NCBI GenBank assembly: GCA_903821695.1
Contig: CAIJLX010000072.1
Coordinates: 1-43,436 of the forward strand
Direction of reading: 5' to 3'
Length of the DNA: 43,436 bases
Source of the DNA: an uncultured Alphaproteobacteria bacterium
GTDB taxonomy: Bacteria; Pseudomonadota; Alphaproteobacteria; Rickettsiales; CAIJLX01
Shown: piece after piece, positions 1 through 43,436 of the stretch
Position numbering within the stretch: position 1 is the stretch's first letter
Layout of the letters: every line of letters starts with the position of its first letter
The notes under the pieces: model-generated
Told to the model about the DNA's origin: nothing
Seen by the model: only the letters and a program-made list of their open reading frames with translations
The model's database searches: none
Translations under genes and position numbers: made by a program

Positions 1-21
1 GATGGTGATGATGTCGGTCAT
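1..21 (-). CDS. 5' end of a further phage gene (partial)
   Basis: An ATG at 21-19 overlaps the TGA stop (20-18) of the preceding phage gene in an ATGA arrangement. It opens a frame reading M-T-D-I-I-T-I that runs off the window. Overlapping stop/start pairs are typical of this compact tail operon, so a real gene is likely, but seven codons do not allow identification. Confidence 0.35.
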
Positions 22-377
22 CGCGTTACCTCGGGGCTAATAATGACAATTCCTTCCAGCAGGCGCGTCACGGTGACGGTATCCGCTGCGACGATCTCCA
101 AATCATAAACCCCACCCGTCGCGGTGATGGCGGACGTGGCGACGGCGGTGGCCAGAATGTTAATCGTGCCAGCTGCGCCACCCAGCGTGATGCCACCGTT
201 TTCAGTGGTCAGGGTGAGAAATGGTGTGGAAGATTCCACGGTTTCACGCATGTGCATCCGTGCGATGAAACTGGTCAGATCAATCGGCGTGCCGCCTTCA
301 TCTTTCCAAGTAATTTGCTCGGAAAACGTCGCGCCGCGATAAACATAGAGATTATGTTTTGCTGGATGTGTGGTCAT
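18..377 (-). CDS. small phage structural-type protein, function unknown
   Basis: This encodes 119 aa with no signal peptide. It is rich in Thr, Val, Ile and Gly, as expected of a beta-sandwich. The N-terminal part carries a phrase of the type 'YRGATFSEQITWKDEGG' followed by 'PIDLTSF', which resembles the N-terminal domain of phage baseplate, fibre or tail-accessory proteins. That resemblance is from memory and is not a family assignment. It lies directly downstream of the DUF2793 gene in the tail operon (10 nt gap) and overlaps the next gene by ATGA. It is probably a tail-fibre-associated or neck-passage protein. Confidence 0.65.
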   Translation of the reverse strand: MTTHPAKHNLYVYRGATFSEQITWKDEGGTPIDLTSFIARMHMRETVESSTPFLTLTTENGGITLGGAAGTINILATAVATSAITATGGVYDLEIVAADTVTVTRLLEGIVIISPEVTR

Positions 378-387
378 AAATGAATCC

Positions 388-1326
388 TTATGCGCTCAAG
401 TTGGCGTACCATTTGGTTGCGGTTGCCGCCCAAAACATGGCGTTTTTGCCAGCGGCCAGTGAGAAAGCGGCATTCGCTGCTAGGGCGTTAATGCTATGGC
501 CACTTGCTGGGTACACCGCTAGGGCGTTCGCCCCAGCGTTCGCTACACAAATGAACTCGCCTTGCTCGGGTGACGGCAGGATGCCGCCCGTGCCAGCCGC
601 CACCGTGGTGAACTCGTTCGTTTGCTTGGTGATTGCCGTTGCCGTGCCTTGCGTTGTACCTGCGCCGCTTAATCCCGAGGCGTTGGATTTCAACGCCACA
701 CGGCCATTTGCTGCCAGCATTTTCATGGCATCAAAGAACGTCGAGCCATCCGCCGATACTTTGAGGGTGAAGTTATCATCCCCCAGCAGGCCGAACTCGG
801 CACGCCCTGAAAACCCTGTTTGGAAAAGGAAGCTGGCTTTGTTGCCTATGGCATTCTTGTTAATCTTCACCTGCATGTCCGTGCCGATGTGATTGAACAG
901 GATTGCCGCGCTCGCCACCGCGAACTTGTTGGTGCTATCCGCCGAAGTGTTCACGCCCAGCATGGTGAGGTTCTGAAACGATGTGGGGTTCACCGTCAGC
1001 ACCCATGCTGCGCCATCGTAGGTGTAGAGGGTGTTTACATCATTCGCCCATACCGTCAGCCCTTCCCACGGGGCAATGAAGTTCCATGCAGTGGTATAAA
1101 ACGCGAGGGCTTTGGCTTGCCCAGCCCATGCGCCCGTGGGTGCGCTGCCTACGATGTAGCTATCCCCCGCGACGGGCGAGCCTGGAGGCGTATTCACCCC
1201 CACGCTCACCATTGCCGCCTGCAATAGCGCGTCGATCAAGTCGAGTGATGCGTTATGCGTCACTTCCTTTTGCGACTGTGATTGCAGAATATAGGGCAGC
1301 TTCACCCGATTAGTGGTGTTTGGCAT
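388..1326 (-). CDS. DUF2793 phage protein (tail-fibre-like)
   Basis: This encodes 312 aa from the ATG at 1326 (M-P-N-T-T-N-R-V). The frame is open further upstream, but that would run into the tail-tip gene ending at 1349. The first ~120 residues carry the DUF2793 hallmarks: 'LPYILQSQSQKEVTHNASL', 'PPGSPVAGDSYIVG', 'PTGAWAGQAKALAFY' and 'WNFIAPWEGLTVW'. The C-terminal half is Ala/Gly/Thr-rich, as in fibre or decoration proteins. DUF2793 proteins sit at the distal end of alphaproteobacterial phage and GTA-like tail operons, where a role in host contact is plausible but unproven. A shorter paralogue is encoded at 35639-36283. Confidence 0.85.
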   Translation of the reverse strand: MPNTTNRVKLPYILQSQSQKEVTHNASLDLIDALLQAAMVSVGVNTPPGSPVAGDSYIVGSAPTGAWAGQAKALAFYTTAWNFIAPWEGLTVWANDVNTLYTYDGAAWVLTVNPTSFQNLTMLGVNTSADSTNKFAVASAAILFNHIGTDMQVKINKNAIGNKASFLFQTGFSGRAEFGLLGDDNFTLKVSADGSTFFDAMKMLAANGRVALKSNASGLSGAGTTQGTATAITKQTNEFTTVAAGTGGILPSPEQGEFICVANAGANALAVYPASGHSINALAANAAFSLAAGKNAMFWAATATKWYANLSA

Positions 1327-1348
1327 AAGACTATCCGTTGTTTGAAGG

Positions 1349-4300
1349 TTAGATCGTTGCGATTCCCGCGTATCCACGCCCGACGGCGGCGGAAAGCTGG
1401 TACACATTCACCAGCACGCTGCTTTGCGCCGAACCGAAGTCCGTCACTTGCTGCGCGGCGGTGTAGATGGTGGTGGGTGAAGTCAGGCCGATGATGGTGC
1501 GTTTCAGCGTCACCCCCTGCATGATTTCCACCTCGTAGCGTTCGGCTTCCTCGGAAAGCGGAATATCCACCGCGTCCCGCCAATCACCGCCGATGCGCGT
1601 GCGCCGCTTCCAGTTGATGGTCAGATCACCACCCACATTTCGGCTGCCCTCGATATGCACGGGGGAATAAGGTTTCAGAGCCTTTGCCGCATAGGTGAAA
1701 TCCTGCGCGGTGGTTGCCCCAAGCGTGGAACCAACGGTCACGGGCTTGAACTTCTTGGCGATACCCCAGCCAGAGGATGCCATCAGTTCCCGCGCAAGGG
1801 CGTTTGTCAGCATGATGAAGCGTTCACCCGCTATGTGACTACCTACAGCCCATTCCGTACCCAGCCGCCCCCGCAAAAGCCCAGACAAACGATATTTGTT
1901 TGTGTCGAGCAGTGTCGCGGTTTGGAACTGGATGACTTCATCGCCGATGACGCACACATTCGCGCCATTCAGCACAGCAATATCGGTCACGCTCTGCAGC
2001 TGGCCGAAGGTTAAAAGCACATCAATGGTCGTGCTGTTATCCCAAGTGTACACCGTCCCCGCAGGGATGATATTCAGCACCGCGCCGATGGTGGCCTGCG
2101 CCGTGAGCGTTTGCATCAAGGCGTAGTTTGCGCCGCCATCATCCGAGCGGTAAACCGCCGAACCCGTCCAGTCACCACCCAAGCCCACCACGCCATAGCG
2201 CAAATAGGCATCCGTCACCGCATCGGTGGGGAATGCTGGCAGGTCGAGCAGTTCCAGCCGCGTGGCGGAAATACTAGTCGGCGGCTGAATGTTGGGCGTG
2301 CCAGTGCCTGCGGGATTATAGAAATCATACGAAGACACATCTTCGGCCACCGCTGTGAGTTCCTGCATCCCGTTTCGCACCAGCTTGGTGGAATTGATCC
2401 GCATCACATACGCCGCGCCATCCTTCGTGATGGTAATCACGTCGGTCGGTTCAAGCAGCGCATATTTCGGCGGCACGGTGAACTGGTACTGCACGCGGCC
2501 GACCCACACATTGTAGAGCGTCACATCCGCCACCACCTTGGCTTCCTGATCCGAAAGCACAATCGGCAGGTTTACCGTGGCATAATCCACCGCTTTGACG
2601 GTTTGCCGCTGCGAGGATTGCGTGCCAGCCTGATAATCCGCCGTGCGGTTCAGATAGATGACATCCACCTGGCGCGGCAATTCCAGTTCCTGCGTGCGGG
2701 TGATGGTGAAGGTATCAATCGCATCATCACGCGGCACCAGTTCCGAGAAATCCAGCGTGGTGTTGGAAACTTTGCCCCGCTTGATGAACTTCAACAGCCC
2801 ATCCGATTCCACCATGTCGAAGAAATAAGCCGAGGCCAATTGCTCCAAACAGGCACGCACCGTTTGCCGATTACTCACGATAAAGCCCGACACAATATCC
2901 GTCAGACGGCTGGTGTCATACATGGTGTTGTCGTAACCCACCTTTTTCAGCAGGTCGGCGACGATCTGGCCGAGGCTTGAAAGCCCCAGCTTTCCTTGCA
3001 CCCAATGGCCTGTTTTCCAGTTGCTGCCATCCGCCCAAACCGAGCCGAGGTCAGGGAAGAATGGGAACGGCCGTGCATCCCATGTCCACACGAACTTGCG
3101 TGGAATGAAATTGGCTTCCAGCGCGTTCTCTGCATTGAGATAGTCAATCGAGGCATCGAGCGCGGTGCGCTGCGCCAGAAAATCCACCCGCGAGCGCGAA
3201 CCCCGAGGATAGAAACTTTCTACCGAGTCAGGGTCAACAAACACGTTGGGCTGGTTGGCGCATCCATCCACCGAAGGAAAGCCAATCTCCGAAAACCAAA
3301 CGGGTTTCATCTTGGCCGTCCATGCCGTGCCGCTGGCATCAGGATTCGTGTGGGTGCTATTCCACCAGTGTTTTACGTTCTTCCAGGCAAAGGTTGCGCC
3401 TGAATAGAAGGTTTGGGTGGTACGATTGCCGTCCCAGTAATAATCCCAGCCTTCATCCTGCGTCCATCCATCGTAAACCGCCTGATAGTCAATCTGCGCC
3501 TGTGGCAAGTCGGGCGTGAGTGGGAAATAGCAATCAATCGCCACCACGTCGATATTGCTATCGCTCCATAGCGGATCAAGGTGATACCAGCCGTTTACGG
3601 AATGATACTCGCTCCAATCCCCACCGTAAGCCACTTTCACGCCTGCGCCGACGGCGGTTTTCACCGTGGCGGCAAGGCTTTTCAGCTGCGTCACCGCTGG
3701 GAATACGCCTGCGCTGCTCATGTAGGTGGTGAGTCCCACCAGTTCCGAGCCGATCATGAAAGCGTCGATATTGTTCTTCAGCAACACGCCACCAACATTC
3801 AGGTTGGCATAATGCGTGATGAAGGCATTGTAGCCATTGGTGCGGGTGAAGAAGTTGGCCGCATCGGTGGCATTGGTGGGCGTAATCCTGCCGCGCCACG
3901 GTTTTGGTTGTGGCGTGATGGTGTCCACTTGCACCATCGGGTAAAACAGCACCTTGTAGCCACGCGCCTTTAATTCCTGACACAGCCGAATGATACTTTT
4001 GTCCGTGGGCGTGCCACCATACGTTGGCGTGCCATCGGGAAAAGTTAAAATGACGTGTGCGTTATTGCGGGTAAAACTTCCCACCACCCAATCATCAGGC
4101 GCAATCCGTGCGCCTTGGCTGTTAAACTCCGCCGCTGGTTTGATAATGCTCACCGCAGGATCTGCGGAATCCGAAAACCAGTTCACCACCACCGACACCC
4201 ATTCCACATTGGGCAGGTTGGCTTTGAGGTTGTCGAGTGCCACCAGCACATCGGCTTTATTATTGAGGTTGTTCAGGTTCATTTTGGTGACTTTGCCACC

Positions 4301-5068
4301 TTGCACAAAATTGCCTGATACATCCTGCTGGCCGCTGGTTTTCTCCTGCACCACCGTGTCGTAAACATTCTCACCTGCGCCTGGGATAATCGTGATGTCC
4401 TTGATTTTATCCTCAAGGTCGAAGGGCTTTTTCAGCGTGCGGCGCACCTCGAAGGTAAAGTTCGGAATGCGATTGCCGAAATCCCCCAGCGGGAAATCCT
4501 TAATCACCACATAGGCCGTGCCACGATAGGCTGGCGTTTGCCCTGCGGGATAGAAGGACGACATAAACGTGTCAGGCAGCTGCGTTTCATCACCGAGATA
4601 GAGCGAATAGCTGCCAGCTGTCAGGTCAAGCTGCTTTGCATCCGCCCATACGCGCACCACTTCGCTGATCGCACCTTCACAAATCGCCACTGCAAGGCTT
4701 GCCGTGTAGGTGTAGGTCGTGGTGGTAGTTTCCACGCTTCCGCCACCGCCGCCGCCTTTACCACCGCCCGAGGATTGCGTTGTCGTGGTCACATGCTCCT
4801 GGATCGGGCGCGACCAGATCACGTTTCCCGCAATACGGGCGTTGCCATAAACCACGGGTATCGACTTGCCATAGGTAGAAGCCTGCACCATCAAATCGGT
4901 CAGGCGTGAACCTTCCTGATTGATGCGTGCCTTGCTGCCGAAAATGGAACGGTCAATAAACCCGCCCAAATATCCGCCCACACCACCCGCCAACGCTGCG
5001 GCAAATGCACCCGCGCCGATGGATGAGGCCGCAGAACTCGCGGCGGCTGCTAGAACGATGGCTGCCAT
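1349..5068 (-). CDS. GTA-type host-specificity / tail-tip protein with TIM-barrel domain (Rhodobacter gp15-like)
   Basis: This encodes 1239 aa, close to the length of the Rhodobacter GTA gp15 family. The N-terminus is an Ala/Gly-rich hydrophobic stretch (residues 1-45), as in other tail-tip proteins. A GTA TIM-barrel-like region follows at about residues 300-650, with 'PWRGRITPTNATDAANFF' near residue 390, 'DAFMIGSELVGLT', 'YGGDWSEYHS' and 'KPVWFSEIGFP'. It resembles glycoside-hydrolase barrels. A phage-tail-3-type region lies at roughly 700-900, and the C-terminus has beta-rich tail-tip repeats ('YRLSGLLRGRLGTEWA'). In GTAs this protein forms the megatron/tip and may touch peptidoglycan during entry. 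The start overlaps the NlpC/P60 gene by 19 nt, as expected for translational coupling. The frame is intact. Confidence 0.92.
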   Translation of the reverse strand: MAAIVLAAAASSAASSIGAGAFAAALAGGVGGYLGGFIDRSIFGSKARINQEGSRLTDLMVQASTYGKSIPVVYGNARIAGNVIWSRPIQEHVTTTTQSSGGGKGGGGGGSVETTTTTYTYTASLAVAICEGAISEVVRVWADAKQLDLTAGSYSLYLGDETQLPDTFMSSFYPAGQTPAYRGTAYVVIKDFPLGDFGNRIPNFTFEVRRTLKKPFDLEDKIKDITIIPGAGENVYDTVVQEKTSGQQDVSGNFVQGGKVTKMNLNNLNNKADVLVALDNLKANLPNVEWVSVVVNWFSDSADPAVSIIKPAAEFNSQGARIAPDDWVVGSFTRNNAHVILTFPDGTPTYGGTPTDKSIIRLCQELKARGYKVLFYPMVQVDTITPQPKPWRGRITPTNATDAANFFTRTNGYNAFITHYANLNVGGVLLKNNIDAFMIGSELVGLTTYMSSAGVFPAVTQLKSLAATVKTAVGAGVKVAYGGDWSEYHSVNGWYHLDPLWSDSNIDVVAIDCYFPLTPDLPQAQIDYQAVYDGWTQDEGWDYYWDGNRTTQTFYSGATFAWKNVKHWWNSTHTNPDASGTAWTAKMKPVWFSEIGFPSVDGCANQPNVFVDPDSVESFYPRGSRSRVDFLAQRTALDASIDYLNAENALEANFIPRKFVWTWDARPFPFFPDLGSVWADGSNWKTGHWVQGKLGLSSLGQIVADLLKKVGYDNTMYDTSRLTDIVSGFIVSNRQTVRACLEQLASAYFFDMVESDGLLKFIKRGKVSNTTLDFSELVPRDDAIDTFTITRTQELELPRQVDVIYLNRTADYQAGTQSSQRQTVKAVDYATVNLPIVLSDQEAKVVADVTLYNVWVGRVQYQFTVPPKYALLEPTDVITITKDGAAYVMRINSTKLVRNGMQELTAVAEDVSSYDFYNPAGTGTPNIQPPTSISATRLELLDLPAFPTDAVTDAYLRYGVVGLGGDWTGSAVYRSDDGGANYALMQTLTAQATIGAVLNIIPAGTVYTWDNSTTIDVLLTFGQLQSVTDIAVLNGANVCVIGDEVIQFQTATLLDTNKYRLSGLLRGRLGTEWAVGSHIAGERFIMLTNALARELMASSGWGIAKKFKPVTVGSTLGATTAQDFTYAAKALKPYSPVHIEGSRNVGGDLTINWKRRTRIGGDWRDAVDIPLSEEAERYEVEIMQGVTLKRTIIGLTSPTTIYTAAQQVTDFGSAQSSVLVNVYQLSAAVGRGYAGIATI

Positions 5069-5496
5069 CTGAATACCTTCACAAGTCGTTGTTTCCAGTC
5101 ATCATCGAGGCGGTGTTCCACCACCCGACGGGCTGGCGCGTAGGAATGAACCATCCCCAGCGTGTTTTCATAATCGGTGAGAAATGCCATGTGCTGCGGG
5201 TTCTCGCGCACCTTGAACAAGGCCAGATCACCTGCCTGCGCCTCGGCTATCGGCACTTCATCCAGCAAAGCGGTGAGCTTCTCGGTGAGATACGCGCCGT
5301 CAGGCTCTTTGGAATAGGTCACCTCGTCATAACCCGCGAGTGGCTGGCCGTGCTTGTCCTTCAAGCCAAGTTCATCCACCACGCCGACAATCAGGCCGAG
5401 ACAATCACAGCCTTTGCCTTTAAGCCGCGCCTGGTGGTGAAACGGTGTGCCGATCCATGTTCGGGCTTGGGTAACAATAATGTTGCTGTCTGGCAT
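5050..5496 (-). CDS. NlpC/P60-type tail peptidase (Rhodobacter GTA gp14-like)
   Basis: This encodes 148 aa. ATG 5496 was chosen because an AAGGA Shine-Dalgarno sits 8 nt upstream, although the frame is open to 5535. NlpC/P60 signatures are visible: 'ARTWIGTPFHHQARLKGKGCDCLGLI' contains the catalytic Cys in the GxDCxGL context (here KGCDCLGLI), and the His belongs to 'QHMAFLTDYE', matching the usual H-x-[GA] strand. In GTA and siphophage tails this enzyme cleaves peptide stems of peptidoglycan at the tail tip during DNA entry. It is normally encoded between the DUF2163 and tail-tip genes. Here the fic gene and its terminator separate it from the DUF2163 gene. Confidence 0.9.
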   Translation of the reverse strand: MPDSNIIVTQARTWIGTPFHHQARLKGKGCDCLGLIVGVVDELGLKDKHGQPLAGYDEVTYSKEPDGAYLTEKLTALLDEVPIAEAQAGDLALFKVRENPQHMAFLTDYENTLGMVHSYAPARRVVEHRLDDDWKQRLVKVFRWQPSF

Positions 5497-5513
5497 GGCG
5501 TAATCCTTGGACA

Positions 5514-5551
5514 ATAAAAAAGCCGCGAGAAGCATGTGCTTCTACGGCTTT
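5514..5551 (-). terminator. Rho-independent terminator after fic
   Basis: Read on the minus strand, an outer stem AAAGCCG/CGGCTTT and an inner stem AGAAGCA/TGCTTCT form a long hairpin followed by a run of six T. It lies just after the fic stop (5580) and just before the NlpC/P60 ribosome site, so it should end fic transcription and insulate the two genes. Confidence 0.85.
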
Positions 5552-5579
5552 GAAATTTTAATAATAAGCGGCTAAATGA

Positions 5580-7082
5580 CTAGCTGGCCTTGATGTCGGC
5601 AATCAGCGTGTCATCGGGCAACGTCAATCGTATGCCCTGTAAATCTGCTTCCGTCGGATCAACAAACGCATGGGTGGCTTCCAGAATGCGCTGGCTGATA
5701 TGTTTATCGCTCCAATCCACTTTACCCGTGTAACGCTGCGCGAAATCAAGTGTGCGTACCAGAGCTTGCGGCTGTTGGTTATGGGTCAGTGCCTTGAGTG
5801 CCACCAGATAGTTGTTCCGATAAACCGTTGGCACGATAATGCGCTGCTCGTTTCCTGCCACTAATTCCGCGTTCATCATAATGCGTGCTATACGTCCGTT
5901 GCCATCCGCGAAGGGATGCACTTCGGCCACCAGAAACATCATAAACACAGCGCGATGAAACGGCGCATCGAGGCTTTGGTAAAGTTCAAATCCTTTTTTC
6001 AACGTGCCTTCCACCAATTCAGGCGCAACAAACAAAGTGCTACCTGCACGGTTGCCTTCTACCTTGAATCGCCCTGGTAATTTTTCAGGCCGCTTCGCCA
6101 TGATGACCGCGTGACGCTGTTTCAAAAGCGTTAGAAAATCCTCAAAACGCTTCGGGATTCTTTGCATCTCTTTGGTATCGGCAACAATCTGGTATGTTCC
6201 CAAAACGTCGTGTGCATCAGCAGGTCGGTCGTTTGGCACTTTGCCCTCAAAGACAATTTCCTCCGCTTCATTTACCGCAAATTCAGTGCCTTCAATGAAG
6301 TTTGAGAAATAGGCTTCGTAAAATGCAAGTGTCTCCGTGACCACGGGCGCAGGCCGCGTGATCGGCGGTGTTTCATGCAAGGCGCGGTGTAGAACTTCAA
6401 ACAATTGCAAGCGGTCAGGGTCGTAAGGCTCTCCCTTTTTGCGTGCGATACCTGTTTTTGACACTACAGGTTCATCGCGTGTACCGAGTAATGTGCCTAT
6501 CAAATCATCCAGCTGCTTGAATTCTTTCTCCAACTCCAGCGTGCGCGAAAGTTTGCGTGCATCATCACGCAGCTGCTTTATCGCTGCATCACCCGACCGC
6601 CTGAGAATCACATCCAGTTTTTCTTCAATCTCCTGCCTTGAAAGCGTGCGCGGTGCGCTGCCTTCTCGTGGGCGTGAGATACGCATATTTTCCAAATACG
6701 CCCGAGCCTGCGAACAAAGACGCAAGCCATCCATGAACGGCTTGTCATCTGGCAATGGTGCAACGCCTTTGCGCGACCTGATAGTGACACCAGGTAGTTC
6801 AATATCCCGCTTGCGATCCGAGATAATAAATATCGAACCATCTGGCGCAGGTTTCAATTCCAAGGCGGTGCGATCCGCAATCAAGGCTTCTGGCACAAAC
6901 TGCCCGATGATTTGCCAGAGATTGCGCTTCACAATCGCTTCTGGTGCATCCGTCAAATTGGTCGTATAAAGACGGGAAGCCAGCTTTCGCAGCTTTCCGC
7001 TTTTTACACTGCGTGACACCATCTCCGTCGTCGTTGCGTCGGAAACAATCACCTCGGGCAGCTTTGGCAATAATTCGGGCAT
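5580..7082 (-). CDS. Fic-domain protein (probable AMPylase), class II type
   Basis: This encodes 500 aa from ATG 7082, which has a GGAG 8 nt upstream. The Fic core carries 'EVHPFADGNGRIAR', an intact HPFx[D/E]GNGRxxR motif with the catalytic His near residue 389. Upstream, 'YFSNFIEGTEF' (Ser ~260, Glu ~264) matches the inhibitory helix motif [S/T]xxxE[G/N] placed N-terminal to the core, which defines class II Fic proteins. Such enzymes usually transfer AMP from ATP to Ser/Thr/Tyr of target proteins. The first ~240 residues have no domain I recognise, apart from an Arg/Lys/Glu-rich helical stretch at ~150-220. The gene interrupts the tail operon between the DUF2163 and NlpC/P60 genes and has its own promoter and terminator, so it is probably cargo (a moron) rather than a tail part. 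The target is unknown. Confidence 0.9.
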   Translation of the reverse strand: MPELLPKLPEVIVSDATTTEMVSRSVKSGKLRKLASRLYTTNLTDAPEAIVKRNLWQIIGQFVPEALIADRTALELKPAPDGSIFIISDRKRDIELPGVTIRSRKGVAPLPDDKPFMDGLRLCSQARAYLENMRISRPREGSAPRTLSRQEIEEKLDVILRRSGDAAIKQLRDDARKLSRTLELEKEFKQLDDLIGTLLGTRDEPVVSKTGIARKKGEPYDPDRLQLFEVLHRALHETPPITRPAPVVTETLAFYEAYFSNFIEGTEFAVNEAEEIVFEGKVPNDRPADAHDVLGTYQIVADTKEMQRIPKRFEDFLTLLKQRHAVIMAKRPEKLPGRFKVEGNRAGSTLFVAPELVEGTLKKGFELYQSLDAPFHRAVFMMFLVAEVHPFADGNGRIARIMMNAELVAGNEQRIIVPTVYRNNYLVALKALTHNQQPQALVRTLDFAQRYTGKVDWSDKHISQRILEATHAFVDPTEADLQGIRLTLPDDTLIADIKAS

Positions 7083-7150
7083 AAATCTCACTCCACACCC
7101 CATTATACGCAATAATTCGGGTATAATAAAGCACTTTGTGCAATAAAGTG
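7067..7150 (-). promoter_or_regulatory. putative fic promoter with a direct repeat and a small palindrome
   Basis: On the minus strand a perfect TATAAT (7107-7102) precedes the fic ribosome site. The matching -35 (TTATTA, 16 bp spacing) is weak. The 18-bp direct repeat GCAATAATTCGGG[C/T]ATAA occurs at 7067-7084 and 7109-7126, the first copy covering the fic start codon. An inverted repeat CACTTT/AAAGTG lies at 7132-7150. This layout suggests an autonomous, possibly repressed promoter. Confidence 0.45.
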
Positions 7151-7154
7151 GGGT

Positions 7155-8015
7155 TTATACCCTCTGTAGGTCGTTAGCCGTGGCTGAGGTGGCTAGCATC
7201 TTGTCCATGCCTGGGACGTAAGGCTCGCCGCGAAAGTTCACGGCATTGTTGAACTTGGCGATGCAGGTGCTGATGGTTTTGTCGCAGCCTGCTATCGCGT
7301 TGAAGGTATCGCCCACCGTCACATTGTTGGGCATGGGCAACACGAGGGTGAACTGCTTGTTCGAGAACTCTTTGATTTCCATGCGCCGCCCAGCATTCGC
7401 GCCCGTCAGCCACACCACTTCGCCGCCCGAGAAATATCCTGCTGCCTGCGTCATCGAATTGCTGATAAACACCTGCCTGCTACTGACAGTATTGACACTG
7501 CCGCCCACCGTGTAGCTGGCAAGGCTGGCTTTGCACCGTCCATCGCCAAAGATGGCGCGGCATGTGGGGCTATAGAGTTCCACAATATTCTGGCTGAGTT
7601 TTTGCGCCAGCCCACGCACTTCGGCGATAAACTGACCGTTCTTAAGCGTCACTTCCCCAAGCCAGCCGCGCCGATGCGTGATGATGCCTTGCGAGAGGTC
7701 GGTGACGTTCACCATGAAGATTTCAATCTCGGCGAAGTCGTATTTCCCCGCCATAATGTCGGCTTCGGTGATTGCCGCCGCGTCAAGGATTCCTGCCACA
7801 TCGAGATTATCGACGCTGAACTTGTCTTTGGTTTCCACGCTCGTGGGTGAAAAGCCCGTCGCGGCCTTATAAAGCTGGCTGCTCACGGTTAGGTCAGAGG
7901 TGTGATCGGTAAAGCCCATCACCGTGCCACCCACCAGCGTGAGTTTCCAGCACACGGCAAGGCTGGTGACTTCACCCGCCAGATGCGCGGCCATATTGCT
8001 TGAAGCGGTTCTCAT
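7155..8015 (-). CDS. DUF2163 / phage BR0599-type tail protein (Rhodobacter GTA gp13-like)
   Basis: This encodes 286 aa from ATG 8015, which has GGAG 8 nt upstream and matches the usual family start (M-R-T-A-S-S-N). DUF2163 occupies roughly residues 1-160: 'VCWKLTLVGGTVMGFTDHTSDLTV' and 'YKAATGF'. The BR0599 region at ~180-280 has the conserved Cys pattern 'CRAIFGDGRC', 'GCDKTISTC' and 'FRGEPYVPG'. In GTA-like tails this is a hub/baseplate component whose Cys cluster may bind an Fe-S cluster or metal. The frame stays open upstream through an unrelated small domain as far as the chaperone gene, which is described separately. Start at 8213 is an alternative and would give a 352-aa fusion. Confidence 0.88.
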   Translation of the reverse strand: MRTASSNMAAHLAGEVTSLAVCWKLTLVGGTVMGFTDHTSDLTVSSQLYKAATGFSPTSVETKDKFSVDNLDVAGILDAAAITEADIMAGKYDFAEIEIFMVNVTDLSQGIITHRRGWLGEVTLKNGQFIAEVRGLAQKLSQNIVELYSPTCRAIFGDGRCKASLASYTVGGSVNTVSSRQVFISNSMTQAAGYFSGGEVVWLTGANAGRRMEIKEFSNKQFTLVLPMPNNVTVGDTFNAIAGCDKTISTCIAKFNNAVNFRGEPYVPGMDKMLATSATANDLQRV

Positions 8016-8270
8016 AAGCGTATCTCCACAATCGGGATGGAACCCAGCCTCGGCATAATCCAGCAGGCGCAATAATGCCTGTCGGTCATAGCCGAGTACG
8101 TCGGTCACACTTAAAATGGTTGGAATGTCGAACCCTGCGATTTTACCGCTGGGATAAAGTTTGAACTGACCGCTACACCGAAGCAGCACTTCCCATGCCT
8201 CGAACCCTTCCATCGAATGCGGTTCGCTTTTGATGTAGGGGCATAACGGCTCGCCCGTGCTTTCGTTTAG
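8016..8270 (-). pseudogene. small phage protein frame without a normal start, in frame with the DUF2163 gene
   Basis: This frame reads L-N-E-S-T-G-E-P-L-C-P-Y-I and later 'EAWEVLLRCSGQFKLYPSGK', 'GFDIPTILSVTDVLGYD' and 'LLDYAEAG'. It resembles the small protein commonly encoded just after the tail assembly chaperone in alphaproteobacterial phages (recalled, not searched). The natural start position is occupied by CTA (8270-8268), which overlaps the chaperone stop TAA. The only in-frame ATG is at 8213, inside the conserved part. There is no stop before the DUF2163 start. Either the gene has lost its start and end through a deletion, or it starts at 8213 as a fusion. The expected tape-measure and DUF2460 genes are absent at this junction. 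Confidence 0.5.
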
Positions 8271-8779
8271 CTCGCCTTTGCTGCACGGGAGGGCTTCTTC
8301 GTGGCATGTTCTGCAATATCCTGACCCGCCGCCGAAGTGCCATTTACAACGAGCCCAGAGACGTTTCCCTCCGCGTCCAGCAGGGAAAGTGAAGCGGTGT
8401 ATTTCTTCCAGAAATCCTGCGCGATGAACCAAATATCCATGAGATCGTTCACGGCTTGATCATTCACCACCGCAGGCGCATCACCCGCGCTGTTCAACAC
8501 GCCTTGCCACTCGATCACCGCGCCGCGTGCCATTGCCTTGATAAGCAACGCTTCCGAAAGCCCGTGGCGGGTTTCTTCGTCGTCCACATCTGGCAAATCC
8601 GATATATCCGCACCCACTTCAAGGCGGGATTTACGCTCTTGCCGCCAGTCGGTGATCTGCTTGATGACGGAAGACTGCGCCGCACTCATAATGGCGGTAG
8701 AAAGTGGCCGCACTTTGAGTTTCACTTCGGCAGGCAAATCGAGCCAGTACGGTTCTTTTTTCAGATTTAATCGTAGCAT
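8267..8779 (-). CDS. phage tail assembly chaperone
   Basis: This encodes 170 aa with a strong Shine-Dalgarno (AAGGAGG, 4 nt before ATG 8779). It opens 'MLRLNLKKEPYWLDLPAEVKLKVRPL', a pattern typical of chaperones that describe the allowed range of membrane-free tail subunits, followed by a helical, acidic middle ('DISDLPDVDDEET', 'GLSEALLIKAMARG') and a Lys/Ala tail. The call rests on this opening, its size, and its place directly after the tail-tube gene, the canonical siphophage order. In such phages the chaperone coats the tape-measure protein during tail assembly, yet no tape-measure gene follows here. There is a 9-nt gap from the tail-tube gene. Confidence 0.75.
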   Translation of the reverse strand: MLRLNLKKEPYWLDLPAEVKLKVRPLSTAIMSAAQSSVIKQITDWRQERKSRLEVGADISDLPDVDDEETRHGLSEALLIKAMARGAVIEWQGVLNSAGDAPAVVNDQAVNDLMDIWFIAQDFWKKYTASLSLLDAEGNVSGLVVNGTSAAGQDIAEHATKKPSRAAKAS

Positions 8780-8788
8780 AACGCCTCC

Positions 8789-9675
8789 TTATGGGTAGCT
8801 GGTGACATCGTTCTTCAAAACGACGGTGACGGATTTACTGAGTGCGTCGTCATAGACGGCCTGCCAGTTGAAGCTGGCCTGCACGCCGCCTGGTCCCGAC
8901 ACGGGGATGCGCGGTCGCGGCAGATAAACTTCGTGGAATGTCCAAGTGAGTGAGAAGTTGTTCCCGTCTAATCCCGCCAGCTTGTAGGCAAGCTCCAATT
9001 CAATGGCGGTGTTGTTGATCGCGTCATCCACCAGCGTGGTGTCGGCAAAGCGCACGTCTATGCTGCCATTCACATTGATGATGGTGGGGTCAACCGCTTC
9101 AATCAGCCCATCATTGCGGATGGTCGGCACTGCCTGCAATCCGTTCGAATAGGTGAACTGTGCGCCCGTGATATTGGCCAAAGATGTGCCGTTGCGCTTA
9201 ATCGAGCCGTTGAACTGGCTGAAGGGTTTATACACTCGGGCTGTGGGCGTGCCGCCTTGTGTGGATGCAAAGCGCGTTTCCCCTTGAGCGATGATGTTAA
9301 GGGTAGCGTTCGCTGCACCTGAACGCTGAAAATTCAACGCCATACTGCCCAGCATACAGCCCGTATGCACGAAATAAGCTGGCACGTTGGCATGGCCGAT
9401 TTCCGCCGCGAAGGATGGAAGGCTTGCCGCGCCGCTGACAAAAGTGTGCGTGAAGCCGCCGCCTGAGAGCGTTGCACCGCTTGCCACACCGTTGGCATTG
9501 CCAGAAGCCAGCGTGAAGTTGTTGCCCGTCGCCCCCAGCGTATCATGGACGATATTGAGCTTGGTGCCGCCGCCGTTGGAATAAGTGGCAGGCGTGATGC
9601 TGGCATTGGCGGAGGCGTTTAGGTCAGTTGCCAGCTGGGTGAGCGTAGCGTTCAGGTTACCTGCATTGATGTTTG
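8789..9675 (-). pseudogene. phage tail tube protein, 5' truncated
   Basis: About 295 residues of a siphophage tail-tube protein are present. The C-terminal half is well conserved: 'FVSGAASLPSFAAEIGH', 'YFVHTGCMLGSMALNF', 'NGSIDVRFADTTL' and 'HEVYLPRPRIPVSGPGGVQASF', which form the tube beta-sandwich. It also carries an inserted Asn/Thr/Gly-rich domain ('NATLTQLATDLNASANASI'). The N-terminal strand region and start codon are missing. The frame runs into the 3' part of an oppositely oriented DUF2339 gene near 9675, and its only remaining starts lie in that foreign sequence. The truncation marks a recombination breakpoint, or an assembly join, at the end of the phage segment. Confidence 0.8.
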
Positions 9676-10493
9676 CGGGCAGTAGCCTGTTACTCCGCAA
9701 GCAAGCAGATGATCAGCTGGTAAGCAGTCTGGAAGTTGCAGCAATCGCACTGATTGGCGTGATGGGCTATTATCTTACCCGTCATGCCTTCCACATCGAT
9801 GAAAACGTATTATTCGTGAAAGCAGGCTTTATTGAGCGCGGTGTTATTACGAATATTCTTTTCCTCTATGGTCTTTCCTGCTTATGGATCGGCCGTGTGT
9901 TTACACGCAATACAATTAGCATTAGCGGTATTGCACTTTGTGGCATCGCGCTCTTCCGCATTTTCTATTTTGATCTCTTCATTTATAACCCGCTCTGGTC
10001 GCATCAATCCGTGGGCAGCATGCCCTTGGTAAATGGATTATTGCTGGCTTATGGCCTGCCTGCACTGTGGCTTACACAGGCAAACAGAGAAATGCGCTTA
10101 CTCGGGAATGAAGAGTATCGCTCTTATACCGGAGCATTTCTGCTAGGGCTCATTTTTACATTCTTATCCTTTAATATTCGCCAGCTTTTTCATGGTGAAT
10201 ATCTGGATACCGGCATTACCGACAATGCGGAAATTTATACCTATTCTGCGGCGTGGCTAGTGCTTGGTGTGGTGTTATTACTCGCTGGCACATTGCAGAA
10301 AGATAAAATGATCCGCAGTGCATCACTAGTCGTAATGCTGATGACTGTTGGAAAGGTCTTTCTCTATGACGCTTCTGAACTCACGGGTTTATATCGCGTC
10401 TTTTCGTTCCTTGGCCTGGGTTTAAGTTTAATTGCACTCAGCTGGTTTTATACCCGGTTTGTCTTTGGCAAAACATCACAGGAGAACATATGA
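9676..10493 (+). pseudogene. DUF2339 multi-pass membrane protein, 3' fragment
   Basis: About 270 residues of the C-terminal part of a DUF2339 membrane protein are present, from 'LLLRKQADDQLVSSLEVAAI' through some eight hydrophobic helices to 'FLYDASELTGLYRVFSFLGLGLSLIALSWFYTRFVF', the conserved DUF2339 ending. Full-length family members are usually 800-1000 aa, so most of the gene is missing. The frame is open upstream to 9585, but that stretch is antisense to the tail-tube gene. The stop overlaps the next gene by ATGA, showing an original operon with it. The exact breakpoint cannot be fixed and lies about 9672-9684. Confidence 0.8.
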
Positions 10494-11179
10494 AAAATAA
10501 TAGTTTGGCTGCCTCCCCAATTGCAGCATGCATGTTGGCCTTTATGTTTGCGCCGATACAGGCACTTTCAACTCCCCTTCCGCGCGTGAACGTTGGGCAA
10601 TTAGAGCAACAGCTGCAGGTAGGTGATATTATTTTCATCCATGTGGATGTGCTTCCATTTCGAAAGATAGCGCGTGATACTGGAAGCTGGACAAACCATG
10701 TGGGTATAGTAGTTGAGCTATCGGATAAAGGGCCACTGGTTGCAGAAAGTACCTTCCCCTTTTCTAAGATCACACCGCTTTCAACATTCATTGCACGTTC
10801 CAAGGAAGGGCGTGTCGAAGCTATGCGGCTGAATACGAAGTTAACACCGGAACAACGCGATAACATAAAAACAGCTTCACTTAAACGGCTTGGTAAATTT
10901 TATGACACCGGCTTTGATCTACATTCGAGCCGCCAGTTTTGCTCCCGTTTTGTATATGAAGTCGCAAATGAAGCCTTAGGCATCAAAGTTGGTGAAATTG
11001 AAAGCTTACGCACATTATTCGCTAATAACCCCAAAGCGGATCTCTTATTCTGGAAAATTTGGTATTTCGGGCGAATCCCATGGGAACGGGAAACGGTGAC
11101 TCCCGCCAGTATTCAATATAGCCCTCATTTGCGGACGACTTTTGATGGATATGCGGATAATAATGTAGCTACACGATAG
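10490..11179 (+). CDS. YiiX/YebB-like permuted NlpC/P60 (papain-fold) hydrolase, exported
   Basis: This encodes 229 aa with a hydrophobic N-terminal signal (residues ~8-28, cleavage likely near A-L-S). The catalytic order is permuted relative to ordinary NlpC/P60. The His comes first, in 'GSWTNHVGIVVE' (His70), and the Cys later, in 'SSRQFCSRFVYEVANEALG' (Cys151). 'LQVGDIIFIHVDV' precedes them as in YiiX-like proteins. These enzymes are thought to hydrolyse amide or ester bonds in lipids or peptides at the envelope, with the substrate unknown here. The start overlaps the DUF2339 stop (ATGA) and the aas-type gene follows after 9 nt, so it may act with phospholipid remodelling. Confidence 0.8.
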   Translation: MKNNSLAASPIAACMLAFMFAPIQALSTPLPRVNVGQLEQQLQVGDIIFIHVDVLPFRKIARDTGSWTNHVGIVVELSDKGPLVAESTFPFSKITPLSTFIARSKEGRVEAMRLNTKLTPEQRDNIKTASLKRLGKFYDTGFDLHSSRQFCSRFVYEVANEALGIKVGEIESLRTLFANNPKADLLFWKIWYFGRIPWERETVTPASIQYSPHLRTTFDGYADNNVATR

Positions 11180-11188
11180 GAGCCCGCT

Positions 11189-14100
11189 ATGACACTTTTT
11201 CAGACAAAACGCTTTTTACCACTGTTCATTACGCAGTTCTTGGGAGCGTTTAATGATAATCTACTGAAGAATGCACTGGTCATGCTCGTGACCTACCGCA
11301 TTGCTGTTGAACAGCATCAGAATGCACAATTGCTGGTAACGCTGGCTGCAGGATTATTTATCCTGCCCTTCTTTCTGTTCTCCGCAACAGCAGGACAACT
11401 CGCCGATAAATATGATCGTGCACGGCTAACACGCCTGATCAAAATAGCGGAAATTGTTATTATGCTCTGCGCGACTATTGGATTTTATACGCAGAACATT
11501 CACGTTTTGTTGTTCGCATTGTTTTGTATGGGCACGCATTCTACTTTCTTCGGCCCAATCAAATATGCGCTCCTTCCACAGCACTTAGAAGAAAAGGAAT
11601 TATTATCCGGTAACGCCTATATTGAATCCGGCACTTTCCTTGCTATTTTACTCGGAACGATTCTTGGTGGATTGCTAATATTACAGGAAGGCGGCGTGAC
11701 ACTCATGTCACTTTCGCTCATCGCAATTGCCGTTCTTGGTTATGTTTCAAGCCGCTCTATTCCAGCTGCAGCCGCACCGTCACCTGATCTCACTATCAAT
11801 TATAACCTGTTTCAGGAAACGTGGAGAATCGTAAGTTACAGCCGCAAGGATAGCAAAGTATTCCTCTGCATCTTGGGTATTTCTTGGTTTTGGTTAATCG
11901 GTGCGACATTTCTTTCCCAATTCCCCACCTATGCAAAAGATGTTCTGCATGCAGATGAAACCGTAGTAACACTTTTTCTTACCATATTTTCACTGGGTAT
12001 TGGTATTGGTTCTATGCTGTGCAGCGCATTACTGCGGGGTCACATTCAAAGCACCTATGTGCCGCTGGCAACCCTAGGGATTTCGATTTTTACCATAGAT
12101 TTATATTTTGCCAGCCAGTTGATTCCGGTTACCGGAAGTGCATTGATGAATGCTTGGCAGTTTATTGATAACGGTACTGGCTTACATATTATTGTAGACC
12201 TTTTGCTCATCGCCATCTGCGCGGGCATCTACATCGTACCGCTTTATGCCATCATGCAGCACTTTAGCGAAGCCGCGCACCGCGCCCGTATCATTGCAGC
12301 AAATAATGTGATCAATGCATTCTTCATGGTGACGTCTGCTATCGGCACATTGCTGATGCTAAAAATGTCTTTCACTATTCCGCAGGTGTTTTTGACCATT
12401 GCTATCCTGAATGGCTTCGTTGCTATTTACATCTGCAAATTGCTGCCCGATGCATTGTTGCGCTCCATCGCACGCGCCGTTTTAAAAATACTCTACCGCG
12501 TCGAAATAAGAGGTATGGAGCATTATTACGCAGCAGGCGACCGCCTGTTGCTCGTTGCTAATCATACTTCTTTTCTGGATGCCGCGCTTATTGCTGCCTT
12601 CCTGCCGGAGAAAATTACCTTTGCCATCAATACGCACGTGGCTAAAAAATGGTGGATCAAGCCCATGCTTGCATTGGTCGATGCCTTTCCGCTTGATCCC
12701 ACTAATCCCCTCGCAACCAAATCCCTCATTGGCGCGCTGAAACAAAACCGCAAATGCATGATCTTCCCGGAGGGTCGCATCACTGTTACCGGGGCGCTGA
12801 TGAAAATTTATGAAGGGCCAGGAATGATCGCCGATAAATCCGGTGCGAAGCTGTTGCCGATTCGTATTGATGGCGCACAATATACACCGCTCTCTCGCCT
12901 GCGGGGCAAAGTGCGCATACGTCTTTTCCCCAAAGTGACCGTTACAATATTGCCGCCTTGTGAATTTCATATTTCCGATGAAATCATGGGTCGTAAGCGC
13001 AGACAGATCGCTAGTATGCAGCTCTATGATGTTATGTCGCAATTGATGTTTGATAGCAGCGATTATCGCCAGACACTTTTTGCATCCCTACTTTCGGCAC
13101 AGGCCACACACGGTAAAAAACATGTCATAGCGGAAGACATCGAACGTAAACCGCTGAACTACGGCCAGTTCATTATGCGAAGTTTTGTACTCGGCAGGTT
13201 AATATGCCGCAATACGCCGAATCAGAATGTGGTCGCCTTGATGTTACCCACATCCATGGGAACAGCATTAGCCTTTTTTGGCCTGCATGCATTTGGCCGC
13301 ACACCAGCGATGATTAATTTCACCGCAGGCGCCACACAGATTATCACTGCCTGCAATACTGCAGAAATTTCTACAATCATTACCTCGCAGCGCTTTATCA
13401 AGATGTCAAAACTTGAAAATGTCATCAAGGATATCGTAGAAGCTGGCATTGCCGTGAATTATCTCGAAGATCTGCGTCAGCACATTTCTTTAACAGATAA
13501 ACTATTTGGTATTCTCGCTTCGTTCATGCCAGAGTTTCTTTATCAAAGAACCAAAGGCGCCATCACACCGGATTCCCCAGCGTTTATTCTATTCACTTCC
13601 GGCTCGGAAGGAACGCCGAAAGCCGTTGTGCTTTCCCATGCTAATGTGCAGGCAAATCGTTACCAGCTAGCAAGCCGCGTTGATTTCGGCCCACAGGACA
13701 AAGTGTTTAACTGCCTGCCGATGTTTCATGCCTTCGGTTTAACTGGTGGCACATTGCTGCCAATACTTTCTGGCATTAAAACATTCTATTATCCTTCGCC
13801 ATTGCATTATCGCATTATACCGGAGCTGGTCTATGACACCAATGCGACCATTTTATTTGGCACAGATACATTCCTTTCCGGCTATGCCCGTTTTGCACAC
13901 CCTTATGATCTGCATAGTATCCGCTATATCTTTGCTGGCGCTGAAAAGCTGAAAGAAGAAACGCGGAAAACATTTAGTGAAAAATTTGGTGTCCGCATAT
14001 TCGAAGGCTATGGCGCAACAGAAACAGCTCCTGTGCTTACCACGAATACACCCATGCAAAACCGCGCGGGAGACGTAGGCCGCTTTATGCCGGGGATTGA

Positions 14101-14605
14101 ATGGAAACTTGAGCCGGTGCCTGGAATTGAAGAAGGCGGGCAACTCTGGGTAAAAGGCCCCAATATTATGCTAGGCTATATGCGCGCGGAAAAACCGGGA
14201 GAATTGCAACCACCAGCAGGTGGTTGGTATGATACCGGAGATATTGTCGCTGTAGATCAAGAAGGTTATGTTTCCATTAAAGGCCGCACAAAGCGCTTCG
14301 CTAAAATCGGCGGCGAAATGGTGTCTCTCGGCGCTGTTGAAACGGCGGTCGAAACGTTATGGCCGGGTCATCTACATGTCGCAGTAACCGTTCCAGACGC
14401 AAAAAAAGGTGAGCAGATTATTTTATTTACAAACCGTAAAGAAGCAATCCGTGAAGAGGTAGTACGTTATTTTAGGCAACAAAAACTTTCCGAATTATCG
14501 GTTCCCAAAAAAGTCATAATACTGGATGCAATTCCATTGCTGGGCACAGGAAAGATAGACTACCAATCAGCTAAACAGATGGCACTCAAGCTTGAGAATA
14601 CATAA
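11189..14605 (+). CDS. aas: lysophospholipid flippase / 2-acyl-GPE acyltransferase / acyl-ACP synthetase fusion (LplT-Aas)
   Basis: This encodes 1138 aa in three parts. Residues ~1-420 are a 10-12 helix MFS transporter of the LplT kind ('FLGAFNDNLLKNALVML', 'ATAGQLADKYDRARLTR'). Residues ~430-640 are a PlsC acyltransferase with 'VANHTSFLDAALIA' (HX4D near 457) and 'FPEGRITVTG' (near 527). Residues ~650-1138 are an AMP-forming synthetase with 'LFTSGSEGTPKAVVLSHAN' (near 800), 'GYGATETAPVL' (near 940) and 'YDTGDIV'. The protein should flip lysophospholipid inward, activate a fatty acid onto ACP and re-acylate the lysolipid at the inner membrane. E. coli has LplT and Aas as two proteins, and the fused form is common in other proteobacteria. 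It is convergent with the gene ending at 14609. Confidence 0.93.
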   Translation: MTLFQTKRFLPLFITQFLGAFNDNLLKNALVMLVTYRIAVEQHQNAQLLVTLAAGLFILPFFLFSATAGQLADKYDRARLTRLIKIAEIVIMLCATIGFYTQNIHVLLFALFCMGTHSTFFGPIKYALLPQHLEEKELLSGNAYIESGTFLAILLGTILGGLLILQEGGVTLMSLSLIAIAVLGYVSSRSIPAAAAPSPDLTINYNLFQETWRIVSYSRKDSKVFLCILGISWFWLIGATFLSQFPTYAKDVLHADETVVTLFLTIFSLGIGIGSMLCSALLRGHIQSTYVPLATLGISIFTIDLYFASQLIPVTGSALMNAWQFIDNGTGLHIIVDLLLIAICAGIYIVPLYAIMQHFSEAAHRARIIAANNVINAFFMVTSAIGTLLMLKMSFTIPQVFLTIAILNGFVAIYICKLLPDALLRSIARAVLKILYRVEIRGMEHYYAAGDRLLLVANHTSFLDAALIAAFLPEKITFAINTHVAKKWWIKPMLALVDAFPLDPTNPLATKSLIGALKQNRKCMIFPEGRITVTGALMKIYEGPGMIADKSGAKLLPIRIDGAQYTPLSRLRGKVRIRLFPKVTVTILPPCEFHISDEIMGRKRRQIASMQLYDVMSQLMFDSSDYRQTLFASLLSAQATHGKKHVIAEDIERKPLNYGQFIMRSFVLGRLICRNTPNQNVVALMLPTSMGTALAFFGLHAFGRTPAMINFTAGATQIITACNTAEISTIITSQRFIKMSKLENVIKDIVEAGIAVNYLEDLRQHISLTDKLFGILASFMPEFLYQRTKGAITPDSPAFILFTSGSEGTPKAVVLSHANVQANRYQLASRVDFGPQDKVFNCLPMFHAFGLTGGTLLPILSGIKTFYYPSPLHYRIIPELVYDTNATILFGTDTFLSGYARFAHPYDLHSIRYIFAGAEKLKEETRKTFSEKFGVRIFEGYGATETAPVLTTNTPMQNRAGDVGRFMPGIEWKLEPVPGIEEGGQLWVKGPNIMLGYMRAEKPGELQPPAGGWYDTGDIVAVDQEGYVSIKGRTKRFAKIGGEMVSLGAVETAVETLWPGHLHVAVTVPDAKKGEQIILFTNRKEAIREEVVRYFRQQKLSELSVPKKVIILDAIPLLGTGKIDYQSAKQMALKLENT

Positions 14606-14608
14606 AAT

Positions 14609-15715
14609 TTATGATGTCTGGTGAAATAAAATACGCTTCCAATCTGTGCCTTTAGATTGCAGCCGCCAAATGAACGCATCTAGGATATAGTGAGTGGCTT
14701 GTGGAAGCGCGAGCAGCGGCACCAGCCACACTAACGTATGCGAATCAGTAATGGCTGGAATGACATTAGAAAAACCAAAGAGTACACTGTGTTCGCGCCA
14801 CACAAATCCGTCCCAAAACCCTTCTTCGACAAATGCGATAGCAAATAATATGGCGACATAAAAGGGCGTCGCCTTCCACTGGAACAGCTTGTTTATCCAC
14901 GGCCAAAGATAGGTATTCCTTTTGTCGCCTTGAATTGTAGTTTGATTGTGGCCATAGAGCCAGATGAGCGCGAGGTAGGGAACACCGTGTGCGATGACGT
15001 TGGTGGCAGTAAAGGCTAGATCGTTGTTAAACGCCACAATACCCACGAACCACGAAAACGCAGTGCCAAATAACAGCAGGTTTTTAGGGATATTAAAAGT
15101 GCCAGTGCGCTTCCATTGCACTACTTCTTTCACGATATAGACCGCAAGCGTGGCAATATAAATGGTTGCCGTTACCTCATTCAGTAAAGGTACATTAAGT
15201 GTCAAGAAATTATCCTTGATAAACCATTCAAATTCACGCGCGTGGCAATGCCAATAAATGATAGGGTAAATGGTGGCTAGATAGATCACCGACTTATCAA
15301 TCGCGCGATAATATTTTGGCATATTACGTTCTTTGCGTCCGTAAATCATCATCAAGCCATATTGTTGCCGAATGAAATGAAATACTGCGAGATAAGCAAG
15401 AACGCGCCAGAAAAGCAGGCTATCCACGCTATACAAAAAACACCCGATGACCCATGCCAGTAGGGGAGCAAGCACATAGAGGGTTTGGCGTTTTTGTAAT
15501 TCCTCCTTGTCTAGATAGGTACGGAAAATAGTGCTATAAACATGGCTGACATCTACACCTACAATCAACAGCAACCACAGCCATGGTGGAACGTCTTTCA
15601 ATGATTCAAGCTGCTGGTTAAAAATGACCACCAGTGTTGTAATGATAATTGCAGGGGCAAGTATCAAACAACCATCAAACCGGCTTGAAAATATCCAGGG
15701 CTGCGTCTTGCTCAT
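14609..15715 (-). CDS. multi-pass membrane protein of unknown function (last gene of polyamine/SPFH operon)
   Basis: This encodes 368 aa with about nine or ten hydrophobic helices and several conserved-looking polar motifs inside them: 'GVDVSHVYSTIFRTYLD', 'FHFIRQQYGLMMIYGRKE', 'YWHCHAREFEWF', 'NVIAHGVPYLALIWLYGHNQ' and 'PQATHYILDAFIWR'. The repeated His residues within or next to helices (HVYS, FHFI, HCHA, AHGV, THYILD) look like a membrane metal or haem site, as in fatty-acid hydroxylase-like or similar oxidases, but I do not recognise the family. It overlaps the FAD oxidoreductase gene by 4 nt, so it is translationally coupled and probably a partner of that enzyme. It ends 3 nt from the convergent aas gene. 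Confidence 0.8.
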   Translation of the reverse strand: MSKTQPWIFSSRFDGCLILAPAIIITTLVVIFNQQLESLKDVPPWLWLLLIVGVDVSHVYSTIFRTYLDKEELQKRQTLYVLAPLLAWVIGCFLYSVDSLLFWRVLAYLAVFHFIRQQYGLMMIYGRKERNMPKYYRAIDKSVIYLATIYPIIYWHCHAREFEWFIKDNFLTLNVPLLNEVTATIYIATLAVYIVKEVVQWKRTGTFNIPKNLLLFGTAFSWFVGIVAFNNDLAFTATNVIAHGVPYLALIWLYGHNQTTIQGDKRNTYLWPWINKLFQWKATPFYVAILFAIAFVEEGFWDGFVWREHSVLFGFSNVIPAITDSHTLVWLVPLLALPQATHYILDAFIWRLQSKGTDWKRILFHQTS

Positions 15716-17343
15716 AAAATGCTCCTGTAGGAAACGCCGAGATGAGAAAGCACACCCTCTGCAGCACGCACACCATGCGTATAGGCTTCCTCGAAAATTG
15801 AAATGCCGCTCATATCCGAATGCGCAGTAAAAATGGGTGGGTTTTGTTTTAGAGCTTTTTTACGTTCATTCCCCCATATGAACCCGCGTGTTGGACGCAC
15901 CATCGCATGTCCCCAAACCCATACATCCATATGCTCAACATATCCCTCAAGCTCAGGATGGACGTGAAGCAATTCTTTGAGAATGATTTTTTGCCAATCG
16001 TCATAGCTGCGGCCTAGTGCCTCTTTGCGTGCATCGGCTGGACTTAAGTGACTAAGCGGCCAATAATATGTCACCACCGTTTTTACTGGTTTCATTTGCG
16101 GTATCTGGTGCGTGGCGACAACATAACCCAGCAGCGAGCTATGATAAACTACATTGTCCCAACTGAGTGACGCTCCCTTCCCAGCAGGCAGTTTTGATAG
16201 TGTAATGTTGGCTACCGCCCACGGCGAGTAGGAAAATGCATCGGCGGAGAGTGACATCTTTTCGGACTTCACAAGACGTGAAGCAACAAAATGCGGTGTT
16301 GCTACCACAGCAGCGCGGGCTTTAATGCGGGTAGAGATTTGTGTCTTTTCATCCCAATAATCTACCGTCACATGGTCGCCATGATCGGTGACATTATACG
16401 CAAGTGCATTGGTTGCTATATTGTCTTTAATAGGCTCGGCCAGTTTACCCACCAGCCAGCCATTACCTTCTGGCCATGTAATGATGTTAGAAGGTTCGGT
16501 ATTCGCTGCAATGCCGTTTCTTGAGGCAAAATAATGAATCCCCGCCCAGGCGGATGTTTCGGTATAAGTAGTGCCGAAATCATCGCGGCAGCTATAATCC
16601 ACATACCAGCGCAAATGGGTTGAACTATAGCCTTCCTTCTCCATCCATTCCGACATGGTGAGTGCATCAAGGGCCAGCCATTCTTTATCCTGCGAGCTTT
16701 TATCCAGAGGGATCGCAAACAATCGCTTTCCATCGCGTCCTTTACGATTTTTTAGACTCTCCATAAAGGCAAAAAATCTTTTATACTGGGTTTCTTCCTC
16801 GGCTGTGATGCCAAGGGTAGGGACTAGTCCATCCTGCCACCTGCCATACATATATAACCGCTCATGTGGATCAGCGCAGATATAATATTCATTGTAGATA
16901 GGGCGCCCATTCGCGTCGTGTCCGGTAATCACGCCCAGCTCTTCAAATATCTTTTTTACAGCGGTGGCCTCCTCAGTAAGCAATGGTACATAATGAGCGC
17001 CCCATGGATAAGCCGAGACATCATTTTTACCGCTCGTTGCATTGCCACCTGCTTGTTTCTCCAGATCAAGTATCAGGAAATTATTCTGCCCTGATTTGTA
17101 AAGCTGATAGCCAGCAGCCAGCCCCGCAATACCGCCGCCGATAATCACCACGTCTTTTTGAATGATGTTGGAAGGCTCTGGAAAGCCGCCAGACCTTAAC
17201 CTATGCCCTATGGCAGAATTTGCACCAAAGATACTACCAGAAATTGGTTTTAGTGACGTGACGAAGCTTAAAAACTTCGCCAATGCAAGTGCACAAACAC
17301 TAGCTCCACTTCCAACTAAAAATTGCCTTCGGGTGATTTTCAT
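15712..17343 (-). CDS. Tat-exported FAD-dependent oxidoreductase, amine-oxidase-like
   Basis: This encodes 543 aa from ATG 17343, whose ATGA overlaps the stop of the upstream gene; the ATG at 17352 would only add M-G-S. The N-terminus 'MKITRRQFLVGSGASVCAL' is a twin-arginine signal (RRxFL), so the folded flavoprotein should be exported. The dinucleotide-binding motif 'VVIIGGGIAGLAAGYQLYKSG' lies near residue 65, followed by 'LEKQAGGNATSG', as in FAD amine oxidases and phytoene-desaturase-like enzymes. A C-terminal segment near residue 510 ('GISIFEEAYTHGVRAAEGVL') matches the second FAD-contact motif. The neighbouring spermidine-synthase-like gene suggests a polyamine or related amine as substrate. 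This is inference, and no substrate residues were identified. Confidence 0.85.
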   Translation of the reverse strand: MKITRRQFLVGSGASVCALALAKFLSFVTSLKPISGSIFGANSAIGHRLRSGGFPEPSNIIQKDVVIIGGGIAGLAAGYQLYKSGQNNFLILDLEKQAGGNATSGKNDVSAYPWGAHYVPLLTEEATAVKKIFEELGVITGHDANGRPIYNEYYICADPHERLYMYGRWQDGLVPTLGITAEEETQYKRFFAFMESLKNRKGRDGKRLFAIPLDKSSQDKEWLALDALTMSEWMEKEGYSSTHLRWYVDYSCRDDFGTTYTETSAWAGIHYFASRNGIAANTEPSNIITWPEGNGWLVGKLAEPIKDNIATNALAYNVTDHGDHVTVDYWDEKTQISTRIKARAAVVATPHFVASRLVKSEKMSLSADAFSYSPWAVANITLSKLPAGKGASLSWDNVVYHSSLLGYVVATHQIPQMKPVKTVVTYYWPLSHLSPADARKEALGRSYDDWQKIILKELLHVHPELEGYVEHMDVWVWGHAMVRPTRGFIWGNERKKALKQNPPIFTAHSDMSGISIFEEAYTHGVRAAEGVLSHLGVSYRSIL

Positions 17344-17729
17344 GCTGCCCACATATAGCGTACCAACGACATGCTAAATGCAAACAAGAAGCCGTATGCA
17401 AAACTATCCAGACGGATGATATGCATCTCTTTTCTAGCCCTGAATTTACCCACCAGCATCATGCAACCACCCAGAACTATGGGTGTAATAAACAGATTGG
17501 CGAGTTTTAGCACATGATTATGGACGAAGGAGGCGGGAAATAACAATAAACTAAGTCCACCAGCAATCGCACCCCACAACAAATAACCGATGACGGATAA
17601 TGCCGGATTGCGTGGCCGTTCAAACACATTGGCCATACTGTGAAGGCCAAGTTCTAGCAGTAATTCTGCGGATAGTTGAAGTAGCAACTCTCCTAAAAAC
17701 TGGAGGACGATTTCAATGAAGAATTCCAT
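17340..17729 (-). CDS. small membrane protein of unknown function
   Basis: This encodes 129 aa. An amphipathic, Leu/Glu-rich N-terminal helix ('MEFFIEIVLQFLGELLLQL') is followed by 'VFERPRNPALSVIGYLLWGAIAGGLSLLLFP' and two more hydrophobic segments, giving three membrane helices. The pattern resembles small integral proteins often placed beside spermidine-synthase-like genes, but I assign no family. It begins 10 nt after the stop of the spermidine-synthase-like gene and overlaps the FAD enzyme gene by ATGA, so it belongs to the operon. Confidence 0.75.
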   Translation of the reverse strand: MEFFIEIVLQFLGELLLQLSAELLLELGLHSMANVFERPRNPALSVIGYLLWGAIAGGLSLLLFPASFVHNHVLKLANLFITPIVLGGCMMLVGKFRARKEMHIIRLDSFAYGFLFAFSMSLVRYMWAA

Positions 17730-17739
17730 GTTCTGCTAC

Positions 17740-19254
17740 CTAATAAATTAAATATTGTGACCATTCTTCGTCGAAATAGTGAATCAGTGCCTGATCATCG
17801 AGGCGTTGAATTTTTGTTTCTACCCATGCCATATCCGCTGGGAAGTGAAACATTTCACCCGCTGTTTCCACACTCACATAGCGTAAGCCATCGGGATAAT
17901 GCTGTGGCTGTATGTATGGCTTATGGGATGCAATTACGAAACCCCACTCACCGAATGAAGGAACATAAGTATGATAGGCTGTGGTGTTGAATCCCGCTGC
18001 ATCCAGCGTATTGCTCACACACCAGAATGATTTTCTGGCTACTAGTGGCGATGTGCTTTGTACGACCACAAGACTATCTTTATCCATGACACTGTGCAGC
18101 AGCTTAAAGAAAGTAACGGAATAGAGCTTGCCGACTGAGAAGTTGGAGGGGTCTGGCACGTCGATAATAATGGCATCAAAACGCGGCTTTTCGTTACCTG
18201 CCTGCAATTCTTTTAGCCATAAAAACGCATCACGGTTATGGATCGTAAGTTTCGGCGAAAGCAGTGATTTCTGGTTTAGCTCCATCAGCATTTCATTGCT
18301 GGAGAAAAGCCTTGTCATCGCAGGATCAAGATCAACCATAGTGATTGACTCAACACTGGGGTATTTCAACACTTCGCGTACAGCTAGGCCATCACCTCCG
18401 CCGATAATCAGCACACGCTTAGGGTTAGATAAACTACTGAGGACAGGATGCACCAATGCTTCATGGTATCGGTATTCATCCACCGAGCTAAATTGTAGGT
18501 TGGAATTGAGATAAAGCCGCAAATCCTGCGCCTGTTTGGTCAGCACAATCCGTTGATATGGGGATGATTCCGCAAAGATGATTTTGCCTTGGTAGGTATT
18601 GGTTTCTGAAAGGCTGGTGATCTTCTCGGAATAGGCAAAGCCAAGCATAAGAGCAATGAGCACAGTAATGGCAGACAATTTGTGCAGCTTCTTTGCAGGT
18701 ATTTCTTCTTTAATGGCATAGAGCACCCAGATGGCGACCATTGTATTGAAGATACCAAACAAGAAACTAGATTTAACCAATCCGAGGTATGGCACCAACA
18801 CCATCGGAAACAGAATGGATGCAAACAAAGCGCCGATATAATCGAAGGTAAAAACCTTAGACACCAAGTCTTTGAACTCGAATCGGTCTTTGAGAATTCT
18901 AAGCAAAATAGGAATTTCTATGCCGACCAGAATACCTATCACCGCAACCACAAAATAGAGCAGCAGCCGGAAGGAGTATACGTGCTCAAAAAGTATAAAG
19001 AGCAGTGCCGCTGAACAACCGCCAATCAAGCCTACAAGGATTTCCACCTTAATAAAAAAACCGAGCAGGTTTTTATTAATGTAGCGTGAGAACCAAGAGC
19101 CAATGCCCATGGCAAAGAGATAGCAGCCTATGATAGTTGAAAATTGGGTGATCGAATCACCCAACAGATAGCTAGCGAGAGTTCCGGCAATCAACTCATA
19201 GATAAGCCCACAAGTGGCAATAACGAATACGGATACGAGAAGTAATGGTGCCAA
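17740..19254 (-). CDS. membrane-embedded spermidine-synthase-like protein
   Basis: This encodes 504 aa. Residues 1-~210 form about seven transmembrane helices ('FVIATCGLIYELIAGTLASYLLG'). Residues ~220-460 form a polyamine aminopropyltransferase-like domain: 'YQGKIIFAESSPYQRIVL', 'LYLNSNLQFSSVDEYRYHEALVHP', 'VLIIGGGDGLAVREVLKY' (nucleotide-binding loop), 'MVDLDP' and 'IIIDVPDPSNFSVGKLYS', with the Asp pair in DxxDP. The family transfers aminopropyl groups from decarboxylated S-adenosylmethionine to an amine, and membrane-fused members often have unknown acceptors. The adjacent DUF350, DUF4178 and SPFH genes and the downstream FAD enzyme suggest modification of an amine at the membrane. Its YxNSxLQF..DE and HExLVHP motifs look intact, so it is probably active. 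Confidence 0.9.
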   Translation of the reverse strand: MAPLLLVSVFVIATCGLIYELIAGTLASYLLGDSITQFSTIIGCYLFAMGIGSWFSRYINKNLLGFFIKVEILVGLIGGCSAALLFILFEHVYSFRLLLYFVVAVIGILVGIEIPILLRILKDRFEFKDLVSKVFTFDYIGALFASILFPMVLVPYLGLVKSSFLFGIFNTMVAIWVLYAIKEEIPAKKLHKLSAITVLIALMLGFAYSEKITSLSETNTYQGKIIFAESSPYQRIVLTKQAQDLRLYLNSNLQFSSVDEYRYHEALVHPVLSSLSNPKRVLIIGGGDGLAVREVLKYPSVESITMVDLDPAMTRLFSSNEMLMELNQKSLLSPKLTIHNRDAFLWLKELQAGNEKPRFDAIIIDVPDPSNFSVGKLYSVTFFKLLHSVMDKDSLVVVQSTSPLVARKSFWCVSNTLDAAGFNTTAYHTYVPSFGEWGFVIASHKPYIQPQHYPDGLRYVSVETAGEMFHFPADMAWVETKIQRLDDQALIHYFDEEWSQYLIY

Positions 19255-19272
19255 AATAGGTGCCTATATTTG

Positions 19273-19494
19273 TTAGCCATGTATGGCAGAAGAAATGATT
19301 AAAGAAATGCCAATGACAAAGGCGCCCAAAAAGATAGCAAGTGCAGTATTTTTATTTTCACACAATTCTTTCCAAATATGAACTTTAGGAGTGATGGTGT
19401 CGAGAACGATGTAACAGGCCACCAATATTGCTATTCCGATGCCTGAATAGACCAAAGAAGCAACTACGTATTTTAGATTAATTACTGTTTCCAT
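19273..19494 (-). CDS. DUF350 small membrane protein (YjfL-like)
   Basis: This encodes 73 aa from ATG 19494, which has a strong AAGGAG upstream; the frame is open further but overlaps the 45-aa gene. Two transmembrane helices are visible ('VASLVYSGIGIAILVACYIVLD' and 'NTALAIFLGAFVIGISLIISSAI'), joined by the 'TPKVHIWKELCENKNTALA' linker that is diagnostic of one DUF350 repeat. Most DUF350 proteins contain two repeats (~130 aa), so this is a single-repeat form that must multimerise if it forms a channel-like bundle. DUF350 genes are recurrent neighbours of polyamine and PspA-type envelope-stress genes. Confidence 0.85.
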   Translation of the reverse strand: METVINLKYVVASLVYSGIGIAILVACYIVLDTITPKVHIWKELCENKNTALAIFLGAFVIGISLIISSAIHG

Positions 19495-19507
19495 AAAAAT
19501 ATCTCCT

Positions 19508-19645
19508 TTATTTGTGATAGCGGTTAGCAGTTTTATCAGCCTTCTGTCCGCCGGTAAGAAGACTGGTGAGTACATACCCCTGATAGTTGGCAACTGCCAT
19601 GAGGATTACGAGCAAGGCGCAATAGGTGGTAAATATTTTTGGCAT
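19508..19645 (-). CDS. 45-aa single-helix peptide between DUF350 and DUF4178 genes
   Basis: ATG 19645 opens 'MPKIFTTYCALLVILMAVAN' and the peptide continues 'YQGYVLTSLLTGGQ' to 'KADKTANRYHK' before TAA (19510-19508). It has one hydrophobic helix and a basic polar tail, and fills the gap between its neighbours almost exactly: the stop lies beside the DUF350 ribosome site and the start 17 nt after the DUF4178 stop. Its own Shine-Dalgarno (AGGA, 14 nt away) is weak, so it is probably translated by coupling. It is likely a genuine component of the operon. The function is unknown. Confidence 0.65.
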   Translation of the reverse strand: MPKIFTTYCALLVILMAVANYQGYVLTSLLTGGQKADKTANRYHK

Positions 19646-19662
19646 AATTAATATTTGTTTCC

Positions 19663-20958
19663 TCATTGATTAATACGATAAATGGAGGGGGAATAATCAC
19701 TTTCTGACCAGCGCTTTCCTTCAAAATTCCAACGACGTAGCGTTGCAAAAAGTGGGTAAATCATCACTAACAACATTGTGAACCAGAAGTTTGACCAGCT
19801 TGGAACGTCACGTTTGATATTGAGTAAAAAATTGACAGGCGAATTCTTTAGAAATGCTCCTGCATCTGCATCAATCAACAGCCGATAATTCCCACTTGGA
19901 ACCTTGGAAATATACGTTTCAGCATACTGTTTCCCTTCACTCCAATTTTCGCCACCTTCATATCCGTAATAATATTCGATGGCTTGGTGCACCTCATATT
20001 CTTCATTTGTTTGCTCGTTCACTAGCGATAAACCTAACTCAAGCCAATCATTTTGTACCGGTGATGCGCTTTGAATTAGGACGCTACCTTCTTTAGGTAA
20101 ATTGAAGGAAGGCGAACTAAATGTTTGGTCTTTTTGAGAAGGTTGAACAGAAGCCTGTGTCGTGTAAACATTAGCATTATCCGCGGCGGCTGATGTAATA
20201 ATTTGAATCGCTACTGCAATAGCAAAAGCGGCAGAAGCCACCAACCATATCTTGCCAAACTTACCTTGGTAGGGTGCTGGCTGGTTGGCAGCCACGCCCT
20301 TTTTGTAGGGCATATCAGATTTAATATTGAACGCTTCTTCTACTTCGTAAGCCTCAATATATTCGCCCAACGACACATTGATTTCCTGATCGTTTTTCTC
20401 AACACTGAGCATGTAGGGTGGTGCAATATAATCCGCAACATCCGTTCGCTCGCCTTTCTTTACTCGCCAGTAAAACTCACCTTTTACATATTCAACGACC
20501 GCTTCGCCTTTTAGAAAAACGGTATATTTTTTATTATCCACTAATACTTCATTAGCAAAACCTGCACCTGCAATATCTTTTCTAAGTACTTTAACGAAGT
20601 TCCAATGTCCTGCGGATTGTACAAGAAAGCGGAAGCCCTGGTAGGGGTTATATAGCAGATATTCCTCCCAGCTATACACACCGGAGCCATCCGTCTTTTC
20701 TATATAACCAATAACTTCCCAGTCAATTCCCTGGAGTTGCCCACGAGTGCCTATTTCAAGCAGCGTACCGCGGATTTTCTTCTTTGCTTTTGCAACAATG
20801 TCGTAATTCTCGTTCGTCACATCAATGACTGATGAACACTGGCTGCATACTGCATTAATGGTAATGCCGACGGCTTTGATGGTTACAGTGCCACCGCAGG
20901 CAGGGCAGTTAAATGTCTTGGGCTTACCTTTGGGTTGAGGGTTCACGAAATCTTCCAT
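19663..20958 (-). CDS. zinc-ribbon DUF4178 membrane protein
   Basis: This encodes 431 aa from ATG 20958, which overlaps the upstream stop as TAATG. An N-terminal zinc ribbon ('FNCPACGGTVTIK' and 'AVCSQCSSVID', i.e. CxxC...CxxC, residues ~17-45) precedes a DUF4178 beta domain at ~60-140 ('LEIGTRGQLQGIDWEVIGYI', 'SWEEYLLYNPYQGFRFLVQ'). Residues ~150-215 form a second beta-rich part, followed by a helix ('IWLVASAAFAIAVAIQII', ~235) and an extracytoplasmic domain. A final helix ('NFWFTMLLVMIYPLFATLRRW') lies near the C-terminus. DUF4178 proteins recur next to SPFH, DUF350 and spermidine-synthase-like genes. A regulatory or scaffold role at the inner membrane is inferred. Confidence 0.85.
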   Translation of the reverse strand: MEDFVNPQPKGKPKTFNCPACGGTVTIKAVGITINAVCSQCSSVIDVTNENYDIVAKAKKKIRGTLLEIGTRGQLQGIDWEVIGYIEKTDGSGVYSWEEYLLYNPYQGFRFLVQSAGHWNFVKVLRKDIAGAGFANEVLVDNKKYTVFLKGEAVVEYVKGEFYWRVKKGERTDVADYIAPPYMLSVEKNDQEINVSLGEYIEAYEVEEAFNIKSDMPYKKGVAANQPAPYQGKFGKIWLVASAAFAIAVAIQIITSAAADNANVYTTQASVQPSQKDQTFSSPSFNLPKEGSVLIQSASPVQNDWLELGLSLVNEQTNEEYEVHQAIEYYYGYEGGENWSEGKQYAETYISKVPSGNYRLLIDADAGAFLKNSPVNFLLNIKRDVPSWSNFWFTMLLVMIYPLFATLRRWNFEGKRWSESDYSPSIYRINQ

Positions 20959-21668
20959 TACCAACCCTCTAATTGTCTCAGATTCTGGCAGCGCATATCA
21001 TTCCATTCGACATAATTGCCGATATAAATGCGTTGCTTGTTATTTAGTATCTCAATGCAGGCAAACTCACCATTTTCGCCCGACAGATCAACCGATACAG
21101 TTTTTCGGCCTTTGGGGGCAGAAAAAGGCAATTCACCTTCGCTGCCGATACAGGTAGCTTGCTTGATATCCACTACTTTGAATTTTTGATTGTTGAGTGT
21201 GAGGTAGGAACCCAGGTCCGGACGCGCTGCAGATTTTCCAAGGGCTTTTTTTGCGCTGCCTTTGGCCACTTGATCCTTAAATTGACCAATACGTTTGTTT
21301 AGAGCTTCTTTGGTGCTGGGATGTAATGGATCGTCTAGCTCGAAGCTGATGCCGTAGCTCCCTTGTGCTTCGGCAAGCCACCCTCTGCGGCCATCATCGG
21401 TATAGAGAAACCATTCGTTCCACACCCCATCATTCCAACCAATCTTCATGCGTCCAATGATAGTGAAACGCAATCCGTTATAAAATCCTCCTGTACCAAT
21501 TTGCAGTGGGCTCATGTCATCCGGTAATGCTGCCATAGTGCCGATCGATTCCACATCGACATCACGGCGAACAATCATCGAGTTACAGTATTTGCAAACT
21601 GCGTAGACCGATAGGCTCGACTGAAATACAACTTCTGCAGCGCAGGATGGACAATTATATTTTTTCAT
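20958..21668 (-). CDS. zinc-ribbon DUF4178 protein, soluble
   Basis: This encodes 236 aa. The N-terminal CxxC...CxxC zinc ribbon ('YNCPSCAAEVVFQ', 'AVCKYCNSMIV') is followed by one DUF4178 domain ('PLQIGTGGFYNGLRFTIIGR', 'NEWFLYTDDGRRGWLAEAQG') at about residues 52-110. A further beta-rich part follows at ~150-215 ('KFKVVDIKQATCIGSEGELPF', 'NKQRIYIGNYVEW'). There are no membrane helices, so it may be the cytosolic partner of the larger membrane DUF4178 protein encoded immediately downstream, with which it shares layout (ribbon + DUF4178). Start and stop are coupled to both neighbours (3 nt from the SPFH stop, 1 nt overlap downstream). Confidence 0.85.
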   Translation of the reverse strand: MKKYNCPSCAAEVVFQSSLSVYAVCKYCNSMIVRRDVDVESIGTMAALPDDMSPLQIGTGGFYNGLRFTIIGRMKIGWNDGVWNEWFLYTDDGRRGWLAEAQGSYGISFELDDPLHPSTKEALNKRIGQFKDQVAKGSAKKALGKSAARPDLGSYLTLNNQKFKVVDIKQATCIGSEGELPFSAPKGRKTVSVDLSGENGEFACIEILNNKQRIYIGNYVEWNDMRCQNLRQLEGW

Positions 21669-21671
21669 CAG

Positions 21672-22670
21672 CTACTTTATCTTGCTTAGGATTTCAGCTT
21701 TTTTACCGTCAAATTCTGCTTGCGTCAAAATCCCTTTTTTCAAAAGCTCACTAAGCTTTTCTAACATTTGAATAGGGTCTTCTGTTGAGGAGCTTTTAGC
21801 CGAACTGCCAATGTTCGTACCCATATTGTTCATCATCATCTGTCCCATGGCAATTCCTGCGCCAAGACCGGCACCGGCGCCGGCAACGCCACCTGGGTTT
21901 GCCGCAGCAGTAGAAATAGCATCAGCAGTTTGAAACTGTGCGTATTTATTCAAATCGCCCACCATGCGCATCGACGAAACGCGATCAAGGTGTTCTTGCA
22001 ACTGCTCAGGTAAAGAAAGACTCTGCACAAAGAAGCTGGTTAGCTCTAAACCGAGTTTCCTAAATTCTTTTGCCACCACTTCTTTCAGCTTCGCAGAAAA
22101 TTCCGACTGATTTGCCGCCATATCAATAAAGGCAACATTGCTTTGTGCCAAGAATGAAGAAATGGAAGTCAGTACAATCGTACGCAACTGTCCTTCGAGA
22201 TCAGATGCGCGATATACTTCCATTGTACCGCTGATGTTTGTCCAAAAACTTTTCAGATCTGCAAGCCTATACGAATAATTACCGTTACCACGAATACGCA
22301 GCACACCAAATTCTTTGTCACGAACTGTGATTGGTTCTGGCGTACCCCATTTTTGGTCTAGTTGCTCACGCAGGGAGAAGAAATAAACGTCGGATTTGAA
22401 TGGCGACTCAAAAAGCTTATCCCAGTTCTGCAAATAGGTGAGTATTGGTAGAGTTTTGGTCGTTAGCGTATGAGTTCCAGGCTCAAATACGTCGGCAACT
22501 TTGCCTTCATTTGCAAACATGGCCGATTGCGTATCACGCACGACAAGCTGTGCGCCATTTTGAATTTCCATGCCCTCCATGGGGTAGCGATAAGCCAGCA
22601 CGCCAGATTCCGATTCCGTCCACTGGATGACATCAATGAATTGCTTTTTGATGAAATTGAATAAGGCCAT
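21672..22670 (-). CDS. SPFH/Band-7-like protein with C-terminal SHOCT segment
   Basis: This encodes 332 aa with a GGGGGAA ribosome site. The SPFH-like core at ~20-230 starts 'VLAYRYPMEGMEIQNGAQLVVRD', with 'VFEPGTHTLTTKTLPILTYL' and 'ELTSFFVQSLSLPEQLQEHLD', resembling the YdjI/virion-core-protein branch. A Gly/Ala/Met-rich linker ('AGAGAGLGAGIAMGQMMMNN') leads to a SHOCT helix pair ('LEKLSELLKKGILTQAEFDGKKAEIL', residues ~303-328). Such proteins form ring or scaffold assemblies at membranes. The SHOCT tail usually helps oligomerise or recruit partners. As the first structural gene after the regulator, it probably nucleates the complex formed with the DUF4178 and DUF350 proteins. Confidence 0.88.
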   Translation of the reverse strand: MALFNFIKKQFIDVIQWTESESGVLAYRYPMEGMEIQNGAQLVVRDTQSAMFANEGKVADVFEPGTHTLTTKTLPILTYLQNWDKLFESPFKSDVYFFSLREQLDQKWGTPEPITVRDKEFGVLRIRGNGNYSYRLADLKSFWTNISGTMEVYRASDLEGQLRTIVLTSISSFLAQSNVAFIDMAANQSEFSAKLKEVVAKEFRKLGLELTSFFVQSLSLPEQLQEHLDRVSSMRMVGDLNKYAQFQTADAISTAAANPGGVAGAGAGLGAGIAMGQMMMNNMGTNIGSSAKSSSTEDPIQMLEKLSELLKKGILTQAEFDGKKAEILSKIK

Positions 22671-22697
22671 TTGTTCCCCCGGTATAGTAATTAAAAA

Positions 22698-22895
22698 CTA
22701 GTTTTCGTTATTTCTATTATCTTCTTTAAGCAACAACTCAAGTGCGACAAGGGCAGGACCTGGAATCGCTACCTTACCTGAAAGCCAACGCCGAACCGTA
22801 CTACCGTCAACCCGAAGTGCCTCCGCCATACGCGTCTGCCACCCCCAGTTGCCATATAACTGTTCACCAATGGCTCGAAGCTGTTCAGGCGTCAT
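22698..22895 (-). CDS. small helix-turn-helix DNA-binding regulator of the downstream operon
   Basis: This encodes 65 aa with AAGGA 4 nt before ATG 22895. A lambda-repressor-like HTH is visible: 'GWQTRMAEALRVDGSTVRRWLSGKVAIPGPALVALELLL' (residues ~17-58), with the recognition helix around 'STVRRWLSGK'. The protein is little more than the HTH, so it likely dimerises through its helices. It lies 27 nt upstream of the SPFH gene in the same direction, and its promoter is interwoven with a perfect 17-bp inverted repeat. Autorepression of the whole operon is therefore the simplest reading. Confidence 0.8.
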   Translation of the reverse strand: MTPEQLRAIGEQLYGNWGWQTRMAEALRVDGSTVRRWLSGKVAIPGPALVALELLLKEDNRNNEN

Positions 22896-22925
22896 ATAAT
22901 CCTTACAACATAGCTCATAGCGGTT

Positions 22926-22977
22926 AATTTAGCGCATAATGCACTATACGTCAATTGAAAATAGTGCATTATGCGCT
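22926..22977 (-). promoter_or_regulatory. operon promoter overlapped by a perfect 17-bp inverted repeat (operator)
   Basis: The arm AGCGCATAATGCACTAT at 22931-22947 is repeated exactly in inverse at 22961-22977, separated by 13 bp. On the minus strand TTGACG (22954-22949) and TAAATT (22931-22926) are 17 bp apart, and one arm fills the spacer while the other lies just upstream of the -35. Each arm also holds the near-palindrome GCATaATGC. A regulator bound here would block the HTH gene promoter. A weaker plus-strand pair (TTGAAA, 17 bp, ATTTGT) exists but is not convincing. Confidence 0.75.
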
Positions 22978-23060
22978 ATTTGTTGTTTTCAGCTTATTGC
23001 AATTGTGATCTAACAATCGGTGTTAATGGTTAAACACAGTTTAGGTTTCTGCGCTTATAA

Positions 23061-23195
23061 TTCCCTGCAATGTTCGGTAGGGAATTCCCATTAATCCATT
23101 GAAATTGCAAGTGTATCTGAGGGTTATTACGGCGACTTTATCCAATTTCCCTGCTTATTACTAAAATTCCCTGCAAAAATCCCAATTGCAGGGAA
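23061..23195. repeat. four TTCCCTGC(AA) boxes, two forming a 10-bp hairpin
   Basis: TTCCCTGCAA occurs at 23061-23070 and 23167-23176, TTCCCTGC at 23147-23154, and the inverse TTGCAGGGAA at 23186-23195. The last two arms form a perfect 10-bp stem with a 9-nt loop. The palindrome GGGAATTCCC lies at 23080-23089. These look like protein-binding boxes in the otherwise gene-free part of 22896-23593. No matching regulator can be named. Confidence 0.6.
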
Positions 23196-23241
23196 AATCA
23201 CAGTTTGGAATTCAAAGGATTACTGGAGTAGGAATATCTAG

Positions 23242-23547
23242 GTTGCGGCAAGGAAAGCTATCGCGATACTGCAAGCACCCCATCTAGTCCAAAAGCTAAC
23301 TTTTCTCAGTTGTGGCAAGGAAAGGTATCGGTACACTGCAAGCACCCCATCTAGTCCAAAAGCTAACTTTTCTCAGTTGCGGTGAGAATTGCTATCGCGA
23401 TACTGGAACCACCCCTTCCAGTCCAAAAGCTAACTTTTCTCAGTTGCGGCAAGGAAAGCTCTCGCCATACTGCAACCACCCCTTCCAGTCCAGAAGCTAA
23501 CTTTTCTCAGTTGCGGCAAGGAAACCTATCGCCATACTGCAACCACC
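23242..23547. repeat. 67-bp tandem repeat array, four full units plus a partial fifth
   Basis: Units start at 23242, 23309, 23376, 23443 and 23510, each exactly 67 bp apart, and the fifth stops after 38 bp. The best-conserved part is the end of each unit, AGTCCAAAAGCTAACTTTTC, with one substitution in unit 4, followed by TCAGTTGCGG. AAAAG/CTTTT can fold into a hairpin with a CTAA loop, and units 1 and 3 carry the palindrome TATCGCGATA. The remaining part varies by point changes only, so there are no independent spacers. The period is not a multiple of three, which argues against coding. The array ends 46 bp before the AT-rich gene at 23594. Confidence 0.9.
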
Positions 23548-23593
23548 GCCATTAAACAGAGCTCTGCCTGAGCAAATATTTGTGGGGGATTGA

Positions 23594-24223
23594 ATGCTCG
23601 GATCATTATTCGCCATGTTGGAATGGTTTATTAAGATTGTTCAGATTTTTCTACCTTGGCTTAAAAATAAGTATGGGAAGAAGTTCTTACTAGATATTGA
23701 TTTTAAACAGATTCTATTTTCTAGAATAGACTATTCTCGCAATATTAACCTTGATGGCAGATTATGTCTTGTTTTTCATAACATTAATATCTCAAATATT
23801 GGAGAAAAACCAACGACGCTAAAATCTCTCAATTTGATTTATAAATGTGAAAAAGAGTATGAAGCTGACTCCCTTGTAGTACCCACAACAACTTTAGAAA
23901 CTGGAAAGACAGTAATAATGCTTCGCTGCGAAAAAGCTAACGCGAACATAGTAGTGGTGTGGGATCATATTCGCCTCATGTTAGAAAAAAAACAAATTAC
24001 TCCTGTTAATGGGGTAATTTCTGGAAGTGCTGTTTTTGTTTTAAAACATGGTGTTAAAGTTGAAGACATAGAAAATATAACTCTTGTTATCAAAGATTTT
24101 GCAGGTAATTGCAAAACTCAGTCATTCCCAATTGATCCAAAATGGACACAAAATTTAGAATATAGTGTTGTTCATGCACGTTTAGAACAAAAGGAAAACG
24201 GTCTTGCTATTGCAGCTAATTAA
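23594..24223 (+). CDS. unknown AT-rich protein with an N-terminal membrane anchor
   Basis: This encodes 209 aa, preceded by a GGGGG run 5 nt upstream of ATG 23594. An N-terminal hydrophobic helix ('MLGSLFAMLEWFIKIVQIFL') is followed by a Lys/Asn/Ile-rich globular part with alternating hydrophobic residues typical of a beta-sandwich ('LCLVFHNINISNIGEKPTTL', 'VISGSAVFVLKHGVKVEDI', 'ITLVIKDFAGNCKTQSF'). I do not recognise a family. Codons are much richer in A/T than the flanking murG and SPFH genes, suggesting horizontal acquisition. The position, in plus orientation between two minus-strand operons and behind a tandem-repeat array, fits an inserted cargo gene. It could be an accessory defence or stress protein, but nothing in the sequence shows that. 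Confidence 0.7.
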   Translation: MLGSLFAMLEWFIKIVQIFLPWLKNKYGKKFLLDIDFKQILFSRIDYSRNINLDGRLCLVFHNINISNIGEKPTTLKSLNLIYKCEKEYEADSLVVPTTTLETGKTVIMLRCEKANANIVVVWDHIRLMLEKKQITPVNGVISGSAVFVLKHGVKVEDIENITLVIKDFAGNCKTQSFPIDPKWTQNLEYSVVHARLEQKENGLAIAAN

Positions 24224-24295
24224 GCCCTTCGACCAGTACAAAATCAATATTCTCCTAGAAAGTAACCCCTACCATCCTGCGCAGTAGGCTTGGCA

Positions 24296-25360
24296 TTATC
24301 CAAGCAATTTAATCACCACATCTGCCAATGCTGCCTCAGCGTCTGGCATGCTGACCGATTTGGTGGCCTCGGCCATGCTGGCTCGTTTTTCGGGGGATTG
24401 GAAGAGGGTTTGGAGGAGGTTTGTGAGGATCACTACGGTGAATTCGGTTTGCGGGATGATGATGGCGGCGCCGGCTTCTTTGAGCCACTCGGCGTTGGTG
24501 GTTTGGTGGTCTTCGGTGGCGTAGGGGTAGGGGACTAGGATCGAGGGGCGGCCGGCTACTGCTAATTCGGCGCAGGTGGAAGCGCCGGAGCGGCCGATCA
24601 CCATATCGGCACGGGCGAGCTCTAGGCTCATGTCGTCGATGAAGGCGGAGACTTTGGCTTTGATGTTATTGCGCATGTAAAAATCTTGCACGGTGCTGAC
24701 ATCGTCGGCACGGCATTGCTGCGTCACCCGCAATTTGCGTTGCATGTAGATGGGGAGTTTGGAGAGTGCTTGTGGGACGATTTCGGAGAAGATGCTCGTG
24801 CCTTGGCTACCGCCGGTGATTAGGAGATAGATTTCATCATCGTGGATTGAATAGATTGAATTGCGGAGTTTTTTGATCGAGGGGCGGATTGGGTTTCCGA
24901 CTAGGATGCATTTTCTTTTGCTATCTGCGGGTACAGCTTTGGTATTTGGGAAACTGATGGCGATTTGTTTGACGTAACGGGCGAAGATACGGTTCACTTT
25001 TCCCATGTAAGAATTTTGTTCGTGGAGCACGGTGGGCAGGCGTTGGAGTAAGCCCATTGCGACACCGGGGAAGCTTGGGTAACCACCGAAGCCGACGACG
25101 GCGATGGGTTTTACTTTGCGGAAGAAGAGGAAGGTTTCGATTAGCCCTGCAACCAACCCGAAAATACCACGTGGGGAGAGAGGGCCGGCATGGATGATGT
25201 GATGGGGCACGGCGTTTAAGGCCGCCGCGAATTTTTGGATGCGGTGGTCCGTGAGCAGGATAGGGTTATAGCCACGGTTTTTGAGTTCGGTGCCGAGGGC
25301 GATGGCGGGGAATACGTGGCCGCCAGTGCCACCTGCAGCGAGGATAATGGTTTTATTCAT
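24296..25360 (-). CDS. murG: UDP-GlcNAc:undecaprenyl-PP-MurNAc-pentapeptide N-acetylglucosaminyltransferase
   Basis: This encodes 354 aa, the normal family length. The N-terminal glycine-rich loop 'LAAGGTGGHVFPAIALG' and 'VVGFGGYPSFPGVAMG' form the lipid I acceptor side, 'HEQNSYMGKVNRIFA' is a MurG hallmark, and 'ITGGSQGTSIFSEIVP' with 'VIGRSGASTCAELAVAGRPSILVPYPYATEDHQTTNAEWL' forms the UDP-GlcNAc side. It converts lipid I to lipid II on the inner face of the inner membrane. It begins 2 nt after ftsW and is the last gene of the dcw cluster here, whereas murC, murB and ddl usually follow in alphaproteobacteria. Confidence 0.97.
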   Translation of the reverse strand: MNKTIILAAGGTGGHVFPAIALGTELKNRGYNPILLTDHRIQKFAAALNAVPHHIIHAGPLSPRGIFGLVAGLIETFLFFRKVKPIAVVGFGGYPSFPGVAMGLLQRLPTVLHEQNSYMGKVNRIFARYVKQIAISFPNTKAVPADSKRKCILVGNPIRPSIKKLRNSIYSIHDDEIYLLITGGSQGTSIFSEIVPQALSKLPIYMQRKLRVTQQCRADDVSTVQDFYMRNNIKAKVSAFIDDMSLELARADMVIGRSGASTCAELAVAGRPSILVPYPYATEDHQTTNAEWLKEAGAAIIIPQTEFTVVILTNLLQTLFQSPEKRASMAEATKSVSMPDAEAALADVVIKLLG

Positions 25361-25362
25361 GG

Positions 25363-26451
25363 CTACGTTGATATCTTAATCTGCCGCCGTGTCAATGCCA
25401 GCACCATGCCGATCGTGATCGCCGAACCGAGGATCGAGGAGCCGCCATAGGAAATAAACGGCAATGTCATACCCTTAGCAGGCAACAGCCGCACTGCAAC
25501 GCCCATATTCACAAACGCCTGAAAGCCGAAAATAATCAGCAAGCCAGCGGTGGCGAGGATGATAAAACGGTCATTCTGCTGATAAATCCGCCAGAAACCA
25601 CGCAGAACTAAGGCGGCATAAAGGATCACGATGAGGATGCAAACGACGATGCCGAATTCTTCGCCAGCAACAGAAAAGATAAAGTCAGTATGAGAATCGG
25701 GCAGGCTGTGTTTGACCACACCTTCGCCAGGGCCTCGGCCGAAAAGGCCACCGCTTTCGAATGCTTCGATGGATTTTTCCACTTGGTAATTTTCGGATTG
25801 CTCGGGCTTCATAAAACCATCAATCCGCTCGCGTACGTGATGGAAGCCGTGATAGGCGGCGAACAGGCTTAGCACACCCACGAGAGCTGCGATTACGACA
25901 TAGCGTACGGGTAATCCAGCTAGGAAAAGTTGTGCACCGAATACCATGCTGATGGCGATGGTCATGCCTACATCGGGCTGTAGCAGGAGGAGAAAAATGA
26001 CGATGAAATAGAGGAGTAGTGGTGCGCGATAATTGAGTAGTGGTTTTGGGTTTTGCATGCGTGAGAGCACCCAAGCAACTAACACTACGAAAAAGGGTTT
26101 TATCCACTCGGATGGCTGCAATGAAAAGAAACCTAAATCAATCCAACGTCTGGCGCCTTTTATTTCGGTGCCGATGATTAGTACAACCATCATGAGAAGC
26201 AGCATGCTGCCAAAGCCAATCACTGCGATGCGGCGAATGGAGAGCGGTGGTAAAAAAGAAAGTCCAACTAAGATGCACGCACCAAGGCCCATAAAAATAA
26301 GTTGGCGTTGGGCGAAATAAAAAGCGGGGAGATTATGTCTGTCGGCGATGGCGGGGCTTGCGGCCATGACTAGCACAGCACCCACTGCCATCAGCAACAT
26401 GACGAGAGTAAAAAAGAGGCGGTCTGTTGTACGCCACCATTGCCCCCACAT
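25363..26451 (-). CDS. ftsW: SEDS-family peptidoglycan polymerase / cell division protein FtsW
   Basis: This encodes 362 aa with about ten transmembrane helices. Signatures are 'GAVLVMAASP', 'GARRWIDLGFFSLQPSEWIKPFFVV', 'LLLQPDVGMTIAIS', 'ESGGLFGRGPGEGVVKHSLPDSHTDFIFSVAGEEFGI' (the conserved SEDS loop with its catalytic Asp region) and 'LPAKGMTLPFISYGGSS'. FtsW polymerises lipid II at the septum together with the transpeptidase FtsI, encoded six genes upstream. It lies 1 nt after murD and 2 nt before murG. Confidence 0.96.
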   Translation of the reverse strand: MWGQWWRTTDRLFFTLVMLLMAVGAVLVMAASPAIADRHNLPAFYFAQRQLIFMGLGACILVGLSFLPPLSIRRIAVIGFGSMLLLMMVVLIIGTEIKGARRWIDLGFFSLQPSEWIKPFFVVLVAWVLSRMQNPKPLLNYRAPLLLYFIVIFLLLLQPDVGMTIAISMVFGAQLFLAGLPVRYVVIAALVGVLSLFAAYHGFHHVRERIDGFMKPEQSENYQVEKSIEAFESGGLFGRGPGEGVVKHSLPDSHTDFIFSVAGEEFGIVVCILIVILYAALVLRGFWRIYQQNDRFIILATAGLLIIFGFQAFVNMGVAVRLLPAKGMTLPFISYGGSSILGSAITIGMVLALTRRQIKIST

Positions 26452-26452
26452 G

Positions 26453-27733
26453 TTATAGCGCCTTCACTAAGTTGCTGAAAATCTCGCCACGTTCTTCGAA
26501 GTTTTTGAATTGGTCAAACGACGCGCAGGCGGGGGAGAGGAGCACCGTTGCTTTGCTCAATGTGCGAGCTTTTTCGTAAGCTTGCTTCACTGCTTTGTCG
26601 AGTGTGCCACAGCGCACGAAGGGCACATGATTTTGATCTAAGGTTTCTGCAAAAAGATCTTGTGCATCGCCAATTAAATACGCGCATTCGATGCGTGGGA
26701 AGAGTGGTTTCAATGCTTCAATGCCACCCTCTTTTGCTTTGCCACCAGCAATCCAGAGAATGGGTTTATCATAACTGAGCAATGCTTTTTCGGTGGCCTC
26801 TGCATTGGTTGCTTTGCTATCATTAATAAAGAGTACACCATTTTTTTCGGCGACTCGTTCCATGCGATGGGCGAGGCCTTTGAAGCTTTGAATGCCTGTG
26901 ATGATTTTTTCATGTGGGATATGAAGTGCGCTGCAAGCGGCATACGCGGCGGCGATATTTTCTTTGTTATGTGCGCCAGGTAGATAAGGCAGTGCACCTA
27001 AACCTAATTCATCCACTTTACCGAAAGCGGAAATAGGAATCATTCTGGCAGATGTTACATTCGACGCAGCGATTTTTTTTGTATGTGGATTATCGACGCC
27101 AATGACTGCCACATCTTTGGATGTCTGATTTCTGAAGATTCGGTTTTTGGCTTTGATATAACCATCCATGTCACCATGCCGGTCTAAATGATCGGGTGTC
27201 ACGTTTAGTAATATCGCGACGTTGAAACGAGTTTTATCGAGCAGATCGAGTTGATAGGAAGAGGTCTCGATGACATAAATGCCATCTGCACCTAAAGGCG
27301 ATAATTCGAGGGCGGAGATGCCGATATTGCCACCGACTTGGCAAGCAATATTGGCTTCACGAATAATGTGACCGATTAATGCAGTGGTGGTTGATTTTCC
27401 GTTGGTGCCGGTGATGCCGACGAAGCGTACATGGGATTGGCTGAGGTATAATAATTCGATATCGCAAATGATAGGCACATTGTGTTTTTGCGCGAGCGTT
27501 ACGACTTTATGTGGCACCGGATGGGTGAAGGGAATGCCGGGGCTTAAGACTAAATAGGAAAGTATTTGCCAGGGCCATTTTTCGATTTCGAGTGAATAGT
27601 CGCAGGTGCTTTTATCATCCCACGCGACGATGTTGGCGCCACTTGCGGCGAGAGCTTTGATAGCGCTGGTTCCTGCTTTGCCAAGTCCGAAAACGCCTAC
27701 GGTTTTATCTTTTAAGAAAGGGAGGGGGATCAT
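26453..27733 (-). CDS. murD: UDP-MurNAc-L-alanine--D-glutamate ligase
   Basis: This encodes 426 aa. It has an N-terminal Rossmann-like domain ('[21 protein letters not shown]'), a central ATP-binding P-loop '[21 protein letters not shown]' (near residue 110), '[20 protein letters not shown]' with the conserved His/Asp, and a C-terminal domain '[25 protein letters not shown]' and '[11 protein letters not shown]'. It adds D-Glu to UDP-MurNAc-L-Ala in the cytosol. The start overlaps the mraY stop by 4 nt. Confidence 0.96.
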
Positions 27734-28818
27734 CTGAGTTTAAGAGTCGAAAGTCCGATGAGTGCAAAGATAATAGCGACGATCCAGAAACGGATGACGA
27801 CTGTTGGTTCACTCCAACCGAGCTTTTCGAAATGGTGATGGATGGGTGCCATTTTAAAAATTCGTTTGCCGGTGGTTTTGAAGGAAATGACCTGCAGGAT
27901 TACTGACACTGCTTCGACGACGAATAAGCCACCGAGGATAGAAAGTACTAATTCGTGCTTTGTAATAACGCTCATGGTGCCGATGGCACCGCCGAGTGCG
28001 AGACTGCCTGTATCACCCATGAATATTTTGGCAGGTGGTGCGTTGAACCATAAAAAGCCTAAACCAGCACCGAGCATTGCGGCACATAATACGGTGAGTT
28101 CACCTGCGCCAGGGATAGCGATAATTTGGAGATAGTTGGCGAATTTTGCGTTGCCGGTGAGGTAGGCGATTAAGGCAAAGCAGCATCCAACGATCATGAT
28201 AGGGCCGATAGCAAGACCATCTAAACCATCAGTCAAATTAACGGCATTCGATGCGCCGACGATCACTAATAATCCGAAGACGAAATAAAAGAGCCCGAGA
28301 TCGATCAATACGCTTTTGAAAAAAGGAACTGCCATGTGTGTAGCGTGGTGGCCGGGGGCTATTTTGGAAATGAGGATGCAGGCCAAAAGTGCGATGACCG
28401 ATTGGCCGACCAATTTCTGTTTGCCACTGACGCCTTTGGTGTTCCGCTTGGTGACCTTTAAATAATCATCCATGAAGCCGATGAAGCCATAGGCGGCGGT
28501 TACCAATAGTACAATCCAGATATAAGGATTGTCGAGATCGGCCCATAATAAGGTTGAGATAAAGAGTGATCCTAAGATCATCAACCCGCCCATCGTGGGG
28601 GTGCCTTTTTTGGTGAGCAGGTGGCTAGCGGGTCCATCTTCCCGGATAGGCTGGCCTTTGCCTTGTTTGGCTTTTAGCCAATGGATGAGCGGGGTGCCCC
28701 AGGTGAAGCAGATGAAGAGCGAGGTGAGCATTGCGCCGCCACTACGAAATGTGATGTAGCGGAAGACGTTAAAAAACGAGAACTGATCAGCTAGCGGAAC
28801 GAGCAGGTGATAAAGCAT
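27730..28818 (-). CDS. mraY: phospho-N-acetylmuramoyl-pentapeptide transferase
   Basis: This encodes 362 aa with ten transmembrane helices. It begins '[31 protein letters not shown]', the canonical MraY start, and overlaps the end of murF by 32 nt. Cytoplasmic loops carry '[13 protein letters not shown]', '[11 protein letters not shown]', '[16 protein letters not shown]', '[15 protein letters not shown]' and '[13 protein letters not shown]', including the metal-binding Asp residues and the His triad. It transfers phospho-MurNAc-pentapeptide to undecaprenyl phosphate, forming lipid I. Confidence 0.98.
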
Positions 28819-30190
28819 AGGTCTTTAATTTCTCCGCAATTTTATAAATGTGACTACCATGGGAACCTTTGACGAGCAGTGTATCTCCCGTTTTAAGCAC
28901 GGATTTCAGGGCTGGCAAGAGATCTTCCGCTTTTTCGAGATGCGGGCCACGTTGGGCGGGCGACAAAGCGGCGTTGAGATGTTGCATATTGCCGGCAGCG
29001 GTGAGGACTAGATCGATATCTTTTAAACCATCAGCGAGGTCTTTGTGGAACTGTACAGAGTCTTTTCCAAGCTCTCGCATTTCACCCAATGCAGCGATGG
29101 TGCGTCCGTTTTTTGCTTTGCTTTTTAAGACGGCGAAGGATGCGCGCATAGAAGCTGGGCTCGCATTGTAACTATCATCGATTAGGGTAAAGCGAATGCC
29201 TTCCCAATCGATGTAGTAACTGGAGCCACGGCCTTCGGCAGGTGTATATTGTTTATAGGTGAGCGCAGCCTTCTGAATATTTGCTTCGAGTGCTTCGATG
29301 CCGGCTAATACGGCGAGACTATTTAAGGCGATGTGGCGGCCGATGAAGGGCATGAAATAGGATAATTTCGTGCCACGAATATTGGCGGTGATTTCTTGGC
29401 CATCATTTTTTTCCTGGATTTCCATGAGGCCAAAATCTGCATCGGGTGATGCACCAAATAAGGTGATCATTTTAACACCAGATTTTTTTGCATGTGCCAA
29501 GAGCCGATCTTTATGTGCGCTATCGGCGGGGAGGATGGCGATACCTTCGGGGAGTAGCCCTTCCATGATTTCGGATTTTGCATCGGCGATCTCAGCGACG
29601 GAGTTGAAGAACTCTAAATGAACGGCTTCGACATTGGTAATAATAATCGCATGTGGTTGCACTAATTTGGTGAGTGGGCGGATCTCATTAGCATGGTTCA
29701 TACCCATTTCAAAAATGCCGAAATCAGAAGCAGGATCGAAGCGGCATAATGAGAGCGGGACGCCGAGATGATTATTATAATTTCCCTCAGTGGCATAGGT
29801 GGTGCCTTGGGCAGAAAGCAGAAGTTTCAGTGCTTCTTTTGTGCCAGTTTTTCCTACACTTCCGGTGATGCCGATCAATTTGCCACGTGCTCGTGCTCGG
29901 TTAAAATGTGCTAAATCCCACAATGCTTTTTCGACATCATCGACGACGAGTAATGGAGCACGTTCGAGACCTTTTGGAATCTCACTTACCACTGCTGCGG
30001 AAGCACCTTTTTCGAGGGCGGATTTTACGTATTTATGGCCATCGACATTTTCGCCTTTTAGGGCAAAAAATATTTCTCCGCCTTTGATGGCACGGGAATC
30101 TATTTCAGCGCGATTTGCTTGCCAGGGGGCGAGGGATTTTCCGCCGGTTGCTTTTTCTGCGTCGGTTGCTTTCCAGAACATTACAGACAT
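28787..30190 (-). CDS. murF: UDP-MurNAc-tripeptide--D-alanyl-D-alanine ligase
   Basis: This encodes 467 aa. It has an N-terminal substrate domain ('[28 protein letters not shown]'), a P-loop '[21 protein letters not shown]' (around residue 112), '[24 protein letters not shown]' and a C-terminal domain '[20 protein letters not shown]'. It joins D-Ala-D-Ala to the UDP-linked tripeptide. It overlaps murE by 10 nt and mraY by 32 nt. Confidence 0.95.
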
Positions 30191-31575
30191 GCGCTTGCTA
30201 CTTTCTTGTCGCTAAAAGGATGTTTTGTTGCGCCGATAATTTGATATTCCTCATGGCCCTTGCCGGCGATTACTACTACATCACCCGGTTTGGCTAGCGA
30301 GATGGCATGCTGAATTGCTTTGGTGCGATCGCCGATTTCTTTTGCGTTCGGACAGGTCGCTAATATTTCTTTGCGGATTTGATCGGCATTTTCGGTGCGA
30401 GGATTATCGTCGGTTACGATGATGGTGTTGGCATGTGCGTTGGCGAGGGCACCCATTAATGGGCGTTTGCCTTTGTCGCGATCGCCACCGCAGCCAAACA
30501 CGAGGATGATGTTGCCAGTGGCATGGGGGCGGGCGGCGCGTAATAATTTTTCGAGCGCATCGGGTGTGTGGGCGTAATCAATGATGACGGAGGCACCGTT
30601 TTTCTCGCCGACTTTTTCCATGCGACCAGGTACGGAAGTGAGTTTGGTAAGGTGAGGGAGGATGTCGTCTAGTTTGACTCCGCAGCCCATGATAAGGCCG
30701 ATGGCGCAGAGGATGTTTTCGATTTGGAAAAGGCCTAGTAGAGGAATATTCAGATGGTGTGAATTGAGAGTAAAACTAAAGCCAGTCGCAGTCGATTTTA
30801 TTTGGCTGATTTTGAGGATATCTGCTTTGGTGCCGAAATCGATTAACTGTAAATTATTTTGTTTGGCAATGTTTTTGAGGGCGGAGTATTCGGCGATATC
30901 TGCGTTTACTACGGCCGCTTTTTGCACATGCTTAAACAATAATGCTTTGGCTTCGAAATAGGCTTCCATGGTGCCGTGATAATCGAGGTGGTCACGGGTG
31001 AGGTTGGTGAAGCCACCGGCGGTTAGTTTTAAGCCGGCTAAGCGGGATTGGTGCAAGCCATGGCTGGAGGCTTCCATGGCGACATGGTTTATGCCACGGG
31101 TTTTTAAATCGTGAAGAGTTTTGTAGAGTGTGACGGTGTCGGGTGTGGTCATGGCGCCGTCGTGGGTGAGTTGTTCGTTTTCGATCACGCCGATGGTGCC
31201 TAGGGAGGCGCTTTTTAATCCCATCAGATGCCAGAGTTGGCGGACAAAATGAACGGTCGAGGTTTTGCCGTTGGTGCCGGTGACGGCGATGATGGTTTCG
31301 GGTAATGGCGCATAAAATTTAGCGGCGATTTGGCCGAGTGCTTCGCGTGGATTTGGTGTGACGATGACGGGGATGGAGAGGTCGGTTATCTCATGATCGG
31401 TAAGGATGGCGGCGGCGCCTTGTTTGATGGCTTGGGGGATTAATTGGGTGCCATCTGATTTTGTGCCTTTGAAGGCGGCAAATAACGTACCGGGTTTAAC
31501 AGTGCGCGAATCTTCGCTTAATGCGGTGATTGGAATTGCAGCGGCACCAGCCCATAAATCACTGAGCAGAGGCAA
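30181..31575 (-). CDS. murE: UDP-MurNAc-L-Ala-D-Glu:meso-diaminopimelate ligase
   Basis: This encodes 464 aa. Signatures are 'ALSEDSRTVKPGTLFAAFKGTKSDG' (N-terminal domain), P-loop 'IIAVTGTNGKTSTVHFVRQLW', 'TNLTRDHLDYHGTMEAYFEAKALLF' and 'VIIDYAHTPDALEKLLRAARPH'. Near the end, 'VTDDNPRTENADQI' holds the DNPR motif that selects meso-diaminopimelate over lysine. This indicates a Gram-negative type peptidoglycan. It overlaps ftsI by 17 nt. Confidence 0.97.
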   Translation of the reverse strand: MPLLSDLWAGAAAIPITALSEDSRTVKPGTLFAAFKGTKSDGTQLIPQAIKQGAAAILTDHEITDLSIPVIVTPNPREALGQIAAKFYAPLPETIIAVTGTNGKTSTVHFVRQLWHLMGLKSASLGTIGVIENEQLTHDGAMTTPDTVTLYKTLHDLKTRGINHVAMEASSHGLHQSRLAGLKLTAGGFTNLTRDHLDYHGTMEAYFEAKALLFKHVQKAAVVNADIAEYSALKNIAKQNNLQLIDFGTKADILKISQIKSTATGFSFTLNSHHLNIPLLGLFQIENILCAIGLIMGCGVKLDDILPHLTKLTSVPGRMEKVGEKNGASVIIDYAHTPDALEKLLRAARPHATGNIILVFGCGGDRDKGKRPLMGALANAHANTIIVTDDNPRTENADQIRKEILATCPNAKEIGDRTKAIQHAISLAKPGDVVVIAGKGHEEYQIIGATKHPFSDKKVASACL

Positions 31576-33259
31576 GTTTGCGCTCCTTCACTTCATAATC
31601 AATACGAATAGCTTCACGGACGCCAGGTGCATTTTCATCGACAGGTTCAACGCCAAGCATCGGTGCAATTTGAGTGATGATGCGGCCAGCAGCAGGAGCC
31701 GCTACAATGCCGCCAGTGGCATAGCCACCGCTTTCTGCGAGGCCTTTAGGTTCGTCTACCATTACGAGTACGGCGTAGCGCGGTTTGTTGATTGGGAATA
31801 CGCCGATGAAGGAGGAGAGGCGAGCATCTTTACTATAATGACCATCACCTAGTTTTTCGGCGGTACCAGTTTTTCCGCCGACCAAATAGCCGGCAACGTT
31901 TGCATTTTTGCCCGACCCATTGGTGACGACTAAGCGCAATAAACGGCGTATAGAATCAGATGTGCGGGCTTTAACAAGCCGAGTGGAATCGAGTGGTTCA
32001 TCATGTTTAATGATGGTGGGTTGGTGCATCATGCCGCCATTGACCAAGCCGCTGATGACGGAGATGAGATGCAATGGGCTGACCGCGATGCCGTGGCCGA
32101 AGGAGATGGTCATGGCGCTGGTTTTGGTCCATTGTTTTGGATAGAGCGGGTGTGGTTTTTCGGGAAGCTCTATTGCGATAGGTTTTAGCAAGCCCGCTTT
32201 TTTGAAGAATTTTTGTTGCGCCTCAGCGCCGACATCTAAGGCCATTTTCGCGCTGCCGATGTTGGACGAATACATGAATACTTCGGGCACGCTCAACACT
32301 CTTTTTTGGGCGTGGAAATCATTGATTTGGTAACGGCCGATTTTGATGGGGTTAGTGGCGTCATAGCTGTCGCCCATATGAACACGTCCGGAATCGAGCG
32401 CCATTGCCATGTTGATGGTTTTCATGGTGCTGCCCATTTCGTAGACGCCGGAAAGGGCACGGTTGAACATGCCGTTTGCATCACCTTTGGTAAAGCGGTT
32501 GGGGTTGAAATCAGGCAGGCTGATGAGACCTAAAATCTGACCATTATTGACATCCATTACTAACGCGGAAGCACCAATAGCACGGAACTTACGGATAGTT
32601 TGTTCAAGCTCAGCTTTGAGGCTGTTTTGTACTCGGACATCTAAGGTAAGGGCGACGGGTTTATTGTCGCTCAGCATTTGGTCGTCATAGGTTTTTTCCA
32701 TGCCGGAGAGGCCGTGGCCATCCATACCAACATAGCCTAATACATGCGCGAAGAGATCGCCTTGCGGATAGATGCGGCGTTGCTCGGCTTGGAAATCTAG
32801 GCCGGGAATGCCGAGATTGTTGACGGCCATTTCCTCTTTCGGCGTGAGGTTGCGTTTGAGCCAGACGAAATTTTTGCGGGCGCTAAAACGTTCGCGCAAG
32901 AAGGCAGGAGATAAATCGGGGAAGGTGCGCGAGAGTTTTTTGATGGCGTCTTCTTTATCGATCATCACCCGTGGGTTGGCGTAGAGCGATTGGGTGGTGA
33001 GGTTGGAGGCGAGCAACACGCCATTACGATCGACGATATCGGCACGTTGGATGAGTGAGGCGGTGGCATCGAGCGAGTTGGAAGTGGCGGCGGTATCTTG
33101 CTCGTGATAAACGCTGCTGACGCCTAAATCCATTAGGCGGCCGCAGAGTAACATATAGAGTGTGGCCATCATGAAGATGCAGAACACCAAACGGCCGCGC
33201 ATGCGCTCGAGCGCTTTTTTGCCTTGGCCATCGAGCATTGCAGGTTGCAACATCATCAT
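31559..33259 (-). CDS. ftsI: septal peptidoglycan transpeptidase FtsI (PBP3)
   Basis: This encodes 566 aa with one N-terminal anchor helix ('LVFCIFMMATLYMLLCGRLM', ~25-45), a pedestal domain containing 'RADIVDRNGVLLASNL', and a transpeptidase domain with 'YEMGSTMKTINMAMAL' (SxxK, Ser near 277), 'MYSSNIGSAKM' (SxN) and 'GGKTGTAEK' (KTG). It cross-links septal peptidoglycan with FtsW. Three tandem ATGs (33259, 33256, 33253) could start it, and the first overlaps the ftsL stop. At 566 aa it is a typical alphaproteobacterial size. Confidence 0.96.
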   Translation of the reverse strand: MMMLQPAMLDGQGKKALERMRGRLVFCIFMMATLYMLLCGRLMDLGVSSVYHEQDTAATSNSLDATASLIQRADIVDRNGVLLASNLTTQSLYANPRVMIDKEDAIKKLSRTFPDLSPAFLRERFSARKNFVWLKRNLTPKEEMAVNNLGIPGLDFQAEQRRIYPQGDLFAHVLGYVGMDGHGLSGMEKTYDDQMLSDNKPVALTLDVRVQNSLKAELEQTIRKFRAIGASALVMDVNNGQILGLISLPDFNPNRFTKGDANGMFNRALSGVYEMGSTMKTINMAMALDSGRVHMGDSYDATNPIKIGRYQINDFHAQKRVLSVPEVFMYSSNIGSAKMALDVGAEAQQKFFKKAGLLKPIAIELPEKPHPLYPKQWTKTSAMTISFGHGIAVSPLHLISVISGLVNGGMMHQPTIIKHDEPLDSTRLVKARTSDSIRRLLRLVVTNGSGKNANVAGYLVGGKTGTAEKLGDGHYSKDARLSSFIGVFPINKPRYAVLVMVDEPKGLAESGGYATGGIVAAPAAGRIITQIAPMLGVEPVDENAPGVREAIRIDYEVKERKLASAQ

Positions 33260-33582
33260 GGCGCTACCGATGCGGATTCGGTTTCTTCTTTAGTGTGAGT
33301 GAGGGCGAGCACGGCGGCGTTTTCGCTATAATATTGGGTGCTTTGCTGGGTCGCCAGTTCGGACATGTTTTCTTTAACCAACGTCGCGATGCGCTGGGGT
33401 TGGGTGAGGTAGGCCAACTCGGCTTGCATGACATGGATCGCTTCATTATCGGCACGAATCTGGCGGTTGATCTCTTGTAGATTGTCTTTTAAATCGCGCA
33501 CTTCATTTTCGACGATGAAGAGGCTGGCGGCGATGGCACCGAAGCCGACGACTGCAAACATGATGATGCGGAAACGGTTCAT
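33256..33582 (-). CDS. ftsL: cell division protein FtsL-like
   Basis: This encodes 108 aa with one N-terminal membrane helix ('IIMFAVVGFGAIAASLFIV') followed by a periplasmic coiled coil ('ENEVRDLKDNLQEINRQIRADNEAIHVMQAELAYLTQPQRI'), the usual architecture of the FtsL/FtsB family. FtsL bridges FtsB and FtsQ and activates FtsWI. The sequence itself is poorly conserved in the family, so the call leans on its place between rsmH and ftsI and on the topology. It overlaps rsmH and ftsI by 4 nt each. Confidence 0.88.
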   Translation of the reverse strand: MNRFRIIMFAVVGFGAIAASLFIVENEVRDLKDNLQEINRQIRADNEAIHVMQAELAYLTQPQRIATLVKENMSELATQQSTQYYSENAAVLALTHTKEETESASVAP

Positions 33583-34538
33583 GCGGCTTCTACCTCAGCA
33601 TAGGTGCGTTCAGCAGCACGGAGTTTGGCGGAACGGGCACGAGGGTTGGTGCGCACTTCATTTTCGCTCGGCAATACAGCTTTGCTGGAGAGGAGTTTGA
33701 ATGTGGGTTTGCGGGTGTCTTCCGCAGTTTGAGGTAAGTGGCGAGAGGTACCACCGGTTTTTTTACCGGAGCGATCGGAGAGGAATGATTTCACAGCAGC
33801 GTCTTCTAATTCGTGGAACGAGACGATGACTAATTTGCCTGTGGGTGTGAGCAATCGCTCGGCGGCTTCGAGGGCGTATTGGAGGGCTTCCAGTTCGCGA
33901 TTGATATAGATACGGATGGCTTGGAAGCTTTTGGTGGCGGGGTTAATGGTATGTTTGCCGTGACGCACAGCGCTCTTGATAATATCTGCGAGCTCTAGGG
34001 TACGAGTGATTGGTTTTTCGGCGCGCGCTTTGACGATGGCGTGGGCGATGTGGCGAGATTCACGTTCGCCGCCGAAGGTGAAGAGTATATTGGCGATGTC
34101 TTTTTCGGCGAAGGAATTGACAATGTAGGCGGCGTCCGAGCCTTGTTTATCCATGCGCATATCGAGTGGACCATCAAGCTGGAACGAGAAGCCACGATCG
34201 GGTGCCTCAAGTTGCATTGAGGAGACGCCGATATCTAATACGATGCCATCTACGCTCGAGATGTTTTGCTCGGAGAGGAGGGCTTCCATCTCGCCAAAAT
34301 TACCCTCTAATAACTTAAAATCGGCCGGGTGTTTTTGGTGGAGAGCGTTGGCGAAGATTTGGACACCGGGATCGCGATCAACCCCAAAGACTTTACAACT
34401 CGCCGTTTCCAAAATGGCCGAGCTATAACCGCCCGCCCCGAATGTCCCATCCACATAGACGCCTCCTTGTTTTGGTTGCAAATAGTTAAGCACTTCAGCC
34501 AGCATCACTGGTGTATGCACGAGCCCTTCGTAACTCAT
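33579..34538 (-). CDS. rsmH: 16S rRNA (cytosine-1402-N4)-methyltransferase RsmH
   Basis: This encodes 319 aa. The SAM-binding motif 'YVDGTFGAGGYSSAILE' near residue 28, 'VFGVDRDPGVQIFANAL', 'DGIVLDIGVSSMQLEAPDRGFSF' and 'PLDMRMDKQG' are hallmarks of MraW/RsmH, as is 'ATKSFQAIRIYINRELEALQYAL'. It methylates C1402 in 16S rRNA at the P site. It is second in the dcw operon, directly after mraZ with a 4-nt overlap. Confidence 0.97.
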   Translation of the reverse strand: MSYEGLVHTPVMLAEVLNYLQPKQGGVYVDGTFGAGGYSSAILETASCKVFGVDRDPGVQIFANALHQKHPADFKLLEGNFGEMEALLSEQNISSVDGIVLDIGVSSMQLEAPDRGFSFQLDGPLDMRMDKQGSDAAYIVNSFAEKDIANILFTFGGERESRHIAHAIVKARAEKPITRTLELADIIKSAVRHGKHTINPATKSFQAIRIYINRELEALQYALEAAERLLTPTGKLVIVSFHELEDAAVKSFLSDRSGKKTGGTSRHLPQTAEDTRKPTFKLLSSKAVLPSENEVRTNPRARSAKLRAAERTYAEVEAA

Positions 34539-34996
34539 GCCGCCCCACCACTTTTTAATTGCAGGGTTGCACGTTTCGTTTTGGCCAGCTCACGTGCTTT
34601 CGCTGCGTAATCTGCTAGCTGCGCTGGGTTCCAAATTTCGAATGTTTCACCTTTGCCGACGAACGCGGCTTCATCTTTAATTTTCGCAGTGAGTAATAAT
34701 TCTTCGGGCAACATGACTCGACCTTCGGAATCAAACGCAAGCTGAATACTACCTCCCAAGATGCTGGTCGCGAAGGCGTCACGCTCGGTCGAGAATGGGT
34801 CGAGCGCATCAATCGAATCGCTCAAACGTTGGATGCGAGCCATGCCGCAGGCTTCGATGCAAGGGTTTACGAATGAGCCGTAAGCAATAATTCCCATGAA
34901 GTCTTCTTTCGCAAGCACGGCACGGAACGAGGCAGGCACTGAGACCCGTCCCTTTTTGTCGATCCGGTTTTGGTAAGTAGATAGAAAAAGTGCCAT
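34535..34996 (-). CDS. mraZ: transcriptional regulator MraZ
   Basis: This encodes 153 aa containing two AbrB-like MraZ repeats: 'YQNRIDKKGRVSVPASFRAVL' (residues ~8-28) and 'SIQLAFDSEGRVMLPEELLLTAKI' (residues ~85-108). MraZ forms a ring-shaped multimer that binds TGGGN direct repeats and controls the dcw operon, usually as a repressor. Three such boxes with exactly 10-bp period lie just upstream of this gene. It is the first gene of the operon. Confidence 0.96.
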   Translation of the reverse strand: MALFLSTYQNRIDKKGRVSVPASFRAVLAKEDFMGIIAYGSFVNPCIEACGMARIQRLSDSIDALDPFSTERDAFATSILGGSIQLAFDSEGRVMLPEELLLTAKIKDEAAFVGKGETFEIWNPAQLADYAAKARELAKTKRATLQLKSGGAA

Positions 34997-35002
34997 GCGC
35001 CC

Positions 35003-35071
35003 TGGGTTGTTATGGGATAATATGGGAAAATTATGCTCTTAAATGGGAAAATGCAAGTAAATTGTGGATAA
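35003..35071 (-). promoter_or_regulatory. mraZ promoter region: MraZ boxes, -35/-10 and a DnaA box
   Basis: TGGGT, TGGGA and TGGGA begin at 35003, 35013 and 35023 on the plus strand, so TGGG recurs with 5-bp gaps, the known MraZ-box pattern. A fourth TGGGA is at 35044. On the minus strand TTGCAT (35056-35051) and TAATTT (35033-35028) are spaced 17 bp, which places the three boxes at and just after the likely start point. TTATCCACA, a perfect DnaA box on the minus strand, sits at 35071-35063, 6 bp upstream of the -35. Negative control by MraZ is likely. DnaA input is inference. Confidence 0.75.
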
Positions 35072-35156
35072 ATACGCCGTGGGATAAATCCGAAAAAAGA
35101 CACTTCCGGGGTTCCGACTCTCACCATAGAAGCTCCATGTAGCAGCGAGGTAACAG

Positions 35157-35630
35157 ATGGCTTCAGTGGTTTCGAAATGGTTCAGCAAAAAACAAACGCA
35201 GACAAAAAAGCGTTACCGACCAGAGGGCAGGCAAGTGGTGTTCCAGTCGCTGGTGCAAACCCCAGGGAAGCCGGTTTGGACGCCACGGGAATATCAAAAA
35301 TTTGCTGATGAAGCATATACGCGGAATGTGATTACTCATCGAGCGATGGGCCTTGTTGCACAAGGTGCTGCAGGGGTTCCCTGGCTATTATATAATGGTA
35401 AAGGTGAGGCGCGGCAGGAGGTGAAAAACCATCCGGTATTGTCGCTGCTGAAAAACCCGAATCCGCATATGAATGGTTCTCAGTTTATCGAGAATTTGAT
35501 TACGTATCGGCTGATTAGTGGCAATGCATATGTGCTCGCGATTGGACCCACGGGCGGTGCGCCGATGGAGCTGCATTTGCTGCGGCCGGATCGGGTGCAG
35601 GTGATTGCGGGGCGTATTGCAACGGTCTAG
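35157..35630 (+). pseudogene. HK97-family phage portal protein, 3' truncated
   Basis: This frame has 157 codons, while portals of this family are about 400 aa. The N-terminal portal pattern is clear: a basic start ('VVSKWFSKKQTQTKKRYR'), 'YTRNVITHRAMGLVAQGAAGVPWLLY', 'HPVLSLLKNPNPHMNGSQFIENLITY', 'ISGNAYVLAIGP' and 'MELHLLRPDRVQVIAGR'. Normal portals continue with the stem and crown, but here the frame stops after 'IATV'. A good ribosome site (GAGGT) precedes ATG 35157. A DUF2793 gene follows 8 nt later, so everything normally between portal and fibre (protease, capsid, tail) has been lost. Confidence 0.85.
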
Positions 35631-35638
35631 GGAAAATT

Positions 35639-36283
35639 ATGGTCACATCTACCAATTTAGCATTTACGTTTATTGAACAAAGCCAATCGCAAAAAGAAGT
35701 CACCGCCAATGCTGCGCTAACGACAATCGATGCGTTGCTCAACACCGGTGCAATCGACAAAGATCTCGCCACACCTCCTGGCAGCCCTGCGACGGGTGAT
35801 TTATATATAGTAGCGGCATCACCGACGGGTGCGTGGTCTGGCAAAGCAAACAATATTGCTTATTATAATCAGGTTTGGAAATTTGTTGTGCCGAAAGAGG
35901 GTATGCGACTCTGGGTGAGGGATGAAGATAAAATCTATGTCTGGAATGGCAGTGCTTGGGGCTTGATTGCGATCACCGAATTTGTAGTGGGTAGAATCGA
36001 TACGGTAGCGAATAAAGATTATACGCTCGTGGTTGATATGCCCTATGAGGCAGTGATTACGGAAACGACTACTCAAAGCGTATCAGGCACTTGTACAGCG
36101 ACATTCAAAATTAATACGACAGCGATGGGCGGTACGGTGAATAGTGTTTCTAGCACAAAGCAATCACGCACGCAGAGTAGTGCGAATGCTGCAGCTATCG
36201 GTGATAAAATCGTGATGACGGTTTCGAGCAATTCTTCCTGTCTCGATCTGGCGTATCGGGTGGCCTACACGAGGAGCCTATGA
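35639..36283 (+). CDS. DUF2793 phage protein, second copy
   Basis: This encodes 214 aa. The N-terminus carries the same signatures as the gene at 388-1326: 'FIEQSQSQKEVTANAAL', 'PPGSPATGDLYIVA', 'PTGAWSGKANNIAYY' and 'WKFVVPKEGMRLWV'. Roughly half the positions match, so the two are paralogues rather than a recent duplicate. The C-terminal part is different and beta/Thr-rich ('SGTCTATFKINTTAMGGTVN', 'DKIVMTVSSNSSCLDLAYRV'). It lies after the truncated portal and overlaps the next gene by 4 nt. The start ATG 35639 follows the portal stop closely, with GGAAAA as a weak ribosome site. Confidence 0.83.
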   Translation: MVTSTNLAFTFIEQSQSQKEVTANAALTTIDALLNTGAIDKDLATPPGSPATGDLYIVAASPTGAWSGKANNIAYYNQVWKFVVPKEGMRLWVRDEDKIYVWNGSAWGLIAITEFVVGRIDTVANKDYTLVVDMPYEAVITETTTQSVSGTCTATFKINTTAMGGTVNSVSSTKQSRTQSSANAAAIGDKIVMTVSSNSSCLDLAYRVAYTRSL

Positions 36284-36516
36284 ACTATTATGAGCCACGC
36301 GAGTTGGAAATTCGGCTTTCGATGCATGAGGAAATTTGTGCCGAGCGCTATGGCAAACTTTATGCAGTGCTCGAAGAAAATCGCAAGGAACTAAAAGAAC
36401 TGCGGCAACTGGCGAGCATGGGCAACGGCGCCTGGAAGGCCGTTGTCGGGCTTGGCATCATCCTCACCCTCATTTTCACTTTTCTCAAACTTACCTTCAT
36501 CCATTTCAAGGAGTAA
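36280..36516 (+). CDS. small phage membrane protein (XhlA-like layout)
   Basis: This encodes 78 aa with an N-terminal charged coiled coil ('YEPRELEIRLSMHEEICAER', 'AVLEENRKELKELRQLASMG') and a single C-terminal membrane helix ('AWKAVVGLGIILTLIFTFLKL'). This resembles XhlA-type haemolysin/holin-accessory proteins of phage lysis cassettes, but the sequence match cannot be checked here. The start overlaps the DUF2793 stop (ATGA), and the next gene follows after 2 nt with AAGGAG. Confidence 0.6.
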   Translation: MNYYEPRELEIRLSMHEEICAERYGKLYAVLEENRKELKELRQLASMGNGAWKAVVGLGIILTLIFTFLKLTFIHFKE

Positions 36517-36518
36517 CT

Positions 36519-36878
36519 ATGACAGCAACTAGCAAAAACCACTTCCGTTCTTTTCTCGTTAATGACGCCAGCACCAGCATCGCTTCCGGCGGCACCACTT
36601 CGGATGAAATCGATTTGTCCGGTACAACCCTCTGCGGTATTTATATGCCAGCAGCTTTCACTGGAACCGGGCTGACGTTCCTCGCCTCAACTACAACCGG
36701 TGGAACTTTTGTTTCAGTACGTGATGGTGCAGGCAGTGCGATCGGAAAAACGGTTGCAGCGAGTCAATATATTCGATTGGATCCTATCGATTTTATCGGC
36801 GTTCGTTTTTTGAAAATTGTGAGTAACGGAACCGAAGCCGGTACACGTACTTTAACCCTCGCCGCCCGCCCTATTTAA
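36519..36878 (+). CDS. small phage protein of unknown function
   Basis: This encodes 119 aa from ATG 36519, with a strong AAGGAG 6 nt upstream. It is Ser/Thr/Gly-rich with repeated beta strands: 'GTTLCGIYMPAAFTGTGLTFLAS', 'GTFVSVRDGAG', 'SQYIRLDPIDFIGVRFLKIVSNG' and 'RTLTLAARPI'. Proteins ending in the '..TLAARP[IL]' pattern with a 'L.P.DF.G.RFLKI.S' core are common in phage fibre/neck regions, as recalled. No catalytic motif is seen. It is the last gene of the remnant beside the dcw cluster. Confidence 0.65.
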   Translation: MTATSKNHFRSFLVNDASTSIASGGTTSDEIDLSGTTLCGIYMPAAFTGTGLTFLASTTTGGTFVSVRDGAGSAIGKTVAASQYIRLDPIDFIGVRFLKIVSNGTEAGTRTLTLAARPI

Positions 36879-36951
36879 AGGGGTTAAGGAGCAGTATTAA
36901 CGGATAGGCTGCGATCACTACGCCAATCGCAATAAAAACGGTTGCGGTCAT
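36871..36951 (-). CDS. possible 26-aa single-helix peptide
   Basis: ATG 36951 opens 'MTATVFIAIGVVIAAYPLIL' and continues 'LLNPFK' to TAG. It is one continuous hydrophobic segment with a short basic end. On the minus strand TTTACG (36988-36983) and a perfect TATAAT (36965-36960) are 17 bp apart, and the -10 sits only 8 nt before the ATG, so the message would be near-leaderless. The stop overlaps the end of the plus-strand phage gene. It may be a small membrane or toxin-like peptide, or chance. Confidence 0.3.
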   Translation of the reverse strand: MTATVFIAIGVVIAAYPLILLLNPFK

Positions 36952-36999
36952 GGTGGTGCATTATAAGGCGATATGGTTGAAGCGTAAAGTATATTCGCC

Positions 37000-37029
37000 T
37001 TGACTTGGTGGGGTGCTACTAGATATATA
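37000..37029 (+). promoter_or_regulatory. putative cpaC promoter
   Basis: TTGACT (37000-37005) and TATATA (37024-37029) are 18 bp apart on the plus strand and 39 bp upstream of ATG 37068. Two TTAA motifs follow (37032-37035 and 37044-37047). They resemble a CtrA pair, but their spacing is 8 instead of 7. Confidence 0.5.
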
Positions 37030-37067
37030 GTTTAAACAGTTTATTAACCTATATAAAGTTGTGCCTC

Positions 37068-38456
37068 ATGAAAAAATGTCTCGCGTTGCTATTCGTTGTT
37101 GCTCTCTTCATGGTTGAGGCTCACGCAGATGAGATAAATCTCGCCCCCGGCAAAAAGCAAACGATCCGACTCGATCAGGCCTATTCTTCCTCTGAACATC
37201 AAAATAAAGCAGTTGCTTATACGTCTGGTCGTGGCTCACGCGATGTTACCATCCACGCAAAACGTGCTGGCAGCACCGATATCAAACTTTACGCGAAAGA
37301 CGGCCAGCTGATTCGTGACCTGCAAGTTACCGTTGGTAAAAAATTGGCGGCTGCTACGGTTGCCCCACAAACATTTGCAGCAATGGAACCTTTAGAAGTC
37401 ACGAAAGAAGAAGTCGTGATTTCGGATCTCAAAGCGAAAACAAAAAACAAAAAAGTTGAAAAAGTAGCTGAGCCATCACCAACCTATGATGCATGGCGCA
37501 CTTTGCGTGGTCTGTTCCCTAAAGAGAACGTGAATATCCAAGTGGTGGGCAATAGCCTGGCGTTGGGTGGTTCGGTTTCGGATGCGGCGACGGCGGCGCA
37601 AATCGTGCAAGTAGCGAGCCAGCTTTCCGGTGGCAGACCTGTTATTAATATGATGCAGATCAAATCTGGCCAGCAAGTGATGCTGCGGGTGCGTATCGGC
37701 GAAGTGCAACGCGGCGCGATGGATCAACTTGGTTTGAGCGTGCAGGGTGTCGTCGGTGCGGTGAGCGGTTTGTTCTATAGCTCGAAGATGTATGATATCT
37801 CGACCCGTCTCGATTATCTCTCGCAAAATGGCCTGATGAAAGTGCTCGCAGAACCCAATTTGACCGCTATTTCTGGTGAAAAAGCGACATTTCTGGCTGG
37901 TGGTGAGTTCCCAATTCCAGTTACGCAGAAAGATGGTGTAACAACCATTGATTATAAGAAGTTTGGCGTGGGCGTTGAGTTTACCCCTACTGTTCTTTCA
38001 CAAAATCGCATCCGTTTGGCGGTTGAGCCGGAAGTATCTGAGATTGCACATGGCTCAGTGAAGTTCGGTGATGGTGGTAAAATCCCGATGCTGAATACTC
38101 GTCGTGCGAAAACGACTGTTGAATTGGCACCAGGTGAGAGCTTCATGATAGCCGGTTTGATTAGCGATAATATGAAAGATGTCTCGAGTGAGATGCCAGG
38201 CCTGGGCGATATCCCAGTATTGGGCGCACTCTTCCGCAGCACAGCGTTCAAGCGTAATGAAACGGAATTGGTAATTGCGGTGACTCCTTATTTGGTTGAT
38301 CCGGTTCCAGCTCAGGAAATCAAATTGCCAACGGATAAGCTGAAAGCGGCTAGCATTTTTGAACAATATTTCTTCGGTGCGATTGCGCATCAGCCTACGA
38401 CGCTGCAGGAAAAATCTGCGCAGCCACAGGGCACCCACGGATTCATGACGGAATAG
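37068..38456 (+). CDS. cpaC: Tad/Flp pilus outer-membrane secretin, CpaC-like
   Basis: This encodes 462 aa from ATG 37068. A signal peptide ('MKKCLALLFVVALFMVEAHA') is followed by an N-terminal pilus-type domain ('INLAPGKKQTIRLDQAYSS', 'VTIHAKRAGSTDIKLYAKDG'), a BON-like element ('NVNIQVVGNSLALGGSVSD') and the secretin core: 'QVMLRVRIGEVQRGAMDQLG', 'AEPNLTAISGEKATFLAGGEFPIPV', 'VGVEFTPTVLSQNRIRLAVEPEVSE' and 'PGLGDIPVLGALFRSTAFKRNETELVIAVTPYLV'. It should form the multimeric outer-membrane channel for Flp pili. cpaD follows after 8 nt, but no other tad gene is present in this window. Confidence 0.92.
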   Translation: MKKCLALLFVVALFMVEAHADEINLAPGKKQTIRLDQAYSSSEHQNKAVAYTSGRGSRDVTIHAKRAGSTDIKLYAKDGQLIRDLQVTVGKKLAAATVAPQTFAAMEPLEVTKEEVVISDLKAKTKNKKVEKVAEPSPTYDAWRTLRGLFPKENVNIQVVGNSLALGGSVSDAATAAQIVQVASQLSGGRPVINMMQIKSGQQVMLRVRIGEVQRGAMDQLGLSVQGVVGAVSGLFYSSKMYDISTRLDYLSQNGLMKVLAEPNLTAISGEKATFLAGGEFPIPVTQKDGVTTIDYKKFGVGVEFTPTVLSQNRIRLAVEPEVSEIAHGSVKFGDGGKIPMLNTRRAKTTVELAPGESFMIAGLISDNMKDVSSEMPGLGDIPVLGALFRSTAFKRNETELVIAVTPYLVDPVPAQEIKLPTDKLKAASIFEQYFFGAIAHQPTTLQEKSAQPQGTHGFMTE

Positions 38457-38464
38457 GAACAATT

Positions 38465-38989
38465 ATGCGCAAACTCACCGCTATTACATTGCTTGCTTGT
38501 GCAACCCTTTTGCAGGCTTGCTCTGGTCAAAAAGCTCCAAACATCATCACTGCTGAATCACTGATTGATCGCTCTTCCGAGCGGGTGACTTTTAGTTTGG
38601 CAGCGCCTTCGGCGAAGCAGGATATCACCGAGTGGCTCGCGAAAGATATGCCTAGCCGGGTGGAGTTGGAGTGCGCTTCGGGTGATAATGGCCTGTGCAA
38701 TCTGATTGCGCAGGAACTTGATCAGCGTGGGGTTCTGGTCCAAATGGGCACTGCTGTCGGCCAGCCTAAGGAGATCTTGATCTATGAGCGTTTTGTGGCT
38801 CGTTCTTGCGATAATCGATATAAAAACAACTCGTTTAACCCGTTGAACCGTAATTATGCGGCGTTGGGCTGTTCAGTTTCGAGCAATATCGTGCAATCGG
38901 TAAGCGATAGCGCGCAATTTACCAACCCGCCAATGATGGGCGATGCTCCTGCAAACCAGGCTGTCCGTGCGGTTCGTAAAGCTCAATAA
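38465..38989 (+). CDS. cpaD: Tad/Flp pilus assembly lipoprotein, CpaD-like
   Basis: This encodes 174 aa. A lipoprotein signal is visible ('MRKLTAITLLACATLLQACSG', lipobox Leu-Gln-Ala-Cys), giving an outer-membrane lipoprotein with Cys19. The body has 'SRVELECASGDNGLCNLIAQELDQRGV', and near the end 'RNYAALGCSVSSNIVQSVSD', the 'LGC' motif typical of CpaD. It probably works with CpaC as pilotin/assembly factor. It ends 11 nt before the -35 of the helicase gene promoter. Confidence 0.85.
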   Translation: MRKLTAITLLACATLLQACSGQKAPNIITAESLIDRSSERVTFSLAAPSAKQDITEWLAKDMPSRVELECASGDNGLCNLIAQELDQRGVLVQMGTAVGQPKEILIYERFVARSCDNRYKNNSFNPLNRNYAALGCSVSSNIVQSVSDSAQFTNPPMMGDAPANQAVRAVRKAQ

Positions 38990-38999
38990 TAACTAGCGG

Positions 39000-39028
39000 T
39001 TGACTTCGGGACATAAGGGCTGTATAAG
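39000..39028 (+). promoter_or_regulatory. strong promoter of the DEAD-box helicase gene
   Basis: TTGACT (39000-39005) and TATAAG (39023-39028) are separated by exactly 17 bp. Transcription should start near 39035, leaving a leader of about 195 nt before ATG 39230. Confidence 0.7.
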
Positions 39029-39034
39029 GGCCCC

Positions 39035-39229
39035 GAGTTCTGATTGTGACTCTTTTTAACATTCGTGCCAATGGCACATTGCGTTTGGCCTTTTTAAACG
39101 CCGGGATCTTTTCTTCCACATGTTAGCGAGAGTTTGAAAATGCCTGAAAAGGCATCGTTTCGGCTACTCTCTTGGTTAGCGTCGCCGTGGTGGCAACGCT
39201 GCCACAACACGTGTGTTTAAAGGATGTTT
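39035..39229 (+). promoter_or_regulatory. structured 5' leader of the helicase mRNA
   Basis: Four perfect small hairpins can form in series: GTGCC/GGCAC (39065-39077, loop AAT), GCGTTT/AAACGC (39081-39101), ATGCCT/AGGCAT (39140-39155, GAAA tetraloop) and GTGGCA/TGCCAC (39190-39205, loop ACGC). A ribosome site (AAAGGA) follows. Long structured leaders are known for cold-shock RNA-helicase genes, so autoregulation by the helicase is plausible. There is no protein-coding gene in this stretch. Confidence 0.5.
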
Positions 39230-40534
39230 ATGAACCATAACGAAACCAATATTATTGAAACCCCAACCCCTATCAAAATTGAAGCGCTGCCAGAAGTAAA
39301 AGCAGACGCTGCACCAGCAAAACCAACGGTGACATTTGAAGCATTCAACTTGCCACCAGCATTGATGACTGCCCTCAAAAAAATGAACTTCACCAGCCCA
39401 ACCCCGATTCAGGAACAGGCTATCCCTGTTGCTATGGAAGGCCGTGACGTTCTCGGTACTGCACAAACCGGCACCGGCAAAACCGGCGCATTTGCGATTC
39501 CTATCGTTGCAAAAATGATCAGCAGCCCACGTGGCTCTGCAATCGTTATGTTGCCAACCCGCGAATTGGCGGTACAGGTAATTGACGTTGTGCACCAGTT
39601 GTTGGGTGCAAACAGCCCAATCAAAACCGCGTTGCTCATCGGCGGCGAATCCATGCCAAAACAATTTAGCCAATTGCGCGCTCGTCCACGTATCATCGTA
39701 GGCACCCCAGGCCGTATCACGGACCATTTGGACCGCGGAACACTGTTGCTGCATGATGCTAGCTTGTTGGTACTCGATGAAACCGATCGTATGTTAGATA
39801 TGGGCTTCGGCGTTCAGATTGACCGCATCTTGAAGTTCGTTCCACCAGTTCGCCAGACTTTGATGTTCTCAGCAACCCTGCCCCCACAAATTCTCAAAAT
39901 GTCTGAGCGTTATTTGAAAAACCCACAGCGTATTGCTATGGGTGGTGCGAACGTAGTTGCGAAACGCGTGACCCAGGAACATGTCCATGTTTCCGGCGAA
40001 GCGAAGCTGAACGAGTTGCTGAAACAGCTCGATGCACGCCAGGGTTCGGTGATCGTATTCGTGAAAACGAAATTCGGTGCTGAGAAACTCGCGCGCAAAC
40101 TTTCGAACCTCAAACACAGCGCAGATGCGATCCATGGCGATTTGCAACAGCGCCAGCGCGACCGCGTGATTCAAGCCTTCCGCGATAAGCGTCACCGCAT
40201 TTTGGTGGCAACCGATATCGCAGCGCGCGGCCTTGATATTCCGCACATCGAACACGTGATCAATTATGATCTGCCACAGGCACCAGAAGATTACATCCAC
40301 CGCATCGGCCGTACGGCACGTGCAGGTGCTGAAGGTTCAGCGATCAGCTTTATCTCTGGTGAAGAAGCCATCAAATGGCGCGCGATTCAGCGTATGCTGA
40401 ACCCAGATGCACCACGTGAAAAAGGTGGTGAGCGTGAACATAATGGCGGCGGCGCAAACAAGCGCAAACGTCCATTTCGTTTCTCACGCGGCCGTCAAGG
40501 TGGCCAAGGACAAGGCGGAAAACGCGCAGCCTAA
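39230..40534 (+). CDS. DEAD-box-type ATP-dependent RNA helicase (RhlE-like), with DETD motif II
   Basis: This encodes 434 aa from ATG 39230, chosen because AGGA lies 7 nt upstream; an in-frame ATG at 39224 lacks such a site. Motifs in order: Q motif 'FEAFNLPPALMTALKKMNF' and 'TPIQEQAIP', motif I 'AQTGTGKTGAF', 'PTRELAVQ', 'TPGRITDHL', motif II 'LVLDETDRMLDMGF' (D-E-T-D instead of D-E-A-D), 'FSATLPP', 'VIVFVKTK', 'ATDIAARGLDIP' and 'HRIGRTARAG'. The C-terminus is basic and Gly/Arg-rich ('KRKRPFRFSRGRQGGQGQGG'), suiting RNA binding. It unwinds RNA in ribosome assembly or cold adaptation. The Ala-to-Thr change in motif II is unusual but keeps both acidic residues. Confidence 0.95.
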   Translation: MNHNETNIIETPTPIKIEALPEVKADAAPAKPTVTFEAFNLPPALMTALKKMNFTSPTPIQEQAIPVAMEGRDVLGTAQTGTGKTGAFAIPIVAKMISSPRGSAIVMLPTRELAVQVIDVVHQLLGANSPIKTALLIGGESMPKQFSQLRARPRIIVGTPGRITDHLDRGTLLLHDASLLVLDETDRMLDMGFGVQIDRILKFVPPVRQTLMFSATLPPQILKMSERYLKNPQRIAMGGANVVAKRVTQEHVHVSGEAKLNELLKQLDARQGSVIVFVKTKFGAEKLARKLSNLKHSADAIHGDLQQRQRDRVIQAFRDKRHRILVATDIAARGLDIPHIEHVINYDLPQAPEDYIHRIGRTARAGAEGSAISFISGEEAIKWRAIQRMLNPDAPREKGGEREHNGGGANKRKRPFRFSRGRQGGQGQGGKRAA

Positions 40535-41367
40535 GCGCTGACGCGACGTTCTGCATCGGTTGTGGAAGGAAGAGGCGGCATCGCTTTTTCCTTCCGCAAC
40601 GCGGATTTCGTGCGGCGTAATTGCTCTAACATCGGCTCTGTATTCTCGCTGTGTAGATCATCAAAAAACTGAGCCATATTTTGCGTAATAATTTTGATCG
40701 AACGCTCCGGATGGAAGTTCGCGAGGCTGATTTGGAAATGCGGATAACGCGCTTTCGGCAGCAATAATCCTTGATCAATCAAGTTGCTAAAGCCCGCCAT
40801 AAAGTGAAGCGGAATATTCGCTTTCTCCAAAATCGATTCACGTTTTTTATAAAATAGCTCACTGCATTTTTTTAAGTCTTTAATGCAATGCTCTAGCACC
40901 ATTTCGTTGATGGTGCCCATCTTGCTGAGCAAGCGCAGACGGCGCACCAACTCCTCCATAATATCTTTATACTCATCAAGCCCTTCACCAAAGGCCATGC
41001 TGTCATGGGCGTGGAAGAAAAGGTGGGTGTGTAAACGTTTGGTTGTGGCACTTTCGACATATTCTGTCACCGCGATCGAGCCATGGCGGATTTCCATTTT
41101 CTTGCATTCGGTGAGCGAGGCGAGGAGTTTTTTCATCTCCGGAATACGCATCAGATATTCCATGTCGACCACTACTTGTGCCAATAAAGAGCCACATTTT
41201 TCACCAAACCCATCAAGCATAGAGGGGACGGCTTCCGGCATTGCTGTTTGGCTTGCCAATAGATCACCCACTTGCATGTTCCAGCGGGCTTGCACCTCTG
41301 CCAGTCGAATGAGCGGCATATGATAAAGCGGGATGCTCTCAACGTTGCTGGTGGTGGTTTTTTTCAT
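40531..41367 (-). CDS. unknown soluble helical protein
   Basis: This encodes 278 aa from ATG 41367, where AAGGAG sits 6 nt upstream; the ATG at 41382 is ahead of this ribosome site. There is no signal peptide or membrane helix. It is largely alpha-helical and charged: 'LIRLAEVQARWNMQVGDLLA', 'IMEELVRRLRLLSKMGTINEMVLEHCIKDLKKCSELF' and 'RSIKIITQNMAQFFDDLHSENTEPMLEQLRRTKSALRKE'. One block holds several His ('TKRLHTHLFFHAHDSMAFGEG', ~115-135) that could bind metal. I do not recognise a family. Its stop overlaps the stop of the convergent helicase gene by 4 nt. A CtrA-like site lies ~85 bp upstream. Confidence 0.8.
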   Translation of the reverse strand: MKKTTTSNVESIPLYHMPLIRLAEVQARWNMQVGDLLASQTAMPEAVPSMLDGFGEKCGSLLAQVVVDMEYLMRIPEMKKLLASLTECKKMEIRHGSIAVTEYVESATTKRLHTHLFFHAHDSMAFGEGLDEYKDIMEELVRRLRLLSKMGTINEMVLEHCIKDLKKCSELFYKKRESILEKANIPLHFMAGFSNLIDQGLLLPKARYPHFQISLANFHPERSIKIITQNMAQFFDDLHSENTEPMLEQLRRTKSALRKEKAMPPLPSTTDAERRVSA

Positions 41368-41420
41368 GGCAGTCTCCTTCATAAAAATGCGTTTATGAGG
41401 AAGAGTGTGCCAACCAATTG

Positions 41421-41464
41421 TTACAATATGATTACAATATGGCGAAATCTTAATTTAATTTTAA
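41421..41464 (-). promoter_or_regulatory. possible CtrA site and a direct repeat upstream of the 278-aa gene
   Basis: TTAA-N7-TTAA, the CtrA consensus of alphaproteobacteria, lies at 41450-41464. A direct repeat TTACAATATG is at 41421-41430 and 41432-41441. The region is AT-rich, so a chance match is possible. Both features would lie upstream of the gene at 41367. Confidence 0.35.
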
Positions 41465-41495
41465 ACTTTAGAGTAACCTATTGATTTATAGTGAT

Positions 41496-41786
41496 TTATT
41501 TTCCTGTCTTGGTATCGTGCCGATACTGCAAAATCAATTTTCCGCCCGGCCAGATGGCATAATCGCTAAACGGGTCAGCCCGCAATAGCTTATCTTTTCC
41601 TTTGACGCCCATGGTCACCATTGGCCCAAACGTGGTGTAGGAGGCGTTGGGGGGCAGCGGAATCGCATGCAATTCGCCACCATTATTCACCAATAACACC
41701 TGTGGCACTGTATCCAGGTTTACAACCTTAATCGCATGGGCGGGTAGGGCGATCAACAGCACAGCGAGGAGGAAAACATAGCGCAT
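41496..41786 (-). CDS. small exported protein of unknown function
   Basis: This encodes 96 aa with a clear signal peptide ('MRYVFLLAVLLIALPAHA', cleavage after A-H-A). The mature ~78 residues are 'IKVVNLDTVPQVLLVNNGGELHAIPLPPNASYTTFGP', 'DKLLRADPFSDYAIWPGGKLILQYR' and so on, a beta-rich periplasmic domain. There are no Cys and no recognised family. It lies 20 nt downstream of queC on the same strand, so it may share a transcript with queE-queC, but its function need not be related. Confidence 0.78.
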   Translation of the reverse strand: MRYVFLLAVLLIALPAHAIKVVNLDTVPQVLLVNNGGELHAIPLPPNASYTTFGPMVTMGVKGKDKLLRADPFSDYAIWPGGKLILQYRHDTKTGK

Positions 41787-41806
41787 AGGCTTTGGTAAGC
41801 CCCGGG

Positions 41807-42475
41807 CTATAAATATGCAATAGGGTCTTTCAGGCCATTCTCGGCAAAGCCTTTCAGGCGCAGCAGGCAGCTATCACAATGGCCACAAGAGGTGCCGGTT
41901 GGGGTGGGGTCATAGCAGCTGAGGGTGTTGCTATAATCGACCCCTAATTTCGAACCTTTTTTGATGATCTCGGCTTTAGTGAGGGCGATCAGAGGAGCAT
42001 GTAATTGCAATTTGTTGCCTTCGACTCCGGCTTTCGTCGCCAGCGTTCCCATGGCTTCAAATGCGCGGATATATTCTGGTCGGCAATCGGGATAGCCACT
42101 ATAATCGAGTGCATTCACGCCAATAAAAATATCGCTCGCGCCGACCACTTCTGCAAACGCCAGGGCATAGGAAAGGAAGATGGTATTGCGCGCAGGAACA
42201 TAGGTGACGGGAATGTCTTTGCTCAATTGATCCTTGGGCACCGCGATATTAGAGGTGAGGGCAGAGCCACCAAAAATACGCAGATCAATTTGTGCAATGC
42301 GATGGTCTTTGATGCCTTGCGAAGTGGCCTGTTTTTTTGCCATTTCGAGCTCGATGCGATGGCGCTGGCCATAATCGAAGGAGAGGGCGTGGGGCGTGAA
42401 ACCTTCTGCTTTCGCGATGGCTAAAACGGTAGCGGAATCTAGCCCACCAGAGAGAAGAACGATCGCCTGTTTCAC
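41807..42475 (-). CDS. queC: 7-cyano-7-deazaguanine synthase QueC
   Basis: This encodes 222 aa. The PP-loop motif '[20 protein letters not shown]' is at residues ~6-25, '[11 protein letters not shown]' follows, and the C-terminal zinc site '[20 protein letters not shown]' has Cys-x9-Cys-x2-Cys-x2-Cys. QueC converts carboxy-deazaguanine to preQ0 with ATP and ammonia for queuosine synthesis. The start overlaps the queE stop by 4 nt, so both are made together. Confidence 0.97.
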
Positions 42476-43125
42476 GGAATCCCCATTATTTTGTGCAGTT
42501 GCAGGCTTAATCTTGCACCTGTTTGCTGGCTGATTTCAAGGCAACGTTTCAAGTTCGCTGCATTCTTGGTTGCATCACCTTCATCCATCGGCTGCACATA
42601 AATCGGTGTGGCGTGCGGCGTGATAGGTGCAATGTTATTATAAAGCGGATCACTCGCTGAAATGATAAATTTAATTCCTTCCGCTCGTGCTGCTAAATCC
42701 GGCCGCAGAGGTTGATAGCCAATCCCCGTATTCTTCGGCGACACCACCACCCGCACCGCCTCAGGCAATTTCCGCCAGAGCGTGCCGTTGGTTTCAATCT
42801 GCACCATAAACCCTTCCGCAATCAGCGCCTCACACAAAAGCTCAATCGGTTGGCGAAGGGGTTCCCCACCCGTGATCACCACAAGCTTACGCATCTGGGC
42901 TAACGCCAAAACTTCCTGAACCACATCAGTAAGCGTCCGCTCCGAAAAACTCTCAAACTCCGTATCACAAAACGAGCAGGCAAGGTTACACCCCCCCAGC
43001 CGCAAAAACACCGCCGGCACACCCGCCAGCGGTCCTTCCCCCTGAATCGTAGGAAATATCTCCTGCACCAACAACGTGCTGCCATCGCCCTTCTCAGGCG
43101 GCCTTATAGGATTTTGTCCGAACAT
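42472..43125 (-). CDS. queE: 7-carboxy-7-deazaguanine synthase QueE
   Basis: This encodes 217 aa. The radical-SAM cluster motif '[17 protein letters not shown]' is CX3CX2C, preceded by '[22 protein letters not shown]', the QueE-type entrance. '[12 protein letters not shown]' and '[11 protein letters not shown]' complete the SAM site, and 'VSPKNTG' is also typical. It rearranges carboxy-tetrahydropterin to carboxy-deazaguanine. QueD, the previous step, is not in this window. It overlaps queC and is divergent from the zinc-finger gene (52 nt apart). Confidence 0.96.
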
Positions 43126-43177
43126 AGCGCTCTATTAGACCTATTGACTTTGCCCGGCAAGTAGTTACCTTTCAGCC

Positions 43178-43360
43178 ATGCAACCCGCTGAAATTCAATA
43201 TGTTGACGACCACCATATCGCCTGTGATGGCGGGGGTGGGGCGTTGGGGCACCCTAAAATTTACCTACATATTAAAGATGACACGGGCAAAATAGATTGC
43301 CCTTATTGTGGCCGTAACTTCGTATACCGTGCGGCTTACGGCAAGAAATCGGCCCATTAG
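43178..43360 (+). CDS. zinc-finger protein of the zf-CHCC family (NDUFS6-like)
   Basis: This encodes 60 aa: 'HIACDGGGGALGHPKIYLHI' followed by 'DCPYCGRNFVYR'. The C...H...C-x2-C ligands and 'GHPKIYL' are hallmarks of the short bacterial zf-CHCC proteins related to mitochondrial complex I subunit NDUFS6. It is normally a small accessory protein in alphaproteobacteria. The stop TAG (43358-43360) directly abuts a probable IS end, so the last residues may have been altered. Confidence 0.88.
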   Translation: MQPAEIQYVDDHHIACDGGGGALGHPKIYLHIKDDTGKIDCPYCGRNFVYRAAYGKKSAH

Positions 43361-43436
43361 GCACTGTTAACAAACCTCAAGTTTGATAAAGGCAAGGGCA
43401 AGGAATGCCATGAAAGTGGAATCGAGTTTGTCGACC
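43361..43436 (-). mobile_element. edge of a probable IS5-like insertion sequence
   Basis: From 43361 the sequence begins GGCACTGTTAACAAACC, ending-like for IS5-related elements. A minus-strand frame (43436-43367) reads V-D-K-L-D-S-T-F-M-A-F-L-A-L-A-F-I-K-L-E-V-C and stops just inside it. The phrase DKLDSTF.AFL resembles the very C-terminus of IS5-type transposases ('RYDKLD..F.AF'). Only 70 bp of it are in the window. Confidence 0.5.
43367..43436 (-). CDS. transposase C-terminal end (partial)
   Basis: The last 22 codons before TAA (43369-43367) read 'VDKLDSTFMAFLALAFIKLE' then V-C. This is consistent with the C-terminal helix of an IS4/IS5-family DDE transposase. The body lies beyond the window. 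The frame has no catalytic residues in view, so the call rests on this motif and on the IS-like end at 43361. Confidence 0.45.
   Translation of the reverse strand, partial: VDKLDSTFMAFLALAFIKLEVC

Follow-up and report, generated by a model that had tools for sequence, protein, structure and literature searches.

A 67-bp head-to-tail repeat array downstream of murG in an alphaproteobacterial genome, probably an intergenic minisatellite

The dispersed short intergenic repeats of bacteria include the MITE, REP and Rickettsia palindromic element types, and the iterons of plasmids and phages are direct repeats in non-coding DNA with a usual length of ~20 bp. Long-period tandem arrays are exemplified by VNTR-141 and VNTR-105 of Wolbachia, two intergenic loci with periods of 141 and 105 bp that have been attributed to slipped-strand mispairing. 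Their periods are 98-99% identical and contain hairpins with 9-bp stems, and their copy number varies between strains (PMC3287509).

Here, we analyzed a repeat locus in the 2.1-Mb, IS-rich genome of an alphaproteobacterium, located in a stretch of 43,436 nucleotides that we refer to as the window. Like iterons, the locus consists of direct repeats in non-coding DNA, but its 67-bp period exceeds ~20 bp and is not phased, no Rep gene or strict DnaA box was recognized, and there is no plasmid or phage match. It shares with MITE, REP and Rickettsia palindromic elements the occurrence of a short non-coding sequence at several separate intergenic sites; in contrast to these families, it has only two or three diverged extra copies, lacks a consistent palindrome or terminal repeats, and is tandem at one site. 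The nearest likeness is to the Wolbachia VNTRs (PMC3287509), which are likewise intergenic head-to-tail arrays of few long-period units in an alphaproteobacterium, although the units described here are only ~86% alike and lack a consistent hairpin. The array is ordinary in kind, and we read it as a probable intergenic minisatellite (VNTR-type locus). The array and its immediate surroundings in the window comprise the following features:

22698-22895, minus strand: 65-aa HTH ORF (PHROG 3626, weak YdaS/HTH matches)
22896-23593 (~700 bp), no strand assigned: array-bearing intergenic region between the 65-aa HTH ORF (minus) and the 209-aa orphan ORF (plus)
23242-23308, plus strand: tandem unit 1, starting within the core at GTTGCGG and carrying TATCGCGATA
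23309-23375, plus strand: tandem unit 2
23376-23442, plus strand: tandem unit 3, carrying TATCGCGATA
23443-23509, plus strand: tandem unit 4
23510-23552, plus strand: partial unit 5 (~43 bp, core only)
23594-24223, plus strand: orphan ORF P0001 (209 aa), 41 bp downstream of the array

Tandem Repeats Finder reported a single tandem array within the window, at 23242-23552, with a period of 67, 4.6 copies, 86% matches, 0% indels and a score of 459. At a lag of 67, the array is 86% identical to itself across 244 positions, while the top 244-bp stretch elsewhere in the window reaches only 41% at lags of 20-500; a chance origin of the periodicity is therefore excluded. The head-to-tail 67-bp repeat noted in a preliminary description of this DNA is accordingly real, except that its right end lies at 23552 and not at 23547.

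The array is laid out as five cores (~39 bp) and four spacers (~28 bp), with unit 1 opening inside a core and the last unit stopping after one. Any two of the four full units are separated by 5-14 differences, which leave 16 of 67 columns variable and are all substitutions, in agreement with the earlier statement that the copies diverge by point changes only. We also recovered the exact TATCGCGATA matches that had been reported for two units, which are units 1 and 3 of the five. The longest stretch invariant in the four full units measures 20 bp (AAGCTAACTTTTCTCAGTTG; permutation p ~0.03 for a stretch chosen post hoc), and TTTTCTCAG is found again in solo copies outside the array. Some variants are shared block-wise, namely GCACCCCATCTAG in units 1 and 2 and CCACCCCTTCCAG in units 3 and 4; variants common to adjacent units would fit stepwise local duplication.

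As in minisatellites, the units follow each other head to tail at constant period, and the position is non-genic without a preserved reading frame. A coding repeat, already discounted in the preliminary description, is rejected because 67 is not a multiple of three and no conserved ORF runs through the array. The same applies to CRISPR: the would-be "spacers" are near-identical, and the whole 67-bp period recurs with substitutions instead of alternating with unique spacers. Tandem promoters are rejected because no promoter-like site was found inside the array, which has no terminator-like site either, and integron attC arrays are rejected because inspection by eye did not reveal their R''/R' core consensus.

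The intergenic position and tandem units of small-RNA size might suggest that the units are small-RNA genes or structured RNAs, and a small-RNA array was raised earlier as a possibility. Such an array should fold more stably than shuffled sequences and into a structure common to the copies. However, the array region is not more stable than shuffles (z +0.41), the predicted folds differ from unit to unit and are unusual in only one of six sequences tested, and neither an Rfam match nor a promoter-like site is present. Folding of the unit, which had been proposed as a check, hence gives no indication of a shared structure, and we regard an RNA array as extremely improbable. The AAAAG/CTTTT hairpin that had been described as conserved is a 5-bp, A/T-rich stem; it is disrupted in one unit, with AGAAG as left arm (from 23492), is missing from the solo copies and is unused in the predicted folds of the units.

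The genomic setting differs between the two sides of the array. To its right, a division and cell-wall cluster on the minus strand (RsmH, a PBP2/FtsI-type protein, a MurD-like protein, FtsW and MurG) runs down to murG, where the usual continuation (murC, murB, ftsQAZ) is absent and the orphan ORF and array region come next; to its left lie Band-7, DUF4178 and spermidine-synthase-domain genes. Third-position GC skew on the plus strand is very strong across the cluster from 24.3 to ~36 kb, mostly +0.5 to +0.7 whichever way the genes run, including on a plus-strand gene at 35157. To the left of the array it is ~0, so that the strong asymmetry (24296-36000) stops abruptly at the array. Together, the skew change and the break in gene order after murG place the array at a junction in both composition and synteny.

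Across the window, cumulative GC skew is lowest around 23-24 kb, which could point to a replication-origin element (an iteron or DnaA-type array), in line with the earlier suggestion of an iteron-like element. We nevertheless reject this reading as very unlikely, because the skew changes from none to strong, not from negative to positive, and the intergenic region has no strict DnaA box, only two sites at two mismatches. None of the window genes examined was noted as origin-linked. An iteron-type origin would have an adjacent Rep gene or DnaA boxes, whereas the neighbors here are Band-7, the HTH ORF, the orphan ORF and MurG. The repeat has no match in phages or plasmids, and a phage or plasmid origin of the array is likewise rejected.

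Using the 48-bp core as query, we searched the genome for further copies with BLAST and a sequence profile (R1). The search yielded only two, both diverged and single, to which a partial copy can be added:

C54:33-77, minus strand: solo core copy, just downstream of a KdpE-like regulator gene
C38:39832-39873, plus strand: solo core copy
C38:39760-39800: partial inverted copy

The preliminary description had considered that the unit might be a common dispersed repeat of the species; instead, it is rare in the genome. Contig C54 carries kdpA, kdpB, kdpC, kdpD and the KdpE-like regulator gene. A GTA 'megatron' protein encoded in the window marks the organism as a probable alphaproteobacterium, and the best KdpA relative, from a Rickettsiales MAG, suggests on the basis of one gene that it may belong to Rickettsiales. 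Contig C38 terminates ~200 bp past its core copy, and a small ORF (MDIVYLLLGIGFFGV...) that begins ~95 bp after the copy is, as judged by eye, cut by an IS that is abundant in the genome. At the far end of C54, inspection by eye revealed a similar IS end beside the tail of such a small ORF, followed by a kdpF-like ORF and kdpA. A single kdp operon therefore probably lies between the C38 and C54 copies, although the two contigs are not joined. The operon itself appears to be IS-interrupted in the small ORF upstream of the kdpF-like ORF (MDIVYLLLGIGFFGV... / ...SIALVCLFDKLSRG; L040 5833-6076 and L039 7980-8150). An end of the abundant IS (CACTGTTAACAAACCTCAAGTTTGAT...) also lies at 43357-43391 of the window and at no fewer than 39 further places in the genome, mostly at contig ends, which indicates that this IS fragments the assembly.

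The partial C38 copy and the C54 copy have in common TATTCCCAAG[CT]AA...AAATTT...TTCTCAG, a motif pair that occurs nowhere else in the genome, and their alignment scored better than 300 of 300 shuffles. The units might accordingly represent the termini or relics of a small, degenerate MITE-like element that was tandemly amplified at the array, with the inverted kdp copies as traces of a former mobile cassette. The copies to either side of kdp are indeed mutually inverted and share TATTCCCAAG[CT]AA...AAATTT...TTCTCAGT, and the C38 copy opens with TCTCAG and closes with CTGAGA. Yet TCTCAG...CTGAGA is confined to the C38 copy, a consistent terminal inverted repeat was not seen across copies, nor an evident target duplication, and dispersal amounts to two diverged core copies plus a partial one in 2.1 Mb, a very low copy number. 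Moreover, no transposase with these ends was seen, and the abundant IS of this genome has others. We therefore consider a mobile-element origin improbable.

The location of the solo copies also bears on the main rival to the minisatellite reading, in which the array clusters the sites of a DNA-binding protein with a further role at kdp; the tandem copies would mediate cooperative control of P0001 (or of the HTH gene), and the single copies would act at kdp. This reading could account for the only other genome copies flanking the kdp operon, the 20-bp invariant stretch in the units and the position of the array directly upstream of an ORF. On the other hand, no known promoter coincides with the copy downstream of kdpE, 67/10.5 equals 6.4 and thus no whole number of helical turns, and no link between P0001 and potassium transport could be detected. 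P0001, whose N-terminus is hydrophobic, had no relatives in Pfam, NCBIfam, PADLOC, PHROGs, PDB, phages, plasmids or 216 other genomes of the order.

The binding cluster is further weakened by the absence of the motif at other kdp loci. When the profile was run against 43 kdp loci of other bacteria, including the closest one from the Rickettsiales MAG, there were 0 matches at E-values up to 10, and we conclude that the element does not represent a conserved operator of kdp. A KdpE-type operator, for which the motif should be conserved upstream of kdp in relatives, is rejected on the same grounds (0/43). Since the only shared sites flank kdp and are unconserved at kdp elsewhere, the multi-copy protein-binding array proposed earlier finds no support, and we judge a binding cluster to be unlikely. 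A narrower version, which would make the unit the operator of a lineage-specific regulator with genome-wide targets limited to kdp, through the flanking sites, and the lineage-restricted P0001 behind its five-site array, seems remote. Should one regulator indeed bind both the kdp copies and the array, its sites would make up a small potassium-linked regulon that includes an orphan target.

Beyond this genome, the element was not recovered. The core had no BLAST match in 35 relatives, none of them from the same genus or family, and its profile had none at E-values up to 0.001 in a sample of 384 other genomes of the class. Among 174 other genomes sampled from the order, the profile gave only chance-level partial matches: seven genomes contained weak ones (E 0.01-0.05, 14-16 bits), which we attribute to chance, since 174 genomes searched at E 0.05 should yield roughly this many. 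An exact 23-base pattern was absent from GTDB genome contigs and IMG/VR. Within 440 kb of the host genome sampled, the array was the only long-period non-coding tandem array, the only other period above 24 bp being 51, a multiple of three; tandem expansion therefore appears to be uncommon in this genome.

Taken together, we consider it probable that the array is a minisatellite, neutral or nearly so, made by slippage or unequal exchange, and that it has no dedicated function. The exact 67-bp period with divergence by substitutions only supports this reading, as do the location between genes without a coding or RNA-structure signal, the variants that adjacent units share in blocks and the precedent of intergenic Wolbachia VNTRs of similar period and copy number (PMC3287509), and the few genome copies and the absence from relatives and collections are as expected of a fast-arising, lineage-specific repeat. 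In such a scenario, a short and rare intergenic sequence with the core CTTTTCTCAGTTGCGGCAAGGAAAGCTATCGCNATACTG, of which solo or partial copies exist at kdp, would have been duplicated head to tail with a spacer of ~28 bp at a rearrangement-type junction downstream of murG. The array would then have grown stepwise to 4.6 copies via replication slippage or unequal exchange, and its copies may later have diverged through point mutation. Copy number would be expected to vary between strains.

Several observations weaken the minisatellite reading. The invariant 20-bp AAGCTAACTTTTCTCAGTTG and the recurrence of TTTTCTCAG in solo copies could reflect selection; all other genome copies reside at one operon, kdp, seemingly in a non-random manner; and the array is the only one of its type in the 440 kb sampled. 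As a minisatellite, the locus would have little import other than in marking the genome junction and, possibly, in strain typing.

The window contains further elements besides the array. Upstream of the 65-aa HTH ORF of the PHROG 3626 family (22698-22978), a perfect 18-bp inverted repeat (TAGCGCATAATGCACTAT / ATAGTGCATTATGCGCTA) with 13 nt between its arms is a likely autoregulatory operator. Between 23056 and 23195, several copies of TTCCCTGCAA are present, including one inverted pair (TTCCCTGCAA-N9-TTGCAGGGAA) at 23167-23195; this repeat is unique in the genome and has two IMG/VR contig matches. Positions 388-9700 hold a tail/baseplate module, from either a gene transfer agent or a prophage, that includes GTA 'megatron' NF048004 and tail proteins; a Fic-domain protein is inserted into it at 5580-7112.
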